NCBI RefSeq assembly: GCF_023078335.1
Contig: NZ_CP095550.1
Span: 1,532,001-1,596,000 of the forward strand
Origin: Metabacillus endolithicus
GTDB taxonomy: Bacteria > Bacillota > Bacilli > Bacillales > Bacillaceae
Direction of reading: 5' to 3'
DNA: 64,000 bases
Made by a program: the position numbers and the translations under genes. Under the pieces are notes generated by a model that made no database searches, had not been told where the DNA came from, and saw only the letters and a list, made by a program, of their open reading frames with translations. This document shows positions 1 through 64,000 of this stretch, one piece after another (the first letter of the stretch is position 1; the number at the start of each line of letters is the position of its first letter).

Positions 1-76
1 ATATATAGTTGCAAAATGGTATACAAGTACTGAAATATTATTGATATAATAAAAAATAAGTTATCTACTTTACTTT

Positions 77-91
77 TTATAGTAACTATAA
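77..91. promoter_or_regulatory. Perfect 15-base palindrome, candidate HxlR operator
   Basis: TTATAGT-A-ACTATAA is a perfect inverted repeat ending at the ribosome-binding site (AGGGGG) of the HxlR gene. HxlR-type regulators bind short palindromes and often control themselves or a neighbour, so this is a likely autoregulatory operator. The palindrome is seen directly; the function is inferred. Confidence 0.45.
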
Positions 92-101
92 GGGGGATAC
101 T

Positions 102-419
102 ATGGAGAAAGCAAACGAGTTACATATTGAATGTTCCATTGAAAAAGCACTAAATATTATAGGTGGAAAATGGTCATTTCTTGTTATTAAACAACTCTTT
201 GATGGAACAAGAAGATTCGGTGAACTACAACGTGCAATCCCAAATATCAGTCCAAAAGCACTAACAGATACACTTCGTCATTTAGAAAGTCATGAAGTAC
301 TAACCCGTGAAACCTTTGCAACTGTACCTGTGACAGTTCAATATACTTTAACAGAGAAAGGCCATGCTTTAAATATAATGTTAAAAGAAATGAAAAAATG
401 GGGAGCACAGTGGGGATAA
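102..419 (+). CDS. HxlR-family winged-helix transcriptional regulator
   Basis: This is a 105-residue protein, the normal size for the HxlR family. It has the family hallmarks: an N-terminal Cys (Cys11), the GGKWSFLVIKQLFDG recognition stretch, RFGELQRAIPNIS, and the KALTDTLRHLE helix. HxlR proteins are DNA-binding dimers that sense aldehydes, oxidants or other small molecules, sometimes through the conserved Cys. The start follows AAGGGGGATACT. A strong terminator follows it, so it is not co-transcribed with the oxidase genes downstream. Its usual divergent target gene would lie before the window start, so the target is unknown. The family is secure; the effector is not known. Confidence 0.9.
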   Translation: MEKANELHIECSIEKALNIIGGKWSFLVIKQLFDGTRRFGELQRAIPNISPKALTDTLRHLESHEVLTRETFATVPVTVQYTLTEKGHALNIMLKEMKKWGAQWG

Positions 420-451
420 CTGAGGCTTCATATAAAATAGGCTACTAAGCA

Positions 452-487
452 AAGTGAACTCTAATATAATATGAGTTCACTTTTTTC
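452..487 (+). terminator. Rho-independent terminator after the HxlR gene
   Basis: A 10-bp stem (AAGTGAACTC / GAGTTCACTT) with an 11-base loop is followed by a run of T. Confidence 0.85.
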
Positions 488-495
488 ATTTTTCA

Positions 496-511
496 AGTGA
501 GATTTATCACA
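496..511 (+). promoter_or_regulatory. Fnr/Crp-type box before the cytochrome oxidase operon
   Basis: AGTGA-GATTTA-TCACA matches the Fnr/Crp consensus TGTGA-N6-TCACA at 9 of 10 fixed positions. It lies 60 bases upstream of the first oxidase gene, and an Fnr gene lies 2.5 kb away in the same window. Fnr control of the oxidase is inferred; whether it activates or represses cannot be told, because no convincing -10/-35 pair was found. Confidence 0.5.
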
Positions 512-570
512 TCAATTTTTATTGGAATCCCTTAACCTTACCTTAAGAAAAGCAAAACGTAAGGGGGATT

Positions 571-696
571 ATGATGAGCAAAAAAATAAAGCACGAAGAT
601 CATGAACTTAGAGGTACCTTAATTAGTGTTTTTGTCATTGGTTTTTTCATTATAGTCATGTGGTTTGGTGTTTATTTCTTTTATTTATCACGATAG
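571..696 (+). CDS. Cytochrome c oxidase subunit 2A (ba3-type, small membrane subunit)
   Basis: This is a 41-residue protein: a charged N-terminus (MMSKKIKHEDHELRG), then one transmembrane helix. The size, topology and position directly before subunits II and I match subunit IIa of ba3-type oxidases, which supplies the membrane helix that subunit II lacks in the Thermus enzyme. It is preceded by AAGGGGG and ends 15 bases before subunit II, so the three genes form one operon. It is too short for most gene callers. The assignment rests on position and topology more than on a sequence motif. Confidence 0.75.
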   Translation: MMSKKIKHEDHELRGTLISVFVIGFFIIVMWFGVYFFYLSR

Positions 697-711
697 TTAG
701 GGGGTTTTACA

Positions 712-1182
712 ATGCATTTTCATAAATTTGAAAAAATCTGGTTAGGATTCGGAATTATTTCTTTAGTTTTATTTCTAAGTATTATTGGAGTAACAGCATT
801 TGCTTTCAATCATCATCCTTCAGGGGGTATGGATACAATCGATCCTGATAAAGTAGAGCAAACAGCTCCTTTTGACAACCCTGGTGTACATCAAATTGAT
901 GACAACACATATGAAGTTATTATCGTTGCAAAAGCATTTGGGTACGATCCAGCGGAAATAAAAGTACCAGTTGGAAAAAAAGTAGTTTTTAAGGTAGCTA
1001 GTACTGATGTTACTCATAGCTTCTCAATTGCAAAAACAAATGTAAACATGATGGTTGTACCTGGTCAAATTAATACAAAGGAATATACGTTTGATGAGGC
1101 TGGACAGTATTTGGTGATTTGTAACGAGTACTGTGGCACAGGGCATCATTTTATGAAAACAACAATTGAGGTGGTTGAGTGA
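712..1182 (+). CDS. ba3-type cytochrome c oxidase subunit II (CuA)
   Basis: This 156-residue protein has one N-terminal membrane helix (about residues 9–32) and an extracellular cupredoxin domain. CuA ligands are all visible: His102, then Cys137, Glu139, Cys141, His145 and Met148 in VICNEYCGTGHHFM. It takes electrons from a cytochrome c and passes them to subunit I. The gene overlaps the subunit I start by four bases (translational coupling). The short length and single helix are typical of ba3 (type B) oxidases, not the caa3 type, which has a fused haem c domain. Confidence 0.93.
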   Translation: MHFHKFEKIWLGFGIISLVLFLSIIGVTAFAFNHHPSGGMDTIDPDKVEQTAPFDNPGVHQIDDNTYEVIIVAKAFGYDPAEIKVPVGKKVVFKVASTDVTHSFSIAKTNVNMMVVPGQINTKEYTFDEAGQYLVICNEYCGTGHHFMKTTIEVVE

Positions 1183-2840
1183 TGAAACAGATTAGTTTAG
1201 GAGATAGAAAGCTCGCTATTACAAATATTGTTGTAGCATATATTGCTTTTTTAATAGGTACATTCTGCGGTTTAATGCAGGTGTTTATTAGAAATGATGC
1301 ACTAACACTTCCACCATGGCTTGACTATTATCAAATACTAACAGCACATGGCGTTTTATTAGCACTTATTTTTACAACTTATTTTATCTTTGCTTTTCTT
1401 ATTTCTGGAATGAGCTATTCTCTCGGTGCTTTTGGACCGAAAGTACGCCTTTTTTCATGGATTGGATTTTTTGTAACAACAGCCGGAACAATTCTTGCAA
1501 CCGTCGAAATTATTGCTGGCAGAGCTTCTGTTCTTTACACATTTTACGCACCACTTCAAGCAAGCGGATGGTATTATGTAGGTTTGGCACTATTCGTAGT
1601 AGGAACTTGGATATACAGCTTTGCCCTTATTGGTCATTATGTAAAATGGAAAAAACAACATAAAAAACAACTAAGTCCTTTGTTTGCCTATATGACGATA
1701 TCTACTCTTATTCTTTGGATTATTGCTTGCCTAGGTGTAGTAGCAACTGTATTATTTCAATTTATACCTTGGGCGTTTGGCTGGGTTGATACGATAAATG
1801 TTGAATTGAGCCGTTCACTTTTCTGGTATTTCGGGCACCCGCTCGTATACTTCTGGTTGTTACCTGCTTATATGGCATGGTATGTAGTTGTTCCAAAAAT
1901 TATTGGCGGAAAAGTTTTTAGTGACTCACTTGCACGTTTGTCATTCGTGTTATTTATTTTATTTTCTATCCCTGTTGGCTTTCACCATCAGCTTACAGAA
2001 CCAGGTATCTCAAGCTTTTGGAAGTTTTTACAGACAGTTTTAACATTTATGGTTATTATTCCATCATTAATGACTGCTTTCTCTATGTTTGGAACATTCG
2101 AAAGAACAGGAAGATTAAAAGGAGCTTCAGGATTATTTGGTTGGTTCTTTAAACTTCCTTGGAAAGATATTCGATTTACATCTTTATTCATTGCTATGTT
2201 CTTCTTTATCCCAGGTGGAGCTGGTGGAATAATCAATGCAAGTTTCCAGCTAAACGAGGTTGTCCATAATACTCTTTGGGTTGTTGGACATTTTCACATT
2301 ACCGTTGGTACACCTGTTGCTATGACATTTATGGGACTAACGTTTTGGTTAATACCTTACTTAACAGGTAGAAAACTAACAAAGTCAATTCAGAAACTGG
2401 CTTTCATTCAGATCATTACTTGGTCAATCGGTATGTTGCTCATGAGTACCTCTCAGCATATTTTAGGTTTACTAGGAGCACCGAGACGTACAGCTTATGC
2501 CGGTTATATGGATGATCCGACTGCTTTAGAGTGGTTCAATGGAATACTATCCAACCATGTAACAATGGCCATTGGTGGGACGATTCTCTTTTTATCTGCG
2601 ATGATCTTAATCTATATTGTGTTTCAAACATTGTTCTTTGCACCTAAAGCAAAAACGGAGAATGAACTTGTTGAGTTTCCAATGGCAGAGAGTGACCTTG
2701 ATCAAACTCCTAAATATTTGGAGAATTGGTGGATCTGGATCGGTATTGCTTTCGCTTTAATTGCATTTGCTTATACCATTCCTTTAGCTGAGATGATCCA
2801 TCATGCACCACCTGGCTCCTCAGGATTTAAAACGTGGTAG
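1179..2840 (+). CDS. ba3-type cytochrome c oxidase subunit I (haem-copper catalytic subunit)
   Basis: This 553-residue membrane protein has about 13 helices and is the proton-pumping O2-reducing subunit. Visible ligands are the low-spin haem His in TAHGVLL (His57), the CuB His and cross-linked Tyr in GHPLVYFWLLP, and the haem pair in GHFHITVGTP. Type B oxidases use a single K-type proton channel and have high oxygen affinity. The start overlaps the end of subunit II. No subunit III follows, as is normal for this class. Confidence 0.95.
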   Translation: MMKQISLGDRKLAITNIVVAYIAFLIGTFCGLMQVFIRNDALTLPPWLDYYQILTAHGVLLALIFTTYFIFAFLISGMSYSLGAFGPKVRLFSWIGFFVTTAGTILATVEIIAGRASVLYTFYAPLQASGWYYVGLALFVVGTWIYSFALIGHYVKWKKQHKKQLSPLFAYMTISTLILWIIACLGVVATVLFQFIPWAFGWVDTINVELSRSLFWYFGHPLVYFWLLPAYMAWYVVVPKIIGGKVFSDSLARLSFVLFILFSIPVGFHHQLTEPGISSFWKFLQTVLTFMVIIPSLMTAFSMFGTFERTGRLKGASGLFGWFFKLPWKDIRFTSLFIAMFFFIPGGAGGIINASFQLNEVVHNTLWVVGHFHITVGTPVAMTFMGLTFWLIPYLTGRKLTKSIQKLAFIQIITWSIGMLLMSTSQHILGLLGAPRRTAYAGYMDDPTALEWFNGILSNHVTMAIGGTILFLSAMILIYIVFQTLFFAPKAKTENELVEFPMAESDLDQTPKYLENWWIWIGIAFALIAFAYTIPLAEMIHHAPPGSSGFKTW

Positions 2841-2852
2841 GAGGTTGATACT

Positions 2853-2942
2853 ATGTTTACCGTTACCTTTTCAATGCTTATTGTAACAACAATCTTAACG
2901 GCTCTTTTAGTAGATTTTACTACAAAAGAAGAAAATGAATAA
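2853..2942 (+). CDS. Small single-helix membrane protein at the end of the oxidase operon
   Basis: This is a 29-residue open frame (MFTVTFSMLIVTTILTALL, then a charged tail DFTTKEENE) starting 12 bases after subunit I and preceded by GGAGG. It is one predicted helix with an acidic C-terminus, directly before the operon terminator. Small oxidase-associated subunits such as CydS or CydX look like this, but no family is recognised. The frame, ribosome-binding site and position are seen; a structural role in the oxidase is inferred. Confidence 0.6.
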   Translation: MFTVTFSMLIVTTILTALLVDFTTKEENE

Positions 2943-2944
2943 TA

Positions 2945-2983
2945 AAAAGGACTCTCCTATTTTTTTTGGAGAGTCCTTTTTTA
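2945..2983 (+). terminator. Terminator of the oxidase operon
   Basis: A 13-bp perfect stem (AAAAGGACTCTCC / GGAGAGTCCTTTT) is followed by T residues. Confidence 0.92.
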
Positions 2984-3084
2984 TTGTAAGAATAAGGCGA
3001 TAGATTAAGACTGTTATAACTAGATCACAAAGTGAATGAGTGTGTGATTTCCCTTTCAATATGGGACTTGAATAAGATTATAAA

Positions 3085-3216
3085 AACGTTAGTGGAATGG
3101 AGCGGAAGACACTCGACTCCTGCGGGAGAAGAGGAAAGGCTGAGACCCCGCAGGCGAAGGCGAGGAGGCTCAGCTTCCTCCCCGCGGAAAGCGAGTGTCT
3201 GGAGCGCAATGAAACG
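3085..3216. repeat. GC-rich imperfect palindromic repeat element
   Basis: This is a stretch of about 130 bases with far higher GC than its surroundings. The ends are inverted copies: CGTT..TGGAATGGAGCGG..AGACACTCG at the left, and CGAGTGTCT..GGAGCGCAATGAAACG at the right. Internal CTCCTGCGGG and CCCGCGG segments can also pair. It resembles a dispersed intergenic repeat remembered from many Bacillaceae genomes (ATGGAGCGGAAG..ACTCCTGCGGGA). A reading frame crosses it but has a biased arginine/proline composition and no homology signal, so it is not called a gene. Confidence 0.7.
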
Positions 3217-3254
3217 CCCCTCTTTGTTCGTATTACTTCATAAAAAGCACTAAA

Positions 3255-3287
3255 ACAAAAAACAAAAGCAACAATAGCTTTTGTTTT
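3255..3287 (-). terminator. Terminator of fnr
   Basis: The stem AAAACAAAAGC / GCTTTTGTTTT lies directly after the fnr stop codon and has A-rich sequence on the plus strand (U-tract on the minus transcript). Confidence 0.75.
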
Positions 3288-4007
3288 TTATAAGCGGCAT
3301 ATCTGTAAAGGACAATCCTCACAGCGGCAAATGTTCTTAAGACCATTTAAATCAAAAACCGTGATATATCCCTTATCATAATCTATTAATCCATCTTTTT
3401 TCAGTTGACTTAGCATACGTGTCACAGTTTCTCTAGGTGTTCCTATTAAACATGACATTTCATCATGGGTGAATTTTTTTGTAATTTCCCATTTATTCCC
3501 CTGCTGTTTGCCGTATGTGTTTGTCATTCGAATAATTACGGAAGCCATAGCCCCGTTTTTACCAAAAAACATTAAATCACGTAGTTTTGTTTGTGTTAGC
3601 TGTTGAGAATGACTAACCCATTTTGTAAATTCAATTGAAAAATCACGGTGTTCCCAAAGTAGCAGTTCAACATCATGTAGATCAATCATCCCTACAACAG
3701 AATCTTCTAATGCTTTTGCGTTCTCTCTTGTTTTATTTTTAGCATTTGGAGGATAATCACCAAAAAGATCATCTTCTTCAAAATAGTTCAATGTGAGAAT
3801 TTTCCCATCTTCTGTTGCTTTATATAAGTTAATTGTTCCTTCAATTACATAATAGAGAGAATTCACATGGTCTCCTTCAAAAAAGATGTGGTCTCCGCTT
3901 TTAAACGTCATCAACTTCATGTTCTTTTTTAACAAATTTAAACTGTCTTTAGAAAAGAAATTCGTATTTTTCACATCTTCATTTCTCTTTTTTACACATG
4001 TTGTCAT
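3288..4007 (-). CDS. fnr: Fnr, oxygen-sensing Crp/Fnr-family regulator with [4Fe-4S] cysteines
   Basis: Using the third of three consecutive ATG codons after GGGGG, the protein has 239 residues; B. subtilis Fnr has about 238. It has an N-terminal cyclic-nucleotide-like beta-barrel (GDHIFFEGDHVNSLYYVIEG) and a C-terminal winged helix (GTPRETVTRMLSQLKKDGLI). The last residues, CRCEDCPLQICRL, carry three Cys with C-x2-C-x4-C spacing, the same as the three C-terminal cluster ligands of Bacillus Fnr. With oxygen absent, Fnr binds TGTGA-N6-TCACA; two near-perfect copies occur in this window (496–511 and 6899–6914). It is monocistronic, with a terminator on each side. The frame can be extended upstream by 15 codons, but without a ribosome-binding site. 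Confidence 0.88.
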   Translation of the reverse strand: MTTCVKKRNEDVKNTNFFSKDSLNLLKKNMKLMTFKSGDHIFFEGDHVNSLYYVIEGTINLYKATEDGKILTLNYFEEDDLFGDYPPNAKNKTRENAKALEDSVVGMIDLHDVELLLWEHRDFSIEFTKWVSHSQQLTQTKLRDLMFFGKNGAMASVIIRMTNTYGKQQGNKWEITKKFTHDEMSCLIGTPRETVTRMLSQLKKDGLIDYDKGYITVFDLNGLKNICRCEDCPLQICRL

Positions 4008-4071
4008 CATCATCGCCCCCGTATCGTTTCTTATATCCTTATTGTAAAGCAATGATGAAGAGAAAGTTATC

Positions 4072-4106
4072 AGGGAATTCCCTTATTTTCATTCAGGGAT
4101 TCCCCC
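4072..4106. promoter_or_regulatory. Two NreC-like palindromes before fnr
   Basis: AGGG-AATT-CCCT (4072–4083, perfect palindrome) and AGGG-ATTC-CCCC (4095–4106) lie 23 bases apart centre to centre, about two helical turns. NreC of staphylococci is reported to bind TAGGG-N4-CCCTA. An NreC/DegU-like response regulator is encoded 1.4 kb away. The sequence is seen; binding by that regulator is inferred. Confidence 0.5.
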
Positions 4107-4113
4107 AATAATA

Positions 4114-4150
4114 CAAAAAGAAGGAGCAGCTTTATCTCTGTGCTCCTTCT
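4114..4150 (-). terminator. Terminator of the two-component operon
   Basis: The stem AGAAGGAGCA / TGCTCCTTCT has an A-run on the plus-strand left side, directly after the PAS kinase gene read on the minus strand. Confidence 0.85.
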
Positions 4151-4152
4151 TC

Positions 4153-5480
4153 TTATTGAAAAGGTACCTTTACCTTAATCGTTGTTCCCTCATTTATTTG
4201 GGAATGAACTTGAAAATCTGCCTCAATGGACCGCGCTCTTTCCTCCATACTAAATAATCCAACACCATTTCTTTTTGCTTTCGGATCGAAGCCTACTCCA
4301 TGATCATCAATGACAATATCTAACTCATTTTCACCTTCTATTATTGATAGTGATATCTCATTTGTTTTAGCGTATTTTCTTGCATTAGTCATCGCCTCCT
4401 GAACAATGCGATATATGCTTGTTTCAACCTCAGAATCAAGTCGTCTTTGAAGCTTATATGTAAAGTTCGTTTTTAGACCATAATGCTCATTAAATTTATT
4501 TACAAAAGATCGAATAGCGGGAATAAGTCCAAGGTCATCTAAAATTGACGGCCGTAACTGCCATGATATTTGACGTATTTCATCAATGATGTTGGATATT
4601 TCGGTTTCCATTTGTTCAATGAATTGTTGATTCGAGTCCGTCCTTAATCGGTTAATCATAATAAGAAGACTATATAGGTTCTGGCCAATACCATCATGAA
4701 GCTCTCGAGAGATTTTTTCCTCTCCTCTTCTTGTATGCCGATTAGCTTACTCATCATTCTCTGTAATTCTTCTTCTGCACGTTTTTTACCAGTAATTTCA
4801 TTACGAATCGCCAAATATTGATAAGGCTTACCCTTTCCATTCAAAAAAGGAACAATCGTTGTATCAACCCAGTAATAGGTTCCATCCTTTGCTCGATTTT
4901 TAATTTCCCCCTTCCATACCTTTCCATTTCCAATTGTCCTCCAGAGGTTTCGAAAAAAATCAGGAGAGTGATAACCAGAGTTAATGATTTTGTGACTTTT
5001 CCCAATCAATTCTTCACTACTATATTTTGAAATTTTACAAAATGTATCATTAACATAAGTAATCATTCCTTTTTGATCAGTTATAGCTACAATAGATGAC
5101 TCGTCCAGAGCAAATTTAAAATCCATCAATTCCGAGAGAGAGGCTTTTAATTCTGCTTTCATTTTATTAAAGGATGATTTTTGCTCCTTTGCGGTTTCAA
5201 CATGTAGGACAAAATATAATTGATCTAATAGTAAAAGCCTACTACAATTAACCTGAAATGTTGTGATGGATTGATCTTTTAAAACCCCTAACGTTTCAAA
5301 TGCTGAACTATCTTCTTGATGTAACAAGTGAAAGTTAAAATGAGGAAATAATATATCTACTTTTTTACCCTTTACCTCTTCTTGTTTAAAGCCAAATATT
5401 TCTGTTGCTGGGAGGTTGAAGGATTCTATCGTGCCTTGTTCATTAATGATGATGTATACTTGAGAATCTTTTTGAATCAT
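4153..5480 (-). pseudogene. PAS-PAS sensor histidine kinase (NarX/DegS/NreB type), one-base frameshift
   Basis: Read as one gene it would encode 442 residues: PAS (about 1–100), a second PAS with the FF..LW.TI..G..W.GE..NR.KDG.YYW pattern (about 120–235), then HisKA_3 and an HATPase domain (DDHGVGFD, GVGLFSMEERA). The frame breaks inside the phospho-acceptor box. After EEERKK the frame runs off into 20 unrelated residues. Adding one A to the six-A run (plus-strand T-run near 4713–4718) restores the family-typical KKISRELHDGIGQNLYSLL. The 3' part can be read alone from an ATG at 4659. Neither PAS has the four Cys of NreB, so it is not a direct Fe-S oxygen sensor. Sequencing error, true loss and transcript slippage on the A-run are all possible. 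Confidence 0.8.
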
Positions 5481-5510
5481 TTATGATGAAATTCCTTTCT
5501 TAATGGTTCA

Positions 5511-6170
5511 TTAGATACCATAGCCTAACAATCCCTTTTTTAAAGCATATTCTACAAGTTCAGGTCTTGTTTTTAACTTTAATTTTTCCATAATCCTTGC
5601 CTTATGGTTTTCAACTGTTTTAACACTGATGATAAGCTTTTCTGCAATTTCTTTATTTGAAAACCCTTTTGCAATTAATGTTAGGACCTCTTTTTCTCGT
5701 TCTGATAGAAGGGAATACGTATCAACATTTGCTCCACTTTGTAATTTATCGAGATAATCCTCCATTAATTTCTTTGTTGCAGTTGGATATAAGTATGCTG
5801 AGCCCTCGGCAACAACAGTGATGGCATGAATCAATTCGTTATGAAGTGCACTTTTTAATATACACCCAGAGGCACCAGCCTGGATCACGCGGAATAAGTA
5901 CTCTTCATCATCATGCATGGTTAAAATAAGAATCTGAACCTCAGGCCACCTTTTCTTAATTTCAACCGTTGCAGATAATCCATCTTTTCCATGTGGCATA
6001 CTTAAATCCATTAAGACAACTTTTGGCTTAAGCTGTTCCACCATTTTGATAGCCTCGTCACCCTCAGAAGCTTCCCCTACAACCTCCATGTTTTCGATAT
6101 CATTTATTAATAATTTTAACCCTGTGCGAACAACAGCGTGGTCATCAACTAATAAAATGGATGTTGTCAA
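5511..6170 (-). CDS. NarL/DegU/NreC-type response regulator
   Basis: The protein has 219 residues from a TTG start preceded by GAGAGGTGAT; the longer frame begins inside that ribosome-binding site. The N-terminal receiver has the acidic pair (LLVDDHAVV), the phospho-acceptor Asp in VVLMDLSMP and the Lys in CILKSAL. The C-terminal LuxR-type helix-turn-helix is LSEREKEVLTLIAKGFSNKEIAEKL..VKTVENHKARI. It lies between a pseudokinase gene and the PAS kinase gene, all on one transcript, so the kinase is its likely partner. The palindromes before fnr fit the reported NreC site, so fnr is a candidate target. Confidence 0.9.
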   Translation of the reverse strand: MTTSILLVDDHAVVRTGLKLLINDIENMEVVGEASEGDEAIKMVEQLKPKVVLMDLSMPHGKDGLSATVEIKKRWPEVQILILTMHDDEEYLFRVIQAGASGCILKSALHNELIHAITVVAEGSAYLYPTATKKLMEDYLDKLQSGANVDTYSLLSEREKEVLTLIAKGFSNKEIAEKLIISVKTVENHKARIMEKLKLKTRPELVEYALKKGLLGYGI

Positions 6171-6175
6171 AAATA

Positions 6176-6817
6176 TCACCTCTCATTCTGAATGGATAAG
6201 GTTAGTTGACTATGATGTTCATCAATTCTCTCTAAATTGATTGTTCCTTTAACTAACTCCATCTTTTCTTTGTATTCTAGAATATGATCTAAAAACTGTT
6301 CATGCTGATTCTTTGATTGTAATTCTATTGTGTAGTTTATTCTAATTTGAACGATTTCTTCCCAAAAGCAAGTGACTTCTAGGTCGCTAACGGTAAAAAG
6401 GTCAGCTAGATTATTTAGCATATCTTTCAGTATTCGATAAGAAAATACTTCGACTATTTGCGGCAGTCGTTTCTTTTCACCATAGCTATGAATTTGAACT
6501 GATACTCCATTCTTTTTGCTATAGTTCATTAAAAAAGCTTCTATTGCCCCGTTTATTCCTTTATGACAAAAAGGTAGCACATCTTGAGAGATAAATCTTA
6601 AATCCTCGATCGTACACTTCGTTAATTTTATCATTTCTTCATTTCGAGTTCTATCTTGTCGGTCATCAATATATTGCTGCACATATTGTAAATGGTTAAA
6701 TAATGCATACATCTTTTGCGCAATATCTTCATGTAAAAGAGAGGAAATTTCCTCTAGCTCCTTTTCATAATGCCGAAGCATATGTGTATCAAGTAAATCG
6801 TGTTTTTCACTGTTCAT
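6176..6817 (-). CDS. Degenerate HisKA_3 histidine-kinase-like protein (probable pseudokinase)
   Basis: The protein has 213 residues, starting at the ATG after AAAGGTGAAAGT. It has no membrane helix or sensor domain. Residues about 15–45 form a DegS-like dimerisation helix with the His box EISSLLHEDIAQKMYALF. The X-region (DLRFISQDVLPF) and an N-box-like helix (YRILKDMLNNLADL) follow. The glycine boxes needed to bind ATP (DxGxG, GxGL) are absent. It may accept or hand on phosphoryl groups, or act as a scaffold with the neighbouring PAS kinase and response regulator. It is the first gene of the operon and ends six bases before the regulator start. Confidence 0.7.
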   Translation of the reverse strand: MNSEKHDLLDTHMLRHYEKELEEISSLLHEDIAQKMYALFNHLQYVQQYIDDRQDRTRNEEMIKLTKCTIEDLRFISQDVLPFCHKGINGAIEAFLMNYSKKNGVSVQIHSYGEKKRLPQIVEVFSYRILKDMLNNLADLFTVSDLEVTCFWEEIVQIRINYTIELQSKNQHEQFLDHILEYKEKMELVKGTINLERIDEHHSQLTLSIQNER

Positions 6818-6898
6818 ACTTTCACCTTTATCCGTAAGCATCTAAGAGTATGAAGTCTACTCTTAACTCTTATTTTAATGAATGGCTGTATTTGAGAC

Positions 6899-6914
6899 TG
6901 TGATATTCATCACG
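6899..6914 (-). promoter_or_regulatory. Fnr/Crp-type box before the two-component operon
   Basis: TGTGA-TATTCA-TCACG differs from TGTGA-N6-TCACA at one fixed position. Its centre is about 90 bases upstream of the pseudokinase start. With the palindromes before fnr, it suggests a loop in which Fnr and the response regulator control each other. Confidence 0.5.
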
Positions 6915-6941
6915 GGTAGAAAATTTGGCTTATTATTAATC

Positions 6942-6970
6942 AAAAAAAGAGCCACTTTGGGCTCTTTTTT
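6942..6970 (-). terminator. Terminator of the PrsA-like foldase gene
   Basis: The stem AAAAGAGCC / GGCTCTTTT has A-runs on the plus-strand left side. Confidence 0.88.
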
Positions 6971-6973
6971 CGT

Positions 6974-7864
6974 TTATTCTTCAGAAAGATAGTTTTTCAC
7001 ACCATACTCTTCTTGCTTATCTTCTAACCAAGTTGGATATTCAGTTGACAACTTTTCATCGAACAAGATATCCTTAATTTCTTCTTTACTGTTATCAAAG
7101 TTTGCTTCAGCAGCTTCTTGAATTTCAGTTACTTTAATAATATGATAGCCGTATTCCGTTTTAACAGGCTCACTTATTTGATCGACCTTCATAGAAAATG
7201 CCGCTTTTTCGAATTCTGCTACCATACTTCCTTCTCCAAAGAATCCTAAGTCTCCCCCAGCTTCAGCAGTTGACGTATCTGTTGAATATTTTTTAGCTAG
7301 CTCTGCAAAGTCTTCTCCAGCATCGATCTTTTCTTTCACTTCTTTCGCTGTTTCTTCATCCTCAACTAAGATATGACTTGCCTTTACCTGTTTAGTTTGA
7401 GCAAAAGTATCTTTGTTTTCATCAAAATATGTTTGCATTTCCTCTTCAGTAATTTCAATCTTTGATTCTAGTAATTTTTCAATTTGAAGGTTTACTTTCA
7501 CGTCTTCTTCTACATCTTCCATCGTTAAGCCGCTCGAAGCTAATGTTTGATTAAACGTGTCTTCTCCACCATATGTGGTGATTAACTCATCAAGCTCTGC
7601 ATCTACTTCTTCATCAGTTATGGAGATGTTTTCTTTTGCAGTCTCTTGCTCAATGATGCTTTTTGTAATTAATGTGTCTACTGCAGTTGTCCCATTTTGC
7701 TTAACAAAATACGAATATAGATCGTCCTTTGTTACTGATTCATTTCCAACTTTTGCAACAACTTCACTTCTCGTAGAAAGAAAAATAAAAATGGCAATTG
7801 CTGCTACAACGAGAATCGCAAGGATGCCAATTGTTTTTTTACTTGTTAATAACTTCTCAACCAT
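6974..7864 (-). CDS. PrsA-like parvulin foldase, membrane-anchored
   Basis: This 296-residue protein has an N-terminal signal-anchor ([19 protein letters not shown]), a SurA-N-like helical region (about 35–135) and a PpiC/parvulin domain (about 140–235). Parvulin motifs are [47 protein letters not shown] and [11 protein letters not shown]. Such proteins help secreted proteins fold outside the membrane. Bacillus PrsA is a lipoprotein, but no lipobox Cys is present here, so the protein must stay anchored by its helix or be cleaved. It is a single-gene unit. A weak cre-like palindrome (AAAGCGCTTA, near 8060) lies upstream. Confidence 0.88.
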
Positions 7865-8078
7865 TGTAAAACTCCCTATTATGTTTATAGTCTTTCAATT
7901 TGTAATACTTGACTAGCTTTTACTATAAAGAGAAAGTGTGGGATAAATATGGACGAATTATGGGAAATTATGAAATGGTTACTCATTCAGTAGTTCATTC
8001 CGGCTCCTTAAAGAATGCTTCTGTTTTTTCTACTGAGAATAGATCCTTGCAATAGTATAAAGCGCTTACTAAGTCCAA

Positions 8079-8107
8079 GAAAAAAAGACCCCAAATTGGA
8101 GTCTTTT
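8079..8107 (-). terminator. Terminator of the cold-shock gene
   Basis: AAAAGAC..CC-AAATT-GG..GTCTTTT hairpin with an A-run on the plus-strand left side. Confidence 0.8.
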
Positions 8108-8133
8108 ATAGAGCTGCTGTTGCAGCGTCATTA

Positions 8134-8331
8134 TTATTTTTGAACGTTAGCAGCTTGTGGTCCACGAGCTCCTTGCTCTACTTCAAAAGTAACTGTTTGG
8201 CCTTCTTCTAAAGTTTTGAAGCCATCACCTTGGATTGCTGAGAAGTGTACGAATACATCGTCTTGTCCTTCTACTTCGATGAAACCGAAACCTTTTTCTG
8301 AATTAAACCATTTTACTTTACCTTGTAGCAT
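8134..8331 (-). CDS. csp: Cold-shock protein (CspA/CspD family)
   Basis: This is a 65-residue single cold-shock domain. Both RNA-binding motifs are present (KGFGFI and VFVHF), with the usual start [10 protein letters not shown] and end GPQAANVQK. It is an RNA chaperone that melts structured mRNA in the cold. The start follows GGAGGAAAAACA. The same frame stays open upstream to 8565, but this is the long untranslated leader expected for csp mRNAs and has no protein signal. The region 8332–8605 therefore holds the csp leader and promoter. Confidence 0.96.
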
Positions 8332-8605
8332 TGTTTTTCCTCCTGCGTGGTATCTAAAAAGTCCACATTGTATTACTATTCTTGCTAGACAACGATTCTT
8401 CAAGAGGAAAAAACTTTTTAAAGCACTTCCATCTCTCAGTCTTATCCGAACAAAAATAATTAAGTCAATCTTAACACTTATTTTTGTTAAAATCAAGAAA
8501 CTAAACAAGCTTTTATCCACAAATCTTCGATAAAAACCTACATATTTCTTACCACTAATGCCCATTATAGTGAATAAACCATTTTGATTTAAATGAGGTG
8601 GTACA

Positions 8606-9157
8606 ATGAATACCCCTACCTATCAGGATATTTTAAAAATAAATGAAAACCTAAATAACTCAAGCTTTTCCCATTGGTATCACGATGATTTATTTACTGT
8701 AACATGGTGGTTTCTATTATTATCAACAATTGGACCATTTATAGTATGGAATAAATTTAGAGATCGAAATAGATCACTTGAACTAATTCTTTTCGGACTT
8801 ATCAGTTCTTTGCTAGCTTCATTTCTAGATGAAGTAGGTATTTTCCTTGGATTGTGGGGATATCCGGACAAGCTTATTCCAATTATTCCGCCACTTGTAC
8901 CGGCTGATGTTGCCGTTATCCCTATTTTTCCCATGCTAATCTACCAATATTCACCAACATTTACTTCTTATATATGGAAATATATTATTTTTGCTGGTAT
9001 ACTCGCATTTATGATTGAACCAGCTTTTGTAAAGTTTGATATGTATGCCAATCACAAGTGGTGGACACATACCTGCTCATTTATTGGATTGATTTTATAT
9101 GGAATGATTATTTACTATTTCATCCGTTTTATTTTAACGCATTTTCAAAAAAGCTGA
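8606..9157 (+). CDS. CBO0543-type integral membrane protein
   Basis: This 183-residue protein has about five membrane helices. Conserved-looking features are a Trp-rich first helix ([11 protein letters not shown]), an Asp-Glu in the second region ([16 protein letters not shown]), Pro-rich [16 protein letters not shown] and a C-terminal ANHKWWTH. This pattern matches the CBO0543 family common in Bacilli, whose function is unknown. The start follows GAGGTGGTACA. It stands alone between two minus-strand genes. Confidence 0.75.
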
Positions 9158-9206
9158 TCATTCATTTTAAAAGGTTACATCCATCTTCCTTTTCAAAACG
9201 GCCTGT

Positions 9207-10847
9207 TTATGCTTGATAAAAGGTTACTTGGTTCTTCCCCTTATCTTTAGATTGATAAAGGGCTTGATCTGCTAAATCGATAACCTCATCAGGTTCTATG
9301 CCACATTCAGGCCAAATAGCTCCACCAATACTACATCTAATAACAACCTCAACTCCATCTCCTAACGAGATCGGTGAATTGATAGAACTAATTATGCTTT
9401 CTCCTAATTCGATCCCTTCATCTATTCTGGAATTTGTTTCACAACGAATAATTAAAATAAATTCATCTCCACCGAGCCGTGCCACAAAATCCCCTTTCTT
9501 AACAGACGCCTTCAATCTGTCTGCAACTTTTACTAATAAATCGTCACCAGCCTGATGGCCGTAAATATCATTTATATCTTTAAAGCCATCTAAATCCATA
9601 AATAAAAAGAAATAATTTTCATCATTAGTATCGTTCTCTAACTTTTTATCAATATAAGAGTATAATGCTACTCTGTTTGGCAGCCCTGTAAGGCTGTCTT
9701 TTAGAGCAAGTTTTTTCATTCTTCCAAGCTCAGATTTCGTTTCCATAATGGTATCGACCATTTCTCTTAAGGATAAGGAAAGATCATTCAAATCCCTAAT
9801 TCGTGTAAAATAAGGTATTTCTGTACGTTCTCCCCTTTTTAGTTGATTGGCTGCAATGGCAATTTCCTTAAGAGGATTGGCAACTCTACCTGCAATAAAC
9901 CAGCCAATCACGGCAAACAAAATCGCGGCTATCATTCCCACTGTTAATGTATAGCTTTTTAACTTTTCAACCGAAGCAAAGGCAGTGTCAACGGGTTCTC
10001 GCACAATAATCTTCCAGTTAAGACCTGGGTAATTTAAATATCCATCACTGTAAGAATAACTTGTTACATAATCTCTTCCATCGGGCCACTTCCTAATATT
10101 CCAATTCTTATCAGATATTGAATTGTCATTTGTTAACGATGTCGGCAAAGCAGTACCAATCATATTGTCTGGCCCCAACAGAATACGATTGTCTTCTGAG
10201 CGAATGATAAATACTTCAACACGCTTTGCACTTTTTAAGTGTGCTTTATATGGCTCAATAATCGACCTATGTATTTCTTTTGACCAATCCCAGCTAAGGT
10301 GAGAGGCTAACACCCCCGAAAACTCTCCTTTCTGATTACGGACTGGAAAACTAATATCAACAAACTCCACAGGTTCTCCATTGGGACTAGGCATTAATTT
10401 TGCAAGCAATACTGCTTCATGAACGTCACCGACAAATGGCTTTTTTATTGCTTCAAGATAAACAGGACGCTCTTTAATGCTATTTCCTACTAACATATTG
10501 TTTGTTGCTACAATCACTTCTCCTTCTTTATTCGTTATTCCAACCCAGGAAAAAGAAGAGATGTTCTTTTGTAACTCGTTTAAAAGGACTCTCTTGTCAT
10601 TAAGATTCCCCTCATCTTTTATGGTGTTTAGCTCACTAAGAAGCTTTAACTCGTTATATCGGGACCACATAAAAAAGTCTAATTTATCAGCCATCTGATA
10701 GGAAACATTTGATAATGAGTTTCCAATTTCCTCTTCCATTTCCTCACTTGATTTAGATCCAACAGAAATAGTCAAAACAGCTGTTAACAATATAATAAAG
10801 ATTAAAAATGTTAATGAAAAAAATGTCCGTAAACTAACATGTGACAT
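9207..10847 (-). CDS. Membrane diguanylate cyclase (dCache-HAMP-GGDEF)
   Basis: This 546-residue protein has a helix at 8–30, an extracytoplasmic Cache-type sensor (about 35–285), a second helix (about 295–318), HAMP (about 318–370) and a GGDEF domain (about 385–546). The active-site loop is ARLGGDEFILII and substrate motifs (FFLFMDLDGFKDINDIYGH) are intact, so it should make cyclic-di-GMP from GTP. The RxxD inhibitory site is replaced by KKGD, so product feedback is probably weak. The ribosome-binding site sits in a short hairpin (GGAG-AAC-CTCC) directly before the ATG. Confidence 0.9.
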   Translation of the reverse strand: MSHVSLRTFFSLTFLIFIILLTAVLTISVGSKSSEEMEEEIGNSLSNVSYQMADKLDFFMWSRYNELKLLSELNTIKDEGNLNDKRVLLNELQKNISSFSWVGITNKEGEVIVATNNMLVGNSIKERPVYLEAIKKPFVGDVHEAVLLAKLMPSPNGEPVEFVDISFPVRNQKGEFSGVLASHLSWDWSKEIHRSIIEPYKAHLKSAKRVEVFIIRSEDNRILLGPDNMIGTALPTSLTNDNSISDKNWNIRKWPDGRDYVTSYSYSDGYLNYPGLNWKIIVREPVDTAFASVEKLKSYTLTVGMIAAILFAVIGWFIAGRVANPLKEIAIAANQLKRGERTEIPYFTRIRDLNDLSLSLREMVDTIMETKSELGRMKKLALKDSLTGLPNRVALYSYIDKKLENDTNDENYFFLFMDLDGFKDINDIYGHQAGDDLLVKVADRLKASVKKGDFVARLGGDEFILIIRCETNSRIDEGIELGESIISSINSPISLGDGVEVVIRCSIGGAIWPECGIEPDEVIDLADQALYQSKDKGKNQVTFYQA

Positions 10848-10969
10848 AGGAGGTTCTCCTTATTTCAACCGTAAATTTAACCACAAGACTCTTCTATCTT
10901 ATAGCCTATTTTTTATATCGGTAAACTTTTAAAAATCTAAACTCTTTCAGAAAAAAATATCTATTAATA

Positions 10970-10998
10970 AAGGCAGTTGACACGATGTCAACTGCCTT
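10970..10998 (-). terminator. Terminator of the MarR–MmpL operon
   Basis: A 13-bp perfect stem (AAGGCAGTTGACA / TGTCAACTGCCTT) with a three-base loop. Confidence 0.9.
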
Positions 10999-11008
10999 CC
11001 TCTTACTA

Positions 11009-14000
11009 TTAAGCTCTTTTAAATGGCCACCAATTTGCTGCTCCAAATGTTTTTACCATAACTGGAATAAATAATGGTAATACAATGAGAGCATATAACA
11101 GTAGTCCTGTTAGAATAATAGATGCTATTTGAATAAGAGATAACATGCCTGATGGAATCATCGCTGCAAATGTCCCACCTAAAATGACAACAGCCGAAAT
11201 AATAACTGTTCCCATTTTCTTCATCGCGAGCAGCATCGCTTCACCAACTGAAAGATCTTTATATTCATTAAAGCGATCCATTAAGAAGATACTATAATCA
11301 ACGCCTAAGGCTACTAATATAACAAAGCCGAAGAATGGCACCGCCCAGCTAATTCCTGAATAACCCAAGATGTTAACAAAGATAACTTCATTAATTCCCA
11401 TAGCTGTATAATAAGTTAATATTAATGATCCAATAATATAGATTGGCATAATGATTGAGCGGAACAAGAAAACAAGAATAATAGAAATACCAACAAGCAT
11501 CAAAACAACTGTACGTGAATAATCGTTATTAGACATTGTACTTAAGTCAGCATTTGTACTTGTAATTCCACCAATAGCCACCTTTGCATTTTCAAGCTTT
11601 GTATCTTTCGTAGCTCTTTCAATTGCTGCATTTAACTCATCTACTTGATTAATCGCTTCATTTGAATAAGGATTTGCTTTGAAGATGACATCAAGCGTCA
11701 TGACTTTACGATCGTCAGACAAGTAGGTGTCTAAAGCTTGTTCGAAGTCCTCACTCTCTAACACTTCTTCTGGTAAATAAAATCCTGATTCAGATGATTG
11801 AGATAAATCTGCTAAATAATCTTGAGCTGAGCCAAGACCATCAGACACCTTATTCAAACCGTCAACACTTTGCGCTAATCCATCTGTTAATTGACTCATT
11901 TGACCATTTAAATCACCAAATCCATCAAGTAATTGTTGCTGTCCTTTTGTTACCTCTGAAAGACCATTTGAAACTTGCGGAATACCGTTAACGGCTTGAC
12001 CTTGGTAATCGGCAAGCTGATTTAAGCCTGCTTGTTGCTGATCAATTCCTTGAATTAGTTGTTGAAGTCCGTTTACAATTTGCTGCTGTCCTTCAATTAA
12101 TTTTTGGAATTGACCATTCGCTGTGTTCATTCCGCCTTGAATTGCTGCAAGTCCAGTATTTAACTCCTCAATTCCTCCAGATAATGTTGGCAATTGAGTT
12201 TGTGCAACATTTTGGACTGTACCCTTAATTGCAGCATAATTTGAATCTTCCGCTAGTCCCACATATGCTTCATTATTTTCTAAAGCCTCAAAATCTGAAT
12301 TCAACGATTTTAGTACATCTGATAAATCAGAGATACCTGAACCAATTTTGACATATCCACTATTTAAATTACCAATATTTGTTTCAACATCTTGGTATCC
12401 CTTTAATAATTGTTTACTTCCTTCTAAAGCTTGTTCAGCCCTGCCTTAGTTTTTGCTAATCCGTCTTTTATATCACCTGAACCAGCTGAACCTTGACGAA
12501 TTCCTTCTTCGATTTTCGCTAAATTAGTTTGAAGTTCTGACACACCTGAATTAAGCTTTGTCGTCCCAGTAATTAAATCACCAATACCGTCAGTTGCTTC
12601 TTTCAACTTTGGTGCAGAACCTGCCATTTCACTTTCTGCTTCAGCTAAACCATCACTGATTTTTTCGATTCCTTCATTACCATCTCCAAGGCCTTCTTCA
12701 AGACTTTCTGCTTGTTTTGATACATAAAAGTCTTCAATTTTCTCTCCAGTCGGTCTTGTTACAGAACGAACAGTGTCAACTAAATCAACCTTTTCTAATT
12801 CCTTCGTAATTTTCTCAGCGAGAGCAATGTATTCGGTAGAACCCATCTCTTCATCATTCTTAAGAACTACTTGAGTTGGCATTGAATCCCCAGGTCCAAA
12901 GCTATCCGATATAGCATTAAAGGCTTTTATTGAATTATAATCTCCACCTATTTCCTCAAGAGAATTAAATGATAATTCTCCATCATAGAAAGCTAAAAAC
13001 GGCACAGATACACATGCAACAACAAGAAGTGCAATAAGAGGTCTTGCGAGAGAAAAACGTCCAACAACTCCCCATATTTTGCTATCTTTGTGCTCTAATG
13101 TTCCTTTTGATGGCCAGAAGATTTTGTTTCCTAACACTGCCATAAAAAATGGAACAACAGTGAATAAAGCTATTAAAAGAATGGCAACTCCTACTGCTAC
13201 AGCTGATGCTGATTGATACAATTTAAATTGTGAGAAGCCAATAGCAGCAAACCCAATCATAACAGCCAAGCCACTAAAGAAAACGGTTCTTCCCGCGTTA
13301 CGATATGTCTCAACTATTGCCTCTGTGACACTCTCTTTATGTGATAACTCTTCTTTAAAACGACTTAATAAAAGGATACAATAATCTGTCCCGATTCCAA
13401 ATAATACAGCCACTAGGAAGATTTGTGTAAAGTTGGATATCGGAAAATTCATTACATCAACCAGCACAGAAACGATTGATTGTGATGCTAAGTAGGTAAG
13501 ACCTACTGTTATTAAAGGTATGATTGGTGCAATAATTGATCGGAAAACTAACAGTAAGACAGCTAAAATAAAGACAACTGTAATTCCCTCAGTCTTCTTT
13601 AGACCTTCCTGTGAGCTTGTCATAACATCCTGATCAATCATCCAGCCACTTGTATAATAATGTTCAACATTTACGTCTTCAATTGTTTTATAGAGTAAAG
13701 CAGATATCTCTTTTGCTTCACGATCATTTCTGTTAATTGTCACATTAGCAAGAATCGTTTTTCCATCTTCTGAAACTAACTGCTCTTCTAATGCTTCCTC
13801 GTTAAAATGAGTTAAAATATCCGTAACATCTAATTCTTCATTTTCTTCTAACAAGTGAATCGCTTTTTCAGCTTCCTTCATTTCTTCATTCGTTAATTTA
13901 TTATCATTATGAAAAACGAGAGCTGCTGAAATTTCATCGCCTACACTTTCTTTCGCCTGGACTTCATTCATGATCTCGTCGGCTAACGATGATGAATAAC

Positions 14001-14130
14001 CATCAGGCACACTAACCTGGCCTTTTTCCTTTACTAGGTCCGCCATGTTAGGAGCAACTAAAAATAATCCTACAACGATCGCTACCCATCCGATGATAAC
14101 AAGCCATTTTGCTTTTATAATTGCGTTCAC
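11009..14130 (-). pseudogene. MmpL/YdfJ-family RND exporter, one-base frameshift
   Basis: As one gene (GTG start after GGAGGAG) it would give about 1040 residues: two six-helix MMPL domains flanking a long coiled-coil segment rich in GL..G repeats (residues about 480–760). The first part ends at a stop near 12424 (after KAGLNKL). The frame that continues the coiled coil (AEQALEGSKQLLKGYQD) is open from about 12440 to the end. Adding one G to the GGG run (plus-strand CCC, 12439–12441) joins them exactly. The family exports lipids, siderophores or drugs, driven by protons; key residues are GIGTDYCILLLSRFKEE and ALGVDYSIFLMDRFNEY. It is co-transcribed with the MarR gene, which probably represses it. 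Error or real inactivation cannot be told apart here. Confidence 0.85.
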
Positions 14131-14132
14131 AA

Positions 14133-14594
14133 CTACTCCTCCATTTTACAGTCTTTTAAATTATCCAACAGAGTGTTTAATTTCTCATATGTTTCAATAA
14201 ATGAGACAATTTCATCTTCATCAAAACTAGTAATGATCGACTCAACCAACCTATGAATTTTCTCTTCTGTTTTTTCAAACAATTCTGTTCCCTTTTCTGT
14301 TAAGGTTAAATAAATAACCCTACGGTCATTTTCATCCCTTGTTCGTTTAATTAACTCCTTTTCTGTTAGTCGGTTAATGATTGCTGTAATGGCACTTTTT
14401 TTCACATCAAAGATCTCAGATAGCTCAGTAGATGTAAACGTACCAACTTTATGTATATATCTGAGCGTATAGTGCTGGTCGTTTGTTATAAAGTCTCCAA
14501 TACTATCCTTAACAAGACTTTCCCCCTTTTTAGTAACAGAAAAGCTTACTGCAAGATAACGATTAATTAAATCTTCTATTTGTTTTTCCTTCAT
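14133..14594 (-). CDS. MarR-family transcriptional regulator
   Basis: This 153-residue winged-helix protein starts at the ATG after AAAGGGTGG. MarR hallmarks are the recognition helix FDVKKSAITAIINRLTEKELI and the wing KRTRDENDRRVIYLTLTEKG. The exporter gene starts two bases after its stop. Such pairs are usually self-repressing, with inducer binding releasing the pump. Upstream, ACTATTTAACTATTAAC and GTGTTTAACTATAA (14625–14655) repeat TTTAACTAT, a plausible operator. Confidence 0.92.
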   Translation of the reverse strand: MKEKQIEDLINRYLAVSFSVTKKGESLVKDSIGDFITNDQHYTLRYIHKVGTFTSTELSEIFDVKKSAITAIINRLTEKELIKRTRDENDRRVIYLTLTEKGTELFEKTEEKIHRLVESIITSFDEDEIVSFIETYEKLNTLLDNLKDCKMEE

Positions 14595-14790
14595 AAAAGG
14601 AGCCACCCTTTCAAAGTAATTAAACTATTTAACTATTAACGTGTTTAACTATAATTTTTTTATCTTCTTCTGTCAATAAATAATTCTTATTCTCTCTAAA
14701 TAAAATCATTCATAACATCTAACAAGTTATATTTAGCATATAGTTACCAATAAAGGGAAACATAGGAGTAAAAGAAAAGGAGAGGTATAG

Positions 14791-15027
14791 ATGAGATCTT
14801 TCATAGGACGTAGACGATTCATTAATAAAGAATACCAACATATTTCGTTACTTTTCTTTATTATTTTTGGTTTACTTTGTGTTGGTTATTTCGTAGATTA
14901 TCTTATTTTTCAGGATTGGTCATTTTTATATGTCACCTCTCTTGCTCCGCTTTTTCTCGGAATTGTATACAAGCTAAAAAGTAAAGGTGAAGGTGAAAAG
15001 AAAATTGTTTTAACACCAAAAAGATAG
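14791..15027 (+). CDS. Small two-helix membrane protein
   Basis: This 78-residue protein starts with a basic stretch (RSFIGRRRFINKEYQ), has two membrane helices (about 18–38 and 44–62) and a basic tail. The start follows GGAGAGGTATAG. No family is recognised. It lies between convergent and divergent minus-strand genes and appears monocistronic. Confidence 0.65.
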   Translation: MRSFIGRRRFINKEYQHISLLFFIIFGLLCVGYFVDYLIFQDWSFLYVTSLAPLFLGIVYKLKSKGEGEKKIVLTPKR

Positions 15028-15033
15028 TCCAGC

Positions 15034-15063
15034 AAAAAAAGAAGGAGCAACTATTGCCCCTTC
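15034..15063 (-). terminator. Hairpin terminator between convergent genes
   Basis: GAAGGaGCAA / TTGCcCCTTC stem with an A7 run on the plus-strand left side. It overlaps the stop of the minus-strand gene. Confidence 0.75.
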
Positions 15064-15419
15064 TTCTGTTTCTCACTCTTTAATGTTACGATCGCAGACT
15101 CAAGATACATCTTATATTTCTCTGCTTCCTCTGTTTGTTCAGTATGTAATACGTTGATGATTCTTTCAAAGTTATCAATCAAATGATCTTCCTTCATTCC
15201 ACGTGAAGTTAGAATATTATTTAGCCAAAGTGCGTAGTCAATAAACAGCTTTTCCTCATTAAGAGAATAGGCCGTATCTAAATGCTTAAAATGATGATAA
15301 TTATCTTCAACACATTTTTTTCTTCCTAGTTCTCCATATTTTTCTTCTAAAATTGGATAGGCCTCATATATCCCTTCTACAATCTCATCAATCATAGAGG
15401 CAATGACTTCCTGCTTCAT
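15051..15419 (-). CDS. Conserved helical protein of unknown function
   Basis: This 122-residue, all-helical, soluble protein has motifs KCVEDNYHHFKHLDTAYSL and FIDYALWLNNILTSRGM. Its ATG overlaps the stop of the monooxygenase-like gene (ATGA), so the two are translationally coupled and probably work together. The His-rich YHHFKHLD segment might bind a metal or haem, but this is only a guess from the sequence and the neighbour. No family is recognised. Confidence 0.7.
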   Translation of the reverse strand: MKQEVIASMIDEIVEGIYEAYPILEEKYGELGRKKCVEDNYHHFKHLDTAYSLNEEKLFIDYALWLNNILTSRGMKEDHLIDNFERIINVLHTEQTEEAEKYKMYLESAIVTLKSEKQKKGQ

Positions 15420-15721
15420 TCTGCCACCACTTCATATCTTTGAACAATTGGTTTAATAGATGCAAGCTCTTGATCAGGGTAATTTTTCTCCAGTTCATGC
15501 ACTTTTTTGTATGCATCACTTGTTACCCAGTTCAAATAATCTTGCTTTGTTTTCCAATTAATTTGAACGGTTAATTCATTAGGTTTTACTTCGTTTTGTA
15601 ATAACTGAAACGATTGAAACCCCTCATATGTATCGACAAGTTTAGAACGTGTCTGATATATTCCAATAACCTCTTCCACCTTTTCTATTGGGACATTGAA
15701 GGTTGAATGAACAATATACAT
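15416..15721 (-). CDS. Antibiotic-biosynthesis/haem-degrading monooxygenase-family protein (ABM fold)
   Basis: This 101-residue protein starts at the ATG after GGGGAGAG; the longer frame adds 15 residues without a ribosome-binding site. The single ABM dimeric ferredoxin-like domain resembles HmoA/HmoB/IsdG: YIVHSTFNVP at the start, GFQSFQLLQNE, and W..K.DYLNWVTSDAYKKVH. The last stretch contains the position where IsdG-type enzymes have their catalytic Trp and His. The role in haem breakdown is inferred from the family; other ABM proteins act on quinones or other substrates. Confidence 0.7.
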   Translation of the reverse strand: MYIVHSTFNVPIEKVEEVIGIYQTRSKLVDTYEGFQSFQLLQNEVKPNELTVQINWKTKQDYLNWVTSDAYKKVHELEKNYPDQELASIKPIVQRYEVVAE

Positions 15722-15891
15722 GTAAAACTCTCTCCCCGCGTAGATAGTGTATGATGCTTCCTTCACTATTATAGATGAGATAGGTTTACCTGAAAACTAT
15801 CCTGTCTTTTACTGAAAATTGTATATCTATTTCATACTCTCCCCTTTTTTTGAAATACTATCATAGAATTTGAAACAGTGGGGGTTAGAAT

Positions 15892-16699
15892 GTGAAAAAA
15901 ATGCCAATGACTTCAATTACTAGCGGAATGGGAATTGAGGTAGTACCAGATGTTTTTTGTTTATCTGTTCAAATCGTAAATGTCGTATTTATTGGAGATC
16001 CCAAGCAGTCTAATGAATTTGTCTTAGTCGATGCAGGTATGCCTGAGTCACATGAGCTCATTATCTCTGAAGCCTCAAAAGAGATTCGGGGATGGCTGCA
16101 AACCTACTAGTATCGTTTTAACACATGGACATTTTGACCATGTAGGAGCGTTAAAAGAACTGCTAAATAAATGGGATGTTCCAGTATATGCCCATCCTTT
16201 AGAAGCACCTTATCTGTCTGGAAGAAGTGACTATCCACCACCAAACCCAGAGGCTGAAGGACTGGTTGCTAAAATGTCACCGATGTTTCCAAGACATAGT
16301 ATAGATGTTAGTTCAAATCTTGAACTGCTAAATGAGGAGGGGGTTATTCCTTCTTTAGCGGACTGGCGGTTCATTCATACACCTGGACATACGCCTGGTC
16401 ACATTTCTTTGTTCAGAGAATATGATCGAGCTCTAATTGTCGGAGATGCTTTTACTACAGTTGAACAAGAATCCTTATATGACGTGATGACCCAGAAACA
16501 AGAAATGCATGGTCCACCTGCATACTTTACTATAGATTGGAAAGCTGCTGAAGAATCTGTAAAAAAACTCGAGTCTCTTAAACCTTCCATCGCTGTATCA
16601 GGCCATGGTCTTCCGATAGCTGATGATGAATTAACAACGAATTTAAAAAAGCTTGTTGATACTTTTGCTGAAACTGAAGTACCTGAAAATAAGAAATAA
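15892..16699 (+). pseudogene. Metallo-beta-lactamase-fold hydrolase, one-base frameshift
   Basis: As one gene (GTG start) it would give 268 residues. The N-terminal part (to ASKE) is in one frame, and the metal-binding THGHFDHVGALKEL motif and the rest are in another. Removing one A from the AAAA run at 16077–16080 gives EASKRFGDGCKPTSIVLTHGHFDH. Later metal ligands are HTPGHTPGHISLF, the bridging Asp in VGDAFTT and SGHGLP. This is the broad glyoxalase-II-like MBL family; the substrate is unknown. A terminator follows. Confidence 0.82.
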
Positions 16700-16709
16700 A
16701 ATGTTTCTA

Positions 16710-16742
16710 ACGCATTAGCGTTTCCTGCTATTGCGTTTTTTT
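16710..16742 (+). terminator. Terminator after the MBL hydrolase gene
   Basis: ACGCA..AGC-loop-GCT..TGCGT hairpin followed by seven T. Confidence 0.65.
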
Positions 16743-16838
16743 ATGGTTAATTTCATGACAAATAAATCTTGATAATGTGTTTCTAACCTCTTAATTTTCA
16801 CCATACACTTTAATGATGACAAATTAAGGAGGGACCTC

Positions 16839-17663
16839 ATGATTATCATAGGAAACAGAGAAGTAAATGGAAACGAATTAAAATCCTCCGCTTTTAAGAC
16901 AGAACAAATTGAAATGATCGACAAAATGGATCGTTATCAAGAAAGCTATTCTTTTATGAATAATCAGCATTTTCAATTCACACTTCAAATACGATATGCA
17001 ACAATCCAGGCTGCTCGTCACTTATTGGCCAGTAAGGCTAAATTTACGACCTTTGAGCGTGCGCACTGTAATGAGCGTTTCTGGAATTTAACAGAGCAAG
17101 GCGGCTTTAAACTAAAGCAAGGAATGAATCCGGCTGATGCCATTAACGATATTTTCCAGAATGGTGTAGAGTATGGATTTGAATGTGCTACTGCGATGGT
17201 TATCATCTTTTATAAAGCTGTTTTAGATTCCATTAATAATGCTCAATTCAACCGTATTTATCAGGGCATTTACCTTCGCGACTGGCAATCAGATAATGAT
17301 TTGCCAATCTATACGAGACGGGGAAATGATTACTTACCAGGAGATTGCTTGTATTTTGATAATCCTCAATTTAATCCAAAAACACCCCAATGGCGAGGAG
17401 AAAATGTGATTGATTTAGGCAATGACCTATATTTCGGTCATGGTATCGGCATAAAAACAGCAGAAGGAATCATTGAATCCTTAAATAAGAGAAGAAAAGC
17501 TTATGCAACGGAGTCTGCGTATCTTCTTTCACAAGTTACCAGATTAGATAACCGGTATCTGTATCAATTCTCTAATAATGCTCAATCTAGAGCTCAGATT
17601 CCAACTTTTCTTGCTTCAAAAACAATCGTTAGTAAAATAGGCAGTGCCACTTTTTATCATTAA
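16839..17663 (+). CDS. tgl: Protein-glutamine gamma-glutamyltransferase (spore-coat transglutaminase)
   Basis: This 274-residue protein matches Bacillus Tgl, which cross-links coat proteins by epsilon-(gamma-glutamyl)lysine bonds in the late mother cell. Evidence: the nucleophile motif GFECATAMVIIFYKAVLD (Cys about residue 113), FERAHCNERFWNLTEQGGF, LPGDCLYFDNPQFNPKTPQWRGENVI and FGHGIG. It starts after GGAGGGACCTC. B. subtilis Tgl is about 245 residues, so this one is slightly longer at the C-terminus. It indicates a spore-former. No sigma-K promoter was confidently read. Confidence 0.95.
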   Translation: MIIIGNREVNGNELKSSAFKTEQIEMIDKMDRYQESYSFMNNQHFQFTLQIRYATIQAARHLLASKAKFTTFERAHCNERFWNLTEQGGFKLKQGMNPADAINDIFQNGVEYGFECATAMVIIFYKAVLDSINNAQFNRIYQGIYLRDWQSDNDLPIYTRRGNDYLPGDCLYFDNPQFNPKTPQWRGENVIDLGNDLYFGHGIGIKTAEGIIESLNKRRKAYATESAYLLSQVTRLDNRYLYQFSNNAQSRAQIPTFLASKTIVSKIGSATFYH

Positions 17664-17672
17664 GCTACTGAT

Positions 17673-17706
17673 AAAAAGGCAATCGGGAACGACCGATTGC
17701 CTTTTC
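17673..17706. terminator. Bidirectional terminator between tgl and the DUF2651 gene
   Basis: AAAAAGGCAATCG / CGATTGCCTTTTC stem between convergent genes. Confidence 0.9.
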
Positions 17707-17713
17707 TTTACAT

Positions 17714-17959
17714 TTATTTGGTTCTCTTCCTTTTTATTCTACCGAATAAGTACATAATCATTGTCACAATAACAGAAAGCAGTGTGTATAGTAGCACCCA
17801 AATGAAAAAGGATTCATTGAATAGAAGGAGCATTAAAAAGGTAAAGAGGACAAATAGAATGGCTGGTGTAACATAGGTTTTTTTCGTTACACTGTAACCA
17901 ACTATTGAAATGACAAGTACAGTGATTGGGAAAACCAAAAAGATAAGCTGAAATTCCAT
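17714..17959 (-). CDS. DUF2651-like small membrane protein
   Basis: This 81-residue protein has about three membrane helices and a basic tail (GRIKRKRTK). The pattern FPITVLVISIVGYSVTKKTYVTP..FNESFFIWVLLYT resembles the DUF2651 (YbeF-like) family of Bacilli, of unknown function. It is monocistronic and convergent with tgl. Confidence 0.7.
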   Translation of the reverse strand: MEFQLIFLVFPITVLVISIVGYSVTKKTYVTPAILFVLFTFLMLLLFNESFFIWVLLYTLLSVIVTMIMYLFGRIKRKRTK

Positions 17960-18082
17960 ACTTCACCTCAAACGGTATGTGCTTTTATGTTTTCTCATTT
18001 TACCATAAAACAAATAAAAGAAACCATCTTAGGATGGAGCTTATTATTTCCACAACCAACATATTTCATTAAAATTTCACAC

Positions 18083-18481
18083 TTATCTAATGATCTTAAA
18101 ATAAACATCACGTCGTCTTGGGCCATCAAATTCACAGAAGTAAATTCCTTGCCATGTTCCAAGTAATAATCTTCCATTTGTAACGATTATTGTTTGTGAG
18201 CTGCCAACAGTGCTCGCTTTCATATGTGCTGCCGTGTTACCTTCTCCATGTAAATCTTTTACAAGTTTCCATGGGTAAACTTCATCAAAGCGTCGCAACA
18301 TATCAGTTTTAACATCTGGGTCGGCATTTTCATTGATCGTAATTCCAGCAGTTGTATGTGGACAATATACCAAAACTGCACCCTCGTCCGTATTCTGCTC
18401 ATTTATGAACGATTGAACTAAATGCGTGACTTCAATCATTTCATCCCGTTTATGAGTTTCTAACGTGTGTTTCCTTAACAT
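18083..18481 (-). CDS. YjbQ-family (UPF0047) protein
   Basis: This 132-residue protein starts at the ATG after AAAGGAG. Family signatures are [37 protein letters not shown] and [16 protein letters not shown]; the conserved His and Glu residues form the family's metal-binding site. Weak thiamine-phosphate-synthase activity has been reported for a member, but the cellular role is open. It stands alone, followed by about 100 bases with only a weak hairpin. Confidence 0.9.
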
Positions 18482-18649
18482 AAAAAATCTCCTTTCTATT
18501 CCTATTAACACTAGTATATACCGTTAAAAGCAGTCTCTTAAACATTTTCGTTTCATAAATAGAATTGAAAACACAGTTAAGAAAAAAACTAGTCCAACTT
18601 AACATAACAGGTTCGGTTTACGGTTCAACTCTTCAAGAATCACCAAGAT

Positions 18650-18805
18650 AAGCTACTAAGCGTAGAAACTCCTCTTATTGAGGAAATAGCACAAAAAATA
18701 GATTAAATAGACGGAAAGATTCCGCCTATTTAATTGAAAAAGATGAAAATGGACCATTTTACTTTACTTAACCGGAAAAACTCCGCTTATTGAAACTATC
18801 ATCGG
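18650..18805. repeat. Array of three related CGGAAA..TCCGC hairpin units in a 500-base intergenic stretch
   Basis: Three diverged copies of one palindromic unit lie in a row, centred near 18669, 18718 and 18779. They read TAAGCGTAGAAACTCCTCTT, AGACGGAAAGATTCCGCCTA and AACCGGAAAAACTCCGCTTA. Each can fold as a hairpin with AAATAG/CTATTT-like arms. The 18482–18981 stretch otherwise shows no gene. It is probably a degenerate dispersed repeat. Confidence 0.5.
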
Positions 18806-18981
18806 TTACTCAATTAATCCGTCACTCAGACATCCCCCTGGTAGTTACATATCATTTTTAGCTCACCAACTGGAAAAACAATGAGCATTTCATGCAGACA
18901 AAACTTTATGTCTCCATGTTAAAAGTGGTTCGAAATTCAGAGCGAATTTACCGTTCATTTTAATAAGCCCATACAAATCAA

Positions 18982-19022
18982 CAAAAAAGAAGCAGTCTTA
19001 TTCATTTGCGAATAGGACTGCT
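18982..19022 (-). terminator. Terminator of the hybrid kinase gene
   Basis: AGCAGTCTTATT / AATAGGACTGCT stem with an A-run on the plus-strand left side. Confidence 0.82.
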
Positions 19023-19094
19023 AATTGGCGTTCTAATTTAGTTTTTGTATCGAGTAACCAAATCTGTTAATTTTACAAAACTAGTTTTTTTCTT

Positions 19095-21986
19095 TTATTT
19101 ATTGTCATCTCCATTTTCACTAGGAATAAGGATTTGACCACTCCAGTCCTTTTTAAGCAAAGTCTGAAGAATCAACTTTGACAGCTTGCTTGGTTGATAA
19201 GGTTTTATTAGGTATTCGTTAGCTCCAAGAGCCAAGCCCTTTTCTTTTTCATCTAAAGCCGTTGAAATAAAGATTGGTATTGACTTAAATTCATCTATTG
19301 CTTTTAATTCCTTAATAATTTCCCAACCATCAAGCCCTTTTTCCTCTAACATGATATCCAGGACAATAGCATCTGGCTTTTCTTCTTTTATTGCTGCTAA
19401 TGCCTCTTCCCCATTACTGTAGATTTTTACATAAAAATGACTTTCCTCTAATTCTGTTTGCAGAAGATTTGCAAGACTGTTATCATCTTCAACAATAATG
19501 ACATTCACTTTCCCCTTGTTTTCCTGATCATGTGGCTTATCATCTTGAAGATTTCCTCCAATAACTAATGGAAAGCTAACAGTAAAAGTACTACCTTCTT
19601 TTAATACAGATTGTACGAAAACATCACCTTCATGGGCTTTCATGATTTCTTTTACAATAGCTAAACCTAGTCCTGTTCCACCGATTCTTCTTCTATCAGA
19701 ATTATCTACTCTATAAAACTTCGTAAACAATTTATGAATTGCATCTTCCGGGATCCCAAGACCTTGGTCTTTAACGGAAACATTCAAATTAGGTCCTTCT
19801 TCAAATACATTTATTAAGATGTCTCCTCCATCTGGAGAATATTTAATAGCATTGCTTATTAAATTATTAAATACTTGGCCAATCTTATCTTTATCTCCTA
19901 ATACCATCGTATTACTTGTCTGAATATCACAATGTATAGTGTGAGAAGGGTTATTCACTTGATATGTTTCAATAATATTCATGATAAGCGGTACGAGATC
20001 ATCGTACTTTTTATCATAAGTTTGTTTTCCGGCTTCCATTCGTTGAACATCCAGGAAATCATTAATTAAAGCTGTCAATCGCTTCGCTTCTTGGTAAATG
20101 GTTGTTAAATATTTTCTTTGTCGTTCAGGCTTTAATTCCTTATTCAGCATAAGTTCTGTAAAGCCAAGAACACTTGCTAGAGGTGTTCTAAGTTCATGGC
20201 TTACGGTACTGACAAATTCAGACTTCATTACATCAACTTCATATTCCTTTGTGATATCACGGTGAACAATAACGGTTCCGAATTTTTCACCTGCTCTAGT
20301 CAGCGGTTCACAATATACTTGAACCACACGATTAGCAGGACTATGTTGATGATAGATAAAAGAAGATTGATCTGTTTTACCGTCTATGAGAATTGAGTCA
20401 AAAAATTGTTTTAATTCTTGTTTATTTTCAACAGAATTTGTTAGCCTCGAAAGCCATTTTTCATATGAATCATCAACAAGTGTATCTCGATGACATTCAA
20501 TAATATCACATATTTTTTGATTAACCTGTATCACTTTACCCTTTACATCAATCAGCTGAATTCCTTCATTAATAGTATCTAGAATATCTTGTGTTAATAA
20601 ACGCTCTTCCTCAGAATGTTCAAAAATATGAATTTTATCTAGAGAAATGGCAATTTGTTTGCTAAGTCCGTCATATTCCACTAATTCATCCTCTTTGAAG
20701 GATGTAGAATATCTTGAATAGACCATAATAGCCTCCATCTCACCTGATGATGATAGTACAGGCATATACAGATCGTAACAATAGGATTTAGCAAGATGGA
20801 ATCCTTTTTCTTCCTCATTGCACTCTCGTTTTATTGTATAAGGTTTTCTAAGATCCTTTAACTTCTCAATTTCACCAGAATTTATGTTATGAATAAATTG
20901 CTCTACACCTTCTGAAGAAAGACCAATACTAGCATGTTGATGTGTGCGATCCATCACAACAACAACCCCTTTATCGCCCCCTATTACCTCACACATTGTT
21001 TGCACAATACTGTCCAATACTTTTTGTTTATCTAGTGTATTAGCAATACCTTTTACAAGGTCATTACGTCTCTTAAGATCCAGCTCTCTTTTTTGAGCAA
21101 TTTCTAAAGCTTCTTCAAGCTCAGTTTGCTGTGCCTGTAATTCATCCTGCTGAGCTAGTAACTCTTCATTCTGTGCACTAAGGTCTTGCTCCTTATCTTG
21201 TATACTCTTTGTCATTTTCTCAAATGCAGAAGAAAGTAGCCCTAATTCATCTTGTCGATTGGATGTATCAGTGAATAAAATAGGATTTCCATCTGTTATT
21301 TGACCTGCAGCAAGGGTTAGCTTATTTAAAGGAATACCGATATTGTTCAGCATTTTTCGAACAAAACCAACCATAGCTATGATTAACAATAATAGAAATA
21401 CACCAAACAATGTTTGACTTAATGCAATTTTACTTCTTTGTTCGTCTTTCAGTATGGTAAGCTGCTCTTCAAGTTTTGTTGTATATTTCTTGATATTATC
21501 TTGATATGTTCGTATTGTATCTGAACCATTTTGATTTACAGCTATTTGATAAACTTGATCTTCTTGATTACTATCATAAAGCGCCTTGGACTTTGGCATA
21601 ATATCTTCAAAATAATATTGATAAAAGTCCTTTGTTTGCTGGATAAATAACACATCTTCTTCCGTATCAGCAACACTTTCTAACTCTTCTATTTTTCCAA
21701 CAACTTTGTCTCTTTGTTTTAAAACTGCATTATAATACGTTTCTTCACCTTTATACGCAAAATAGGCTCTCATTTCTGAAATTGCTAAATTGAAGGAGTA
21801 ATCCAAGTCTGAAACAATTGTTTCTTTTACTTCCAATTTTCTACTTTCACTATCAAAGTTATCCAAAATTGAGTTTTCATAAATCATCAAAGCCGCTACT
21901 AAAAGGCTAAAGACTAAAATAATCGTGAAAGTCAAAACACCATATTGTCTTGCCAAACTTGTTTTTATATATTTATCGAGCTTCAC
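19095..21986 (-). CDS. Hybrid sensor histidine kinase (CHASE3-like–HAMP–GAF–PAS–HisKA–HATPase–REC)
   Basis: This 963-residue protein has helices at about 16–36 and 188–210 bracketing an extracellular helical sensor (CHASE3/four-helix-bundle like). These are followed by HAMP (about 212–265), a Gln/Glu-rich coiled coil (about 265–305), GAF (about 310–455), PAS (about 465–585) and HisKA with SHELRTPL. HATPase boxes are NNLISNAIKYS, DQGLGIP and GGTGLGLAIVK. A C-terminal receiver (about 830–950) has VEDD, the acceptor Asp in IVLDIML and Lys in LIKPY. With its own receiver it should feed a phosphotransfer (Hpt) domain. The only Hpt seen nearby is in the GGDEF protein at 28117–29730. The gene overlaps the lone receiver gene by 14 bases. 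Confidence 0.9.
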   Translation of the reverse strand: MKLDKYIKTSLARQYGVLTFTIILVFSLLVAALMIYENSILDNFDSESRKLEVKETIVSDLDYSFNLAISEMRAYFAYKGEETYYNAVLKQRDKVVGKIEELESVADTEEDVLFIQQTKDFYQYYFEDIMPKSKALYDSNQEDQVYQIAVNQNGSDTIRTYQDNIKKYTTKLEEQLTILKDEQRSKIALSQTLFGVFLLLLIIAMVGFVRKMLNNIGIPLNKLTLAAGQITDGNPILFTDTSNRQDELGLLSSAFEKMTKSIQDKEQDLSAQNEELLAQQDELQAQQTELEEALEIAQKRELDLKRRNDLVKGIANTLDKQKVLDSIVQTMCEVIGGDKGVVVVMDRTHQHASIGLSSEGVEQFIHNINSGEIEKLKDLRKPYTIKRECNEEEKGFHLAKSYCYDLYMPVLSSSGEMEAIMVYSRYSTSFKEDELVEYDGLSKQIAISLDKIHIFEHSEEERLLTQDILDTINEGIQLIDVKGKVIQVNQKICDIIECHRDTLVDDSYEKWLSRLTNSVENKQELKQFFDSILIDGKTDQSSFIYHQHSPANRVVQVYCEPLTRAGEKFGTVIVHRDITKEYEVDVMKSEFVSTVSHELRTPLASVLGFTELMLNKELKPERQRKYLTTIYQEAKRLTALINDFLDVQRMEAGKQTYDKKYDDLVPLIMNIIETYQVNNPSHTIHCDIQTSNTMVLGDKDKIGQVFNNLISNAIKYSPDGGDILINVFEEGPNLNVSVKDQGLGIPEDAIHKLFTKFYRVDNSDRRRIGGTGLGLAIVKEIMKAHEGDVFVQSVLKEGSTFTVSFPLVIGGNLQDDKPHDQENKGKVNVIIVEDDNSLANLLQTELEESHFYVKIYSNGEEALAAIKEEKPDAIVLDIMLEEKGLDGWEIIKELKAIDEFKSIPIFISTALDEKEKGLALGANEYLIKPYQPSKLSKLILQTLLKKDWSGQILIPSENGDDNK

Positions 21987-22338
21987 CTAAAATCTCCTCA
22001 ATTCTTTCAACCAGCTGTATTGGGCTAAAAGGCTTTGACATAAAATAATCCGCTCCCGCTTCTAGTACCTTTTGCTGATCTGTTGCCTGACTCTTTGCAC
22101 TTAGCATCATGATTTTTGTTTGTATGTTTTCCTTTCGTATCAACTCAATTAATTCTAAGCCGGTATAAACAGGCATCATATAATCTAGCAGAATAAGATC
22201 ATAATCATTCTGCTTGATAAGATCGTACGCCTCTTGCCCATCACAAGCTTCATTAATTGAATACCCCTCATCTTCAAGAGTATCAACAACGAGCATTCGT
22301 AACACTTCTTCATCTTCTGCAAGTAATATTTTTGACAT
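21973..22338 (-). CDS. Single-domain response regulator (CheY/Spo0F-like receiver)
   Basis: This 121-residue protein is a receiver domain with no output domain: AEDEEVLR acidic pair, acceptor Asp in LILLDYMMP, Ser in MMLSAKS and Lys in FMSKPFSP. Lone receivers usually shuttle phosphoryl groups in a relay, like Spo0F, or bind a partner. It is co-transcribed with the hybrid kinase directly downstream. A terminator-like hairpin separates it from the glycosidase-like gene upstream. Confidence 0.92.
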   Translation of the reverse strand: MSKILLAEDEEVLRMLVVDTLEDEGYSINEACDGQEAYDLIKQNDYDLILLDYMMPVYTGLELIELIRKENIQTKIMMLSAKSQATDQQKVLEAGADYFMSKPFSPIQLVERIEEILGEAR

Positions 22339-22368
22339 ATGCTTTAACTCCCTACATCGCTTTCTTTT

Positions 22369-22411
22369 AAAAATCTCAGACTCGTATAAAATTCACAAGT
22401 CTGAGATTTTT
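22369..22411 (-). terminator. Hairpin between the glycosidase-like gene and the lone receiver gene
   Basis: AAATCTCAGACT / AGTCTGAGATTT, a 12-bp stem with a 15-base loop. It would end or weaken the long upstream transcript, leaving the receiver and kinase genes partly independent. Confidence 0.75.
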
Positions 22412-22416
22412 TTGGG

Positions 22417-25400
22417 TTATTCGTTAATATTGGTATTTTTAAATGTTTCCTGCAGATCATTGTAAGACTTCTTCAAGCGTTCATGATATGTTGGTTCATC
22501 CCAATTATCCCAAGAATATTGGATCCAATCACCTTCTAAAGAAGGTACCATCTGAACAGGGTCCTGGTCTTTATTTGTTACAACAACCTTTGCAAAAAGA
22601 GATTGGATTTTTTCTGAGCTAGCTATTCCTTTTTCTGACCACACATCGCCCATAATTTCTTTTTGACTTGGATCTTTCACATTAATCATTAACCAAGGAA
22701 GACGAAGTTCTAAAGTTCCATCCTTTATATAGTAATCCGCAAGGGAAGTTGAGTTCTCCTTTTGTGGATTGGCTACACCATATGTTAATTTTCCTGTCTC
22801 ATATGATGAAAAAGGAACAGTCATTTGTCCTTCTTCTTTATTTATCGTCAATTCTTTGTTAAGTGTTAAGCGTATTGGGTGATAAATTCCATTATTTTTT
22901 TTATTAGCATAATCTTTTGTCTCAATCATATTAAGCACTTTTCCATAATGATAGTAGAACGTATCATAGTAGCTATCAACTAACACTCTTGATTGATCCT
23001 CACCGTTAAGCTCAACTAGAAAATCAATACCTTCTTCATTAACACCTTTCACATTAGGAATGGTCGATTGCCCTTGATTTTTTATCGTGTTTAACAGAAT
23101 CGACGTATTATATTTTTCTGGATTCCATTTTGTTTGATCATAATCAATTCTTATGAATAAACCTCGTTCATCACTAGACATGAAAACATTTTTTATTGGC
23201 TCTTCTTTATTACTTTGAGCAAGCGGGTCTGCATTTCTGGCCTTCCAATCAGAAGTGTCACCATCAATTTGCAACTGAGTTTCTTCCGTATCAGGATCAA
23301 AGCTTAACAGCCCAAAATGTTGCTCATTTGTCTGAATATTATCCCAAAATGGTCGACGATCAGGATTATCATATTCCATCGTATTCCATGTTCGTTTAAA
23401 CCACTCATCCTGCCATGAGAAAACAAGTCCTCCCGCCATGTTTTGTTCAACAATATCTTCATATAGGCTCGATAGAAATTGACCTTGTTCTTGTTCTGAA
23501 TGATTTCCTTGGTCATAGCCATGGACGTTTTCATGAGTTAACCCTCGTGATGCTGGAATTCCATACTCAGCAACGACCACTGGCATATCGTGATGTTCTT
23601 TCATATCATTTAAGTAACCAGCATAGTTATTCTTTTCCCCACGATGATCAATAAAGTTAACATATTTCTCCTCATAATTTAGGAAGTCCGGATAATAAGG
23701 GTAAATATGGTATGAAGCAAACAAACCTGGATAAAACGATTCCTTGGCTTTTATCTTGTTCGGATTAATAGACACCTTGTCTTCATCCTCACTAGGTTCA
23801 GCAGGGTGTGTTAACAAATCAGTTGTTACCCAATTAGTGAAACTCATTGGATGCTGCCATTGATAGTGTTCCGCTTCATATGATGCTGTATAATCCATCA
23901 TTTCAGCGAGCCACACTTCAAATGCAGAAGCATTTGAAGTCGCCATATACTTCCCGTCATAATTGGTTTTAGTAGGATATTTTTCATTCGTCCTAATTAC
24001 ACTATCAGGATCCCACTCAACTCCAATGATCCACCCTAGAAGATACGGAGATAGATCATGAACATATTTTCCACTTGCATGACCTGTTCTTTCTTCAATG
24101 TCGGCATTTCCATGAATAATATCAACTGTTCGCTGTATTTCCGCCTTAAAATCATCCATTACTTCCGGATCATAGGCCGTTCTTTTCGCTTCTGCATCAA
24201 AAAATACATCTTCATTTACCCATACACCGTGAAAGAGATAAAGAGGATCTTCACGGCTAATGTTATGCTCATATAATGCCTGATAAAAGGCAGGCGGATG
24301 AATGGTATAAACACGTAAAGCATTAGCATTCATTTCACTTATTTGGTCAAACCATCTTGCATATTCTTGTTTTGTTATGCCTGTTTCTCCAGGGAAAGTC
24401 CCTGGTTTGGCGATTCCCATATTAACACCTTTAATTAGGACATCTTCCCAGGCTCCGTTTTTATAAACTTGAAGGTAATCTTCATTAGCAGCTCCAATTA
24501 ATTTCATTCCTTCTTTTGTTAAAACCTCTGGTTCAACTTTTGCATTTTGACTAACAGGTGCTTTCTCTCTTTCTGTTAAAATGGTAGTCATCATCGGTAC
24601 GTAAGCTTTCCAAAAGAATGTATCTGTTCTACCCTTTTGCTCAAAAGAAAACAGCTTTTGCCACATCGACAAACCACTCATTTGATAAATACTTGGTACT
24701 TTCTCCTGATCAACAAAATCACCTGCAAAATAATAGCTATCATACATTTGATTATTATGGTGAATAACAGCTGGGAACTTTGTTGGTATATTAAATTCGT
24801 TTAGCTTTTGTTTACCACTATCAGTTAATGGTAAATCAAACGTAGCTTGGACCTCTTCCTCACTACGTGCATTTACTATATCAAACCAATAGTTATATTG
24901 AACGGTCTTATCCATATCAAATGTAGACAATCCTTTATCAGTAAGTGTAAATAAAGCATGGTCATCAGATGTATCTTTGTTCGTCAAAACAACCACTTGA
25001 TCTTCTTCGTTTACAAAAACAAAACCGTTTCCCGTATACTCAAAAGGCTTTCCATATTGGGCTTCATAGTTATTTTTCACCCAAATAGGCACTTCAGCAT
25101 TGCTTAATTCATTGAAATATCTTCCCATCCAGCCTGTCCAATCTATGTTTAACAGATTATAAAACTCCTGACGAACCTTCTCTTCCGTTGGGGATCCAAA
25201 TGTATTAAATTCAGCAATAAGCGTTTGTTCATTTTCAATAAGAGAGGCTGATAATGCTCTAACCTCTTCAATTGTCATCCCACCGTACAATAACTCTGAA
25301 CGATTTCCTTCTTGATTCCCTTCAAGATATTCATCTTTATACACACCATATCCATCAGCTAAATACAACACATCGTAAGGAGATAAATCGTCCGGAAATT

Positions 25401-25677
25401 CTCTCGTATCAAATTTTGGTGGCTCATTACTTGGCACAAATCCAACATAATCATCTTGTGCCTTGTATACATCACCATCATCCTTAGTCAATTTCAGATG
25501 ATTAAGTAACCACACTAACCCTTTATGTTCCCGATAAGACTGATCAGGAACCGTTTTATCAATAATCAATACGTTGACATTTTCACTTGCTTTTAATTGC
25601 CAAAACCAAAAAGGAGAAGTGAATAAAACTAGTAGTAATAACAGTCCAGTGATAATCAGTACATTTTTTTTATTCAT
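22417..25677 (-). CDS. Large membrane-anchored glycoside-hydrolase-like protein with C-terminal carbohydrate-binding-like domain
   Basis: This 1086-residue protein starts at the ATG after AAAAGGTGTG, overlapping the glycosyltransferase stop. Residues about 4–24 are a signal-anchor; the rest is extracellular. Residues about 30–380 are of unknown fold. Residues about 385–830 look like a TIM-barrel glycosidase: GVNMGIAKPGTFPGE, NANALRVYTIHPPAFY, the candidate acid Glu in GWIIGVEWDP and the candidate nucleophile Glu in VVVAEYGIPASRG. Residues about 850–1060 resemble a CBM9/DOMON-like domain (LQIDGDTSDWKAR). Next to a processive synthase, it may trim, transfer or release the polymer. The exact GH family is not recognised; catalytic residues are proposed from pattern only. 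Confidence 0.65.
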   Translation of the reverse strand: MNKKNVLIITGLLLLLVLFTSPFWFWQLKASENVNVLIIDKTVPDQSYREHKGLVWLLNHLKLTKDDGDVYKAQDDYVGFVPSNEPPKFDTREFPDDLSPYDVLYLADGYGVYKDEYLEGNQEGNRSELLYGGMTIEEVRALSASLIENEQTLIAEFNTFGSPTEEKVRQEFYNLLNIDWTGWMGRYFNELSNAEVPIWVKNNYEAQYGKPFEYTGNGFVFVNEEDQVVVLTNKDTSDDHALFTLTDKGLSTFDMDKTVQYNYWFDIVNARSEEEVQATFDLPLTDSGKQKLNEFNIPTKFPAVIHHNNQMYDSYYFAGDFVDQEKVPSIYQMSGLSMWQKLFSFEQKGRTDTFFWKAYVPMMTTILTEREKAPVSQNAKVEPEVLTKEGMKLIGAANEDYLQVYKNGAWEDVLIKGVNMGIAKPGTFPGETGITKQEYARWFDQISEMNANALRVYTIHPPAFYQALYEHNISREDPLYLFHGVWVNEDVFFDAEAKRTAYDPEVMDDFKAEIQRTVDIIHGNADIEERTGHASGKYVHDLSPYLLGWIIGVEWDPDSVIRTNEKYPTKTNYDGKYMATSNASAFEVWLAEMMDYTASYEAEHYQWQHPMSFTNWVTTDLLTHPAEPSEDEDKVSINPNKIKAKESFYPGLFASYHIYPYYPDFLNYEEKYVNFIDHRGEKNNYAGYLNDMKEHHDMPVVVAEYGIPASRGLTHENVHGYDQGNHSEQEQGQFLSSLYEDIVEQNMAGGLVFSWQDEWFKRTWNTMEYDNPDRRPFWDNIQTNEQHFGLLSFDPDTEETQLQIDGDTSDWKARNADPLAQSNKEEPIKNVFMSSDERGLFIRIDYDQTKWNPEKYNTSILLNTIKNQGQSTIPNVKGVNEEGIDFLVELNGEDQSRVLVDSYYDTFYYHYGKVLNMIETKDYANKKNNGIYHPIRLTLNKELTINKEEGQMTVPFSSYETGKLTYGVANPQKENSTSLADYYIKDGTLELRLPWLMINVKDPSQKEIMGDVWSEKGIASSEKIQSLFAKVVVTNKDQDPVQMVPSLEGDWIQYSWDNWDEPTYHERLKKSYNDLQETFKNTNINE

Positions 25678-27079
25678 TTGACACACCTTTTCTAACCATT
25701 TCTCCCCAGCCTTTTTTCCCTATAAGCATCTCAAGCATTCCCTCTACTCTCCAAATAACGGTAAGAGGGCGATACCAAAATGTTTCTGTTATAGAAACAA
25801 GAAATAAAATGACAAAATGTTTCACTTTAGGATATCTTTCCATACTCCATTCCTCTAATAAAACAGAGGCCATAGAATAGATGGAACCGTATATTAATGA
25901 GAGAAGAAAGAAGATAATAGCATACTCTAAATAGATACTTCCTGCAAAAATAGAAAGTATTAGGATTATATATCCTATTAATTCAATGAACGGACCTAAA
26001 AACTCAACAAAAAAGAAATATGGCATAGAGAACATGCCAATTGAGCCGTACTTTGGATTAAACATTAATTTTCGATGCTTCCATAAACTATCAAATAAGC
26101 CTTTATGCCATCTTTTTCTTTGACGTCTTAAATATTTTATGGATTCCGGGGCCTCAGTCCAACAAACCGGGTCAGGTACATAGATAATCTTTTTGTTTTC
26201 TTTCTTTTCTTTAATCAATCGATGAAGCCTAACGACAAGCTCCATATCCTCTCCTACAGTGTGAGCATAGCCTCCTGCTTCAATAACCCACTTCTTTGAA
26301 AAAACACCAAATGCACCTGATACGATCAGCAATAAATTATTTTCACTTAACCCTACTCTGCCGGTTAAAAATGCTCTTAAATACTCAATAATTTGCATAA
26401 CGACAAGTGGTTTCTTTGGAAGATCTATCTTTGTAAGCTCACCATTCTGTATTTCACAGCCATTAGCGATTCTAACACTCCCACCTGAGGCTATGACCTC
26501 GTCATCTGATTCAATAATTGGCTTTAATACCTTCAAGAAAGCATTTCTTTCAATAATGGAATCGCCATCTAAGGAGCAAAAATAAGGATATTTTGTAAGA
26601 TTAATTCCTGCGTTTAGCGCATCTGCTTTTCCCCCATTTTCCTTATCAATGACATACATATAAGGATAAATCGTGGATTGGTAAACAGCTTTGACTTCTT
26701 TTGTATCCAACTGCTTTCTTATAACTCGGTTAATTTTCACCATATTAAATCGGTCAATTAGCTTTTCAAGTGTATCGTCTTTTGAACCATCATTGATGAT
26801 GATAATTTCATATTCAGGATATTCAATACTTATCAGTGAGCGGATACTCCCATAAATTCCTGCTGATTCATTATAGGCGGGTACAAGAATGGAGACAGGC
26901 TTAGTAAATTCAGATTGAAGCAATTCTTCATAAGGTTCAAACTCATCTAACTCATAATTTTTACGTATATTGAGTAGGGAAATAACAAGCATAGCTCCAT
27001 ACACAACAATAATGATGATCATGTAGATAAAGATAAACCAACTACCAACTACTAACAAACTAGACCAATTAATATTCAA
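25670..27079 (-). CDS. Processive family-2 glycosyltransferase (BcsA/IcaA/HAS-like polysaccharide synthase)
   Basis: Starting at a TTG just after AAAGGAGGG, the protein has 469 residues. One N-terminal helix pair (about 5–35), a cytosolic GT-A domain and about four C-terminal helices give the synthase topology. All catalytic motifs are present: LVPAYNESAG, NDGS, the DxD motif in SLDGDSII, GEDMELVVRLHRL and the processivity motif RRQRKRWHKG. It should build and export a beta-linked polymer; which sugar cannot be told. No PilZ cyclic-di-GMP domain is visible, so control must be through partners. It lies between the HEAT-repeat and glycosidase-like genes. Confidence 0.9.
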   Translation of the reverse strand: MNINWSSLLVVGSWFIFIYMIIIIVVYGAMLVISLLNIRKNYELDEFEPYEELLQSEFTKPVSILVPAYNESAGIYGSIRSLISIEYPEYEIIIINDGSKDDTLEKLIDRFNMVKINRVIRKQLDTKEVKAVYQSTIYPYMYVIDKENGGKADALNAGINLTKYPYFCSLDGDSIIERNAFLKVLKPIIESDDEVIASGGSVRIANGCEIQNGELTKIDLPKKPLVVMQIIEYLRAFLTGRVGLSENNLLLIVSGAFGVFSKKWVIEAGGYAHTVGEDMELVVRLHRLIKEKKENKKIIYVPDPVCWTEAPESIKYLRRQRKRWHKGLFDSLWKHRKLMFNPKYGSIGMFSMPYFFFVEFLGPFIELIGYIILILSIFAGSIYLEYAIIFFLLSLIYGSIYSMASVLLEEWSMERYPKVKHFVILFLVSITETFWYRPLTVIWRVEGMLEMLIGKKGWGEMVRKGVSNE

Positions 27080-28115
27080 CGCCCTCCTTTTCAAGCCATT
27101 CAAGGGCCATATCTTTTGCAAAATCATCATTTGAATCTGATACGACTTTTCGTAATATGTCTACCCCACCCTTAAACTGTAAAATTGCTTTGGCTGCCTC
27201 AGAACGAACAACATACTCACGATCTGATAATAATGCAACTAAACTATCTTTAAATGAACTTATTCTTCTAACACCCGCAGCTTTTGCTGCCATCATCCGA
27301 ACTTGCCAGCTTGTTGATTGAAAAAACTTACTTAATATAGCTTCATCTAAAGGTGCCCCTGTATTAGCGAAAGCCTTTAAGGTTCTAATCCTCAACTCTT
27401 CGTCATTATTCTCAAGTAATTTTTGCATTAGATTAACGTGATTTAAATATTGTTTTTTCCCGATCGTCTCAATCATCATGTATTGCATTTGTTTTGATAA
27501 TGACCCAAAGTCATCTGCTAGTTCATTAAAATGCTCTTCTTTCAAGAGAGATAAAATAGATAATAGCGTAAAATTTGAAATAGCTGGATCAACATCCTTT
27601 AAATAATAAACAATCTTATTGTCATGAAATTTAGCAAAAAGATTTAGCATCTGAAATTTTTCAGTACGTGTTACATTTTTTTTAACATATAATTTATGCA
27701 GCTCATCTACTAGGTGATCCATATAAAAATCCTCAATAGAATATAAAGCATTCATTCTTAAGCTCCATCGCCGTTGCTTTAGTTCACTTTTTATATAATT
27801 TGTTAAGTGTTTTTGCGCAAATTCGCTTATTCTTCCTTTTACATCCTCACTATCAAGTACATTTGAATATTCATTAAGCAATTCAATTAGTGCAATAAAT
27901 TTCTCTTCGGTTTTATCAGGTTGCAAATCCCCTTCTTCACCCGATTGTAGAAAATGAAACATATCTAAGCGATATGTTTCTTTAAGATCATCAATTTTTA
28001 TCCTTTTTTGATTATGAAAATGCTTTATAATAAGCAAATACGTAAACAAACTAATTAAGATAAAAAACATTGCCAGAAATAAAATAAAAAGCAACACTAA
28101 ACTTATCTCAAACAT
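27069..28115 (-). CDS. Membrane-anchored HEAT-repeat protein
   Basis: This 348-residue protein has an N-terminal helix (about 5–32) and a cytosolic alpha-solenoid. Helical repeats are visible from about 105 onward, clearest in RIRTLKAFANTGAPLDEAI, WQVRMMAAKAAGVRRI and YVVRSEAAKAILQFKGGVDILR. HEAT solenoids bind other proteins. Sitting one base after the GGDEF gene and overlapping the synthase gene, it is a good candidate for a docking or signal-relay subunit of the synthase. No enzymatic motif is seen. The coupling role is inferred. Confidence 0.8.
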   Translation of the reverse strand: MFEISLVLLFILFLAMFFILISLFTYLLIIKHFHNQKRIKIDDLKETYRLDMFHFLQSGEEGDLQPDKTEEKFIALIELLNEYSNVLDSEDVKGRISEFAQKHLTNYIKSELKQRRWSLRMNALYSIEDFYMDHLVDELHKLYVKKNVTRTEKFQMLNLFAKFHDNKIVYYLKDVDPAISNFTLLSILSLLKEEHFNELADDFGSLSKQMQYMMIETIGKKQYLNHVNLMQKLLENNDEELRIRTLKAFANTGAPLDEAILSKFFQSTSWQVRMMAAKAAGVRRISSFKDSLVALLSDREYVVRSEAAKAILQFKGGVDILRKVVSDSNDDFAKDMALEWLEKEGVEY

Positions 28116-28116
28116 A

Positions 28117-29730
28117 TTATTTCATCCTCTTAATTAAGTGACCTAATCGGGTTTCAAGCTCTAATAATTTAAACGGCTTTGTTATATAATCATCTGCCCC
28201 TAGCTGCAAAGCCCTCGAGATGTCATGTTCACTTTTTCGGGATGTTAGCATCATCACTGTAAATCTTTCCTGATATTGAAGACTTCTTAATTTCTGCAAT
28301 ACTTCCAATCCATCCATTCTCGGCATCATGCCATCAAGTATGAGTAAGTAAGGATCTTTGGTATTAAGATGCCACCCTGCTTCCATAAACTCCATACCAT
28401 CTTTGAATGTTTTAATATCAAGAGTAAATCCATCTGTAAACTTACTTTTACTGATTAAATCCTCAAGCATTGTACGAATAATTGGATCATCATCAATAAT
28501 TCCAATGTGAATTGGCTTTTTAGAATACTTGACATTATTTACTGCAGCAACTTTCACCTGATTTCTACCAGACTCTTTCGCCTCGTAAAGCGCTCCATCT
28601 GCAATCTCTATATTCTCTTTTAAATCCAATTGAGTTGGGTGCACTTCATGTATACCTGCCGAGAACGAATTATAGAATTCAGAATCTCCAAATTTAAAAA
28701 CCGTGTTGGAAAATTCCTTTAAAATTCGCTCAATAACAAGTTTTGCCTCATTTGCTTCTGTTTCAGGTAGAAGAATAATAAATTCCTCTCCACCATACCG
28801 AATGATGATGTCATTAACTCTTAGACCCTTTCTAACAACATCAGCAAATGTTGCTAAAACCTCATCTCCTACTGTATGACCGTATGTGTCATTTACTTGT
28901 TTAAAATGATCTAAATCAATAAGTGCTAAGCAAAATGGCTCATACCTTCTATTTAAATTACTAATCAGCCTGTCATATGTTTGAGCTAGGTATTTCCTGT
29001 TATAAACCCTTGTTAACTCGTCTATTAACATCACATCGTCAATTGCTTGTTTTCGCTCAAGTTGGCGGTTTATCCTTACAATAAATTCATCCATCTCCAA
29101 AGGTTTTTGTATGAAATCGTCAGCACCCAGCTTATAGCTCTGCATTCTGATTTCCTTTGATTTATCAACACTAATCATGATAGTAGGAATGAACTGCTGC
29201 TTCATTTTTTCTTTTATTTGTAACAATACATCTAATCCATTTTTATCTTTCATATGAACATCAATGACAACACAATCAGGATTTAAGTCATAATAAGAAT
29301 AAATAGCACGGTCTGGATCAGCAACAGCGATCACCACCCAACCTTCTTTCTCTAATTCATCCTTAAGGTACATTAATAATGCCGTATCATCATCGATTAG
29401 CAAAATAAGGTTTTTATCTTCATACTCTTGTTTGTTCTCAATAATTTCATCAACATTGGAATACTCTTCATAATAAATAATGGAAATAAGGGGTAGCAAA
29501 AAAGCTTGCAATTCCTCTTTGTTCCAAACTCGTTCTTCATGCTCCTTTAAATGGCTCATCAATTCTTGAGCCATATCTCCAGCTTCAGAAAATCCAATTG
29601 TTGCGGCAGTTCCAGATATGGAGTGAAGAAAACGATAAAGTTCTTTATGTTGTATTTCTTGTTGTTCATTTAACCAAGCTTCAAGCTGTTTTCGAACATT
29701 CTTTATTAAAGTTTGCAAATATTTACTCAT
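28117..29730 (-). CDS. Hpt–REC–GGDEF–REC diguanylate cyclase response regulator
   Basis: This 537-residue soluble protein has four domains. Hpt (about 1–95) has the phospho-His motif FLHSISGTAATIG (His36). REC1 (about 107–225) has LIDDD, VVIDVHM and QKPLE. GGDEF (about 230–395) has an intact RYGGEEFIILL loop and an RVND inhibitory site five residues before it, so it should make cyclic-di-GMP with product feedback. REC2 (about 410–537) has IIDDD, LILDGMMP and TKPFK. The Hpt can take phosphate from the hybrid kinase receiver encoded downstream. It is the first gene of the polysaccharide operon, starting after GTAGGAGA. Confidence 0.9.
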   Translation of the reverse strand: MSKYLQTLIKNVRKQLEAWLNEQQEIQHKELYRFLHSISGTAATIGFSEAGDMAQELMSHLKEHEERVWNKEELQAFLLPLISIIYYEEYSNVDEIIENKQEYEDKNLILLIDDDTALLMYLKDELEKEGWVVIAVADPDRAIYSYYDLNPDCVVIDVHMKDKNGLDVLLQIKEKMKQQFIPTIMISVDKSKEIRMQSYKLGADDFIQKPLEMDEFIVRINRQLERKQAIDDVMLIDELTRVYNRKYLAQTYDRLISNLNRRYEPFCLALIDLDHFKQVNDTYGHTVGDEVLATFADVVRKGLRVNDIIIRYGGEEFIILLPETEANEAKLVIERILKEFSNTVFKFGDSEFYNSFSAGIHEVHPTQLDLKENIEIADGALYEAKESGRNQVKVAAVNNVKYSKKPIHIGIIDDDPIIRTMLEDLISKSKFTDGFTLDIKTFKDGMEFMEAGWHLNTKDPYLLILDGMMPRMDGLEVLQKLRSLQYQERFTVMMLTSRKSEHDISRALQLGADDYITKPFKLLELETRLGHLIKRMK

Positions 29731-29801
29731 TGGGTCTCTCCTACTTAAAACGAATATTTACATTTATCTCTTCTCTCCATATAACCATATTTTGGAGGGG
29801 A

Positions 29802-29830
29802 ATTCTAGAAAAAAGTTTATATTCTGACAA
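29802..29830 (-). promoter_or_regulatory. Candidate sigma-A promoter of the polysaccharide/phosphorelay operon
   Basis: TTGTCA, a 16-base spacer, then TAGAAT on the minus strand, about 75 bases before the Hpt-REC-GGDEF-REC start. Confidence 0.5.
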
Positions 29831-29849
29831 GATTCGACTTTCGCAACAT

Positions 29850-30533
29850 TTATTCTCTGTTCCCCTGTGAAAAGATCGCAATAAACTTTAGTAGTTGTAG
29901 CAAAGAAAGCAAGGCAGCAGCCACATAAGTTAAAGCAGCAGCACTTAATACTTTACTTACCCCTCTTTCCTCATTATTAACAATCATACCTTCAGAAAGC
30001 ATCAATTTTTTTGCTCTTGAACTTGCATTAAATTCTACCGGCAAAGTAATAAGCTGAAATGCTACAACTGCTGAGAAAAATATGATTCCTAAGCCAATTA
30101 AATTTAAACTACCTAATAAAAAGCCACCTAATAACAAAAATGGTGCAATTCCTGAAGTAAAGTTCACAATCGGAAACATTTTATGTCGTAAAACGAGTGC
30201 ACCGTAAGCTTCACTATGTTGAATAGCATGTCCAACCTCGTGTGCTGCAACAGAAATTGCTGCAATCGATTGACTTCCATATACCGAATCCGATAATCTA
30301 ACAGCCTTTTTTAAGGGATCATAATGATCTGTCAGAGACCCTCTCACATGTTCAACCGGCACGTCCGATAACCCGTTTCGATCGAGTAACTGCCTTGCAA
30401 TCTCAGCCCCAGTCATGTGAGAAGATGCTGACACCTTAGCATACTTTTCAAAATTCCCCTTAACTCGAAACTGCGCCCATAAAGAAAGACCAAATGCAAT
30501 AATGATTAAAAAATCCAATGGATGAAAAAACAT
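29850..30533 (-). CDS. yugP: Neutral zinc metallopeptidase, YugP family
   Basis: This 227-residue membrane protein has the zinc motif HEVGHAIQHSE and the preceding YGSQSIAAISVAAHE helix, plus three or more membrane helices. It matches YugP of B. subtilis in length and in position next to mstX–yugO. The family is probably an intramembrane or membrane-associated protease; the substrate is unknown. From here on, gene order follows the B. subtilis yug region. Confidence 0.9.
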   Translation of the reverse strand: MFFHPLDFLIIIAFGLSLWAQFRVKGNFEKYAKVSASSHMTGAEIARQLLDRNGLSDVPVEHVRGSLTDHYDPLKKAVRLSDSVYGSQSIAAISVAAHEVGHAIQHSEAYGALVLRHKMFPIVNFTSGIAPFLLLGGFLLGSLNLIGLGIIFFSAVVAFQLITLPVEFNASSRAKKLMLSEGMIVNNEERGVSKVLSAAALTYVAAALLSLLQLLKFIAIFSQGNRE

Positions 30534-30744
30534 GTTGATTTCCTCCCTGTAACAAGTACTTTATTATGGTTAGTTTAATCAAAACAATGATTTCTACCAT
30601 ACAAAATTTCATATGGTTTCTTTTGCTTAATCCGCAAACTATAAACAGAAGGTGTACATACTAAAAAAATGGACATTTATTAAGATAGGTTAGTGACAAC
30701 GCTTTGTATACGCTTCAAATGCTAAAAGTTAGGAAGTGAAACTG

Positions 30745-30990
30745 TTGAAAGTAAATGAAGAAGAAAAGAAATTACTTAGTGAAGCAATCGATAAAATGAA
30801 TGAAGGGTTAGACTCCTTTATTGGTTTTTATAATGATTCTGAAGAAGATAAAGCACTTATTGAATTCTCAGAGGATACAATTGAGACGATTGAAAAGGCC
30901 ATTGAAACATATGGAAAAGACGAGGTAACAACCAAAATTAATACAATTATTAAAGAAGTTTTATCTTTTATACCAAATAAGAAAGGATGA
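30745..30990 (+). CDS. mstX: MstX (Mistic), membrane-associating helical protein
   Basis: This 81-residue acidic protein runs from the TTG after AGGAAGTG; a GTG nine bases upstream is inside the ribosome-binding site. It resembles Mistic, the four-helix protein that inserts itself into membranes: SEAIDKMNEGLDSFIGFYNDSE and TKINTIIKEVLS closely match the remembered B. subtilis sequence. It corresponds to the short form without the first helix seen in other bacilli. It lies directly before yugO, as in B. subtilis, where the pair affects biofilm formation through potassium flux. Confidence 0.88.
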   Translation: MKVNEEEKKLLSEAIDKMNEGLDSFIGFYNDSEEDKALIEFSEDTIETIEKAIETYGKDEVTTKINTIIKEVLSFIPNKKG

Positions 30991-30999
30991 GTTTACAAC

Positions 31000-31996
31000 A
31001 TGGCAAAATCAAATAAAACCATAACACAATGGTTGCGTTGGCCAATTCATTTTCGTATTACCCTTATCGTTCTACTCATCATTTTAGTGTTTGGTGAAAT
31101 CATTACTCTTATAGAGCCAAACGAGTTTCCAACAACATTTGATGGAATTTGGTGGTACTGTTGTAACTGTCTCTACTGTTGGATTTGGCGATTATGTCCC
31201 ACAGACGTACCTTGGGAGAGGCATCGCTATGTTAATGATTTTAGCTGGAGCTAGCTTTGTAACCGCTTATTTTGCTAGCGTTTCTTCAGCAGCGATTAAA
31301 AGACAGCACTCCTACCTTGAAGGAAATGTGACGTTTTCGGGTAAAAATCATGTAATTTTAATTGGGTGGAATGAAAAAGCAAATGAAATGATTGATTCTT
31401 TAAAAACCGTTAAGCCATATAAACAAATTGTCTTAATAGATGACTCATTAAAAGAATCACCATTAATTGAAAATGTTCATTTTATCCGTGGAAATCCTGC
31501 CAATGAACAAACTTTACTTAAAGCCAATATCCAAGAAGCTGATGCAGCTATCATCACTGCTGATCAGCACAAAAATGAACAAGATGCTGATATGAACTCT
31601 ATTCTTGTCCTGCTATCCCTAAAAGGACTAAATCCAAATTTATACTGTGTGATTGAATTGCTAACAGAACATCAAGCAAATAATGCTAACAGAGCCGGAG
31701 CAAATGAAATCATTAAGTCTTATAAATTAACAAGTCACTTTATTATGAGTAGTTACTTAGCGAAAAACGGTTTGTCATCATTTTATTCTGAGCTTAACCC
31801 TGCAAGCGGTAATTTATTTCAAGTTCTTCCGGTAAATAAAGAGCTGATTGGCAAAACCTTCAAAGATGCAAGTCACCAACTCCTCGAAAAAGAATCTATT
31901 TTAATTGGCATAAAAAGAGGAGAGGACACGAAAGTAAATCCGCCCCTCTCCTTTGAAATACAAGATCATGATTCTTTAATAGTGTTTACTCACTAA
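31000..31996 (+). pseudogene. yugO: YugO potassium channel (2TM pore plus TrkA-N), one-base frameshift
   Basis: As one gene it would give 331 residues (B. subtilis YugO is about 328). The first helix and pore helix (EPNEFPTTFDGIWW) are in one frame. The selectivity filter TVSTVGFGDYVP, second helix and the cytosolic TrkA-N/TrkA-C domains (HVILIGWNEKANEM) are in the next. Deleting one T at about 31157 (TGGTGG-T-ACTGTT) restores WWTVVTVSTVGFGD. The break falls exactly at the filter, so as written the gene makes no working channel. It follows mstX by nine bases. Confidence 0.88.
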
Positions 31997-32397
31997 TCAA
32001 GCAATACAGCCTCTAATTCCTTAACAAGCGCCTTCCCTAAATCAATATATTCTTCAGGGAAGGTTGCATCCTTATCTTGCGGCTCCTGGAATTGATCAAA
32101 AGATGCACTAAAATTCCCAATATGCACATGGTCATCTAATCCAATTTGATATTTATGAGATAAAAGAAAGGGTGTACCTAATTCAACCGTTGTATTTCTA
32201 GAATCAAGCTGTCCATCCACAGATGTAAATGGAACCCTCAAGAATTGATAACCTACTTCAGAATCAATTTTATAATCAAAGTAGCCATGATCATAATCCC
32301 AATTTCCACCTATCGTATAGCCTAAAGGTTTAAGCTCCTGTTCTAGGTCATATAATTGAAATGTTTGTCCTTCTAATCTTGAACGAACTTCAATCAT
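31993..32397 (-). CDS. yugN: YugN-family protein
   Basis: This 134-residue soluble protein has features of the YugN-like family (MIEVRSRLEGQ, the GYTIGGNWDYDHGYFDYKI segment). The function is unknown. It is convergent with yugO (four-base overlap) and sits before pgi, as in B. subtilis. Start after AGGAGGATTTGCT. Confidence 0.85.
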   Translation of the reverse strand: MIEVRSRLEGQTFQLYDLEQELKPLGYTIGGNWDYDHGYFDYKIDSEVGYQFLRVPFTSVDGQLDSRNTTVELGTPFLLSHKYQIGLDDHVHIGNFSASFDQFQEPQDKDATFPEEYIDLGKALVKELEAVLLD

Positions 32398-32554
32398 AGC
32401 AAATCCTCCTTTTTCTTAGGCCTGTTAATGCTACATTTCTTCTTGCAGGTTTCGCTACCTCTTTCTAAAACAAAGCCTGCTCTATTAAAGAAATGGCTTA
32501 ACATTGCCTTTTCCTTAGATTTGCCTAATATAAGAAAATCATGACCATTAAAAC

Positions 32555-32587
32555 GAAAAAAGGCCGACATTAATGTCGACCTTTTTC
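32555..32587 (-). terminator. Terminator of pgi
   Basis: AAAAAGG-CGACATT / AATGTCG-CCTTTTT stem immediately after pgi on the minus strand. Confidence 0.88.
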
Positions 32588-32592
32588 AAAAA

Positions 32593-33945
32593 TTATTTTT
32601 CTAAGCGTTTTTCAAGTTCTGCTTTCTTTTCTTCAAATCCAGGCTTTCCAAGTAAAGCGAACATATTTACTTTATATGCTTCAACGCCTGGTTGATCAAA
32701 TGGATTAACTCCTAGAAGATAACCACTCATAGCACAAGCCTTTTCAAAGAAATACACTAAATATCCAAGTGTGTATTCATCCATTTTTGGAATATTTACT
32801 ACTAGGTTAGGAACTCCACCATCAGTATGAGCTAACATCGTTCCTTGGAATGCCTTTTTGTTAACAAAGTCTACTGATTTTCCAGCAAGATAATTTAGAC
32901 CATCTAAATCACTTTCTTCTGCTTCAATCGCTAACTCATGGCGAGGAGTCTCAACATTAATGACTGTTTCAAAAATGTCGCGACGTCCTTCTTGCACATA
33001 TTGCCCTAAAGAGTGTAAGTCAGTTGAGAAGTTTGCTGAAGAAGGATAAATTCCTTTTTGGTCTTTTCCTTCACTTTCGCCAAATAATTGCTTCCACCAT
33101 TCAGCAAAATACTGTAGGCCTGGCTCATAGTTAATTAGCATTTCAATCGTTTTTCCTTTGTTGTATAAAACATTACGAACAGCAGCGTATTGATAAGCTG
33201 GATTTTCCTCAAGCTCAGATTTTCCAAAATCTTCACTTGCAGCTTGAGCGCCTTTCATCATCGCTTCAATGTCTACACCTGTTACAGCGATTGGTAATAA
33301 TCCAACAGCCGTTAAGATTGAATAACGTCCGCCAACATCATCTGGAATGATGAATGACTCGTACCCTTCTTCAGTTGCAAGTGTTTTCAATGCACCACGC
33401 GCTTTATCAGTTGTTGCATAAATACGTTGCTTCGCTTCAGATTTTCCATACTTTTCTTCAAGAAGCTTCCTAAAAATACGGAATGCTAATGCAGGTTCAG
33501 TTGTTGTACCAGATTTAGAAATAACATTAATCGAGAAATCTTTTCCTTCAAGTAAATCATGAAGATCCTTCATGTATGTAGAGCTGATGTTATTTCCTAC
33601 AAAAATAACTTGTGGAGCTTGTCTTTGTTCTTTTGATAAAGAATTATAAAAAGAATGATTTAGCATTTCAATTGCAGCACGTGCTCCTAAATAAGAACCA
33701 CCAATTCCAATGACAAGAAGAACTTCTGAGTCGTTCTTAATTTTTTCAGCACTTTTTTGAATACGAGCAAATTCTTCTTTATCATAATTCTTAGGAAGAT
33801 CCACCCAACCTAAGTAGTCACTTCCAGCTCCTGTTTGCTCATGAATTGAATGATGGGCAACTTTCACAAAATCCCTTAAATATGTAAGTTCATGTTCGTT
33901 AAAAAAAGTTAAGGCACTAGAATAATCAAAGCTTACATGCGTCAT
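32593..33945 (-). CDS. pgi: Glucose-6-phosphate isomerase
   Basis: This 450-residue enzyme interconverts glucose-6-phosphate and fructose-6-phosphate in glycolysis. Signatures are [35 protein letters not shown], the catalytic region [16 protein letters not shown] and [18 protein letters not shown]. It is full length, with start ATG after GGAGGAAAA. It is monocistronic, with its own terminator. Confidence 0.97.
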
Positions 33946-34083
33946 AACATTTTTCCTCCAATGTTTGCTTTTTGTTTATAGCTATTAACAACTTTATCTA
34001 AACTACATGTGTAAATCAAGTATAGATCTTTATGTAACCGCTAACATTTTCAATCTTTTCTGACAATTCAATTACAAAACAAG

Positions 34084-34106
34084 TAAACACGGGTATAACC
34101 CCGTGC
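34084..34106 (-). terminator. Terminator of yugJ
   Basis: CACGGG-TATAAC-CCCGTG stem directly after the dehydrogenase gene on the minus strand; the A/U tract is weak. Confidence 0.6.
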
Positions 34107-34121
34107 TTATTTGTTTGCATT

Positions 34122-35285
34122 TTATAAAGATGCTGTTAAGATCGCAACCACATCGTCTTTATTTAAAGATTTAAAATTACCGAATTCACCATTAATCATT
34201 GCTTTATCAGCCATCAAATCAATGTTTTCATCATTAATATCATAATCCTTCAAACGACTTGGTGCTCCAATGCTGCTCCAAAACTCACGAAGTTTATCAA
34301 TTCCTTCAAGAGCTACAGATCGGTCGTCTTTACCAGTAGGATCAACATCAAAAACATTAACAGCCAGTTGTACAAAACGAGATACATTTTGATCTAAGTT
34401 ATGCTTCATCCAGTTCGGGAATAGAATGGCTAATCCACCAGCATGTGGAATATCGTATACAGCAGAAACAGCATGTTCAATATTATGACTTGCCCAATCT
34501 CCTCGATACCCCATTTGTAGTTGCCCATTTAACGCAATCGTACCAGAGTAAAGAATGGTTTCACGAAGCTCGTAATTTTCTAAGTCATTTATTAGCTTAG
34601 GAGCTGTTTCAATAACCGTTTTTAATGTAGCCTCACAGAAACGATCTTGTAACGGTGTATTTGTTGTATGATGAAAGTATTGTTCGAAAACATGTGACAT
34701 CATATCAACAACTCCATATATCGTTTGATCTTTTGGAACAGTGAATGTATTTACAGGATCCAATATTGAAAATTTAGGGAATGTTAAAGGACTTCCCCAA
34801 CCATATTTTTCTTTTGTTTCCCAATTCGTAATAACAGAACCTGAGTTCATCTCAGAACCAGTTGCAGCTAATGTTAACACTGTACCAAATGGCACTGCTT
34901 CAGTAGGAATATGTTTCTTTGTCACAATATCCCAAGCATCACCATCATATTTCGCCCCTACAGAAATAGCCTTTGTACAGTCAATTACACTTCCTCCACC
35001 AACAGCTAATATAAAATCAATGTTTTCTTTTTTACATATTTCAACGCCACGGTGAACCGTTGATAACCTAGGGTTTGGTTCTACTCCAGACAATTCAAAG
35101 ATCTCAAGGTTGTTTTTTTCTAAAATTTGAACGACTTTATCATAGAGACCATTGCGCTTAATACTTCCTCCACCATATACAACAAGAACCTTTTTTCCGT
35201 ACTTTGGAACTTCATTTTCTAGTTGTTCCACTTGTCCCTTACCAAAGATTAATTTAGTGGGATTATAGTATGTAAAATTATCCAT
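34122..35285 (-). CDS. yugJ: Iron-containing NAD(P)H-dependent alcohol dehydrogenase (YugJ/YugK type)
   Basis: This 387-residue group III alcohol dehydrogenase resembles NADH-dependent butanol dehydrogenase. The nucleotide site is [18 protein letters not shown] and the second glycine motif [14 protein letters not shown]. Metal ligands come from [15 protein letters not shown] and [16 protein letters not shown]. It reduces aldehydes with NAD(P)H. B. subtilis has two tandem paralogues here (yugJ, yugK); only one is present. No Fnr or Rex site was found upstream. Confidence 0.88.
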
Positions 35286-35429
35286 TTATATCGCCTCCAT
35301 ATTTAGATTATGTAATTTCCTGATTTTATTGTAAAGAAATGTGCTTTTATAAAAATTTTCTTTGAATAGTTTTTTTATTTTTTCGCAAGATATAAGTGTA
35401 GTTAACAACTAAGGAGGTTGTAAAATAAA

Positions 35430-35660
35430 ATGAGCGCAATTCAACGTATAGCACTTGTACTTACGATAATAGGAGCAATTAACTGGGGACTAATTGGATT
35501 TTTCCAATTTGATCTAGTAGCAGCTATCTTCGGCGGCCAGGATTCAGCATTATCCCGAATCATTTACGGTTTAGTTGGTATTGCTGGTTTAATTAATCTT
35601 GGTCTGTTATTCAAACCTTCTGAAGAAGTTGCAAGAGAACCTCGCCCAGAAGCTCGATAA
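35430..35660 (+). CDS. yuzA: YuzA, DUF378 small membrane protein
   Basis: This 76-residue protein has two membrane helices with the DUF378 signature (IGAINWGLIGFFQFDLVAAIFG and YGLVGIAGLINL) and a charged tail. It starts after AAGGAGG. The function is unknown. Its position matches yuzA of B. subtilis. Confidence 0.9.
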   Translation: MSAIQRIALVLTIIGAINWGLIGFFQFDLVAAIFGGQDSALSRIIYGLVGIAGLINLGLLFKPSEEVAREPRPEAR

Positions 35661-35670
35661 GTTTTAATAA

Positions 35671-35701
35671 AAAGAGTTAACTTCGGTTAGCTCTTTTTTT
35701 A
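35671..35701 (+). terminator. Terminator of yuzA
   Basis: AAGAGTTAAC-TTCG-GTTAGCTCTT hairpin with a UUCG loop, followed by T7. Confidence 0.88.
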
Positions 35702-35718
35702 TTGTTGATAATAGCGAA

Positions 35719-35751
35719 TAAAAAAAGACGAACACTCAGTGTTCATCTTTT
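35719..35751 (-). terminator. Terminator of yugI
   Basis: AAGAcGAACAC / GTGTTCaTCTT stem with an A-run on the plus-strand left side. Confidence 0.8.
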
Positions 35752-35760
35752 CTTCGTTCA

Positions 35761-36159
35761 TTATTTTTTGATTTCTTCACGTTTTGATTGCTCAATCCAC
35801 TCTTCAAGCTTGTCTTTTAGTGTGTTGAAACCTTGTGGAGTTTCTGTTTCAGCTTTTACAGTTGCTTGACGTTTTTTCGGTCTTTTTGGAGCTTCTTGCT
35901 TTTCTTCAGCAGGTGCTTCTTGAGTAGCACGGATTGATAAGCTGATCTTCCCTGATTTTTCGTCAATAGAAAGAACTTTTACTTGAACTTCATCATTAAC
36001 GTTTAAGTGCTCATTAACATCTTTAACAAAACCATGTGTAATTTCTGAGATGTGAACAAGTCCTTGTGTTTCTTCATCTAGTGCAACAAATGCACCATAT
36101 GGCTGAATTCCTGTTACTTTTCCTGTATGAACACTTCCTATTTCGTACTTCGCTGTCAT
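35761..36159 (-). CDS. yugI: S1 RNA-binding-domain general stress protein (YugI/GSP13)
   Basis: This 132-residue protein has one S1 domain (residues about 4–76: GSVHTGKVTGIQPYGAFVALDE, HISEITHGFVKDVNEHLN, KVLSIDEKSGKISLSIRA) and a basic, Ala/Glu-rich tail (KRPKKRQATVKAE). GSP13 proteins bind RNA and associate with ribosomes under stress. Gene order agrees with B. subtilis yugI. The start follows a GGAGTGTT ribosome-binding site. Confidence 0.92.
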   Translation of the reverse strand: MTAKYEIGSVHTGKVTGIQPYGAFVALDEETQGLVHISEITHGFVKDVNEHLNVNDEVQVKVLSIDEKSGKISLSIRATQEAPAEEKQEAPKRPKKRQATVKAETETPQGFNTLKDKLEEWIEQSKREEIKK

Positions 36160-36278
36160 AATAACACTCCTATTTTTCTTATAATTATATGTCCCATTAT
36201 ACGCAATTAAAAATTATACCACATCTTTGCGTCTTTGACAAAAATAAATATTTTTGATCTCATATTTTAGTATACCCA

Positions 36279-36311
36279 AAAAAGAAAAAGCAACGATGAA
36301 TCCGTTGCTTT
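36279..36311 (-). terminator. Terminator of the ECF sigma operon
   Basis: AAAGCAACG / CGTTGCTTT stem with A-rich sequence on the plus-strand left side. It overlaps the stop codon. Confidence 0.8.
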
Positions 36312-37970
36312 AAGGTGTTGATTTATAGACAATTTTTGGGTATCCATTTTCTAGACGAAGCTCAAGTGAAACCGTTTCTCCATCACCTTTTATATAAATA
36401 TGTTTGATAATCTCTCCGTTTTCTTGATACTGAAATTCAACCATCGTAACTTCATTTGATAAAGTCTGGAAATCAGTAGAACTTATCTCGGAAATAAATT
36501 GACTTTTATCAGGAATGTCTGCGCCTTTTCCTCCTTTATATATGAGGTCATAAGCTACATCATAATCTCCAGTTACCACTGCATACATATAAATTCTTGC
36601 AACAACTAAATCAATTGTATTTGTTCCCGCAAATGGTCCATCAAACACGTTTTCGTTATTAGCTCTCTTGTATTCCTCATATGTTTCTAACATTTGATTT
36701 GTTAGAGGTAGTAGGTTAATGCTTAAACCGTTTGGAATCATTTTTAGTTTTGAAGGGATGAGAGACTCTACTTGATTCTCAAGCTCTTTCGTTAGCTGAA
36801 AATTACTCCCTTTAAGCTTACTTAAAAAAGCATCAACTATTTGTGAAGATGTTGTATTATTATTTTCAGAAATAAATTGCTCAAATCCTGTTATGATCTC
36901 CTCTTTAACTCTTGTCTGATTCGTTGTAATTTGAGAATTTTCTGTTCCTGTTAAATAGGTTTTCATTAAATCTTGGAACAATATTTTCAGTTCATTTATA
37001 TTAGAAAAATTAGGGTACTTGATTATGATTGACTCTAGCTGAATCAATCTAGTTTCAAGTTCTTCACGACTGATGACTAATTCAGCGTCTACCTTAAATC
37101 TTTTGTTTTTCTGAATATCCAAAAATAGTTTTAGTTCTTCTGATAATTTCTTTGAAAAAGTCTCGGAAATTCTGTCATAATCAACCGTAAAAGAAATCAT
37201 TCCTTCACCATCATCAACAAAAATGTAACCGTTCCCCTTCATTTCATCCACTAAGTTACTATATTCTTCTGTTCCATTTTTTACGCTTCCACTATTAAGA
37301 TGTTGGACATAATCTTTAACGTTAGAAATATCTACACTCTGTTCCTTAAAATGCATTTCCCACCGATCTGTATAGCGTTCTTTTAATAGCTCTAGCTTTT
37401 CAATATAATGAAGAATTTGTTCATCACTTATATTACTTTGATTTTTTAACATAGTAAATTCTGTATAAGGCATTGATACACGATATTCAATAATTGTTTT
37501 AACATTATTTCTATAGTTTTTTAACTCTGTTTGCGATTTATAACTCTTTCTTTCTTCAAAGGCTGCAACTGCACTTTTAGCTTCCTGGACAAACTGATAT
37601 TGTTCCACATCTTTGGATTGAAGAGAATCATTTAACTCATCTACTTTTCTTTCGTAGTAGCCCTAATCTCATTTGTTGCAGCCTCAATGTCTGAAGTTGT
37701 TACGGGTTGTTGATTTATTTGTTCATCTGGTGGATGTTCTGACCCCGTGTTATCCGGTTGCTTCAGAAGTTGCGCACCAAGAATTCCTCCAATTAAAAGT
37801 ACACCAATAAAGGAGGCAACATACGGTAGTTGAAGTCTCATACGCTTTTTAAAAGGCTTTTCCGATGTTTTTACCTTATTCACTATTTTATCTACAGAGG
37901 AAACTGAAGGCACTTGTTCGTATGATTGCTTTAAGTTTCTCATTCGTTCTTCAAATAATTTCTCATCCAT
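36310..37970 (-). pseudogene. Membrane anti-sigma-factor-like protein with large extracellular domain, one-base frameshift
   Basis: It starts at an ATG that overlaps the end of the sigma gene (after GAAGGTGACATAC). Joined, it would give 553 residues: a cytosolic N-terminus (about 1–45), a membrane helix (VASFIGVLLIGGILGAQLL, about 52–72), a short linker, then a long extracellular helical domain (about 120–553) of unknown family. The frame breaks after NEIR. Adding one G to the GGG run (plus-strand CCC, 37661–37663) gives NEIRGYYERKVDELNDSLQSKD. Its position and topology indicate an anti-sigma factor for the ECF sigma upstream. It has no zinc-finger HxxxCxxC motif. Confidence 0.75.
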
Positions 37971-38523
37971 GTATGTCACCTTCTTTCTTATCAAGTTCTT
38001 CAATGACTTTTTTCAACATTGTTTTCCCGCGTAATATTCGTGTTTTAACCGTAGATAATGAAATTGACATGATTTCTGAAATTTCCTCATACTTCTTTTC
38101 ATGAAAATAAAAAAGAACGATTGGTATCCGATACTTCTCATCTAACTTTTGTATCGCTAAATGAAGAACCCGATCTTCCTCATTACGTAAAACCTCAGCT
38201 TCTGTTTCAGGGTAATACTCTTGTCTAAAGTCTTGTTGTATTTTAAAAACCTTCCGTAGATTAGATTGTCGTTTTCTAGCAAAGTCCCTTGTCACATTAA
38301 GTGTAATTTTATATAGCCAAGTAGAAAATTTTGCTTTAGTAAACTGATCTATAAATCGATACACACGAATAAATACTTCCTGTGTAATATCTTCTATCTC
38401 TTCCTGTCTGTTCCCTAATTGATAAGCAAACTTCTCCACAACAGGATAATGAAGTTCAACTAGCTGCTGAAAAGCTGACATATTTCCCTGTTTGGCCTTT
38501 TTTATTAATTCTTCTTCGTTCAT
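37963..38523 (-). CDS. ECF-type RNA polymerase sigma factor
   Basis: This 186-residue protein starts at the ATG after AGGAGGGC. Region 2 is FQQLVELHYPVVEKFAYQLG..EEIEDITQEVFIRVYRF..FSTWLYKITLNVTRDF, and region 4 is KYEEISEIMSISLSTVKTRILRGKTML. The frame extends 16 codons further upstream, but those would lie before the likely transcription start (see the promoter at 38551–38578). The next gene overlaps by eight bases and encodes a probable anti-sigma. The regulon is unknown; B. subtilis has no such gene at this locus as far as remembered. Confidence 0.9.
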   Translation of the reverse strand: MNEEELIKKAKQGNMSAFQQLVELHYPVVEKFAYQLGNRQEEIEDITQEVFIRVYRFIDQFTKAKFSTWLYKITLNVTRDFARKRQSNLRKVFKIQQDFRQEYYPETEAEVLRNEEDRVLHLAIQKLDEKYRIPIVLFYFHEKKYEEISEIMSISLSTVKTRILRGKTMLKKVIEELDKKEGDIHG

Positions 38524-38550
38524 GTCTCTGCCCTCCTCTTTCATTTTATT

Positions 38551-38578
38551 TAACGCCATCATGTTCGACATTGTTTCA
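38551..38578 (-). promoter_or_regulatory. Candidate autoregulatory ECF promoter
   Basis: TGAAAC, a 17-base spacer, then CGTTA on the minus strand. This resembles Bacillus ECF promoters (TGAAAC with CGT(A/C) 16–17 bases later). The transcript would begin near 38545, about 22 bases before the sigma ATG, leaving room for its ribosome-binding site. Confidence 0.5.
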
Positions 38579-38644
38579 TTTGGGAATTGATTTTAATGAG
38601 GATTTATAAAGAGAGGAAAAATCTGATTTTTAGGTTTAAACCAC

Positions 38645-38694
38645 ATAAAAAAGAGGGAATAATACAAGCATAAGGCTTTCTAGTATTCCCCCTT
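38645..38694 (-). terminator. Terminator of alaR–alaT
   Basis: GGGAATAaTAC / GTATTCCC stem with A6 on the plus-strand left side, downstream of the aminotransferase on the minus strand. Confidence 0.75.
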
Positions 38695-38748
38695 TAGTTT
38701 CTATATGAGCTGATCAAATGGTCAGCTTTTTTTAGTTGAGATTTATAC

Positions 38749-39927
38749 TTATACGCCAGCTTTTTGTTTTTGAACAAAACGCTGCATTCTTCTTAATGAT
38801 TCTTGAAGCTGTTCTAATGAAGAAGCATAGGAGCATCGGATATATCCTTCGCCGCTTTCACCAAACACGCTACCTGGAACAACAGCCACTCTTTCTTCCA
38901 TGAGAAGCTTTTCTGCAAATTCTTCTGACGAAAGATTTGTTTCCTTTATAGAAGGAAATGCGTAAAACGCACCACCTGGTACATGACAAGTAAGCCCCAT
39001 TTCTGTTAATGCATTAACAAAAAGGTTTCGCCGTTGCCTGTAGCTTTTTTTCATATGCAAAACATCTTCTTTGCCATTCTTAATTGCTTCGATTGCAGCG
39101 TATTGAGCCATAGAAGGGGCACACATCATTGTGTATTGATGAATTTTTAGCATGGCGCTTAAAAATTCAGGCTGTGCAGCTACATACCCTAAACGCCAGC
39201 CTGTCATGGCAAATCCTTTCGAAAATCCTGAAACAAGAATTGTCCGTTCTACCATTCCATCAATCGATACAAAGCTTGTATACACATCATCATATGTAAG
39301 CTCCGCGTAGATTTCATCTGAAATAACCAATAAATCATACTTTTCAATAATTGCAGCTATTTTTTCTAAGTCTTCTTTATTAAGAAGTGTTCCAGTTGGA
39401 TTATTTGGTGAGCACAAAATAACAGCTTTCGTTTTATCTGTGATTGCCTTTTCTAAATCTGAAGGCTGAAGCTTGAACTCCATTTCACCGCTCGTTTGTA
39501 CAGATACTGGTACCCCACCTGCAAGAGAAATTAGTGATGAATAAGATACGAAGCTAGGCTCAATGACAATAACCTCATCACCAGGGTTCACAATAGCTCT
39601 AAGTGCAAGATCAAGAGCTTGGCTTGCACCAACTGTTACTAACAATTCCTCTGATGGACTATAGCTTACATTTGTTTTTTCTTGAAGGTAATAACTTATT
39701 TCTTTTCTTAATTCAAGAAGGCCCGCATTTGCTGTGTAAGAGGTATACCCTTGTTCTAAGGAAAGGATACTTGCTTCTCTTACATTCCAAGGTGTAACAA
39801 AATCAGGTTCACCAACACCTAATGAAATAACACCTTCCATACTTGCTGCCAGGTCAAAGAACTTTCGTATTCCTGATGGTTTTAAGCCTTTGACTGTACT
39901 TGAAAGGTAATGCGTTGGTTCAATCAT
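38749..39927 (-). CDS. alaT: PLP-dependent class I/II aminotransferase (AlaT/YugH)
   Basis: This 392-residue fold-type I aminotransferase has the PLP-lysine region LVSGFSKGFAMTGWRLGYVA, the NNPTG cofactor loop (CSPNNPTGTLL), VISDEIYAELTYD and the carboxylate-binding Arg in GYIRCSYA. The upstream Lrp-type gene overlaps by four bases. The pair matches alaR–alaT of B. subtilis, where the enzyme makes alanine from pyruvate. Related enzymes act on aromatic amino acids, so the substrate rests on gene order. Confidence 0.88.
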   Translation of the reverse strand: MIEPTHYLSSTVKGLKPSGIRKFFDLAASMEGVISLGVGEPDFVTPWNVREASILSLEQGYTSYTANAGLLELRKEISYYLQEKTNVSYSPSEELLVTVGASQALDLALRAIVNPGDEVIVIEPSFVSYSSLISLAGGVPVSVQTSGEMEFKLQPSDLEKAITDKTKAVILCSPNNPTGTLLNKEDLEKIAAIIEKYDLLVISDEIYAELTYDDVYTSFVSIDGMVERTILVSGFSKGFAMTGWRLGYVAAQPEFLSAMLKIHQYTMMCAPSMAQYAAIEAIKNGKEDVLHMKKSYRQRRNLFVNALTEMGLTCHVPGGAFYAFPSIKETNLSSEEFAEKLLMEERVAVVPGSVFGESGEGYIRCSYASSLEQLQESLRRMQRFVQKQKAGV

Positions 39928-40424
39928 GGTGATACCACAATTCTCTTATCCTCATCATCTTGTTCAAATATAGTACCATCATGTTTATATTTCTTTAAGA
40001 TAAAATGAGTTGTTGTAGACAATACAGAGTCTAGAGTTGAAAGCTTTTCTGAAACAAATTGGGCAATATCAGACATCGATTTTCCTTCTATGATGACTGA
40101 AAGATCGTAAGCACCTGACATTAAGTAAACAGACTTTACTTCATTAAAACGATAAATTCGACTTGCAATATCATCAAAGCCTACTCCTCTTTTTGGCTGA
40201 ACTTTTACATCGATCATTGCTTTTACACCTTCGTGCCCATCAACCTTACGCCAATTCACCTGTGCTGTATAATCAACAATAATACGTTGATCTTCAAGAT
40301 TTTTAATTATCTTTTTCGTTTCTTCTTCTGATAAGTCAATCATTTTGGCGATTTGTTCTGCAGTCAAGCGGCAGTCATCTTGCAATATTTCTAATAACTC
40401 TACTTCCTTTTCACTAAACTTCAT
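39924..40424 (-). CDS. alaR: Lrp/AsnC-family regulator (AlaR/YugG)
   Basis: This 166-residue protein has an N-terminal AsnC-type helix-turn-helix (LLEILQDDCRLTAEQIAKMIDLSEEETKKIIKNLE) and a C-terminal RAM ligand-binding domain (VYLMSGAYDLSVIIEGKSM). It starts a two-gene operon with alaT and, by analogy with B. subtilis, activates it in response to alanine. No operator was identified in the roughly 280-base upstream stretch, which shows no gene. Confidence 0.88.
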   Translation of the reverse strand: MKFSEKEVELLEILQDDCRLTAEQIAKMIDLSEEETKKIIKNLEDQRIIVDYTAQVNWRKVDGHEGVKAMIDVKVQPKRGVGFDDIASRIYRFNEVKSVYLMSGAYDLSVIIEGKSMSDIAQFVSEKLSTLDSVLSTTTHFILKKYKHDGTIFEQDDEDKRIVVSP

Positions 40425-40711
40425 TTTTCACCACTCCTACTTTTCAAATCTTCAGATAATTATACCACCATATTGCTCGTTTTTCATACGTTTCACAAAA
40501 AGAAAAAAGGGTAGATTTTTACATGAGTGTTTTTTTATATCCCGGTAAAAAATATAAAAAAACTTATCCTACTTTAACAGCCTATTTGGTTAACAAAGTT
40601 CCCTTATAAGCTATGCCCCTATATGACAAGCAGCAATTCAGTGTGTTAAGTCAAACACATATTTTATCATACAATCTGGCAATATATATAGGAAAAATGG
40701 AGTGAATGCTT

Positions 40712-41548
40712 ATGAATAAAAGCCATTACTACTGCAGCACAATGAATATTTTTGGCATAAACGTTCACTATGAGGTTTATCGCCAACATCCATCCAATCC
40801 TGTTATGATTTTAGTACATGGGTTTTTGTCCTCTAGTTTTTGCTACAGAAAAATTATTCCTTTACTCAAAGAGGATTTTACAATCATTACAATTGATCTT
40901 CCTCCATTTGGAAAAACAGAGAAATCAACTAAATTTGTCCACTCTTATACAAACATGGCAAAAGTAGTAATACGTTTAGCGGAAGGACTGAACATAAAAA
41001 GAGCTTACCTTGTTGGTCACTCCATGGGTGGGCAAGTATCTTTGAATGCAGCAAAGCAAAGACCTGATTTATTTGAGAAAGTGGTATTACTATGTAGCTC
41101 AGGATATATGAAAGGTGTACATCCTTCACTAAAATTTGGTTCTTATGTTCCTTATTTTTATCTATGCATTAAGCATTGGCTAGCAAGTCAAGGAATTCTA
41201 AAGAACTTAAACAACGTGGTACATGATCGCTCATTAATTGATCAGGAAATGATGGACGGGTATATGGAGCCTTTTCTCGATGACAAAATATTTCGTGCTT
41301 TAAATCGAATGATTCGTGACCATGAAGGTGATCTTAGTTCAGAAGAGTTAAAGCAGATCGAACAGCCTAGCTTGCTTATATGGGGAAATGAAGACAAAGT
41401 CGTACCTGTTTCTATTGGAGAAAGATTACAAAACGACTTACCTAATTCAACATTTTTTTCATTTAAACAAACTGGCCACTTAGTTCCTGAGGAAAGGCCG
41501 GAACACGTTTCAGAAAAAATTATGAACTTCCTTATCCAGGCTCAATAG
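40712..41548 (+). CDS. yugF: Alpha/beta-fold hydrolase (YugF)
   Basis: This 278-residue enzyme (second of two ATGs, better spaced from GGAG) has the oxyanion region MILVHGFLSSSF, nucleophile Ser in VGHSMGGQVS, acid Asp in WGNEDKVVP and catalytic His in QTGHLVPEERPEHV. The substrate is unknown. The order alaR–yugF–yugE–patB is that of B. subtilis. Confidence 0.88.
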   Translation: MNKSHYYCSTMNIFGINVHYEVYRQHPSNPVMILVHGFLSSSFCYRKIIPLLKEDFTIITIDLPPFGKTEKSTKFVHSYTNMAKVVIRLAEGLNIKRAYLVGHSMGGQVSLNAAKQRPDLFEKVVLLCSSGYMKGVHPSLKFGSYVPYFYLCIKHWLASQGILKNLNNVVHDRSLIDQEMMDGYMEPFLDDKIFRALNRMIRDHEGDLSSEELKQIEQPSLLIWGNEDKVVPVSIGERLQNDLPNSTFFSFKQTGHLVPEERPEHVSEKIMNFLIQAQ

Positions 41549-41574
41549 AAAAACCACTCATATGAGTGGTTTTT
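41548..41574. terminator. Bidirectional terminator between yugF and yugE
   Basis: Perfect palindrome AAAAACCACTCAT-ATGAGTGGTTTTT between convergent genes. Confidence 0.92.
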
Positions 41575-41577
41575 CGC

Positions 41578-41838
41578 TTAAATTTCACAGCTTGTGTTAT
41601 TTTTGATTTGAAGTAACTGCTTAGACATAGATTCACATTCCTTTAGAGGAATGATTTCTTCGAACGAAAATTCATAAATCGCTTGTATTTTTCTTGCTAA
41701 CTTTAGTTTATCATCTATTAAATGAACAGCCTGGAGCACATCAACTACTTCCGTTTCATAACGATCTTCTCCATAACCTAACGGATCCCACTGTAATAAA
41801 ACTTCCATTAACCTTATATTCGTTTGCTGTGTTTCCAT
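41578..41838 (-). CDS. yugE: YugE, DUF1871-family small protein
   Basis: This 86-residue protein starts at the ATG after AAAGGTGAAAAA. The LLQWDPLGYGEDRYETEVVDVLQAVH motif is typical of DUF1871. It is a small, acidic, helical protein of unknown function, placed as in B. subtilis. Confidence 0.87.
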   Translation of the reverse strand: METQQTNIRLMEVLLQWDPLGYGEDRYETEVVDVLQAVHLIDDKLKLARKIQAIYEFSFEEIIPLKECESMSKQLLQIKNNTSCEI

Positions 41839-42027
41839 TTTTTCACCTTTATTAATCTTATTTTTTGCACTGTTATTGTAACACACTTATGATAGAAGTA
41901 GATAATGAAAGAAAGAAGCTATATCCATTTTTGTTTATGGTTCATAACTGTACTACTCATGTTAAAAGAATCCTATTATAAATATAGCTCACAGTTTTAT
42001 AAGAATCTTTAATAAGGGGTGAAGCAA

Positions 42028-43197
42028 TTGAGTCAATTTGATCAAGTTATTAACCGAAAAAAAACAGATTCAGTAAAATGGGATTATACAAAAAGAATAT
42101 TTGGTGTAGAAGATGTTCTTCCAATGTGGGTGGCTGACATGGATTTTCAAGCACCTGAGGAAGTGATTGATGCCTTACATACTCGAGTTGACCACGGAAT
42201 ATTTGGATATACAATGCCTGGATCAAAAATGGAAGATGCCGTTACAAATTGGTTGAAGTCACGTCATTCCTGGGAGATTGATCCAAAAACAATCACTTAC
42301 AGTCCTGGAATTGTCACAGCTATTAGTATGGCTATCCATGCCTTTACTACTTCTGAAGACAAAATTGTGGTACAACCGCCAGTCTACTACCCATTTTTTG
42401 AAATTGCCCAAAAGCATAAACGCGAGGTTCTATATAATCAATTATTATTAAATGAAAACTTCCGTTATGAAATTGATTTTATTGATTTGGAAGAAAAACT
42501 TTCAGATGAAAGAACAAAACTTTTTATCTTATGTAATCCTCACAATCCAAGTGGTCGTGTTTGGAGTAAGGAGGAACTAACAAAAATTGGGAACCTTTGT
42601 ATAAAGCATAATGTTCTTATTATATCAGACGATATTCATTCCGATCTGCTGCTGTTTGGAAATCAATATACTCCAATTGCATCTATTCAAAAAGACATTG
42701 CCAATCAAACCATTACTTGTATTGCACCTAGTAAAACTTTCAATTTAGCTGGTCTACAGGCTTCCATTTTGTTAATACCAAATGACTCCCTTAAAAGGCG
42801 TTACAATGAGGTTCAACAGCTGTTTGGGGTAATGGGTATCAACACGTTAGGAGCTGATGCGATGCAGGCAGCTTATGAACAAGGGAGCAACTGGCTTGAT
42901 GAATTAATTCAATATCTTCAGGAAAATGTATTATTAATTGAAGAATATTTAATGAATCACCTTCCTCAGGTAAAAATCATGCGTCCTGAATCAACATATC
43001 TTGTGTGGATTGATGTAAGAAGTTTAAATAAATCGGATAAAGAATTACAGGAACTACTTCTTAACAAAGGTAAACTAGCTTTACATATAGGTTCAAAGTT
43101 TGGCGAAAACGGAGAAGGTTTCCTTAGAATGAACATTGCTTGCCCAAAGGAGACTTTGTTAGATGGTTTAAATAGATTAAAGATAGCACTAACATAA
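42028..43197 (+). CDS. patB: Cystathionine beta-lyase / C-S lyase (PatB/MalY family)
   Basis: This 389-residue PLP enzyme starts at TTG after AAGGGGTGA; a GTG at 42019 lies inside that site. Motifs: PMWVADMDFQAPEEV at the N-terminus, CNPHNPSGRVW, SDDIHSDLLLFG and PLP-lysine in APSKTFNLAGLQAS. PatB cleaves cystathionine to homocysteine, pyruvate and ammonia, and can act as a cysteine desulfhydrase. It precedes kinB, as in B. subtilis. Confidence 0.92.
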   Translation: MSQFDQVINRKKTDSVKWDYTKRIFGVEDVLPMWVADMDFQAPEEVIDALHTRVDHGIFGYTMPGSKMEDAVTNWLKSRHSWEIDPKTITYSPGIVTAISMAIHAFTTSEDKIVVQPPVYYPFFEIAQKHKREVLYNQLLLNENFRYEIDFIDLEEKLSDERTKLFILCNPHNPSGRVWSKEELTKIGNLCIKHNVLIISDDIHSDLLLFGNQYTPIASIQKDIANQTITCIAPSKTFNLAGLQASILLIPNDSLKRRYNEVQQLFGVMGINTLGADAMQAAYEQGSNWLDELIQYLQENVLLIEEYLMNHLPQVKIMRPESTYLVWIDVRSLNKSDKELQELLLNKGKLALHIGSKFGENGEGFLRMNIACPKETLLDGLNRLKIALT

Positions 43198-43212
43198 TTA
43201 TCCTAAACTTCC

Positions 43213-43250
43213 AAATGAGCTCTTTTAAATTTAAGAGCTCATTTATAGTT
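43213..43250 (+). terminator. Terminator of patB
   Basis: AAATGAGCTCTT / AAGAGCTCATTT 12-bp stem followed by a T-rich stretch. Confidence 0.8.
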
Positions 43251-43292
43251 TTTATAAAAAATTAGTTAAAATATGTTTATTTCAGAATATTT

Positions 43293-43322
43293 TTTACAAT
43301 TTTCACAATTTAATGGTATAAT
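43293..43322 (+). promoter_or_regulatory. Candidate sigma-A promoter of kinB
   Basis: TTTACA, an 18-base spacer, then a perfect TATAAT, about 35 bases before the kinB ATG. Confidence 0.65.
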
Positions 43323-43357
43323 TAGGGAAACTTACTTATATCAAAGGTGACCCTTAT

Positions 43358-44680
43358 ATGGAACTAGTAAAAGATATTATCTTACAAATTACATTCGTTG
43401 TACTCCCTATTTTTGTCTATCATTTATTATGGTTAAGTAGAAACAATCTTAGCTCTTTAAAACCGAATAAACTATTAATTACGTGTGGCTCAATTTTTTC
43501 TTCTATCTTGTGTTTGATTTCCCCGATCGAGCTAATTGATGGAGCTTTCTTTACTCTTCAACCTATTCCCTTATTTACTAGCGTCGTTTACGGGGGATCC
43601 ATACCAGGTCTGCTTACTCTTCTTACAACTTCTATTTATTTTTCACAACTTTATGAACTAGGCTGGGTTTATTTTTGTGGAAGCATAACGGTTTATTTTA
43701 TTCTTTCTCTGTCTCTACGAAGCAATTGGTATTCCTACACCTTTAAAAAGAAATTAAATTACGCTGCGATATACGGAATTAGTATTTTAATTTTTTCACT
43801 TTGCACAATCATGATTGTAAGCGTTTTATTTCCACCTTATGTTGATTTAACTAATTATATAATCCCAGGCATTACAATTTTCACCCTTACCTTGATACTT
43901 AGTCTATGTATATACCTCATTGAGTACATGCGGGCAAATGCTGTTATGAGGATGGAGTTAATGAAAGCAGAGAAGCTCTCCATTGTCAGTGAACTCGCAG
44001 CGAGTGTTGCACACGAAGTGAGAAACCCGTTAACTGTTGTCAGAGGTTTTGTTCAATTAATAGGTAATTCATCCAATAGTACGGATAGTCAAAGAAGAGA
44101 GTACATGGATCTTGTGTTAACAGAATTGGATCAAGCCCAAGCCATCATAACTGACTATCTAGGTATGGCTGGACAAAAAAGCATGGCCAAAGAAAAAATA
44201 AACTTAACCGATACTCTAAGTGATATCACCACGCTCATGACATCTTATGCAAACTATAAAACAGTAAAATTCAAATGTGAAATTGATAAGGATTTGTATG
44301 TTTTTGGAGACCCAATTAAGTTAAAACAAGTTTTTATCAATATTATCAAAAATTCCATAGAGGCTGTTCCAAATATGGGAGGTTTGGTAACAATTCATGC
44401 ATGTTTATTGGAAAGCACAATACATATTAAAATATCTGATAATGGGATTGGAATGACTAAAGAGCAAATTGAGAGATTAGGAGAACCATACTTTTCTTCT
44501 AAAGATGATGGAACGGGGCTTGGACTGACGGTTACATATAGTATAGTTAAAAACCATGGTGGTTCTGTCAAATACATAAGTGAAATTAATAAAGGAACAG
44601 TTGCTATTATTTCTCTTCCTCTTTACTTCGATACCAGCTCGGATTATTCCCACCCTTTTAGCGAAAATTTATCAGGTTAA
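43358..44680 (+). CDS. kinB: Sporulation sensor histidine kinase KinB
   Basis: This 440-residue protein has six N-terminal membrane helices (LytS-type 5TM sensor, about 5–195) and a cytosolic kinase: HisKA with SVAHEVRNPLTVVRGF, the N-box INIIKNSIEAV, and the glycine boxes SDNGIGM and DGTGLGLTVTYSIVKNHGG. KinB feeds the Spo0F–Spo0B–Spo0A relay. KapB, encoded 1 kb downstream, is needed for kinB expression or activity in B. subtilis. Here a SodC-like and a small membrane gene separate the two, and each has its own unit. Confidence 0.93.
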   Translation: MELVKDIILQITFVVLPIFVYHLLWLSRNNLSSLKPNKLLITCGSIFSSILCLISPIELIDGAFFTLQPIPLFTSVVYGGSIPGLLTLLTTSIYFSQLYELGWVYFCGSITVYFILSLSLRSNWYSYTFKKKLNYAAIYGISILIFSLCTIMIVSVLFPPYVDLTNYIIPGITIFTLTLILSLCIYLIEYMRANAVMRMELMKAEKLSIVSELAASVAHEVRNPLTVVRGFVQLIGNSSNSTDSQRREYMDLVLTELDQAQAIITDYLGMAGQKSMAKEKINLTDTLSDITTLMTSYANYKTVKFKCEIDKDLYVFGDPIKLKQVFINIIKNSIEAVPNMGGLVTIHACLLESTIHIKISDNGIGMTKEQIERLGEPYFSSKDDGTGLGLTVTYSIVKNHGGSVKYISEINKGTVAIISLPLYFDTSSDYSHPFSENLSG

Positions 44681-44681
44681 A

Positions 44682-44714
44682 TAAAAGGTGACAGATATGA
44701 TTCTGTCACCTTTA
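44682..44714. terminator. Terminator between kinB and the SodC-like gene
   Basis: AAAGGTGACAG / CTGTCACCTTT 11-bp stem between convergent genes. Confidence 0.88.
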
Positions 44715-44719
44715 CATGT

Positions 44720-45292
44720 TTATTCTTCTTCCTCTGGTTTGACTTCTTTCTTATCGCCACGATTTGCTTCTTTTTCCGTTACTTCTCCACAGGCAATTCT
44801 AGCTCCTGAATCTCCTGCTGGCTGTGTCATGCCGTCATCCATTTTTTCCGTTATCACAATAGCTGCTCCATCTGGATCAAGCATAGAATTTTTCTTTCCA
44901 CTTTTTAGGGTTAATTGAGGAGCCATTAATTCCGCTTCTGTTTTTCCATTTTCAGAAATAACATTTGGAAGGTCCCCTGCATGAGCACCTTCGGGATGCA
45001 ACAGCCCATGCTTTTTATCATCAGGATTCAAATGATCTCCAGCACTTTTAAAATCAGGTCCCTTACATGTACCTTTTTCATGAATGTTTATTCCATGCTC
45101 ACCTTCTGGTAACCCCTCTACCATCACTTCAAACTTTACACCTTCTGGTTGCTCAGATACTTTAATGGTACCAAGTGAATCACCACTTGCATTAAACATT
45201 TCAACATCCATTTTGGTGATTTCTTTTTCCATACAACCGGACAAAATAAAAGGAAAAACAAAGCACAAAGACAAAAATGTTTTACGTTTCAT
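44720..45292 (-). CDS. Cu/Zn superoxide dismutase-like lipoprotein lacking two copper ligands
   Basis: This 190-residue protein starts at the ATG after TTGGAGGG. It has a lipoprotein signal (FPFILSGC, lipobox Cys). The SOD beta-barrel retains all zinc ligands: His in GDHLNP, His in KKHG, His in GAHAGD and its Asp. Two of the four copper ligands are replaced: HGINIHE has Asn for the first His of the usual HGFHVHE pair, and IVITEK has Thr where VVHEK carries the last His. The Arg of GARIACG is kept. Like the B. subtilis YojM-type protein, it probably binds zinc but is not a normal dismutase. It has a very acidic tail. Confidence 0.88.
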   Translation of the reverse strand: MKRKTFLSLCFVFPFILSGCMEKEITKMDVEMFNASGDSLGTIKVSEQPEGVKFEVMVEGLPEGEHGINIHEKGTCKGPDFKSAGDHLNPDDKKHGLLHPEGAHAGDLPNVISENGKTEAELMAPQLTLKSGKKNSMLDPDGAAIVITEKMDDGMTQPAGDSGARIACGEVTEKEANRGDKKEVKPEEEE

Positions 45293-45378
45293 AATACCCT
45301 CCAATGAAATCGTTTGGCTATAGGGTATTTTTTGTCACAATGTATAAACTTATTCATTTTATGAAAAGTTGTCTTCCC

Positions 45379-45582
45379 TTAGTCTTTGTCTTGATCTTGT
45401 TTCGTTTGATTCATTAATTTTTCGACTTGTTCTTGTTCTTTTTTAGAAAGCTTCATGATAAATCGGAAAGCAAAGAAAGCTGCTATAGTAAAAATGATCA
45501 TAGTAATCGCAGCAGGTATATATTCTGACTTATCTTCAGGAAAATATAAAAATAATCCAAAAATAGGAAATAATTGATTCAT
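45379..45582 (-). CDS. Small single-helix membrane protein
   Basis: This 67-residue protein has an N-terminal hydrophobic region (LFPIFGLFLYF), a membrane helix (AAITMIIFTIAAFFAFRFIM) and a charged, coiled-coil-like cytosolic tail (KKEQEQVEKLMNQTKQDQDKD). The start follows GAAAGGTCGTG. No family is recognised. It lies between the SodC-like gene and kapB. Confidence 0.65.
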   Translation of the reverse strand: MNQLFPIFGLFLYFPEDKSEYIPAAITMIIFTIAAFFAFRFIMKLSKKEQEQVEKLMNQTKQDQDKD

Positions 45583-45735
45583 GTTTTCACGACCTTTCTT
45601 CCTCCTAACTATAGCAAGTTTTAGACGAATTCACTAGCTAATAAAAGTATAGTCAAGAAACAGTCACAAATGCGATTTTAAAGCCTTCATGGTACTATAA
45701 AAGATATAAAATCAAATTTCCAAGGGGTGAGAATA

Positions 45736-46119
45736 ATGGATGAAAAGAAAATCGGAGATGTTGTAACAGGCATTTATAAAACAGGTAAATACATTGGTGT
45801 TATTACTAACATCAAACCTATGCATTATTTAGTACAAGTAAAAGCTGTCTTAAAGCACCCACAACAAGGTGATTTACATAATCCCAAACAAGTGGATGTC
45901 CAATTTTTTCACGAGAGAAGGGCATTGGCTTACAACGAACAAACAAACGTTCCAAAACAGATGGTAAAACGATTCGAGGACGAAGTTCCAGAATATCAGC
46001 AGTCGCTAAGAAAAGCATTGGATGTTATGAAGAAAGAACTTGAAGAAAATAATACAGAATGGGCTAAGGAATCTATTAAAAGAGTTGAAGTTCTTGAGAA
46101 AGAGTATTTCCCTCATTAA
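45736..46119 (+). CDS. kapB: KapB, kinase-associated lipoprotein-type factor for KinB
   Basis: This 127-residue protein starts at the ATG after AAGGGGTGAGAATA. The N-terminal small beta-barrel (GDVVTGIYKTGKYIGVITNI) and helical C-terminus match KapB. Despite its B. subtilis name as a lipoprotein, no signal peptide or lipobox is present. It is required for KinB function in sporulation; gene order kinB…kapB–kapD supports the call. Confidence 0.9.
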   Translation: MDEKKIGDVVTGIYKTGKYIGVITNIKPMHYLVQVKAVLKHPQQGDLHNPKQVDVQFFHERRALAYNEQTNVPKQMVKRFEDEVPEYQQSLRKALDVMKKELEENNTEWAKESIKRVEVLEKEYFPH

Positions 46120-46133
46120 TTGAAAGATGTTTA

Positions 46134-46185
46134 CTCAATAACAATATTTAGCATTTACTTTTAAATATTGTTATTGAGCTTTTTT
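46134..46185. terminator. Long-stem terminator after kapB
   Basis: A perfect 17-bp stem (CTCAATAACAATATTTA / TAAATATTGTTATTGAG) followed by T6; it may serve both kapB and kapD. Confidence 0.92.
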
Positions 46186-46216
46186 CATATACATAATTTT
46201 GTACATTATTTCTACT

Positions 46217-46839
46217 TTATGTTGCATATTTATTTAATACCTTTGACAGATCAATTCGATCACCTATTGTTGTTGGGGATGGCTTTTGTAAGTACCTTTT
46301 ATCTTCTTCAACTAACTTAAATAAATTGTACGTAGTTAGGGCATCATCTAATGCACGATGATGTTTACCGGTAGCCTTTTTCCCATATTCCTCAACAGCC
46401 TTCCATAAGCCTGTTTGATTACGATCACCAAAAAACTTTTTATATTCCATTGATAAATCTCTAAATTTTCCTGTGAATGGAAATTCTTCGCCACTCATTT
46501 GGCAATTATGACGGAGCACCTTCATATCCATATTGCCCCAAGTAATAACAGTTGTTGATGATCCATTATTATAATCATTTAGTACAGCTAAAAGTTCTGA
46601 AAAAGTCATTCCTTGGTCAATTTTATTTTGCGAAATTTGCAGAAAAGTTTTACATCGCTCAGTTAATAAGGGAATTTGTTCGGTTTAACATATGAGGAGA
46701 ATTGCTCTTCAATTTGTTGGTTCTTAACAGAAACAATACCCACTTCAATAATTTCTGGATAAAAGCCCTTTGGATTCGCTTTTCCTTCCGGCATGGTAAA
46801 TTCAAAATCAATAAATAATAATTGCTCTTGTCCCTCCAA
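46217..46839 (-). pseudogene. kapD: KapD, 3'-5' exonuclease-family inhibitor of KinA sporulation pathway, one-base frameshift
   Basis: As one gene (TTG start after AGGAGG) it would give 207 residues, like B. subtilis KapD (about 205). It is a DEDDh exonuclease fold: LLFIDFEFTMPEG (ExoI), VITWGNMDMKVLRHNC (ExoII) and KHHRALDDALTTYNLF (ExoIII). The frame stops at TAA after PNKFPY near 46680. Adding one base in TTCCC-TTATTA gives KFPLLTERCKTFLQISQNKIDQG. KapD overexpression blocks the KinA route to sporulation in B. subtilis. Sequencing error or a true lesion. Confidence 0.85.
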
Positions 46840-46930
46840 TCTGTTTCGCTCCTCCTTTAGGTTATTTTATTTAAACATTAAGAAAATATTGGCAGCATAG
46901 AAAAGTTTTTTACGTAGGTAATCAAAATCC

Positions 46931-47124
46931 ATAAGGGCAACTACTCATCACGCTTCGCCTTTCAGGCTCGCCAATCAACGAGTTTTCTTTATACGTTAAA
47001 TAGGTATGAATTGGCAGCAAAGAGGGTTGATTCGACGTAGTGGCCAATTCTAAGTATGAAGTATAAGGGCAACTACGTTTCTGTCTTCGCCTTTCAGGCT
47101 CGCCAATCAACGAGTTTTCTTTAT
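46931..47124. repeat. Pair of 62-base direct repeats
   Basis: 46931–46992 and 47063–47124 are identical except for one 8-base block (TCATCACG versus GTTTCTGT). Both start ATAAGGGCAACTAC and end with GGCTCGCCAATCAACGAG then TTTTCTTTAT. The spacer holds an inverted repeat GAATTGGC…GCCAATTC. A reading frame across it encodes a repeated ENSLIGEPERR, but it is a by-product of the repeat. Confidence 0.8.
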
Positions 47125-47380
47125 TATATCACCGATGCATTAAAAAGAACTTTAATTTTTCCAAAAATAATGAATTGTCCCTTGACTATTTTTAATTGAC
47201 TAGATGATTATCTTTACTCTATCTTACAATATATTCAGCAACGATCATTATTAGGTATAATTTTAAATTGACTGTTGAAATTTATTGAGTTTTTCCGATA
47301 TATAACATATAAATTGTTTATTAATTTTGTCTCTGTTGTGTCGTTATAGAGCAGAATAAGTAGAAAGAAAGTGAATCAGT

Positions 47381-49204
47381 ATGCGACATTTATTTGGTTG
47401 GGCTTTGTATCTTCACTATGTTACCAATCTTCATCATATGTGTTTTTGTGGCCGGTAAAGAATCTCAAGCTATTAAAGGGTAATTTTTAGTACCATATTG
47501 GATGAAAAAATCCCCATTGAATCTGTTGATTTAGCACAAAACAGTTATGTATATGATCATGAGGGTCGCCTTATTTCAGAGATAACATCAAATCAACAAA
47601 ATCGGATTTATGTAAAATACGAAAACATCCCTGAGATCGTAAAAAGAGCTTATCTCATTTCAGAAGATCAGCGTTTCTTTGACCATATAGGCTTTGATGC
47701 TGCTGGTATGTTTCGAGCAGTATTAATTAACGCGAAATCAGAATCGGTGGAGCAAGGCGGAAGCACTATTACTCAACAGCTGGCTAGAAACGTTTATTTA
47801 AATCACGAACAATCTTATAATCGAAAGCTGAGCGAACTCCTTTACTCCTATCAGCTTGAAAAATCCTTTACAAAAGAACAAATATTTGAATACTACTTGA
47901 ATGCTATTTATTTCGCTAATGGTCAATATGGAATTGGAACAGCAGCAGATTATTATTTTAATAAACAAATTCACGAACTACATCTAGCTGAACTTATCTT
48001 TATTAGTGCCGTACCAAATAATCCCACACAATACGATCCAGTTAAAAATTATAAAGCAACAAAAGTAAGACAAGAAAGATTACTACAAACTCTATATGAA
48101 TTCGGAGCAATTACAGCGGAAGAGAGAGAGACCGCAACAAAATTTCCTATAAAACTATCTATAAAGAAGGAAGTAGATATACAACCAGATTATGTAACAT
48201 ATGTTCACCATGAGTTAAAGCAGTTGGTTGCTGCAAAAGAAGGATTAAAGGATCATAACCAAATAAATACACGTGTAAATAACATTTTAAGTCAAGGTGT
48301 GATCATTTATACAGCGTTAGAAAGTGAACGTCAAAATAAACTTGTTCAATCAATTAACTCTTACATTCAATCCGATGATATTCAAGGTGCTGCTGCAGTC
48401 ATTAATCATCAATCACATCAAATTGTTGCCCTTGCTGGAGGCACAAACTATAATAAATTTGAATTTAACCGCGCTTTTCAAGCTTATAGGCAACCCGGCT
48501 CTTCTATTAAACCATTACTGGATTATGCACCTTATATAGATGTAACCGGAGCAACTACCAAATCCCGAATCAACGCAGGCAGATTTTGCAGTGGTGGCTA
48601 TTGTCCCAAAAATTATAGCGGAAGAAATTATGGCATGGTTTCATTGGAAACGGCTTTAAAATACTCCTATAACACTGCTGCAGTGCGGATGCTTCATGAA
48701 ATTGGAATTGAAAAAGGTTTTTCTTACTTAGCGCCATTTAATTTTGCAAAAATCTCAAAACAAGATTATCACCTTCCAGCTGCCATTGGTGGGATGATGT
48801 ATGGAATTTCTCCCCTTGAATTAACAAATGCATACACTACTTTTGGCAATAACGGTATATATTATGAAAATCATGCTATTGTTAAAGTAACCGATCAAAC
48901 AGGCAAAACACTTTACGAATGGGATGAGAATCCTATTCGCGTATGGAAGGAAACGACAAACAAACAGATGCGATCATTACTTTCTGCTGTTGTGTCAAGC
49001 GGCACAGGTAAAAAGGCTGCAATGAATAAACGCTATATAGGTGGTAAAACTGGAACTTCTAACGATTATCATGACTTATGGTTTGCTGGTTTAACAGATC
49101 AGTATACTGGTGTAGTTTGGATTGGTAAAGATCAGCCTGCTAACATTAGGAGTGTTTATGACAGAGGCTCACATCTTCTTATTTGGAAAGAAATGATGAA
49201 ATAA
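47381..49204 (+). pseudogene. pbpD: Class A penicillin-binding protein PbpD (PBP4), two compensating frameshifts near the start
   Basis: Read with two corrections it would give about 607 residues: a membrane anchor (TMLPIFIICVFVAG, about 13–27), glycosyltransferase domain (SEDQRFFDHIGFD, QGGSTITQQLARN, RKLSELLYS) and transpeptidase domain (RQPGSSIKPL, the catalytic SxxK; YSYNTA for SxN; GGKTGTSNDYHD for KTG). The anchor is out of frame: an extra T in TTT (47404–47406) and a missing G in GGG (about 47478–47480) explain both shifts. The intact 568-residue remainder alone would lack the anchor. It precedes yuxK, as in B. subtilis. Confidence 0.82.
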
Positions 49205-49235
49205 AGACAATTACTTCAAAAAGGGGGAATAAAAT

Positions 49236-49643
49236 TTGAATGCAGATAATCAGCCTATTCTTCTCTTTGACGGAGTGTGTCATTTTTGCGATCAAGCTGT
49301 TCAATTTATTATTCGATACGATAAAAAAGCTAAGTTTCAATTCGCTGCTCTACAGTCAAACACAGGACAAGAACTCTTAAAAAAATTTCAACTTCCAACT
49401 ACTGACTTCAATAGTTTAGTCGTGATTAAAGGCAATAACTATTACACAAAATCATCAGCTGTTCTTGAGATCTGTAAAATTCTAGGTGGAACTTGGCAAC
49501 TTCTATATCTATTTAAAATAGTCCCCAGACCAATTCGAGACCTGCTATACGACTTTATTGCAAGAAATCGATATAAATGGTTTGGCAAAAAAGACCAATG
49601 TACAATCCCAACACCTGAGGATAGAAAAAGGTTTTTACCTTAA
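49236..49643 (+). CDS. yuxK: YuxK, DUF393 thiol-disulfide oxidoreductase-like (DCC family) protein
   Basis: This 135-residue protein has a TTG start after AAGGGGG. The DCC-family signature LLFDGVCHFCDQAVQFIIRYD holds a CxxC pair (C-H-F-C). FQFAALQSNTGQELL, the SSAVLEICKILGG segment and DRKRF at the end also fit. It is probably a soluble redox protein; substrates are unknown. It follows pbpD by about 30 bases, likely the same transcript. Confidence 0.9.
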   Translation: MNADNQPILLFDGVCHFCDQAVQFIIRYDKKAKFQFAALQSNTGQELLKKFQLPTTDFNSLVVIKGNNYYTKSSAVLEICKILGGTWQLLYLFKIVPRPIRDLLYDFIARNRYKWFGKKDQCTIPTPEDRKRFLP

Positions 49644-49649
49644 ACAATA

Positions 49650-49694
49650 AAAAAAGCTGAGATTGATGTTATCCGTCAATCTCAGCTTTTTTTG
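49650..49694. terminator. Terminator between yuxK and yufK
   Basis: AAAAAGCTGAGATTGA / TCAATCTCAGCTTTTT stem followed by T, between convergent genes. Confidence 0.92.
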
Positions 49695-50252
49695 TTAGAC
49701 AGGCAAGCTCGCCATCACACTATTATACAGCCTAAAACATAAATACAATGTTCCAAGTATAAAGATAAACCAAAAAAGAACATGAAATAGCACTAATCCT
49801 ATTAAAGATAGCGAGGTTAATGACTGACTAAATTTATAAACGATAAAAACAAAATAAATCAGTGTTGCTAAAAGAAATATTCCGATGATTGCATAAGGAT
49901 ACTGAACAGCTGCAAGAGAAAGTGCCCCACCAATTAAATAAATGGAAGAACCTCCTCTAATTTTAGTCAAATTTTCGCCTGCTACATCTTTTGAAAAAAA
50001 CAAAAGCGAAAGCTCAGTCACCGTGTTTGCAATTAGCTTTAATGCTGAAAACAGCATAAAAAACAGAAGAGAAAAAACAATAAATAACGCAAGCTTGATC
50101 CCACTATTAGAGAAGAATTCCAGCATTCCGTCATAAATACCAAAAACCTGCAAAAAATCGATTACAATCATGACTGTAACGATCGATAACGAAGCACTAA
50201 ATAATAAGATTGTAATGAGAGGAAAATAACTAGTAAAGTATGTATTTTTCAT
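49695..50252 (-). CDS. yufK: YufK-like (DUF5366) membrane protein
   Basis: This 185-residue protein is counted from the ATG after AAGGAAACTGATTTT; the frame extends 18 codons further. It has five to six membrane helices and few charged residues. Length and place between yuxK and mrpA fit YufK of B. subtilis. The function is unknown. The start choice is uncertain. Confidence 0.75.
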   Translation of the reverse strand: MKNTYFTSYFPLITILLFSASLSIVTVMIVIDFLQVFGIYDGMLEFFSNSGIKLALFIVFSLLFFMLFSALKLIANTVTELSLLFFSKDVAGENLTKIRGGSSIYLIGGALSLAAVQYPYAIIGIFLLATLIYFVFIVYKFSQSLTSLSLIGLVLFHVLFWFIFILGTLYLCFRLYNSVMASLPV

Positions 50253-50393
50253 AAAATCAGTTTCCTTGCTAAATAATTCAGTTTCCATCCTATTATGAAT
50301 TAGCAAATTCGCTTTGACAAGACTTCATGTAAATAAATAGAAATTCATCTTTCTATTTACTAAAAAACAGGATGCCTACTAATCCACACCCTG

Positions 50394-50621
50394 TTAACGA
50401 AGTACAACGCGTACATATTCACGCGGTCGAAACTTTTCAAAAACATTCGCTTCCTCTGTTAACAATTCAATGGGTGTTTCAGTATTTGTTAATTGAATGT
50501 CTGAGTCTTCAAATGCAATCGTTTCGACATATTCTCTTTTTACTCTTTCATTTATATACCAAGCACTGCTAAACAAGGATGAAAACAAACACCCTGCGAC
50601 AAAAATCTTTGTTTTGTGCAT
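50394..50621 (-). CDS. Small protein with N-terminal signal-anchor
   Basis: This 75-residue protein has an N-terminal hydrophobic segment (IFVAGCLFSSLFSSAWYI, with a possible but poor lipobox at GC) followed by an acidic extracellular stretch (EDSDIQLTNTETPIELLTEE) and a basic end (RPREYVRVVLR). It starts after GAGGTGATTCC. It sits where B. subtilis has yufS, but sequence identity was not recognised. Confidence 0.65.
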   Translation of the reverse strand: MHKTKIFVAGCLFSSLFSSAWYINERVKREYVETIAFEDSDIQLTNTETPIELLTEEANVFEKFRPREYVRVVLR

Positions 50622-50751
50622 GGAATCACCTCAAACCTTAGGATGTTCTTAAGGTCTTTATAATATACAAGTAGGCAGAAATTTGTTATCATTTTTATGT
50701 TCATATGAACTTGAAATGAGCAATATTTGATATAATTTCATAGTGCTCCAC

Positions 50752-50790
50752 AATCTGGAACATAATAAATCAGTAATACTGAGCCAGATT
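50752..50790 (+). promoter_or_regulatory. Nested hairpin in the mrpA leader
   Basis: AATCTGG…CCAGATT encloses CAGT-AAT-ACTG. A TATAAT at 50731–50736 would start the transcript about 75 bases before mrpA, placing the hairpin in the leader. GAACA and TGTTC next to it offer an alternative pairing. No known riboswitch is recognised. Confidence 0.35.
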
Positions 50791-50819
50791 TGTTCTTAAT
50801 ACTATAAGGAGGTTAAAAG

Positions 50820-53225
50820 ATGACATTATTACATGTGGCAATTTTATCACCATTTTTACTTGCCATACTTATTCCATTCCTGTATAAGTACTTTCGTAAC
50901 ATTCATACAGGCTGGTTTGTACTAGGATTACCGATCCTGCTCTTTGTTTATTTTATACAATTTCTAGATTCTACGATGCATGGTGATCAAATCAGTTACA
51001 CCGCAAATTGGATACCTTCTCTTGGTATTAACTTTACTGCATACATAGATGGTCTTGGACTGTTATTTGCATTATTGATTTCAGGAATCGGTGCCCTAGT
51101 TGTCCTATATTCGATCTATTACCTATCAAAAGAGAAAGAACAATTAAACACCTTCTATGTGTATTTACTAATGTTTATGGGTGCCATGCTCGGTGTTGTT
51201 TTATCTGACAACCTGATCGTCCTATATACCTTTTGGGAATTCACATCACTTTCATCTTTCTTGTTAATCGGTTATTGGTATCACCGAGAAAAATCACGTT
51301 ACGGTGCACAGAAGTCTATGCTTATCACTATATTTGGCGGACTTCTCATGCTTGGTGGTTTTATCATGCTCTATATGATGACTGGTACCTACAGCATTCG
51401 AGAAATTGTTGGTCAAGTTCCGGAAATATCACAGCATGAACTTTTTGTACCTGCCCTTATTTTAATTTTGTTTGGAGCCTTTACAAAATCAGCGCAGTTT
51501 CCGTTTTATATTTGGTTACCAGACGCAATGGAAGCACCAACACCAGTTAGTGCATATCTCCACTCAGCAACCATGGTTAAAGCTGGGATTTATCTAGTAG
51601 CACGCTTCAGTCCTGTATTTTCCGGGACACCTGAATGGTTTTGGATTGTTTCATCATTCGGTATTTTCACGATGTTCTGGGGATCATTCAATGCAGTGAA
51701 GCAGACTGATTTAAAAGGGATACTTGCATTCTCAACAGTCAGTCAATTAGGAATGATTATGTCAATGCTCGGTGTTGGTTCCGCTGCACTAGCTCTAGAG
51801 TCTATTGATGATAGCTACTATACAGTTGCGACGCTTGCTGCTATTTTCCATCTAATAAACCATGCTACTTTTAAAGGAAGCTTGTTTATGGTGGTTGGAA
51901 TTATTGACCATGAAACAGGAACACGTGATATCAGGAAGCTTGGCGGTCTTATGAGTTTGATGCCAATTACGTTCACGATATCAATTATTGGAGCCTTTTC
52001 AATGGCAGGATTGCCTCCTTTTAATGGTTTTCTTAGTAAAGAGATGTTCTTTACTAGTATGATCCGTGTAATGGAAATGGATGTTTTCAATATTGAAACA
52101 ATTGGTCTATTATTCCCGATTATCGCCTGGGTTGGTAGTATTTTCACCTTTATTTACAGCATGGTATTAGTGTTTAAAACCTTCACAGGGAAATATCAAC
52201 CTGAAAAGCTTAAGAAGAAGCCACATGAAGCACCAATTGGAATGCTCATTTCACCGATTATATTGGCTTCACTTGTCGTTATTTTCTTTTTCTTCCCGAA
52301 CATTTTAGCTTATACAATTATTGAACCAGCGATGGCTTCAATCATTCCGGGATTACTAGGTGATGAAGGACATTTTCATGTTCATATCTATCCTTGGCAT
52401 GGGTTTACTGTTGAATTATTCATGACAATAGGTGTTATTGCATTAGGTATTATCGGATACTTATCTCTTACAAAATGGAGATCTGTTTATCGTTTAGTTC
52501 CTGAAAAGCTAACGCTAAATAAAGGATATGATGCTGCATTACATCAACTTGATCGATCATCATTCCGTTTAACTAGATTTTATATGACTGGATTTATCCG
52601 TGATTATCTGGCGTATATTTTTACCTTCTTTATTCTGATTCTAGGAACTGCATTGGTTGCAACCGGAGGATTTACATTCTCCTTGGCAGGAACTGCTCCG
52701 ATTGGTGTTTATGAGGCAGTTTTAGCTTTTGTTATGGTAGTTGGAACAGTGACTGTTTTATTTTCTAAATCCCGTTTGACTGCCATTATTGCTCTAGGAT
52801 CAGTTGGATACTCATTATCACTCTTTTTCGTCCTATTTCGGGCGCCTGACCTAGCTTTAACGCAATTATGTGTGGAAACAGTATCAGTAGCTTTATTCCT
52901 ACTTTGTTTCTACCATTTACCGGAATTTAAAAAGAAAGAAAAAAAGCTTCACTTTAAATTAACAAATCTGCTTATATCTCTAGGTGTTGGTACGATCGTT
53001 ACACTTATTGCTTTATCTGCCAATAGCCAACGTGTATCTGAAACAATTTCAACTTATTTCATTGAAAACAGCTATAAGCTGGCGGGTGGAAAAAATATGG
53101 TTAACGTCATTCTTGTAGACTTTAGAGGCTTTGATACATTATTTGAAATAGCTGTTTTAGGGATTGCTGCACTAGGAATTTTTGGTATGATTCGCTTAAA
53201 AGTCAGAAGGGAGGAAAAAGGGTGA
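50820..53225 (+). CDS. mrpA: Na+/H+ antiporter subunit A (MrpA)
   Basis: This 801-residue membrane protein has about 21 helices. The NuoL-like core shows FWEFTSLSSFLLIGYWY, the Lys/His-rich PDAMEAPTPVSAYLHSATMVKAGIYL, LKGILAFSTVSQLG and INHATFKGSLFMVVGIIDH. A C-terminal MnhB-like part follows (FRAPDLALTQLCVETVSVALF). Mrp complexes exchange cytosolic Na+ for external protons and give sodium and alkali resistance. It is the first of seven overlapping genes and starts after AAGGAGG. Confidence 0.96.
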   Translation: MTLLHVAILSPFLLAILIPFLYKYFRNIHTGWFVLGLPILLFVYFIQFLDSTMHGDQISYTANWIPSLGINFTAYIDGLGLLFALLISGIGALVVLYSIYYLSKEKEQLNTFYVYLLMFMGAMLGVVLSDNLIVLYTFWEFTSLSSFLLIGYWYHREKSRYGAQKSMLITIFGGLLMLGGFIMLYMMTGTYSIREIVGQVPEISQHELFVPALILILFGAFTKSAQFPFYIWLPDAMEAPTPVSAYLHSATMVKAGIYLVARFSPVFSGTPEWFWIVSSFGIFTMFWGSFNAVKQTDLKGILAFSTVSQLGMIMSMLGVGSAALALESIDDSYYTVATLAAIFHLINHATFKGSLFMVVGIIDHETGTRDIRKLGGLMSLMPITFTISIIGAFSMAGLPPFNGFLSKEMFFTSMIRVMEMDVFNIETIGLLFPIIAWVGSIFTFIYSMVLVFKTFTGKYQPEKLKKKPHEAPIGMLISPIILASLVVIFFFFPNILAYTIIEPAMASIIPGLLGDEGHFHVHIYPWHGFTVELFMTIGVIALGIIGYLSLTKWRSVYRLVPEKLTLNKGYDAALHQLDRSSFRLTRFYMTGFIRDYLAYIFTFFILILGTALVATGGFTFSLAGTAPIGVYEAVLAFVMVVGTVTVLFSKSRLTAIIALGSVGYSLSLFFVLFRAPDLALTQLCVETVSVALFLLCFYHLPEFKKKEKKLHFKLTNLLISLGVGTIVTLIALSANSQRVSETISTYFIENSYKLAGGKNMVNVILVDFRGFDTLFEIAVLGIAALGIFGMIRLKVRREEKG

Positions 53226-53656
53226 AAAAAGATATAAAAACAAATGATATCATCTTTCAAACTGTTACTAAGATTGTTGTGTTTATTATCATTATCTATT
53301 CATTACACCTTTTCTTTTCTGGACACTATACACCAGGTGGAGGTTTTATTGGCGGACTAATGACTGCTTCGGCACTCGTCTTACTGTTATTAGCCTTTGA
53401 TATAAAAACAGTTGTCAATACCCTACAGGTTGATTATCTGAAGTTAACGGCAACTGGTTTATTAATTGCTGTATTAACAGGAATCGGTTCATTTTTCTTC
53501 AATGTACCGTTCCTAACACATACATTTAGCTATGTACAGTTACCTCTGCTAGGGAAAACATCCTTAGCTACAGCGGTATTATTTGATTTAGGGGTTTACC
53601 TCGTTGTTATCGGTGTAACGATGACCATTATTCAAACGATTGGAGAGACGGAATAA
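53222..53656 (+). CDS. mrpB: Na+/H+ antiporter subunit B (MrpB)
   Basis: This 144-residue protein has four helices; GTG start four bases inside mrpA. The family motif HLFFSGHYTPGGGFIGGLMTASALVLL is present. It is part of the Mrp complex and is not made or functional alone. Its stop overlaps the mrpC start by one base. Confidence 0.95.
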   Translation: MKKDIKTNDIIFQTVTKIVVFIIIIYSLHLFFSGHYTPGGGFIGGLMTASALVLLLLAFDIKTVVNTLQVDYLKLTATGLLIAVLTGIGSFFFNVPFLTHTFSYVQLPLLGKTSLATAVLFDLGVYLVVIGVTMTIIQTIGETE

Positions 53657-53997
53657 TGGAGATTTTAATGTCTATTGTTGTCGGGATCATTATTACGGCT
53701 GCGGTTTATTTAATGTTATCCAAAAGTTTATTACGAATTATCATTGGTACTGGTTTGCTAAGTCATGGTGCACATTTACTCATCTTAACGATGGGAGGAC
53801 TAAAAAAAGGTGCTGCTCCATTGCTTGGTGAGCATGCAGAAGTCTACGTTGATCCACTTCCACAAGCTTTAATTTTAACTGCAATTGTTATTAGCTTTGG
53901 AGTCACATCCTTTTTCCTTGTTCTTGCCTACCGTTCATACCAAGAGCTTGGGACTGATGATATGGATCAACTAAGGGGAAATGATCAATATGAATAA
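53656..53997 (+). CDS. mrpC: Na+/H+ antiporter subunit C (MrpC)
   Basis: This 113-residue, three-helix NuoK-like subunit has the motif IIGTGLLSHGAHLLILTMGG, then DPLPQALILTAIVISFGVTSF. It overlaps mrpB by one base and mrpD by eight bases, so translation is coupled. Confidence 0.95.
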   Translation: MEILMSIVVGIIITAAVYLMLSKSLLRIIIGTGLLSHGAHLLILTMGGLKKGAAPLLGEHAEVYVDPLPQALILTAIVISFGVTSFFLVLAYRSYQELGTDDMDQLRGNDQYE

Positions 53998-55468
53998 CTT
54001 AATTATCTTGCCAATTGTTATCCCATTTTTAATGGGAATACTCTTAATCTTTTTCAACAAACATATTACTGTTCAAAAATGGCTAAGTGCTGTTGCTTCA
54101 TTCTTAAGTGTTATTGCTTCCATTGTGATCGTTCAGACTGTTCATACAAACGGCATTCAGACACTGGAGATCGGAAATTGGGCACCACCTTATGGAATCG
54201 TACTTGTTGCCGATATGTATGCTAGCTTGTTAGTGTTAACAACAAGTATAATCGGCTTTACATCGTTATTGTTTGCTTTCTCATCCGTAACATCAGATCG
54301 GGAAAAGTTTTACTTTTATCCAGGAGTTCAATTTTTACTTTTAGGTGTAACTGGAGCTTTTCTAACAGGTGATATTTTTAATCTCTTTGTATTTTTTGAA
54401 GTCATGCTTATGTCTTCTTACTTGTTGATTGTATTAGGAAGCTCCAAAAATCAGCTTCGCGAGTCAATTAAATACATCTTAGTCAATGTTATTTCTTCTG
54501 CACTTTTTGTCATTGCGGTAGCGTATCTATATGCAGTAACAGGAACATTAAATATGGCAGACTTAAGTGTAAGAATAGCAGATATGGGGCAATCCGGGTT
54601 ATTAACAGTCATCGCCATCCTCTTTCTAGTCATCTTTGGCTTGAAGGGTGCGATTTTCCCGTTGTACTTTTGGCTTCCTGCCTCCTACCAGGCACCACCT
54701 GCTGTTGTTACAGCATTGTTCGGCGCTTTATTAACAAAAGTTGGGGTTTATTCCATTACGCGTGTGTATTCCGTTATTTTCTATCACGAGCCATCTTTTA
54801 CACACCAAATACTCGCTTGGCTTTCAGCACTAACAATTGTTTTTGGTGTTATTGGAGCAATTGCCTATTGGGATATTAAAAAGATTGTCATCTATAACAT
54901 TATTACTGCAGTTGGTGTTATTTTATTTGGAATCGCAGCAAACACTCCAAATTCAGTAGAAGGCTCTATTTATTATTTAGTTCATGACATGATTGTTAAA
55001 GGAGCATTATTCTTCTTAGTTGGTGCAATTATTGCGATAACAGGCACTAGTAATTTACGTAAATTTAGCGGATTGATTGCTAGCCACCCATTTCTTGGAT
55101 GGATGTTCTTAATTGCCACTTTAGCTTTAGCAGGAATTCCACCACTTAGCGGCTTTATCGGAAAGCTGAAAATTATTCAGGGCGGCTTTGAAGCTGGTGA
55201 ATACACAATTGCTTTCGTTGTACTGCTTTCAAGTTTGTTAGTACTATACTCTGTAATGAAGATATTCATCCATGGTTTTTGGGGAGAGCCAAATAAAATC
55301 CCTGTTAATAAAGAGGCTACAAAGGGGTTAATACTCCCAATAGTCATCTTGCTTGTATTGTCAATTGCTTATGGTTTTGGGGTTGAATCACTATCACCTT
55401 ATATATCACAGGCTGCCGATACTCTGCTTGATCCATCAATCTATATTCAAGCCGTATTGAAGGAGTAG
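53990..55468 (+). CDS. mrpD: Na+/H+ antiporter subunit D (MrpD)
   Basis: This 492-residue NuoM/N-like subunit has about 14 helices. Key parts are GDIFNLFVFFEVMLMSSYLL (with the essential Glu), LKGAIFPLYFWLPASYQAPPAVVTALFGALLTKVGVYS and LVHDMIVKGALFFLVGAI. The ATG at 53990 is better spaced from AAGGGG than the in-frame ATG at 53981. Confidence 0.95.
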   Translation: MNNLIILPIVIPFLMGILLIFFNKHITVQKWLSAVASFLSVIASIVIVQTVHTNGIQTLEIGNWAPPYGIVLVADMYASLLVLTTSIIGFTSLLFAFSSVTSDREKFYFYPGVQFLLLGVTGAFLTGDIFNLFVFFEVMLMSSYLLIVLGSSKNQLRESIKYILVNVISSALFVIAVAYLYAVTGTLNMADLSVRIADMGQSGLLTVIAILFLVIFGLKGAIFPLYFWLPASYQAPPAVVTALFGALLTKVGVYSITRVYSVIFYHEPSFTHQILAWLSALTIVFGVIGAIAYWDIKKIVIYNIITAVGVILFGIAANTPNSVEGSIYYLVHDMIVKGALFFLVGAIIAITGTSNLRKFSGLIASHPFLGWMFLIATLALAGIPPLSGFIGKLKIIQGGFEAGEYTIAFVVLLSSLLVLYSVMKIFIHGFWGEPNKIPVNKEATKGLILPIVILLVLSIAYGFGVESLSPYISQAADTLLDPSIYIQAVLKE

Positions 55469-55473
55469 ATCAT

Positions 55474-55950
55474 ATGGCATTTCAAATTTTACTTAACTTT
55501 ATTTTAGGGTTCTTATGGATGTTTCTTTCGAATGATTATTCTTCCTTAGCTTTTGCTAAAGGATACTTTTTCGGGATATTAATTCTTTTTGTTCTAAGAC
55601 GCTTTTTTCAACACAGATTTTATTTTTATAACGTGATTGCGATTATTAAGCTTCTCTATATTTTCTTAGTAGAGCTTGTTAAATCCAATATCTCTGTATT
55701 AAAAGTCATTCTATCTCCCAAGCTTAATTTAAGACCTGGAATTTTTGCTCTTGAAACAGAGCTCGAAAAAGAGTGGGAAATTACGATTCTATCCAATCTC
55801 ATTACATTAACACCGGGAACTCTCGTACTTGAAGTTTCTGAAGATAATAAAACATTATATATTCATGCAATGGATATTGATGACGTCGAACAAGCAAAAC
55901 TTGATATAAAAAATACATTTGAAAAAGCAATCAAGGAGGTGAGCCGTTAA
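55474..55950 (+). CDS. mrpE: Na+/H+ antiporter subunit E (MrpE)
   Basis: This 158-residue protein has two or three N-terminal helices, then a cytosolic domain with SPKLNLRPGIFALETELEKEWE and LSNLITLTPGTLVLEVSEDNKTLYIHAMD, typical of MnhE. It overlaps mrpF by one base. Confidence 0.95.
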   Translation: MAFQILLNFILGFLWMFLSNDYSSLAFAKGYFFGILILFVLRRFFQHRFYFYNVIAIIKLLYIFLVELVKSNISVLKVILSPKLNLRPGIFALETELEKEWEITILSNLITLTPGTLVLEVSEDNKTLYIHAMDIDDVEQAKLDIKNTFEKAIKEVSR

Positions 55951-56234
55951 TGTTTAAGTTAGTCATGACCATTTCACTCATTATAGTAGCAATCTCGACG
56001 CTTTTATATGTCTATCGACTTGTAAAAGGACCATCAACACCTGATCGTGTTATTGCACTAGATGCAATCGGTATAAACTTAATTGCAATAACGGCGATTA
56101 TCTCCGTTGTACTAAATACAAGTGCATTTGTTGAGGTTATTCTTTTATTAGGAATATTAGCTTTTATTGGTACTGTTGCCTTTTCTAAATACCTGGAGAA
56201 AGGAGAGATCATTGAAAATGATCGAGATCAGTAA
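55950..56234 (+). CDS. mrpF: Na+/H+ antiporter subunit F (MrpF)
   Basis: This 94-residue, three-helix protein has the family motif RLVKGPSTPDRVIALDAIGINLIAI and EVILLLGILAFIGTVAFSKYLEKG. In B. subtilis MrpF also takes part in cholate efflux. It overlaps mrpG by 17 bases. Confidence 0.95.
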   Translation: MFKLVMTISLIIVAISTLLYVYRLVKGPSTPDRVIALDAIGINLIAITAIISVVLNTSAFVEVILLLGILAFIGTVAFSKYLEKGEIIENDRDQ

Positions 56235-56576
56235 ATTTATTGTTGGCTATCTTATTCTCCAAGGTTCGTTACTAAGCTTAATTGCAGCAATTGGTGTTGT
56301 TCGGTTGCCAGATCCATATACACGTAACCATGCAGCATCAAAGAGTGCCACTTTAGGAATCATTAGTATACTGCTCGAAATTTATTTATGTATTATTTAC
56401 TCATTGATCATCATGCAAATTCCAGAGTGCTTTTAGGGATTATCTTTGTCTTTATCACAGCGCCTGTTGCAGGACATCTAATAAGTAGGGCAGCATATAA
56501 TATTGGTGTTCCATTGTGGGAGAAAAGTGTTCAAGATGATTTAGCTAAAGCAAGAAAACATGAAAAAAGTAGATGA
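56218..56576 (+). pseudogene. mrpG: Na+/H+ antiporter subunit G (MrpG), one-base frameshift
   Basis: As one gene it would give 119 residues. The first 60 or so residues (GVVRLPDPYTRNHAASKSATLG) and the last 55 (NSRVLLGIIFVFITAPVAGHL) are both typical MnhG, but lie in different frames. One base is missing near 56397–56405 (ATTTAC-TCATTGATCAT); adding a T gives IIYFIDHHANSRVLLG. All seven Mrp subunits are usually needed, so a true lesion would disable the antiporter. A sequencing error is likely. Confidence 0.88.
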
Positions 56577-56598
56577 GCGTTGCTCATCTACTTTTTTA
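56564..56598 (+). terminator. Terminator of the mrp operon
   Basis: AAAAGTAGATGAGC / GCTCATCTACTTTT 14-bp stem, three-base loop and a T-run; it overlaps the mrpG stop. Confidence 0.93.
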
Positions 56599-56673
56599 TA
56601 CTCTAATTAACTGATACCCTCTTGCTTTGCGCATTCATGATCAAAGCATATCATTCTTTAATAAAAGATTTCC

Positions 56674-57066
56674 TCATTTTTGTTTCTTCAAAATTGCCAT
56701 TGTACATCTGGACAAGCATATCAGCTCTTCATCTTCATCTACGATCTTTATTTCCCATACCATTGTTGTTTTCCCACGATGTGCAGGTTTAGCATATGCT
56801 GTGACTACACCTGATTTTTTCCCACGAATATGATTTGCGTTTATCTCTAGACCTACACATATTTCTGTTTCATGATCAACTAGATTGTAAGCGCCAATAC
56901 TTGCTACAGTTTCTGCAAGAGCAACTGATGCTCCACCATGAAGTAATCCGAATGGTTGGTGTGTACGATGATCTACTGGCATTGTGGCAATCACACATTC
57001 AGGTGTAACAGTGGTTACTTCTATTCCTAAAGTCTCCATTAATGTATTTTTCACATTAAAATCCAT
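56674..57066 (-). CDS. menI: Hotdog-fold thioesterase, DHNA-CoA hydrolase type (MenI/YuxO)
   Basis: This 130-residue protein starts at the ATG after GAAGGGT. PaaI-type hotdog fold: THQPFGLLHGGASVALAETVAS carries the conserved catalytic region, followed by VGLEINANHIRGKKSG. In menaquinone synthesis it releases CoA from 1,4-dihydroxy-2-naphthoyl-CoA. Position after mrpG agrees with B. subtilis, where comA would come next; here comA is absent. Confidence 0.85.
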   Translation of the reverse strand: MDFNVKNTLMETLGIEVTTVTPECVIATMPVDHRTHQPFGLLHGGASVALAETVASIGAYNLVDHETEICVGLEINANHIRGKKSGVVTAYAKPAHRGKTTMVWEIKIVDEDEELICLSRCTMAILKKQK

Positions 57067-57278
57067 TATGACCCGACCCTTCACATAGTCTATTACTCTT
57101 AATAATTTACCTTGTTTACTATAAACAATTGTAAATATAGTCTATCATAAGGAGATTCTTGAAGCGAAAAATAATAGATCAAAACATCACTTAATGGCTT
57201 TAAAGAATTTAAGTGTGAATATTTACAGAAGTCGAAGATGAAATAAACTTCAGGCTTAGATGATAGCTAAAATCCTTA

Positions 57279-57359
57279 CTATTTCCTTAGAACAAACACA
57301 ACAAAAATAAAATAAACAAACAATAAAAGTAATGTTGGAAGTACAGCCATAATATCCAT
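57279..57359 (-). CDS. 26-residue single-helix membrane peptide
   Basis: This short frame (MDIMAVLPTLLLLFVYFIF then VVFVLRK) follows a strong ribosome-binding site (GAGGAGGTTATA). It is almost entirely one membrane helix with a basic end. Upstream at 57376–57390 is AGGAAACGCTTTCCT, a palindrome with partial cre (CcpA site) character. It lies in the 440-base space between menI and comP, where B. subtilis has comA. No family is recognised; coding is supported by the ribosome-binding site and helix only. Confidence 0.5.
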   Translation of the reverse strand: MDIMAVLPTLLLLFVYFIFVVFVLRK

Positions 57360-57501
57360 TATAACCTCCTCATTTAGGAAACGCTTTCCTGATTCCTAAA
57401 AGGATATAATTAACATCTTAATGGATAAATATCATGGCTATATTGAGGATTTGTTTAGTTTTTGTAAAATTAAAGAAAACAGGAAATGTACTTGAAATAG
57501 A

Positions 57502-57527
57502 ATAGACCTGGCATTCACCAAGTCTAT
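57502..57527 (-). terminator. Hairpin at the end of comP
   Basis: ATAGACcTGG / CCAaGTCTAT stem overlapping the comP stop codon. The U-tract is poor, so termination is only likely. Confidence 0.4.
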
Positions 57528-59824
57528 ATTTCAATATCTATTTTTAATCCATTTTCTCTTGATGTTTCAATTAAGAACGATCCTTTTAAAGCTTTGACCC
57601 GTTCACTTATACCAGAAAGGCCTGTTCTTTCTTTTTGATCACCTATTTCTTCATAATTAAAACCAATACCATCGTCCTCGTAATGGAGAACAATCTTATC
57701 TTTTATAAAAACAAGAATAATCACAACATTTGTTGCTTCTGAATGTTTATGAGCATTTATAAGCAATTCCTGTACAATTCGATAAATGTTTAATTGAGTA
57801 TCAAGATCCAAAGAAGCATTTATATTTCCAGTATTAAGTCGGATGTCAAAGCTTACAATGTCTTGATATTGCATAATGAGCTTATTTAATGCCTTAACTA
57901 AGCCTAAATCATAAAGTAACTGTGGTCGCAGTTCTTGACATGTTTCTCTTGTTTCTTTAATAACCTTCGTCATACTGCTGTTTATGCTTTGCAGCTGTTT
58001 TTTAAGAACATCAGCATCTTCTTCTGACATTGCCAATTCACATTGCCTTTTTAAAGAAACCAAGTCTTGAAGAACAGAGTCATGTATTTCCTTAGCTAAA
58101 TGAGATCGTTGCTTTTCTTCTATAGAAAACAAAATCTTATTCAGCCAATCTGGTTTTCCTCCCTCTGTCTCTGTCTCAACCTTTTGTAAGTGTTGCATTA
58201 GTTCATCAATTTTCAAAAAGTTTTCTAATGAAACATTTGTGTAAAACGAAAGAGTTTTTAACCATGACACCTCATCACGAGTTAATTTAGGTGTGTTTAG
58301 TATAGACAAGCATACTAATACATAGCTCTTGTTGTCAGTTACACCTATATTAATAACAAAACCTTTATCTATTTCAACAATCTTACCAATTTCATTTGAA
58401 GCTTCTTTAATTTCTTTTAAATAAGATCTATAATTTGGTTCCTTTGCTAAGGGATCAACAGAAGTAATATTCTTTACCTTATCAAGCTCGATAAAATATG
58501 CCTTGCTAACATGGAGTACATCCACAATTACTTGCTTTAATTCTGCAATAACCTGTTCCAAATTACTTGCTTTTCGTATGCTTTGAGTATACTTAAAAAT
58601 GCTGTCCTGATAATTATACTTTTCGGAAAACCGCTTTAATCTAAAACGATCATCTAAAACTTCCTTCACATAAAAAATGAACACCATAGCTAAGTAAATA
58701 TAAACAAAAAGTTGAACAGAATAAAAAGTTGGATTGCTTTCTTTTAAAGTGAACATAATCATAACCATAATCAGAGTTGGAATTATGGCAAGTATTGAAT
58801 AATATTTAAGTCTTCCTAACAAGAATTCTATATCGTATATCTTCGTTACCAAAAATTGATAAACTAATGAAAAGGGAATTAAGAGTAAAAAAGCAGATAA
58901 AAATATTGGCGAAAATACATACTTTTGAAAAATTACATACGGAATGACATAGAACAAAAGAAAAGGTGTAAAAGCTAAAACATTTGTTACAATTAATATT
59001 TTGACTAAATATGCTTGTTCTGAATATCTAATCTTTCTTAAACCTGAAAACTTTAAACTAAAAGTTAAAATAAGTAAAATAAGAAATGACACTAGTGTAA
59101 GCAACTTGTTACTTATTATGGTCATTCCCCAAAAATTATGAACTAATTCAGCCAAAATATTGATAAATACGAGCATATAACCAAATATAATATAAGAAAA
59201 TCTGAAAAGTTCTTTTCCTAATTCTTTAAAATATTGATAGATAAAGTGTAAATAGCTTACTGGAACTAATGTAAATAAGGCTATATTCACGTATCTACTT
59301 AGTAAATCTCCCCTTGAAGAACCACTTGCACTAAGATAAGCCATGGCTACTATTAATAAAAATAGTATTAATAAATGAGCAGACCGTTGATTTGTCTCTT
59401 TGTTTGATTTATTAATAAAATAAATACTAAACAAGCATAAGGCAAGAACTGTTAAAGGGATGATTATCATAAACAAAACCTGATTACTGAATAAAGTTGA
59501 TGGAACAATATATTCTTTAGTTATTCCATTTGTTTTAAGTACCTTAACTGAGTTTATCTGTTCAAGGAGACCATGACTAACAGCTGGATTATGAAGCTGT
59601 GGATCTTTGTTATTTATTTCAACGATCTTATCCCCAACATGAATACCCACTTTTTCTGCCCAGGTTTTTGGCTCAATTTCAGAAATCAGCATTTCTTCGT
59701 TATTTGTTTCAATTATTCTAGCTCCAACATATGGGTATTTATAATTTAAAATTATAATATAAAGAACAAAAATAATACTTAATATGACTAATAGTTGGAG
59801 CATCCTATTAAAGGTAAGACGCAT
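57524..59824 (-). CDS. comP: ComP quorum-sensing histidine kinase
   Basis: This 766-residue protein matches B. subtilis ComP (about 769) across its length. A first helix (about 8–26) is followed by an extracellular PDZ-like loop (ISEIEPKTWAEKVGIHVGDKIVEIN, about 45–85), then about seven more helices to 395. The cytosolic kinase has RRL-like FRLKRFSEKYNYQDSIFKYTQ, HisKA_3 with EKQRSHLAKEIHDSVLQDLVSLK, and HATPase HYEDDGIGFN and RTGLSGISERVKALKG. ComP senses the ComX pheromone and phosphorylates ComA. Both partner genes are missing from their usual places: only 46 bases separate it from comQ, and a terminator-like hairpin and menI follow. Confidence 0.93.
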   Translation of the reverse strand: MRLTFNRMLQLLVILSIIFVLYIIILNYKYPYVGARIIETNNEEMLISEIEPKTWAEKVGIHVGDKIVEINNKDPQLHNPAVSHGLLEQINSVKVLKTNGITKEYIVPSTLFSNQVLFMIIIPLTVLALCLFSIYFINKSNKETNQRSAHLLILFLLIVAMAYLSASGSSRGDLLSRYVNIALFTLVPVSYLHFIYQYFKELGKELFRFSYIIFGYMLVFINILAELVHNFWGMTIISNKLLTLVSFLILLILTFSLKFSGLRKIRYSEQAYLVKILIVTNVLAFTPFLLFYVIPYVIFQKYVFSPIFLSAFLLLIPFSLVYQFLVTKIYDIEFLLGRLKYYSILAIIPTLIMVMIMFTLKESNPTFYSVQLFVYIYLAMVFIFYVKEVLDDRFRLKRFSEKYNYQDSIFKYTQSIRKASNLEQVIAELKQVIVDVLHVSKAYFIELDKVKNITSVDPLAKEPNYRSYLKEIKEASNEIGKIVEIDKGFVINIGVTDNKSYVLVCLSILNTPKLTRDEVSWLKTLSFYTNVSLENFLKIDELMQHLQKVETETEGGKPDWLNKILFSIEEKQRSHLAKEIHDSVLQDLVSLKRQCELAMSEEDADVLKKQLQSINSSMTKVIKETRETCQELRPQLLYDLGLVKALNKLIMQYQDIVSFDIRLNTGNINASLDLDTQLNIYRIVQELLINAHKHSEATNVVIILVFIKDKIVLHYEDDGIGFNYEEIGDQKERTGLSGISERVKALKGSFLIETSRENGLKIDIEI

Positions 59825-59870
59825 CTAAATTATAATCACCTTTCAACATAAATTATGATATTAATATCGT

Positions 59871-60785
59871 TCAAAATTGTTCTTTACTACTTAATAGAAC
59901 AGCTTTTAATCTCTCAATTTGGTCTTGTTTAATTGGTAATTCATTTATTAATTTTGCTGCTTTATTTACAGCTATTTGCTTCATGACATTTAAATAATGC
60001 ACAGTTCCGGAATTTAAGAGTTTGTTACTAAATTTTTTATAACTCCCAAAGTAGGCTTCGACTGTTTTTTCACTTTTAAAGCCTTCAATAATCTCCAAAG
60101 CATGTTCATTACACTTTTTTTGAAGGTAAAGAAAGCCTAATGATTTTTTTTGTGCTGAAATGTCGTTTTTATTTGGATTAAATAAATCTCTAAAGTCATT
60201 TTCAATTTGTGCAGCAATTCCAATTTGATACGAATATGCCTCAACTTTTTCTTCATTTGCACCAGCTAAAAGCATGCCACTTACAGATGCTAATGCAATT
60301 AAAGAACCTGACTTATACTTCATCATTTTGATACATTCATCTTCACTAAATAAAGAGTTTTCCAAATCAAGATGCTGCCCTTCCATTGCTTGGAGAGAAA
60401 ACCTAGTAAATGAATCAAGTATTTGAATTTTATATGGAGAAGATAATGATAATATCACTTTATGACTTAACGTATAAATCAACGTTGCCGCATTTAAAGC
60501 AATAGAAGAGTTAATTTTCATCCAAGGCTCTTCCATATTATCTAAGTCTTCAAGATCATCCAACATATCAAAAGATAAGATTAATAATTGAATAGCAGCA
60601 GCCAGCCTCACTATTTCTGCATTCTTTCCCTCGAATGCATCATAATGTAATATGGCCAAATGAGCAAAATGAAAGTTGTCTTTTTCCTTAATAAAAGAAA
60701 CAACAAGATGCTGTAATTCGCTCTCTTTTACTTGCGATTCAATGATTTGAATCATTTGTTGTTTAATATGTTCATTATCAACCAT
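59871..60785 (-). CDS. comQ: ComQ, isoprenyl transferase for ComX pheromone
   Basis: This 304-residue polyprenyl-synthase-fold protein starts at an ATG after AGGTGG. The first aspartate-rich motif is SFDMLDDLEDLDN and the second QIENDFRDLFN, so prenyl-binding residues are kept. ComQ prenylates a Trp of the ComX precursor and aids its release. Its usual substrate gene comX should follow directly, but all frames across the comQ end and the 46-base gap are closed by stops. DegQ lies upstream. Confidence 0.9.
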   Translation of the reverse strand: MVDNEHIKQQMIQIIESQVKESELQHLVVSFIKEKDNFHFAHLAILHYDAFEGKNAEIVRLAAAIQLLILSFDMLDDLEDLDNMEEPWMKINSSIALNAATLIYTLSHKVILSLSSPYKIQILDSFTRFSLQAMEGQHLDLENSLFSEDECIKMMKYKSGSLIALASVSGMLLAGANEEKVEAYSYQIGIAAQIENDFRDLFNPNKNDISAQKKSLGFLYLQKKCNEHALEIIEGFKSEKTVEAYFGSYKKFSNKLLNSGTVHYLNVMKQIAVNKAAKLINELPIKQDQIERLKAVLLSSKEQF

Positions 60786-60889
60786 CTTTTGGCCAACCAC
60801 CTGTCTAGCTTTATATGACTACATGCTGAGATCTCTTTCCGAATAAATCAATCATCTTCCATTCTCAACTAACCGCCAAATTATGTCAA

Positions 60890-60926
60890 TAAAAAACAAA
60901 AGAAACTTGGTTTTATCCAAGTTTCT
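60890..60926 (-). terminator. Terminator of degQ
   Basis: AGAAACTTGG / CCAAGTTTCT stem with A-rich sequence on the plus-strand left side, directly at the degQ stop. Confidence 0.85.
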
Positions 60927-61066
60927 TAAGATACATTTAAAAATGCAAATTTATCATATTTATCGATACTTTTATTTATAAGCTGCAGCGATTCTTTTGA
61001 TTCTTTTAACTCTTGTTCTATCTTTAATAAAAGCTGTGTCATTTCATCAATCTTTTGTTGATTCAC
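60926..61066 (-). CDS. degQ: DegQ, enhancer of DegS–DegU phosphotransfer
   Basis: This 46-residue protein is the same length as B. subtilis DegQ. It has a GTG start after GGGAGTG. An acidic heptad-like helix (DEMTQLLLKIEQELKESKES) leads to the conserved LQLINKSIDKYDKFAF end, which closely matches the remembered DegQ C-terminus. DegQ promotes phosphate transfer to DegU and so exoenzyme and biofilm genes. It is too short for most gene callers. It has its own terminator and lies upstream of comQ, as in B. subtilis. Confidence 0.9.
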   Translation of the reverse strand: MNQQKIDEMTQLLLKIEQELKESKESLQLINKSIDKYDKFAFLNVS

Positions 61067-61184
61067 AGTTTCACACTCCCTATTTGTTGGTAAGCGAATG
61101 TAAGGCCAACCTAGTCTGCTTTCTATAAGTTAAATTCTAATCTAAATAAGGTATTTTTTCACCGAAAATAATTCTTATGACTCA

Positions 61185-61212
61185 ATGCGTGATGCCGCAA
61201 GTCAAACGCAAT
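61185..61212 (-). promoter_or_regulatory. ComA-box-like element before degQ
   Basis: On the minus strand, TTGCGG-CATC-ACGCAT (61185–61200) matches the ComA site TTGCGG-N4-CCGCAA at 10 of 12 positions. A third half-site, TTGCGT, lies just upstream. degQ is a ComA target in B. subtilis. comA itself is not in this window. Confidence 0.55.
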
Positions 61213-61420
61213 AGTTCAAATTATATATTTCTTCGTCTTACCGACTTTTTTTATTTTTGTTTCTACCTTAAGTCCTAACAAATAAACATTTCGTCTGTCA
61301 TTTTGTTTTTATGGGTATATGGTAAGCCTCTATTTTCATATTTTGAGCAAAAATAGTCCATTCCATTGCGCTCCATTATCGGTAATTAAAAAACCAGATG
61401 AAAAGTTTTTTTAACAGCCT
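61213..61420. other. Intergenic stretch without a gene; possible relic of the GC-rich repeat
   Basis: No open frame with a ribosome-binding site was seen. CCATTCCATTGCGCTCCATT (61361–61380) shares CATTGCGCTCC with the reversed end of the element at 3085–3216 and may be a decayed copy. Confidence 0.35.
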
Positions 61421-61450
61421 AAAAAAGAGACCTATTTCAAATAGATCTCT
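61421..61450 (-). terminator. Terminator of the small gene at 61458
   Basis: AGAGAcCTAT / ATAGaTCTCT stem with A6 on the plus-strand left side. Confidence 0.8.
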
Positions 61451-61457
61451 ACCTAAC

Positions 61458-61682
61458 TTAAACAGTCAATATAGTCTTTGTAAAAATGTTTTCTGCCTCT
61501 GAAACAGCTAGTTGAATTAACTGAGATTTCATTTCTTGAGGACCATGATACTCTATCGTGTAATCCTCAATTCCTGTTTTTGAATACAAACACTCCATTG
61601 TCACCTTGCAATTGTCCTTTAACACCGAAAAAACCGCAACCATCTTGTCATCTAACACATAAAATGTTGGCTGCACCATCAT
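61458..61682 (-). CDS. Small conserved-looking protein of unknown function
   Basis: This 74-residue soluble protein starts after AGGAGG (spacing a little long). It has a beta-strand-rich N-terminal half (PTFYVLDDKMVAVFSVLKDN, VTMECLYSKTG, YTIEYHG) and a C-terminal helix (QLIQLAVSEAENIF). It has its own terminator. No family is recognised. Confidence 0.65.
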   Translation of the reverse strand: MMVQPTFYVLDDKMVAVFSVLKDNCKVTMECLYSKTGIEDYTIEYHGPQEMKSQLIQLAVSEAENIFTKTILTV

Positions 61683-61876
61683 CGTGTCTACAAGCCTCCT
61701 TAGAATAAAGAGAATTTTGAGGACTTGTCATAGGATGTGTACACTCTTATCTTTAACATTCTCTGTTTGATGACAGTTTCCTTCAACTATTTACAAATTA
61801 TTATTGAACATCGAAAAAAATAAAGTGCAGGTAAAGTACCCACACTCGTTCCCGTAATAATAAATGTTTAATTCTC

Positions 61877-63097
61877 CTACTTTTCATCTAATTCCATAAG
61901 GTTTGTTGCCCATTCAATAGAAGATAAATAAATGCGGTTAATCTCTTCTTTTGGTATTTTCAAATCTTCTATATCCCAAGTTGATTTTTCAATACTTTCG
62001 GCCCAAAGTAACACGTGATATAAATCGTTTTCTTTCCCGAGCAAAGCATCTTGAATATCATCGGATAATGGTAGGTCCTTTAACACATCCTGGATATTTC
62101 GATGCATCAATGTATCAATTAATGAAAACATTCCTGTTAACATGAAAGGTGCTGACTGACCCATCCCTAGATAAATGGCAATCTGTTCACATAACTTCCC
62201 ACGAACTAAGGATAACTTAATTACTTCTTGCATATTAATATCTTTTGGGTAATTTATATTTTTTAATGAAATAACATAAATCCATTTTTTAAGTTCATTT
62301 AATCCAAGTAGGACAATTGCCTGTTTGATAGATTCAATTTTATTAACAGGTCTAAAAGCCGGTGAATTAATTAATTTTAACAGCTTATATGACATAGAGA
62401 TATCATGCTCAATTTCGGAGGCAATTTTATCAATATTGGGTTCTGTCTTCGCTATTTCTGAAAGTATATGATAATACGTTTTTAGATAAGAAGGAACATC
62501 ATAACTTGAAACAATATGTGGTTTGCTAAAAAAATAACCCTGAAAATATGTATATCCCGTTTTCTTTGCAAATAAAAAATCATCTCTTGTTTCCACTTTT
62601 TCTGCTAAAAGTTCTATATTATGAGGACGATACCGTTCAACCATGTCTTTTTGTTCACTTTTGGATGTATGTAGAAAGTCCACTTTAATGATATCAACAT
62701 AAGGTAATAATCTCGGTAATAAGGATGATTGCTCTTGGACATAAAAATCATCAAGCGCAATTGTATAACCTAATTCTTTTAACTCTTTACATGAAAGAAT
62801 CAGTTCTTCACTTATTTCAACATTCTCTAATATTTCTACAACAATAGATGAGGGATTAAAAAATGTTGGTACTCGGGATTTTAGCAGACTATCTGTAAAG
62901 TTGACAAAACAACGTTTGCCTTCTGATAAATCATGAATACCAATATTTAAAAAACTATTAATAATGACTTCTGTTGTAGCAAGGTCTCCATCAATATCTG
63001 GAAATATATTTTCCTTACTTCCTCTATATAAAAGTTCATATGCAAAAACTTCTTCTTTTATATTAAATATTGGCTGCCGTGCAACAAAAACCTCCAT
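61877..63097 (-). CDS. yuxH: YuxH-type EAL–HDOD signalling protein (EAL probably inactive)
   Basis: This 406-residue protein starts at the ATG after GGGGGTC (the longer frame adds 13 unlikely residues). The N-terminal EAL-like domain (about 1–200) has AYELLYR in place of the EAL signature, plus VNFTDSLL, IALDDFYV and IKVDFL; most metal ligands are altered, so phosphodiesterase activity is doubtful. The C-terminal HDOD domain (about 200–390: ISMSYKLLKLINSPAF, KQAIVLLGLNELKKWI) is a signalling module. It matches YuxH of B. subtilis and its position beyond degQ. Confidence 0.88.
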   Translation of the reverse strand: MEVFVARQPIFNIKEEVFAYELLYRGSKENIFPDIDGDLATTEVIINSFLNIGIHDLSEGKRCFVNFTDSLLKSRVPTFFNPSSIVVEILENVEISEELILSCKELKELGYTIALDDFYVQEQSSLLPRLLPYVDIIKVDFLHTSKSEQKDMVERYRPHNIELLAEKVETRDDFLFAKKTGYTYFQGYFFSKPHIVSSYDVPSYLKTYYHILSEIAKTEPNIDKIASEIEHDISMSYKLLKLINSPAFRPVNKIESIKQAIVLLGLNELKKWIYVISLKNINYPKDINMQEVIKLSLVRGKLCEQIAIYLGMGQSAPFMLTGMFSLIDTLMHRNIQDVLKDLPLSDDIQDALLGKENDLYHVLLWAESIEKSTWDIEDLKIPKEEINRIYLSSIEWATNLMELDEK

Positions 63098-63213
63098 GCT
63101 TTGACCCCCGATACAAAAAATAACCAATAATTTCAATTTATTCTATTTTACTACATTTATCTTAATAATAAATCATATTTTGGTTATTTACTAACAATTG
63201 TGGGTCCATAGTA

Positions 63214-63330
63214 TTATAAATGACTCAAAAAACTCAGCGTTATTTTCATCCATCCGAAAAATGATAACCATAATGGTACACTCAGCAATGTGGCCCAAGC
63301 CATTCCTTTAAAAAAATTTTCTTCATGCAT
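63214..63330 (-). CDS. 38-residue small membrane protein
   Basis: This frame (MHEENFFKGMAWATLLSVPL then WLSFFGWMK and ITLSFLSHL) follows AAGGGGTGTGAACACT. It has an amphipathic acidic start and one or two short hydrophobic stretches. Similar tiny proteins occur next to Bacillus metabolic genes, but no family is recognised. A cre site lies upstream (63398–63411). Confidence 0.5.
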   Translation of the reverse strand: MHEENFFKGMAWATLLSVPLWLSFFGWMKITLSFLSHL

Positions 63331-63397
63331 AGTGTTCACACCCCTTATAAAGATCTGTAGTCATTATTTTTTCCATGGTATTATTTATTAAACATAA

Positions 63398-63411
63398 AGT
63401 AAGCGCTTACA
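63398..63411. promoter_or_regulatory. Catabolite-responsive element (cre, CcpA site)
   Basis: AGTAAGCGCTTACA matches the cre consensus TGNAANCGNWNNCA at all but the first position and is a near-perfect palindrome. It lies between the divergent small membrane gene and the hydroxylase gene, so either could be under carbon catabolite control. Confidence 0.6.
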
Positions 63412-63573
63412 GTCAGATTTTTCTTATTACTACTTACAATATTCATCCATAGACAGCATCATTCCTCTCTATATCATTCTTCTTTTTCCAACATCGTTTT
63501 CATCCTATGTATCTTCTCACCTCACTACCCATCCTTTCATATAGTAATGACATATAGGTAGGGAGTGAAAATA

Positions 63574-64000
63574 ATGCCTGCAATTAATGGTGAAAAATAT
63601 TTAGAGCGCATGGATCAGCTACATCCTGATGTATGGATGAAGGGGGAAAAAATTTCAGGGAAGCTCTCACAGCACCCAGTCTATAAAGGTGCCATGCAAT
63701 CAAAGGCATCTCTGTATGACACTCAAGTTCATCCTGATTTCATAAAAAAAATGACCTTTACATCTCCTACATCAAATGAACGTGTAGGACTATCTTTTTT
63801 GCAACCCAGAACGAAAGAAGACCTAGAAGCAAGAAGATATATGATTAAAACTTGGGCCAAAAAAACAGCAGGAATGATGGGACGTACACCAGATTACTTA
63901 AACACAGCATTAATGACGTTCGCTGCTTCAGCTACTATTCTACGTGAACAAGGTGATGAGTTTTGTAAAAATCTACTGAATATTTATGAGGATGCCAGAG
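63574..64000 (+). CDS. 4-hydroxyphenylacetate 3-hydroxylase family protein (HpaB-like, 5' part)
   Basis: The first 142 codons are in the window; the gene runs off the end. The N-terminus (INGEKYLERMDQLHPDVWMKGEKI, LYDTQVHPDF and the flavin-region TWAKKTAGMMGRTPDYLN) is typical of the HpaB oxygenase component, a FADH2-dependent aromatic hydroxylase. B. subtilis has the relative YoaI. The start follows GGGAGTGAAA. The exact substrate cannot be told from the N-terminal part. Confidence 0.85.
   Translation, partial: MPAINGEKYLERMDQLHPDVWMKGEKISGKLSQHPVYKGAMQSKASLYDTQVHPDFIKKMTFTSPTSNERVGLSFLQPRTKEDLEARRYMIKTWAKKTAGMMGRTPDYLNTALMTFAASATILREQGDEFCKNLLNIYEDAR

Follow-up and report, generated by a model that had tools for sequence, protein, structure and literature searches.

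How can a polysaccharide synthase without a PilZ domain come under the control of cyclic-di-GMP (c-di-GMP), and how can one cyclase serve one target in a cell whose genome has 20 GGDEF matches? Both questions are raised by a six-gene locus of Metabacillus endolithicus, located in a window (that is, the whole stretch of DNA analysed here) of 64,000 nucleotides. A sequence-only reading had claimed a set of six same-strand genes here, encoding an Hpt-REC-GGDEF-REC protein (gene 1), a HEAT-repeat protein, a processive GT2 synthase, a glycosidase-like membrane protein, a lone receiver and a hybrid kinase. All six genes proved to be real, and the synthase indeed lacks PilZ, as no PilZ match was found at E 0.1 in the six proteins and the sole PilZ match of the genome lies elsewhere, away from the locus.

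Starting from the observed gene order, intact residues, co-occurrence and co-loss, we infer an order of phosphotransfer, cyclase activity, c-di-GMP binding, docking and a polymer product. That is, we propose, with a probability of roughly 0.56, that a phosphorelay is built into a synthase-dependent polysaccharide system encoded by the locus. Phosphate would go from the membrane kinase to either the lone receiver or the kinase's own, from which it would move to the Hpt histidine of gene 1 and on to the C-terminal receiver (REC2) of the same protein. Phosphorylation of REC2 would turn on the GGDEF domain, and the RxxD site of gene 1 itself would read, at least in part, the c-di-GMP made. With its C-terminal receiver, gene 1 would dock on the HEAT protein, HEAT would relay the state to the GT2 synthase, and the anchored glycosidase would trim the product outside the cell. 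An apparently undescribed gene set, common to many Bacillus-like bacteria, seems to link a membrane sensor, through a phosphorelay and c-di-GMP, to a surface polysaccharide. Many species would gain a candidate matrix system (148 of 397 genomes of the order have HEAT relatives), and a HEAT protein would enter the list of synthase subunits.

The gene set and its parts

The features, with positions counted from the first letter of the window, are as follows:

28117..29730, reverse strand: gene 1 (Hpt-REC1-GGDEF-REC2), a predicted diguanylate cyclase, proposed to act also as a regulatory subunit that reads c-di-GMP
29518..29703, reverse strand: Hpt domain of gene 1 (Pfam Hpt 31.6 bits, cut-off 24.6), phosphoacceptor H36 at 29623-29625
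29050..29406, reverse strand: REC1, first receiver of gene 1, D157 at 29260-29262
28558..29025, reverse strand: GGDEF domain of gene 1, aligned to PleD 1w25, I-site RVND at 28810-28821, GGEEF at 28780-28794
28147..28503, reverse strand: REC2, C-terminal receiver of gene 1, D466 at 28333-28335, residue 471 Arg at 28318-28320
27069..28115, reverse strand: HEAT protein, one N-terminal hydrophobic helix and a HEAT superhelix, proposed synthase adaptor
25670..27130, reverse strand: GT2 polysaccharide synthase, QxxRW at 26108-26122
22417..25686, reverse strand: membrane-anchored glycosidase-like protein, modelled as a TIM barrel, with E557 (24016-24018) and E707 (23566-23568) as candidate catalytic residues
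21973..22338, reverse strand: lone receiver (D52 at 22183-22185), which would carry phosphate as an intermediate
19095..21986, reverse strand: hybrid histidine kinase, two hydrophobic segments, HAMP-like, PAS, HisKA, HATPase and REC
20196-20198 and 19356-19358, reverse strand: key residues of the hybrid kinase, HisKA H597 and REC D877, respectively
18702..18734, reverse strand: terminator-like hairpin downstream of the kinase, consensus match only

Gene 1 has no hydrophobic segment, and its GGDEF domain scores 148 bits to Pfam GGDEF, with both GGEEF and the metal-binding D272 in place. The GT2 protein has the DxD, ED and QxxRW motifs together with the hydrophobic membrane segments of a processive synthase; its start may be internal to the called ORF, many relatives being about 470 aa long. 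The structure model of the glycosidase-like protein resembles a TIM barrel of the GH157/GH2 kind, in which the two glutamates are candidate catalytic residues. Terminator-like sites numbered 9 vs. 5.7 in shuffles, promoter-like sites were rarer than in shuffles (37 vs. 48.8) and hence carry no weight, and no Rfam family reached its gathering score across 18400-31000. We do not count the upstream zinc-peptidase gene as a member of the set: judged by length only, 10 of the genus's 13 other loci have a 227-aa ORF in its slot and one more has a 255-aa ORF there, and no such ORF was noticed in loci outside the genus.

Conservation of the neighbourhood

We read 137 HEAT loci, namely the window, 15 of its family, one named Neobacillus, and those of 120 of the 148 HEAT-bearing genomes of the order (mainly the better HEAT matches, so that weak relatives are under-sampled). 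As labelled, these span 30 families and 49 genera. ORFs were called with a simple script, and a kinase was scored as absent when it was not within the next seven ORFs. HEAT relatives occur in 14 of 21 genomes of the genus and 16 of 80 of the family (the window's own included). The figure for the order is 148 of 397 genomes, from 52 of 136 genera, and that for the class 95 of 398, with many of the class-level matches spanning only the last repeats.

HEAT adjoins GT2 in 136 of the 137 loci. Gene 1 lies directly upstream of HEAT in 124 (27 families, 45 genera), so that 13 HEAT-GT2 loci have no gene 1 next to them; 92 loci (20 families, 30 genera) have the lone receiver and kinase downstream, and a glycosidase is found within the next seven ORFs in 99 (83 on the same strand, 16 on the opposite one). 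Since HEAT and GT2 are neighbours almost without exception and the signalling genes are less constant, the synthase is the HEAT-GT2 pair, usually accompanied by the signalling genes but able to occur without them. The neighbourhood is thus conserved across the loci read. The sequence-only reading had proposed a search for such conservation across Bacillaceae; the set reaches beyond Bacillaceae-like relatives, with HEAT and GT2 adjacent in all eight loci fetched from outside the order.

The kinase and the Hpt domain go together

In all 92 loci with the kinase, gene 1 has the Hpt domain (92/92) and its histidine (92/92), and the lone-receiver Asp, the kinase His and the REC2 Asp are each intact as well (92/92). 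Conversely, none of the 16 loci whose gene 1 has no Hpt has the kinase, and the Hpt histidine survives in only 7 of the 32 loci that kept gene 1 and in which the kinase was not seen. Three of these seven genomes (G237, G213 and G333) have a strong kinase match elsewhere, G440 has a kinase on another contig and G350 a weaker match; the remaining two are L122, a locus with a short GT2 ORF, and L041, from an 89%-complete genome (G068). Genus g18 retains the Hpt domain, with Asn, Gly or Arg in place of the histidine in 6/6 cases.

On a tree of HEAT plus GT2 with 132 rows (L122, L141, L177, L178 and L190, with short or missing HEAT or GT2, were left out), the Hpt histidine tracks the kinase in 5.5 of 8 supported independent comparisons and runs opposite in 0 (median p 0.031). 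When the tree is restricted to loci keeping gene 1, 3.4 of 6 comparisons go the same way and, again, 0 opposite (median p 0.25). Co-loss of the kinase and the Hpt histidine is therefore one-sided in direction, with modest statistics from few independent events. It is important to note that 8 of the 45 kinase-less loci end within six ORFs downstream (L100, L110, L114, L162, L167, L171, L174 and L194). The genome-wide kinase check covered 41 of the 45 kinase-less genomes, and the other four were examined in a separate search, which gave a full-length match on another contig of G440 and partial matches in G185, G212 and G308. At the level of whole genomes of the order, HEAT and a full-length kinase occur together in 104, HEAT only in 44, the kinase only in 20 and neither in 229 of 397, an odds ratio of 27 on raw counts uncorrected for kinship.

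The same signalling genes also occur away from the synthase. Nine of the 41 searched genomes without a kinase at the synthase locus have a kinase match of at least 150 bits elsewhere, and we read six of these: G305, G333, G170 and G263 have a free-standing cassette of Hpt-REC-GGDEF-REC, lone receiver and kinase, in G206 the match lies in another synthase locus, where gene 1, HEAT, GT2, receiver and kinase are together, and G213 has receiver and kinase only, beside an unassigned 617-aa ORF. Three of the 20 kinase-only genomes, which have no HEAT match, were read as well, and all three have the cassette. In total, 7 of the 9 kinase loci read away from the synthase are free-standing cassettes. 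Their copies of gene 1 all have the Hpt histidine and GG[DE]EF (7/7), and six have RxxD plus both receiver aspartates (the exception being L206). These cassettes support the link between kinase and Hpt. Separately, genus g42 (L100, L166 and L174) has an Hpt-REC-GGDEF gene further downstream, which in G115 adjoins a more distant kinase of 1084 aa.

Probable order of the relay

The proposed pairing of kinase and Hpt, with the kinase's terminal receiver as phosphate donor, stands in part: kinase and Hpt belong together (histidine in 92/92), but the kinase's own receiver is set aside as an obligatory donor, given that 13 of the 92 kinases are without it. All 13 such loci keep the Hpt histidine and the lone receiver. 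Because of these 13 kinases, and because the lone-receiver Asp is present in 92/92, the lone receiver appears to be the more general donor, a role that fits a Spo0F-like one. After the Hpt, the acceptor is probably REC2, since its Asp is present in 92/92 kinase-bearing loci vs. 78/92 for REC1; REC1, having lost its Asp in 14, is rejected as an obligatory acceptor. The proposed route does not explain the free-standing copy L206, which keeps the Hpt histidine and GG[DE]EF and has neither RxxD nor an Asp in either receiver, and we grade the relay explanation slightly lower for this reason.

GGDEF: a proposed path from writer to reader

GG[DE]EF is present in gene 1 in 89 of the 92 loci with the kinase vs. 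11 of the 32 that have gene 1 without it. The 21 kinase-less loci where gene 1 has lost the motif nevertheless keep gene 1 beside HEAT, and 15 of these 21 copies keep RxxD. Among the 20 degenerate copies with a GGDEF-like region (L041 being left out of the column counts), the I-site Asp is kept in 16 and the Arg in 14, ranks 2 and 3 among the 47 columns conserved in the active set, vs. 1 for the first Gly of GGDEF and 2 for D272; 5 of 1081 column pairs are retained as well as the I-site Arg/Asp pair. Retention of RxxD comes mainly from two degenerate clades (8/8 in one, and 5/5 of those with gene 1 in the other), and the motif is lost in g20/g33 (3/3), g120/g45 (2/2) and L087.

According to the part of the YdaK study available (PMC5422440), R202A and D205A, i.e., replacement of either RxxD residue, abolished the polymer, and the available part of the PelD study (PMC7112168) reports that RxxD is required for c-di-GMP binding by B. 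cereus PelD. Since motif-less copies often keep RxxD (15/21), as in YdaK and PelD, gene 1 itself is likely a messenger reader, with c-di-GMP binding predicted at this site. c-di-GMP may be available to such copies, since all 41 searched genomes of the 45 without a local kinase have GGDEF matches (2 to 48 each). The simplest reading is that an ancestral gene 1 would have made and read c-di-GMP for its synthase, some lineages having kept the reader only. In G560, from outside the order, the copy of gene 1 next to HEAT is degenerate, and one that looks active follows the kinase.

We hold a fuller version more tentatively, at somewhat less than even odds, in which gene 1 would be writer and reader of c-di-GMP within the synthase complex: the relay would load REC2, RxxD would bind the messenger, and HEAT would pass on both inputs, and relatives would preserve the path to a separate writer (the free-standing cassette) and a separate reader (the degenerate GGDEF-pseudoreceiver beside HEAT). 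The findings bear on the origin of degenerate GGDEF receptors such as PelD and YdaK from active cyclases, for which gene 1 and its relatives provide examples of the intact, split and degenerate stages across Bacillales and single residues that could be changed.

The HEAT protein and the proposed docking of gene 1

Alternatively, HEAT (or GT2 itself) might be the c-di-GMP receptor, as the sequence-only reading had suggested for HEAT, with gene 1 only making a local messenger pool. HEAT is the near-invariant partner of GT2 (136/137), also in the 13 loci without an adjacent gene 1, and GGDEF matches in all 41 searched genomes of the 45 without a local kinase fit such a receptor too. However, the matches listed for the HEAT structure model are HEAT/ARM superhelices, and its conserved residues, judged by inspection, resemble ordinary HEAT-repeat positions; no c-di-GMP-binding fold is among these listed matches, which excludes nothing. 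Further, a mere messenger maker needs neither to persist beside HEAT without GG[DE]EF, as in the 21 kinase-less loci, nor to keep RxxD, as in 15 of them. Thus, positive evidence for HEAT as a sensor did not emerge, and some did for gene 1's own RxxD site; we regard the HEAT receptor as unlikely. Since gene 1 is the likely reader, we propose instead that HEAT is an adaptor. To our knowledge, a HEAT-repeat subunit of this kind is unfamiliar from other polysaccharide synthases.

As for where gene 1 would meet the adaptor, REC2 closes all 124 HEAT-adjacent gene-1 copies and is the sole domain common to all of them. A basic residue (Lys or Arg) occupies position 471, just after the DG.MP motif of REC2, in 79 of 89 active and 19 of 21 degenerate copies linked to HEAT, vs. 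1 of 7 free-standing copies. No other of the 537 columns combines a single chemical class in at least 85% of active copies with at most 2/7 in free-standing copies, although residue 471 was spotted by eye before the scan and the free-standing set is small (n=7). We predict that this basic residue marks docking of gene 1 on HEAT through REC2.

The same observations could be taken to mean that phosphorylated REC2 gates HEAT-GT2 directly, with c-di-GMP secondary or acting elsewhere. REC2 ends every adjacent copy, its Asp is intact in 92/92 loci with the kinase, the basic residue 471 tracks HEAT linkage, and Neobacillus kokaensis (L015) has lost the GGDEF domain and kept Hpt, REC2 and kinase; because of this last case, phosphorylated REC2 may also act directly. 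As the whole explanation, however, such a switch does not account for GG[DE]EF being kept in 89 of the 92 loci with the kinase and in 7/7 free-standing copies, for the degenerate clade in which six loci have Asn for the REC2 Asp and keep RxxD, or for the one free-standing copy without a REC2 Asp, and we consider it somewhat less probable still than a HEAT receptor. Finally, that gene 1, receiver and kinase merely feed a global c-di-GMP pool, with the synthase controlled at the level of expression, would suit the cassettes that exist without HEAT-GT2 and the 20 GGDEF matches of the window's genome, but seems very improbable with gene 1 preceding HEAT in 124 of 137 loci from 27 families and 45 genera and persisting there without GG[DE]EF in 21 kinase-less loci.

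Comparison with known systems

The absence of a match to the ydaJKLMN, bcs, pga/ica and pel layouts, claimed earlier, was borne out when the defining features of each were tested. As described in the available part of one source (PMC8461298), bcs and pga/ica are GT2 polysaccharide synthases, and bcs is controlled by c-di-GMP via PilZ; a bcs-type cellulose synthase is rejected here, with neither PilZ nor BcsB among the six proteins, and so is a pga/ica PNAG synthase, with GT2 at 122.4 bits vs. the PgaC/IcaA equivalog cut-off of 422.3 and no PgaB/IcaB deacetylase among the six. Literature searches likewise found no identical operon already described: no title or abstract opening among the matches listed describes the gene set, most subscription journals being outside their coverage.

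The closest parallels are systems in which a GGDEF-fold reader switches a membrane synthase, a principle that is already established. What is new is the HEAT subunit, together with the fusion of relay, cyclase and reader and the split and degenerate series. The yda(J)KLMN system of B. subtilis is, as here, a polysaccharide operon with a GGDEF protein, and, in the available part of its description (PMC5422440), YdaK has RxxD five residues before a degenerate motif, similar to the degenerate gene-1 relatives. However, YdaK is a membrane protein with the motif SDERI, whereas gene 1 is non-membrane with an intact GGEEF, and gene 1 is therefore not the membrane-bound degenerate receptor that a yda system requires. 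Gene 1 also has a fused Hpt and receivers, and HEAT sits between gene 1 and GT2; on the yda side, this comparison covers YdaK.

Similarly, for Pel of B. cereus and P. aeruginosa, the part of the source available (PMC7112168) describes a degenerate GGDEF protein, PelD, that binds c-di-GMP at its I-site and switches on polymer synthesis, with c-di-GMP supplied by a separate cyclase, CdgF. That part does not mention a HEAT protein, an Hpt or a kinase, all three of which are in this locus. Gene 1 of the window has no PelD_GGDEF match at E 0.1, which speaks against a pel system, and four other proteins compared gave no match either; the degenerate relative L105 reaches 24.3 bits, below the cut-off of 27.

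PleD-type cyclases share the REC-GGDEF order with gene 1, and the RxxD/GGEEF spacing aligns with PleD 1w25, but gene 1 adds an N-terminal Hpt and a C-terminal receiver, the latter apparently being the phosphate acceptor. In the Spo0F-Spo0B-Spo0A relay, phosphate moves from a kinase to a lone receiver, a histidine carrier and a final receiver, the same route as the one proposed here. The difference is that, in this locus, a single cyclase protein combines the histidine carrier with the final receiver, and the output is not a transcription factor.

Variant forms of the locus in related genomes

In Neobacillus kokaensis (L015:8821-9999), gene 1, which in the window encodes the Hpt-REC-GGDEF-REC protein, has the architecture Hpt-REC-REC without the GGDEF domain, and the kinase and the lone receiver are retained despite this loss. 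A free-standing cassette, that is, a gene-1 copy with the lone receiver and the kinase located away from the HEAT-GT2 synthase genes, was found at locus L206 (G305:C1:3375000-3386500); its gene 1 carries the Hpt histidine and the GG[DE]EF motif, and has neither the RxxD motif (the GGDEF I-site) nor an Asp in either receiver.

Layout varied as well. Locus L106 (G405:C1:3095000-3114000) has the gene 1-HEAT-GT2 set twice in tandem, followed by a single receiver-kinase pair, with a relative of the glycosidase on the opposite strand, and in 11 loci (L078, L079, L083, L084, L089, L121, L122, L124, L126, L138 and L144) gene 1 has, directly upstream of it, a distinct ORF that is some 300 aa long and matches a receiver. 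Two further loci have split genes, gene 1 being in two ORFs in L035 and the kinase in two ORFs in L038, which represent either sequencing errors or disrupted genes.

Other genes in the window

9207-10847, minus strand: second GGDEF protein (dCache_1 + GGDEF)
11009-14130, minus strand: two adjoining ORFs, both with MMPL transporter matches
31000-31996, plus strand: two overlapping ORFs in different frames

The dCache_1-GGDEF gene is some 17 kb away from gene 1, on its downstream side, and the genome has 20 GGDEF matches in total. The MMPL ORFs are either two genes or a single gene in two pieces. The pair at 31000-31996, which, read by eye, we take to be a putative potassium-channel/TrkA-N gene, looks as if it were one broken gene; several relatives have, at the same position and in the same orientation, a single ORF of 331-335 aa, a possible counterpart.
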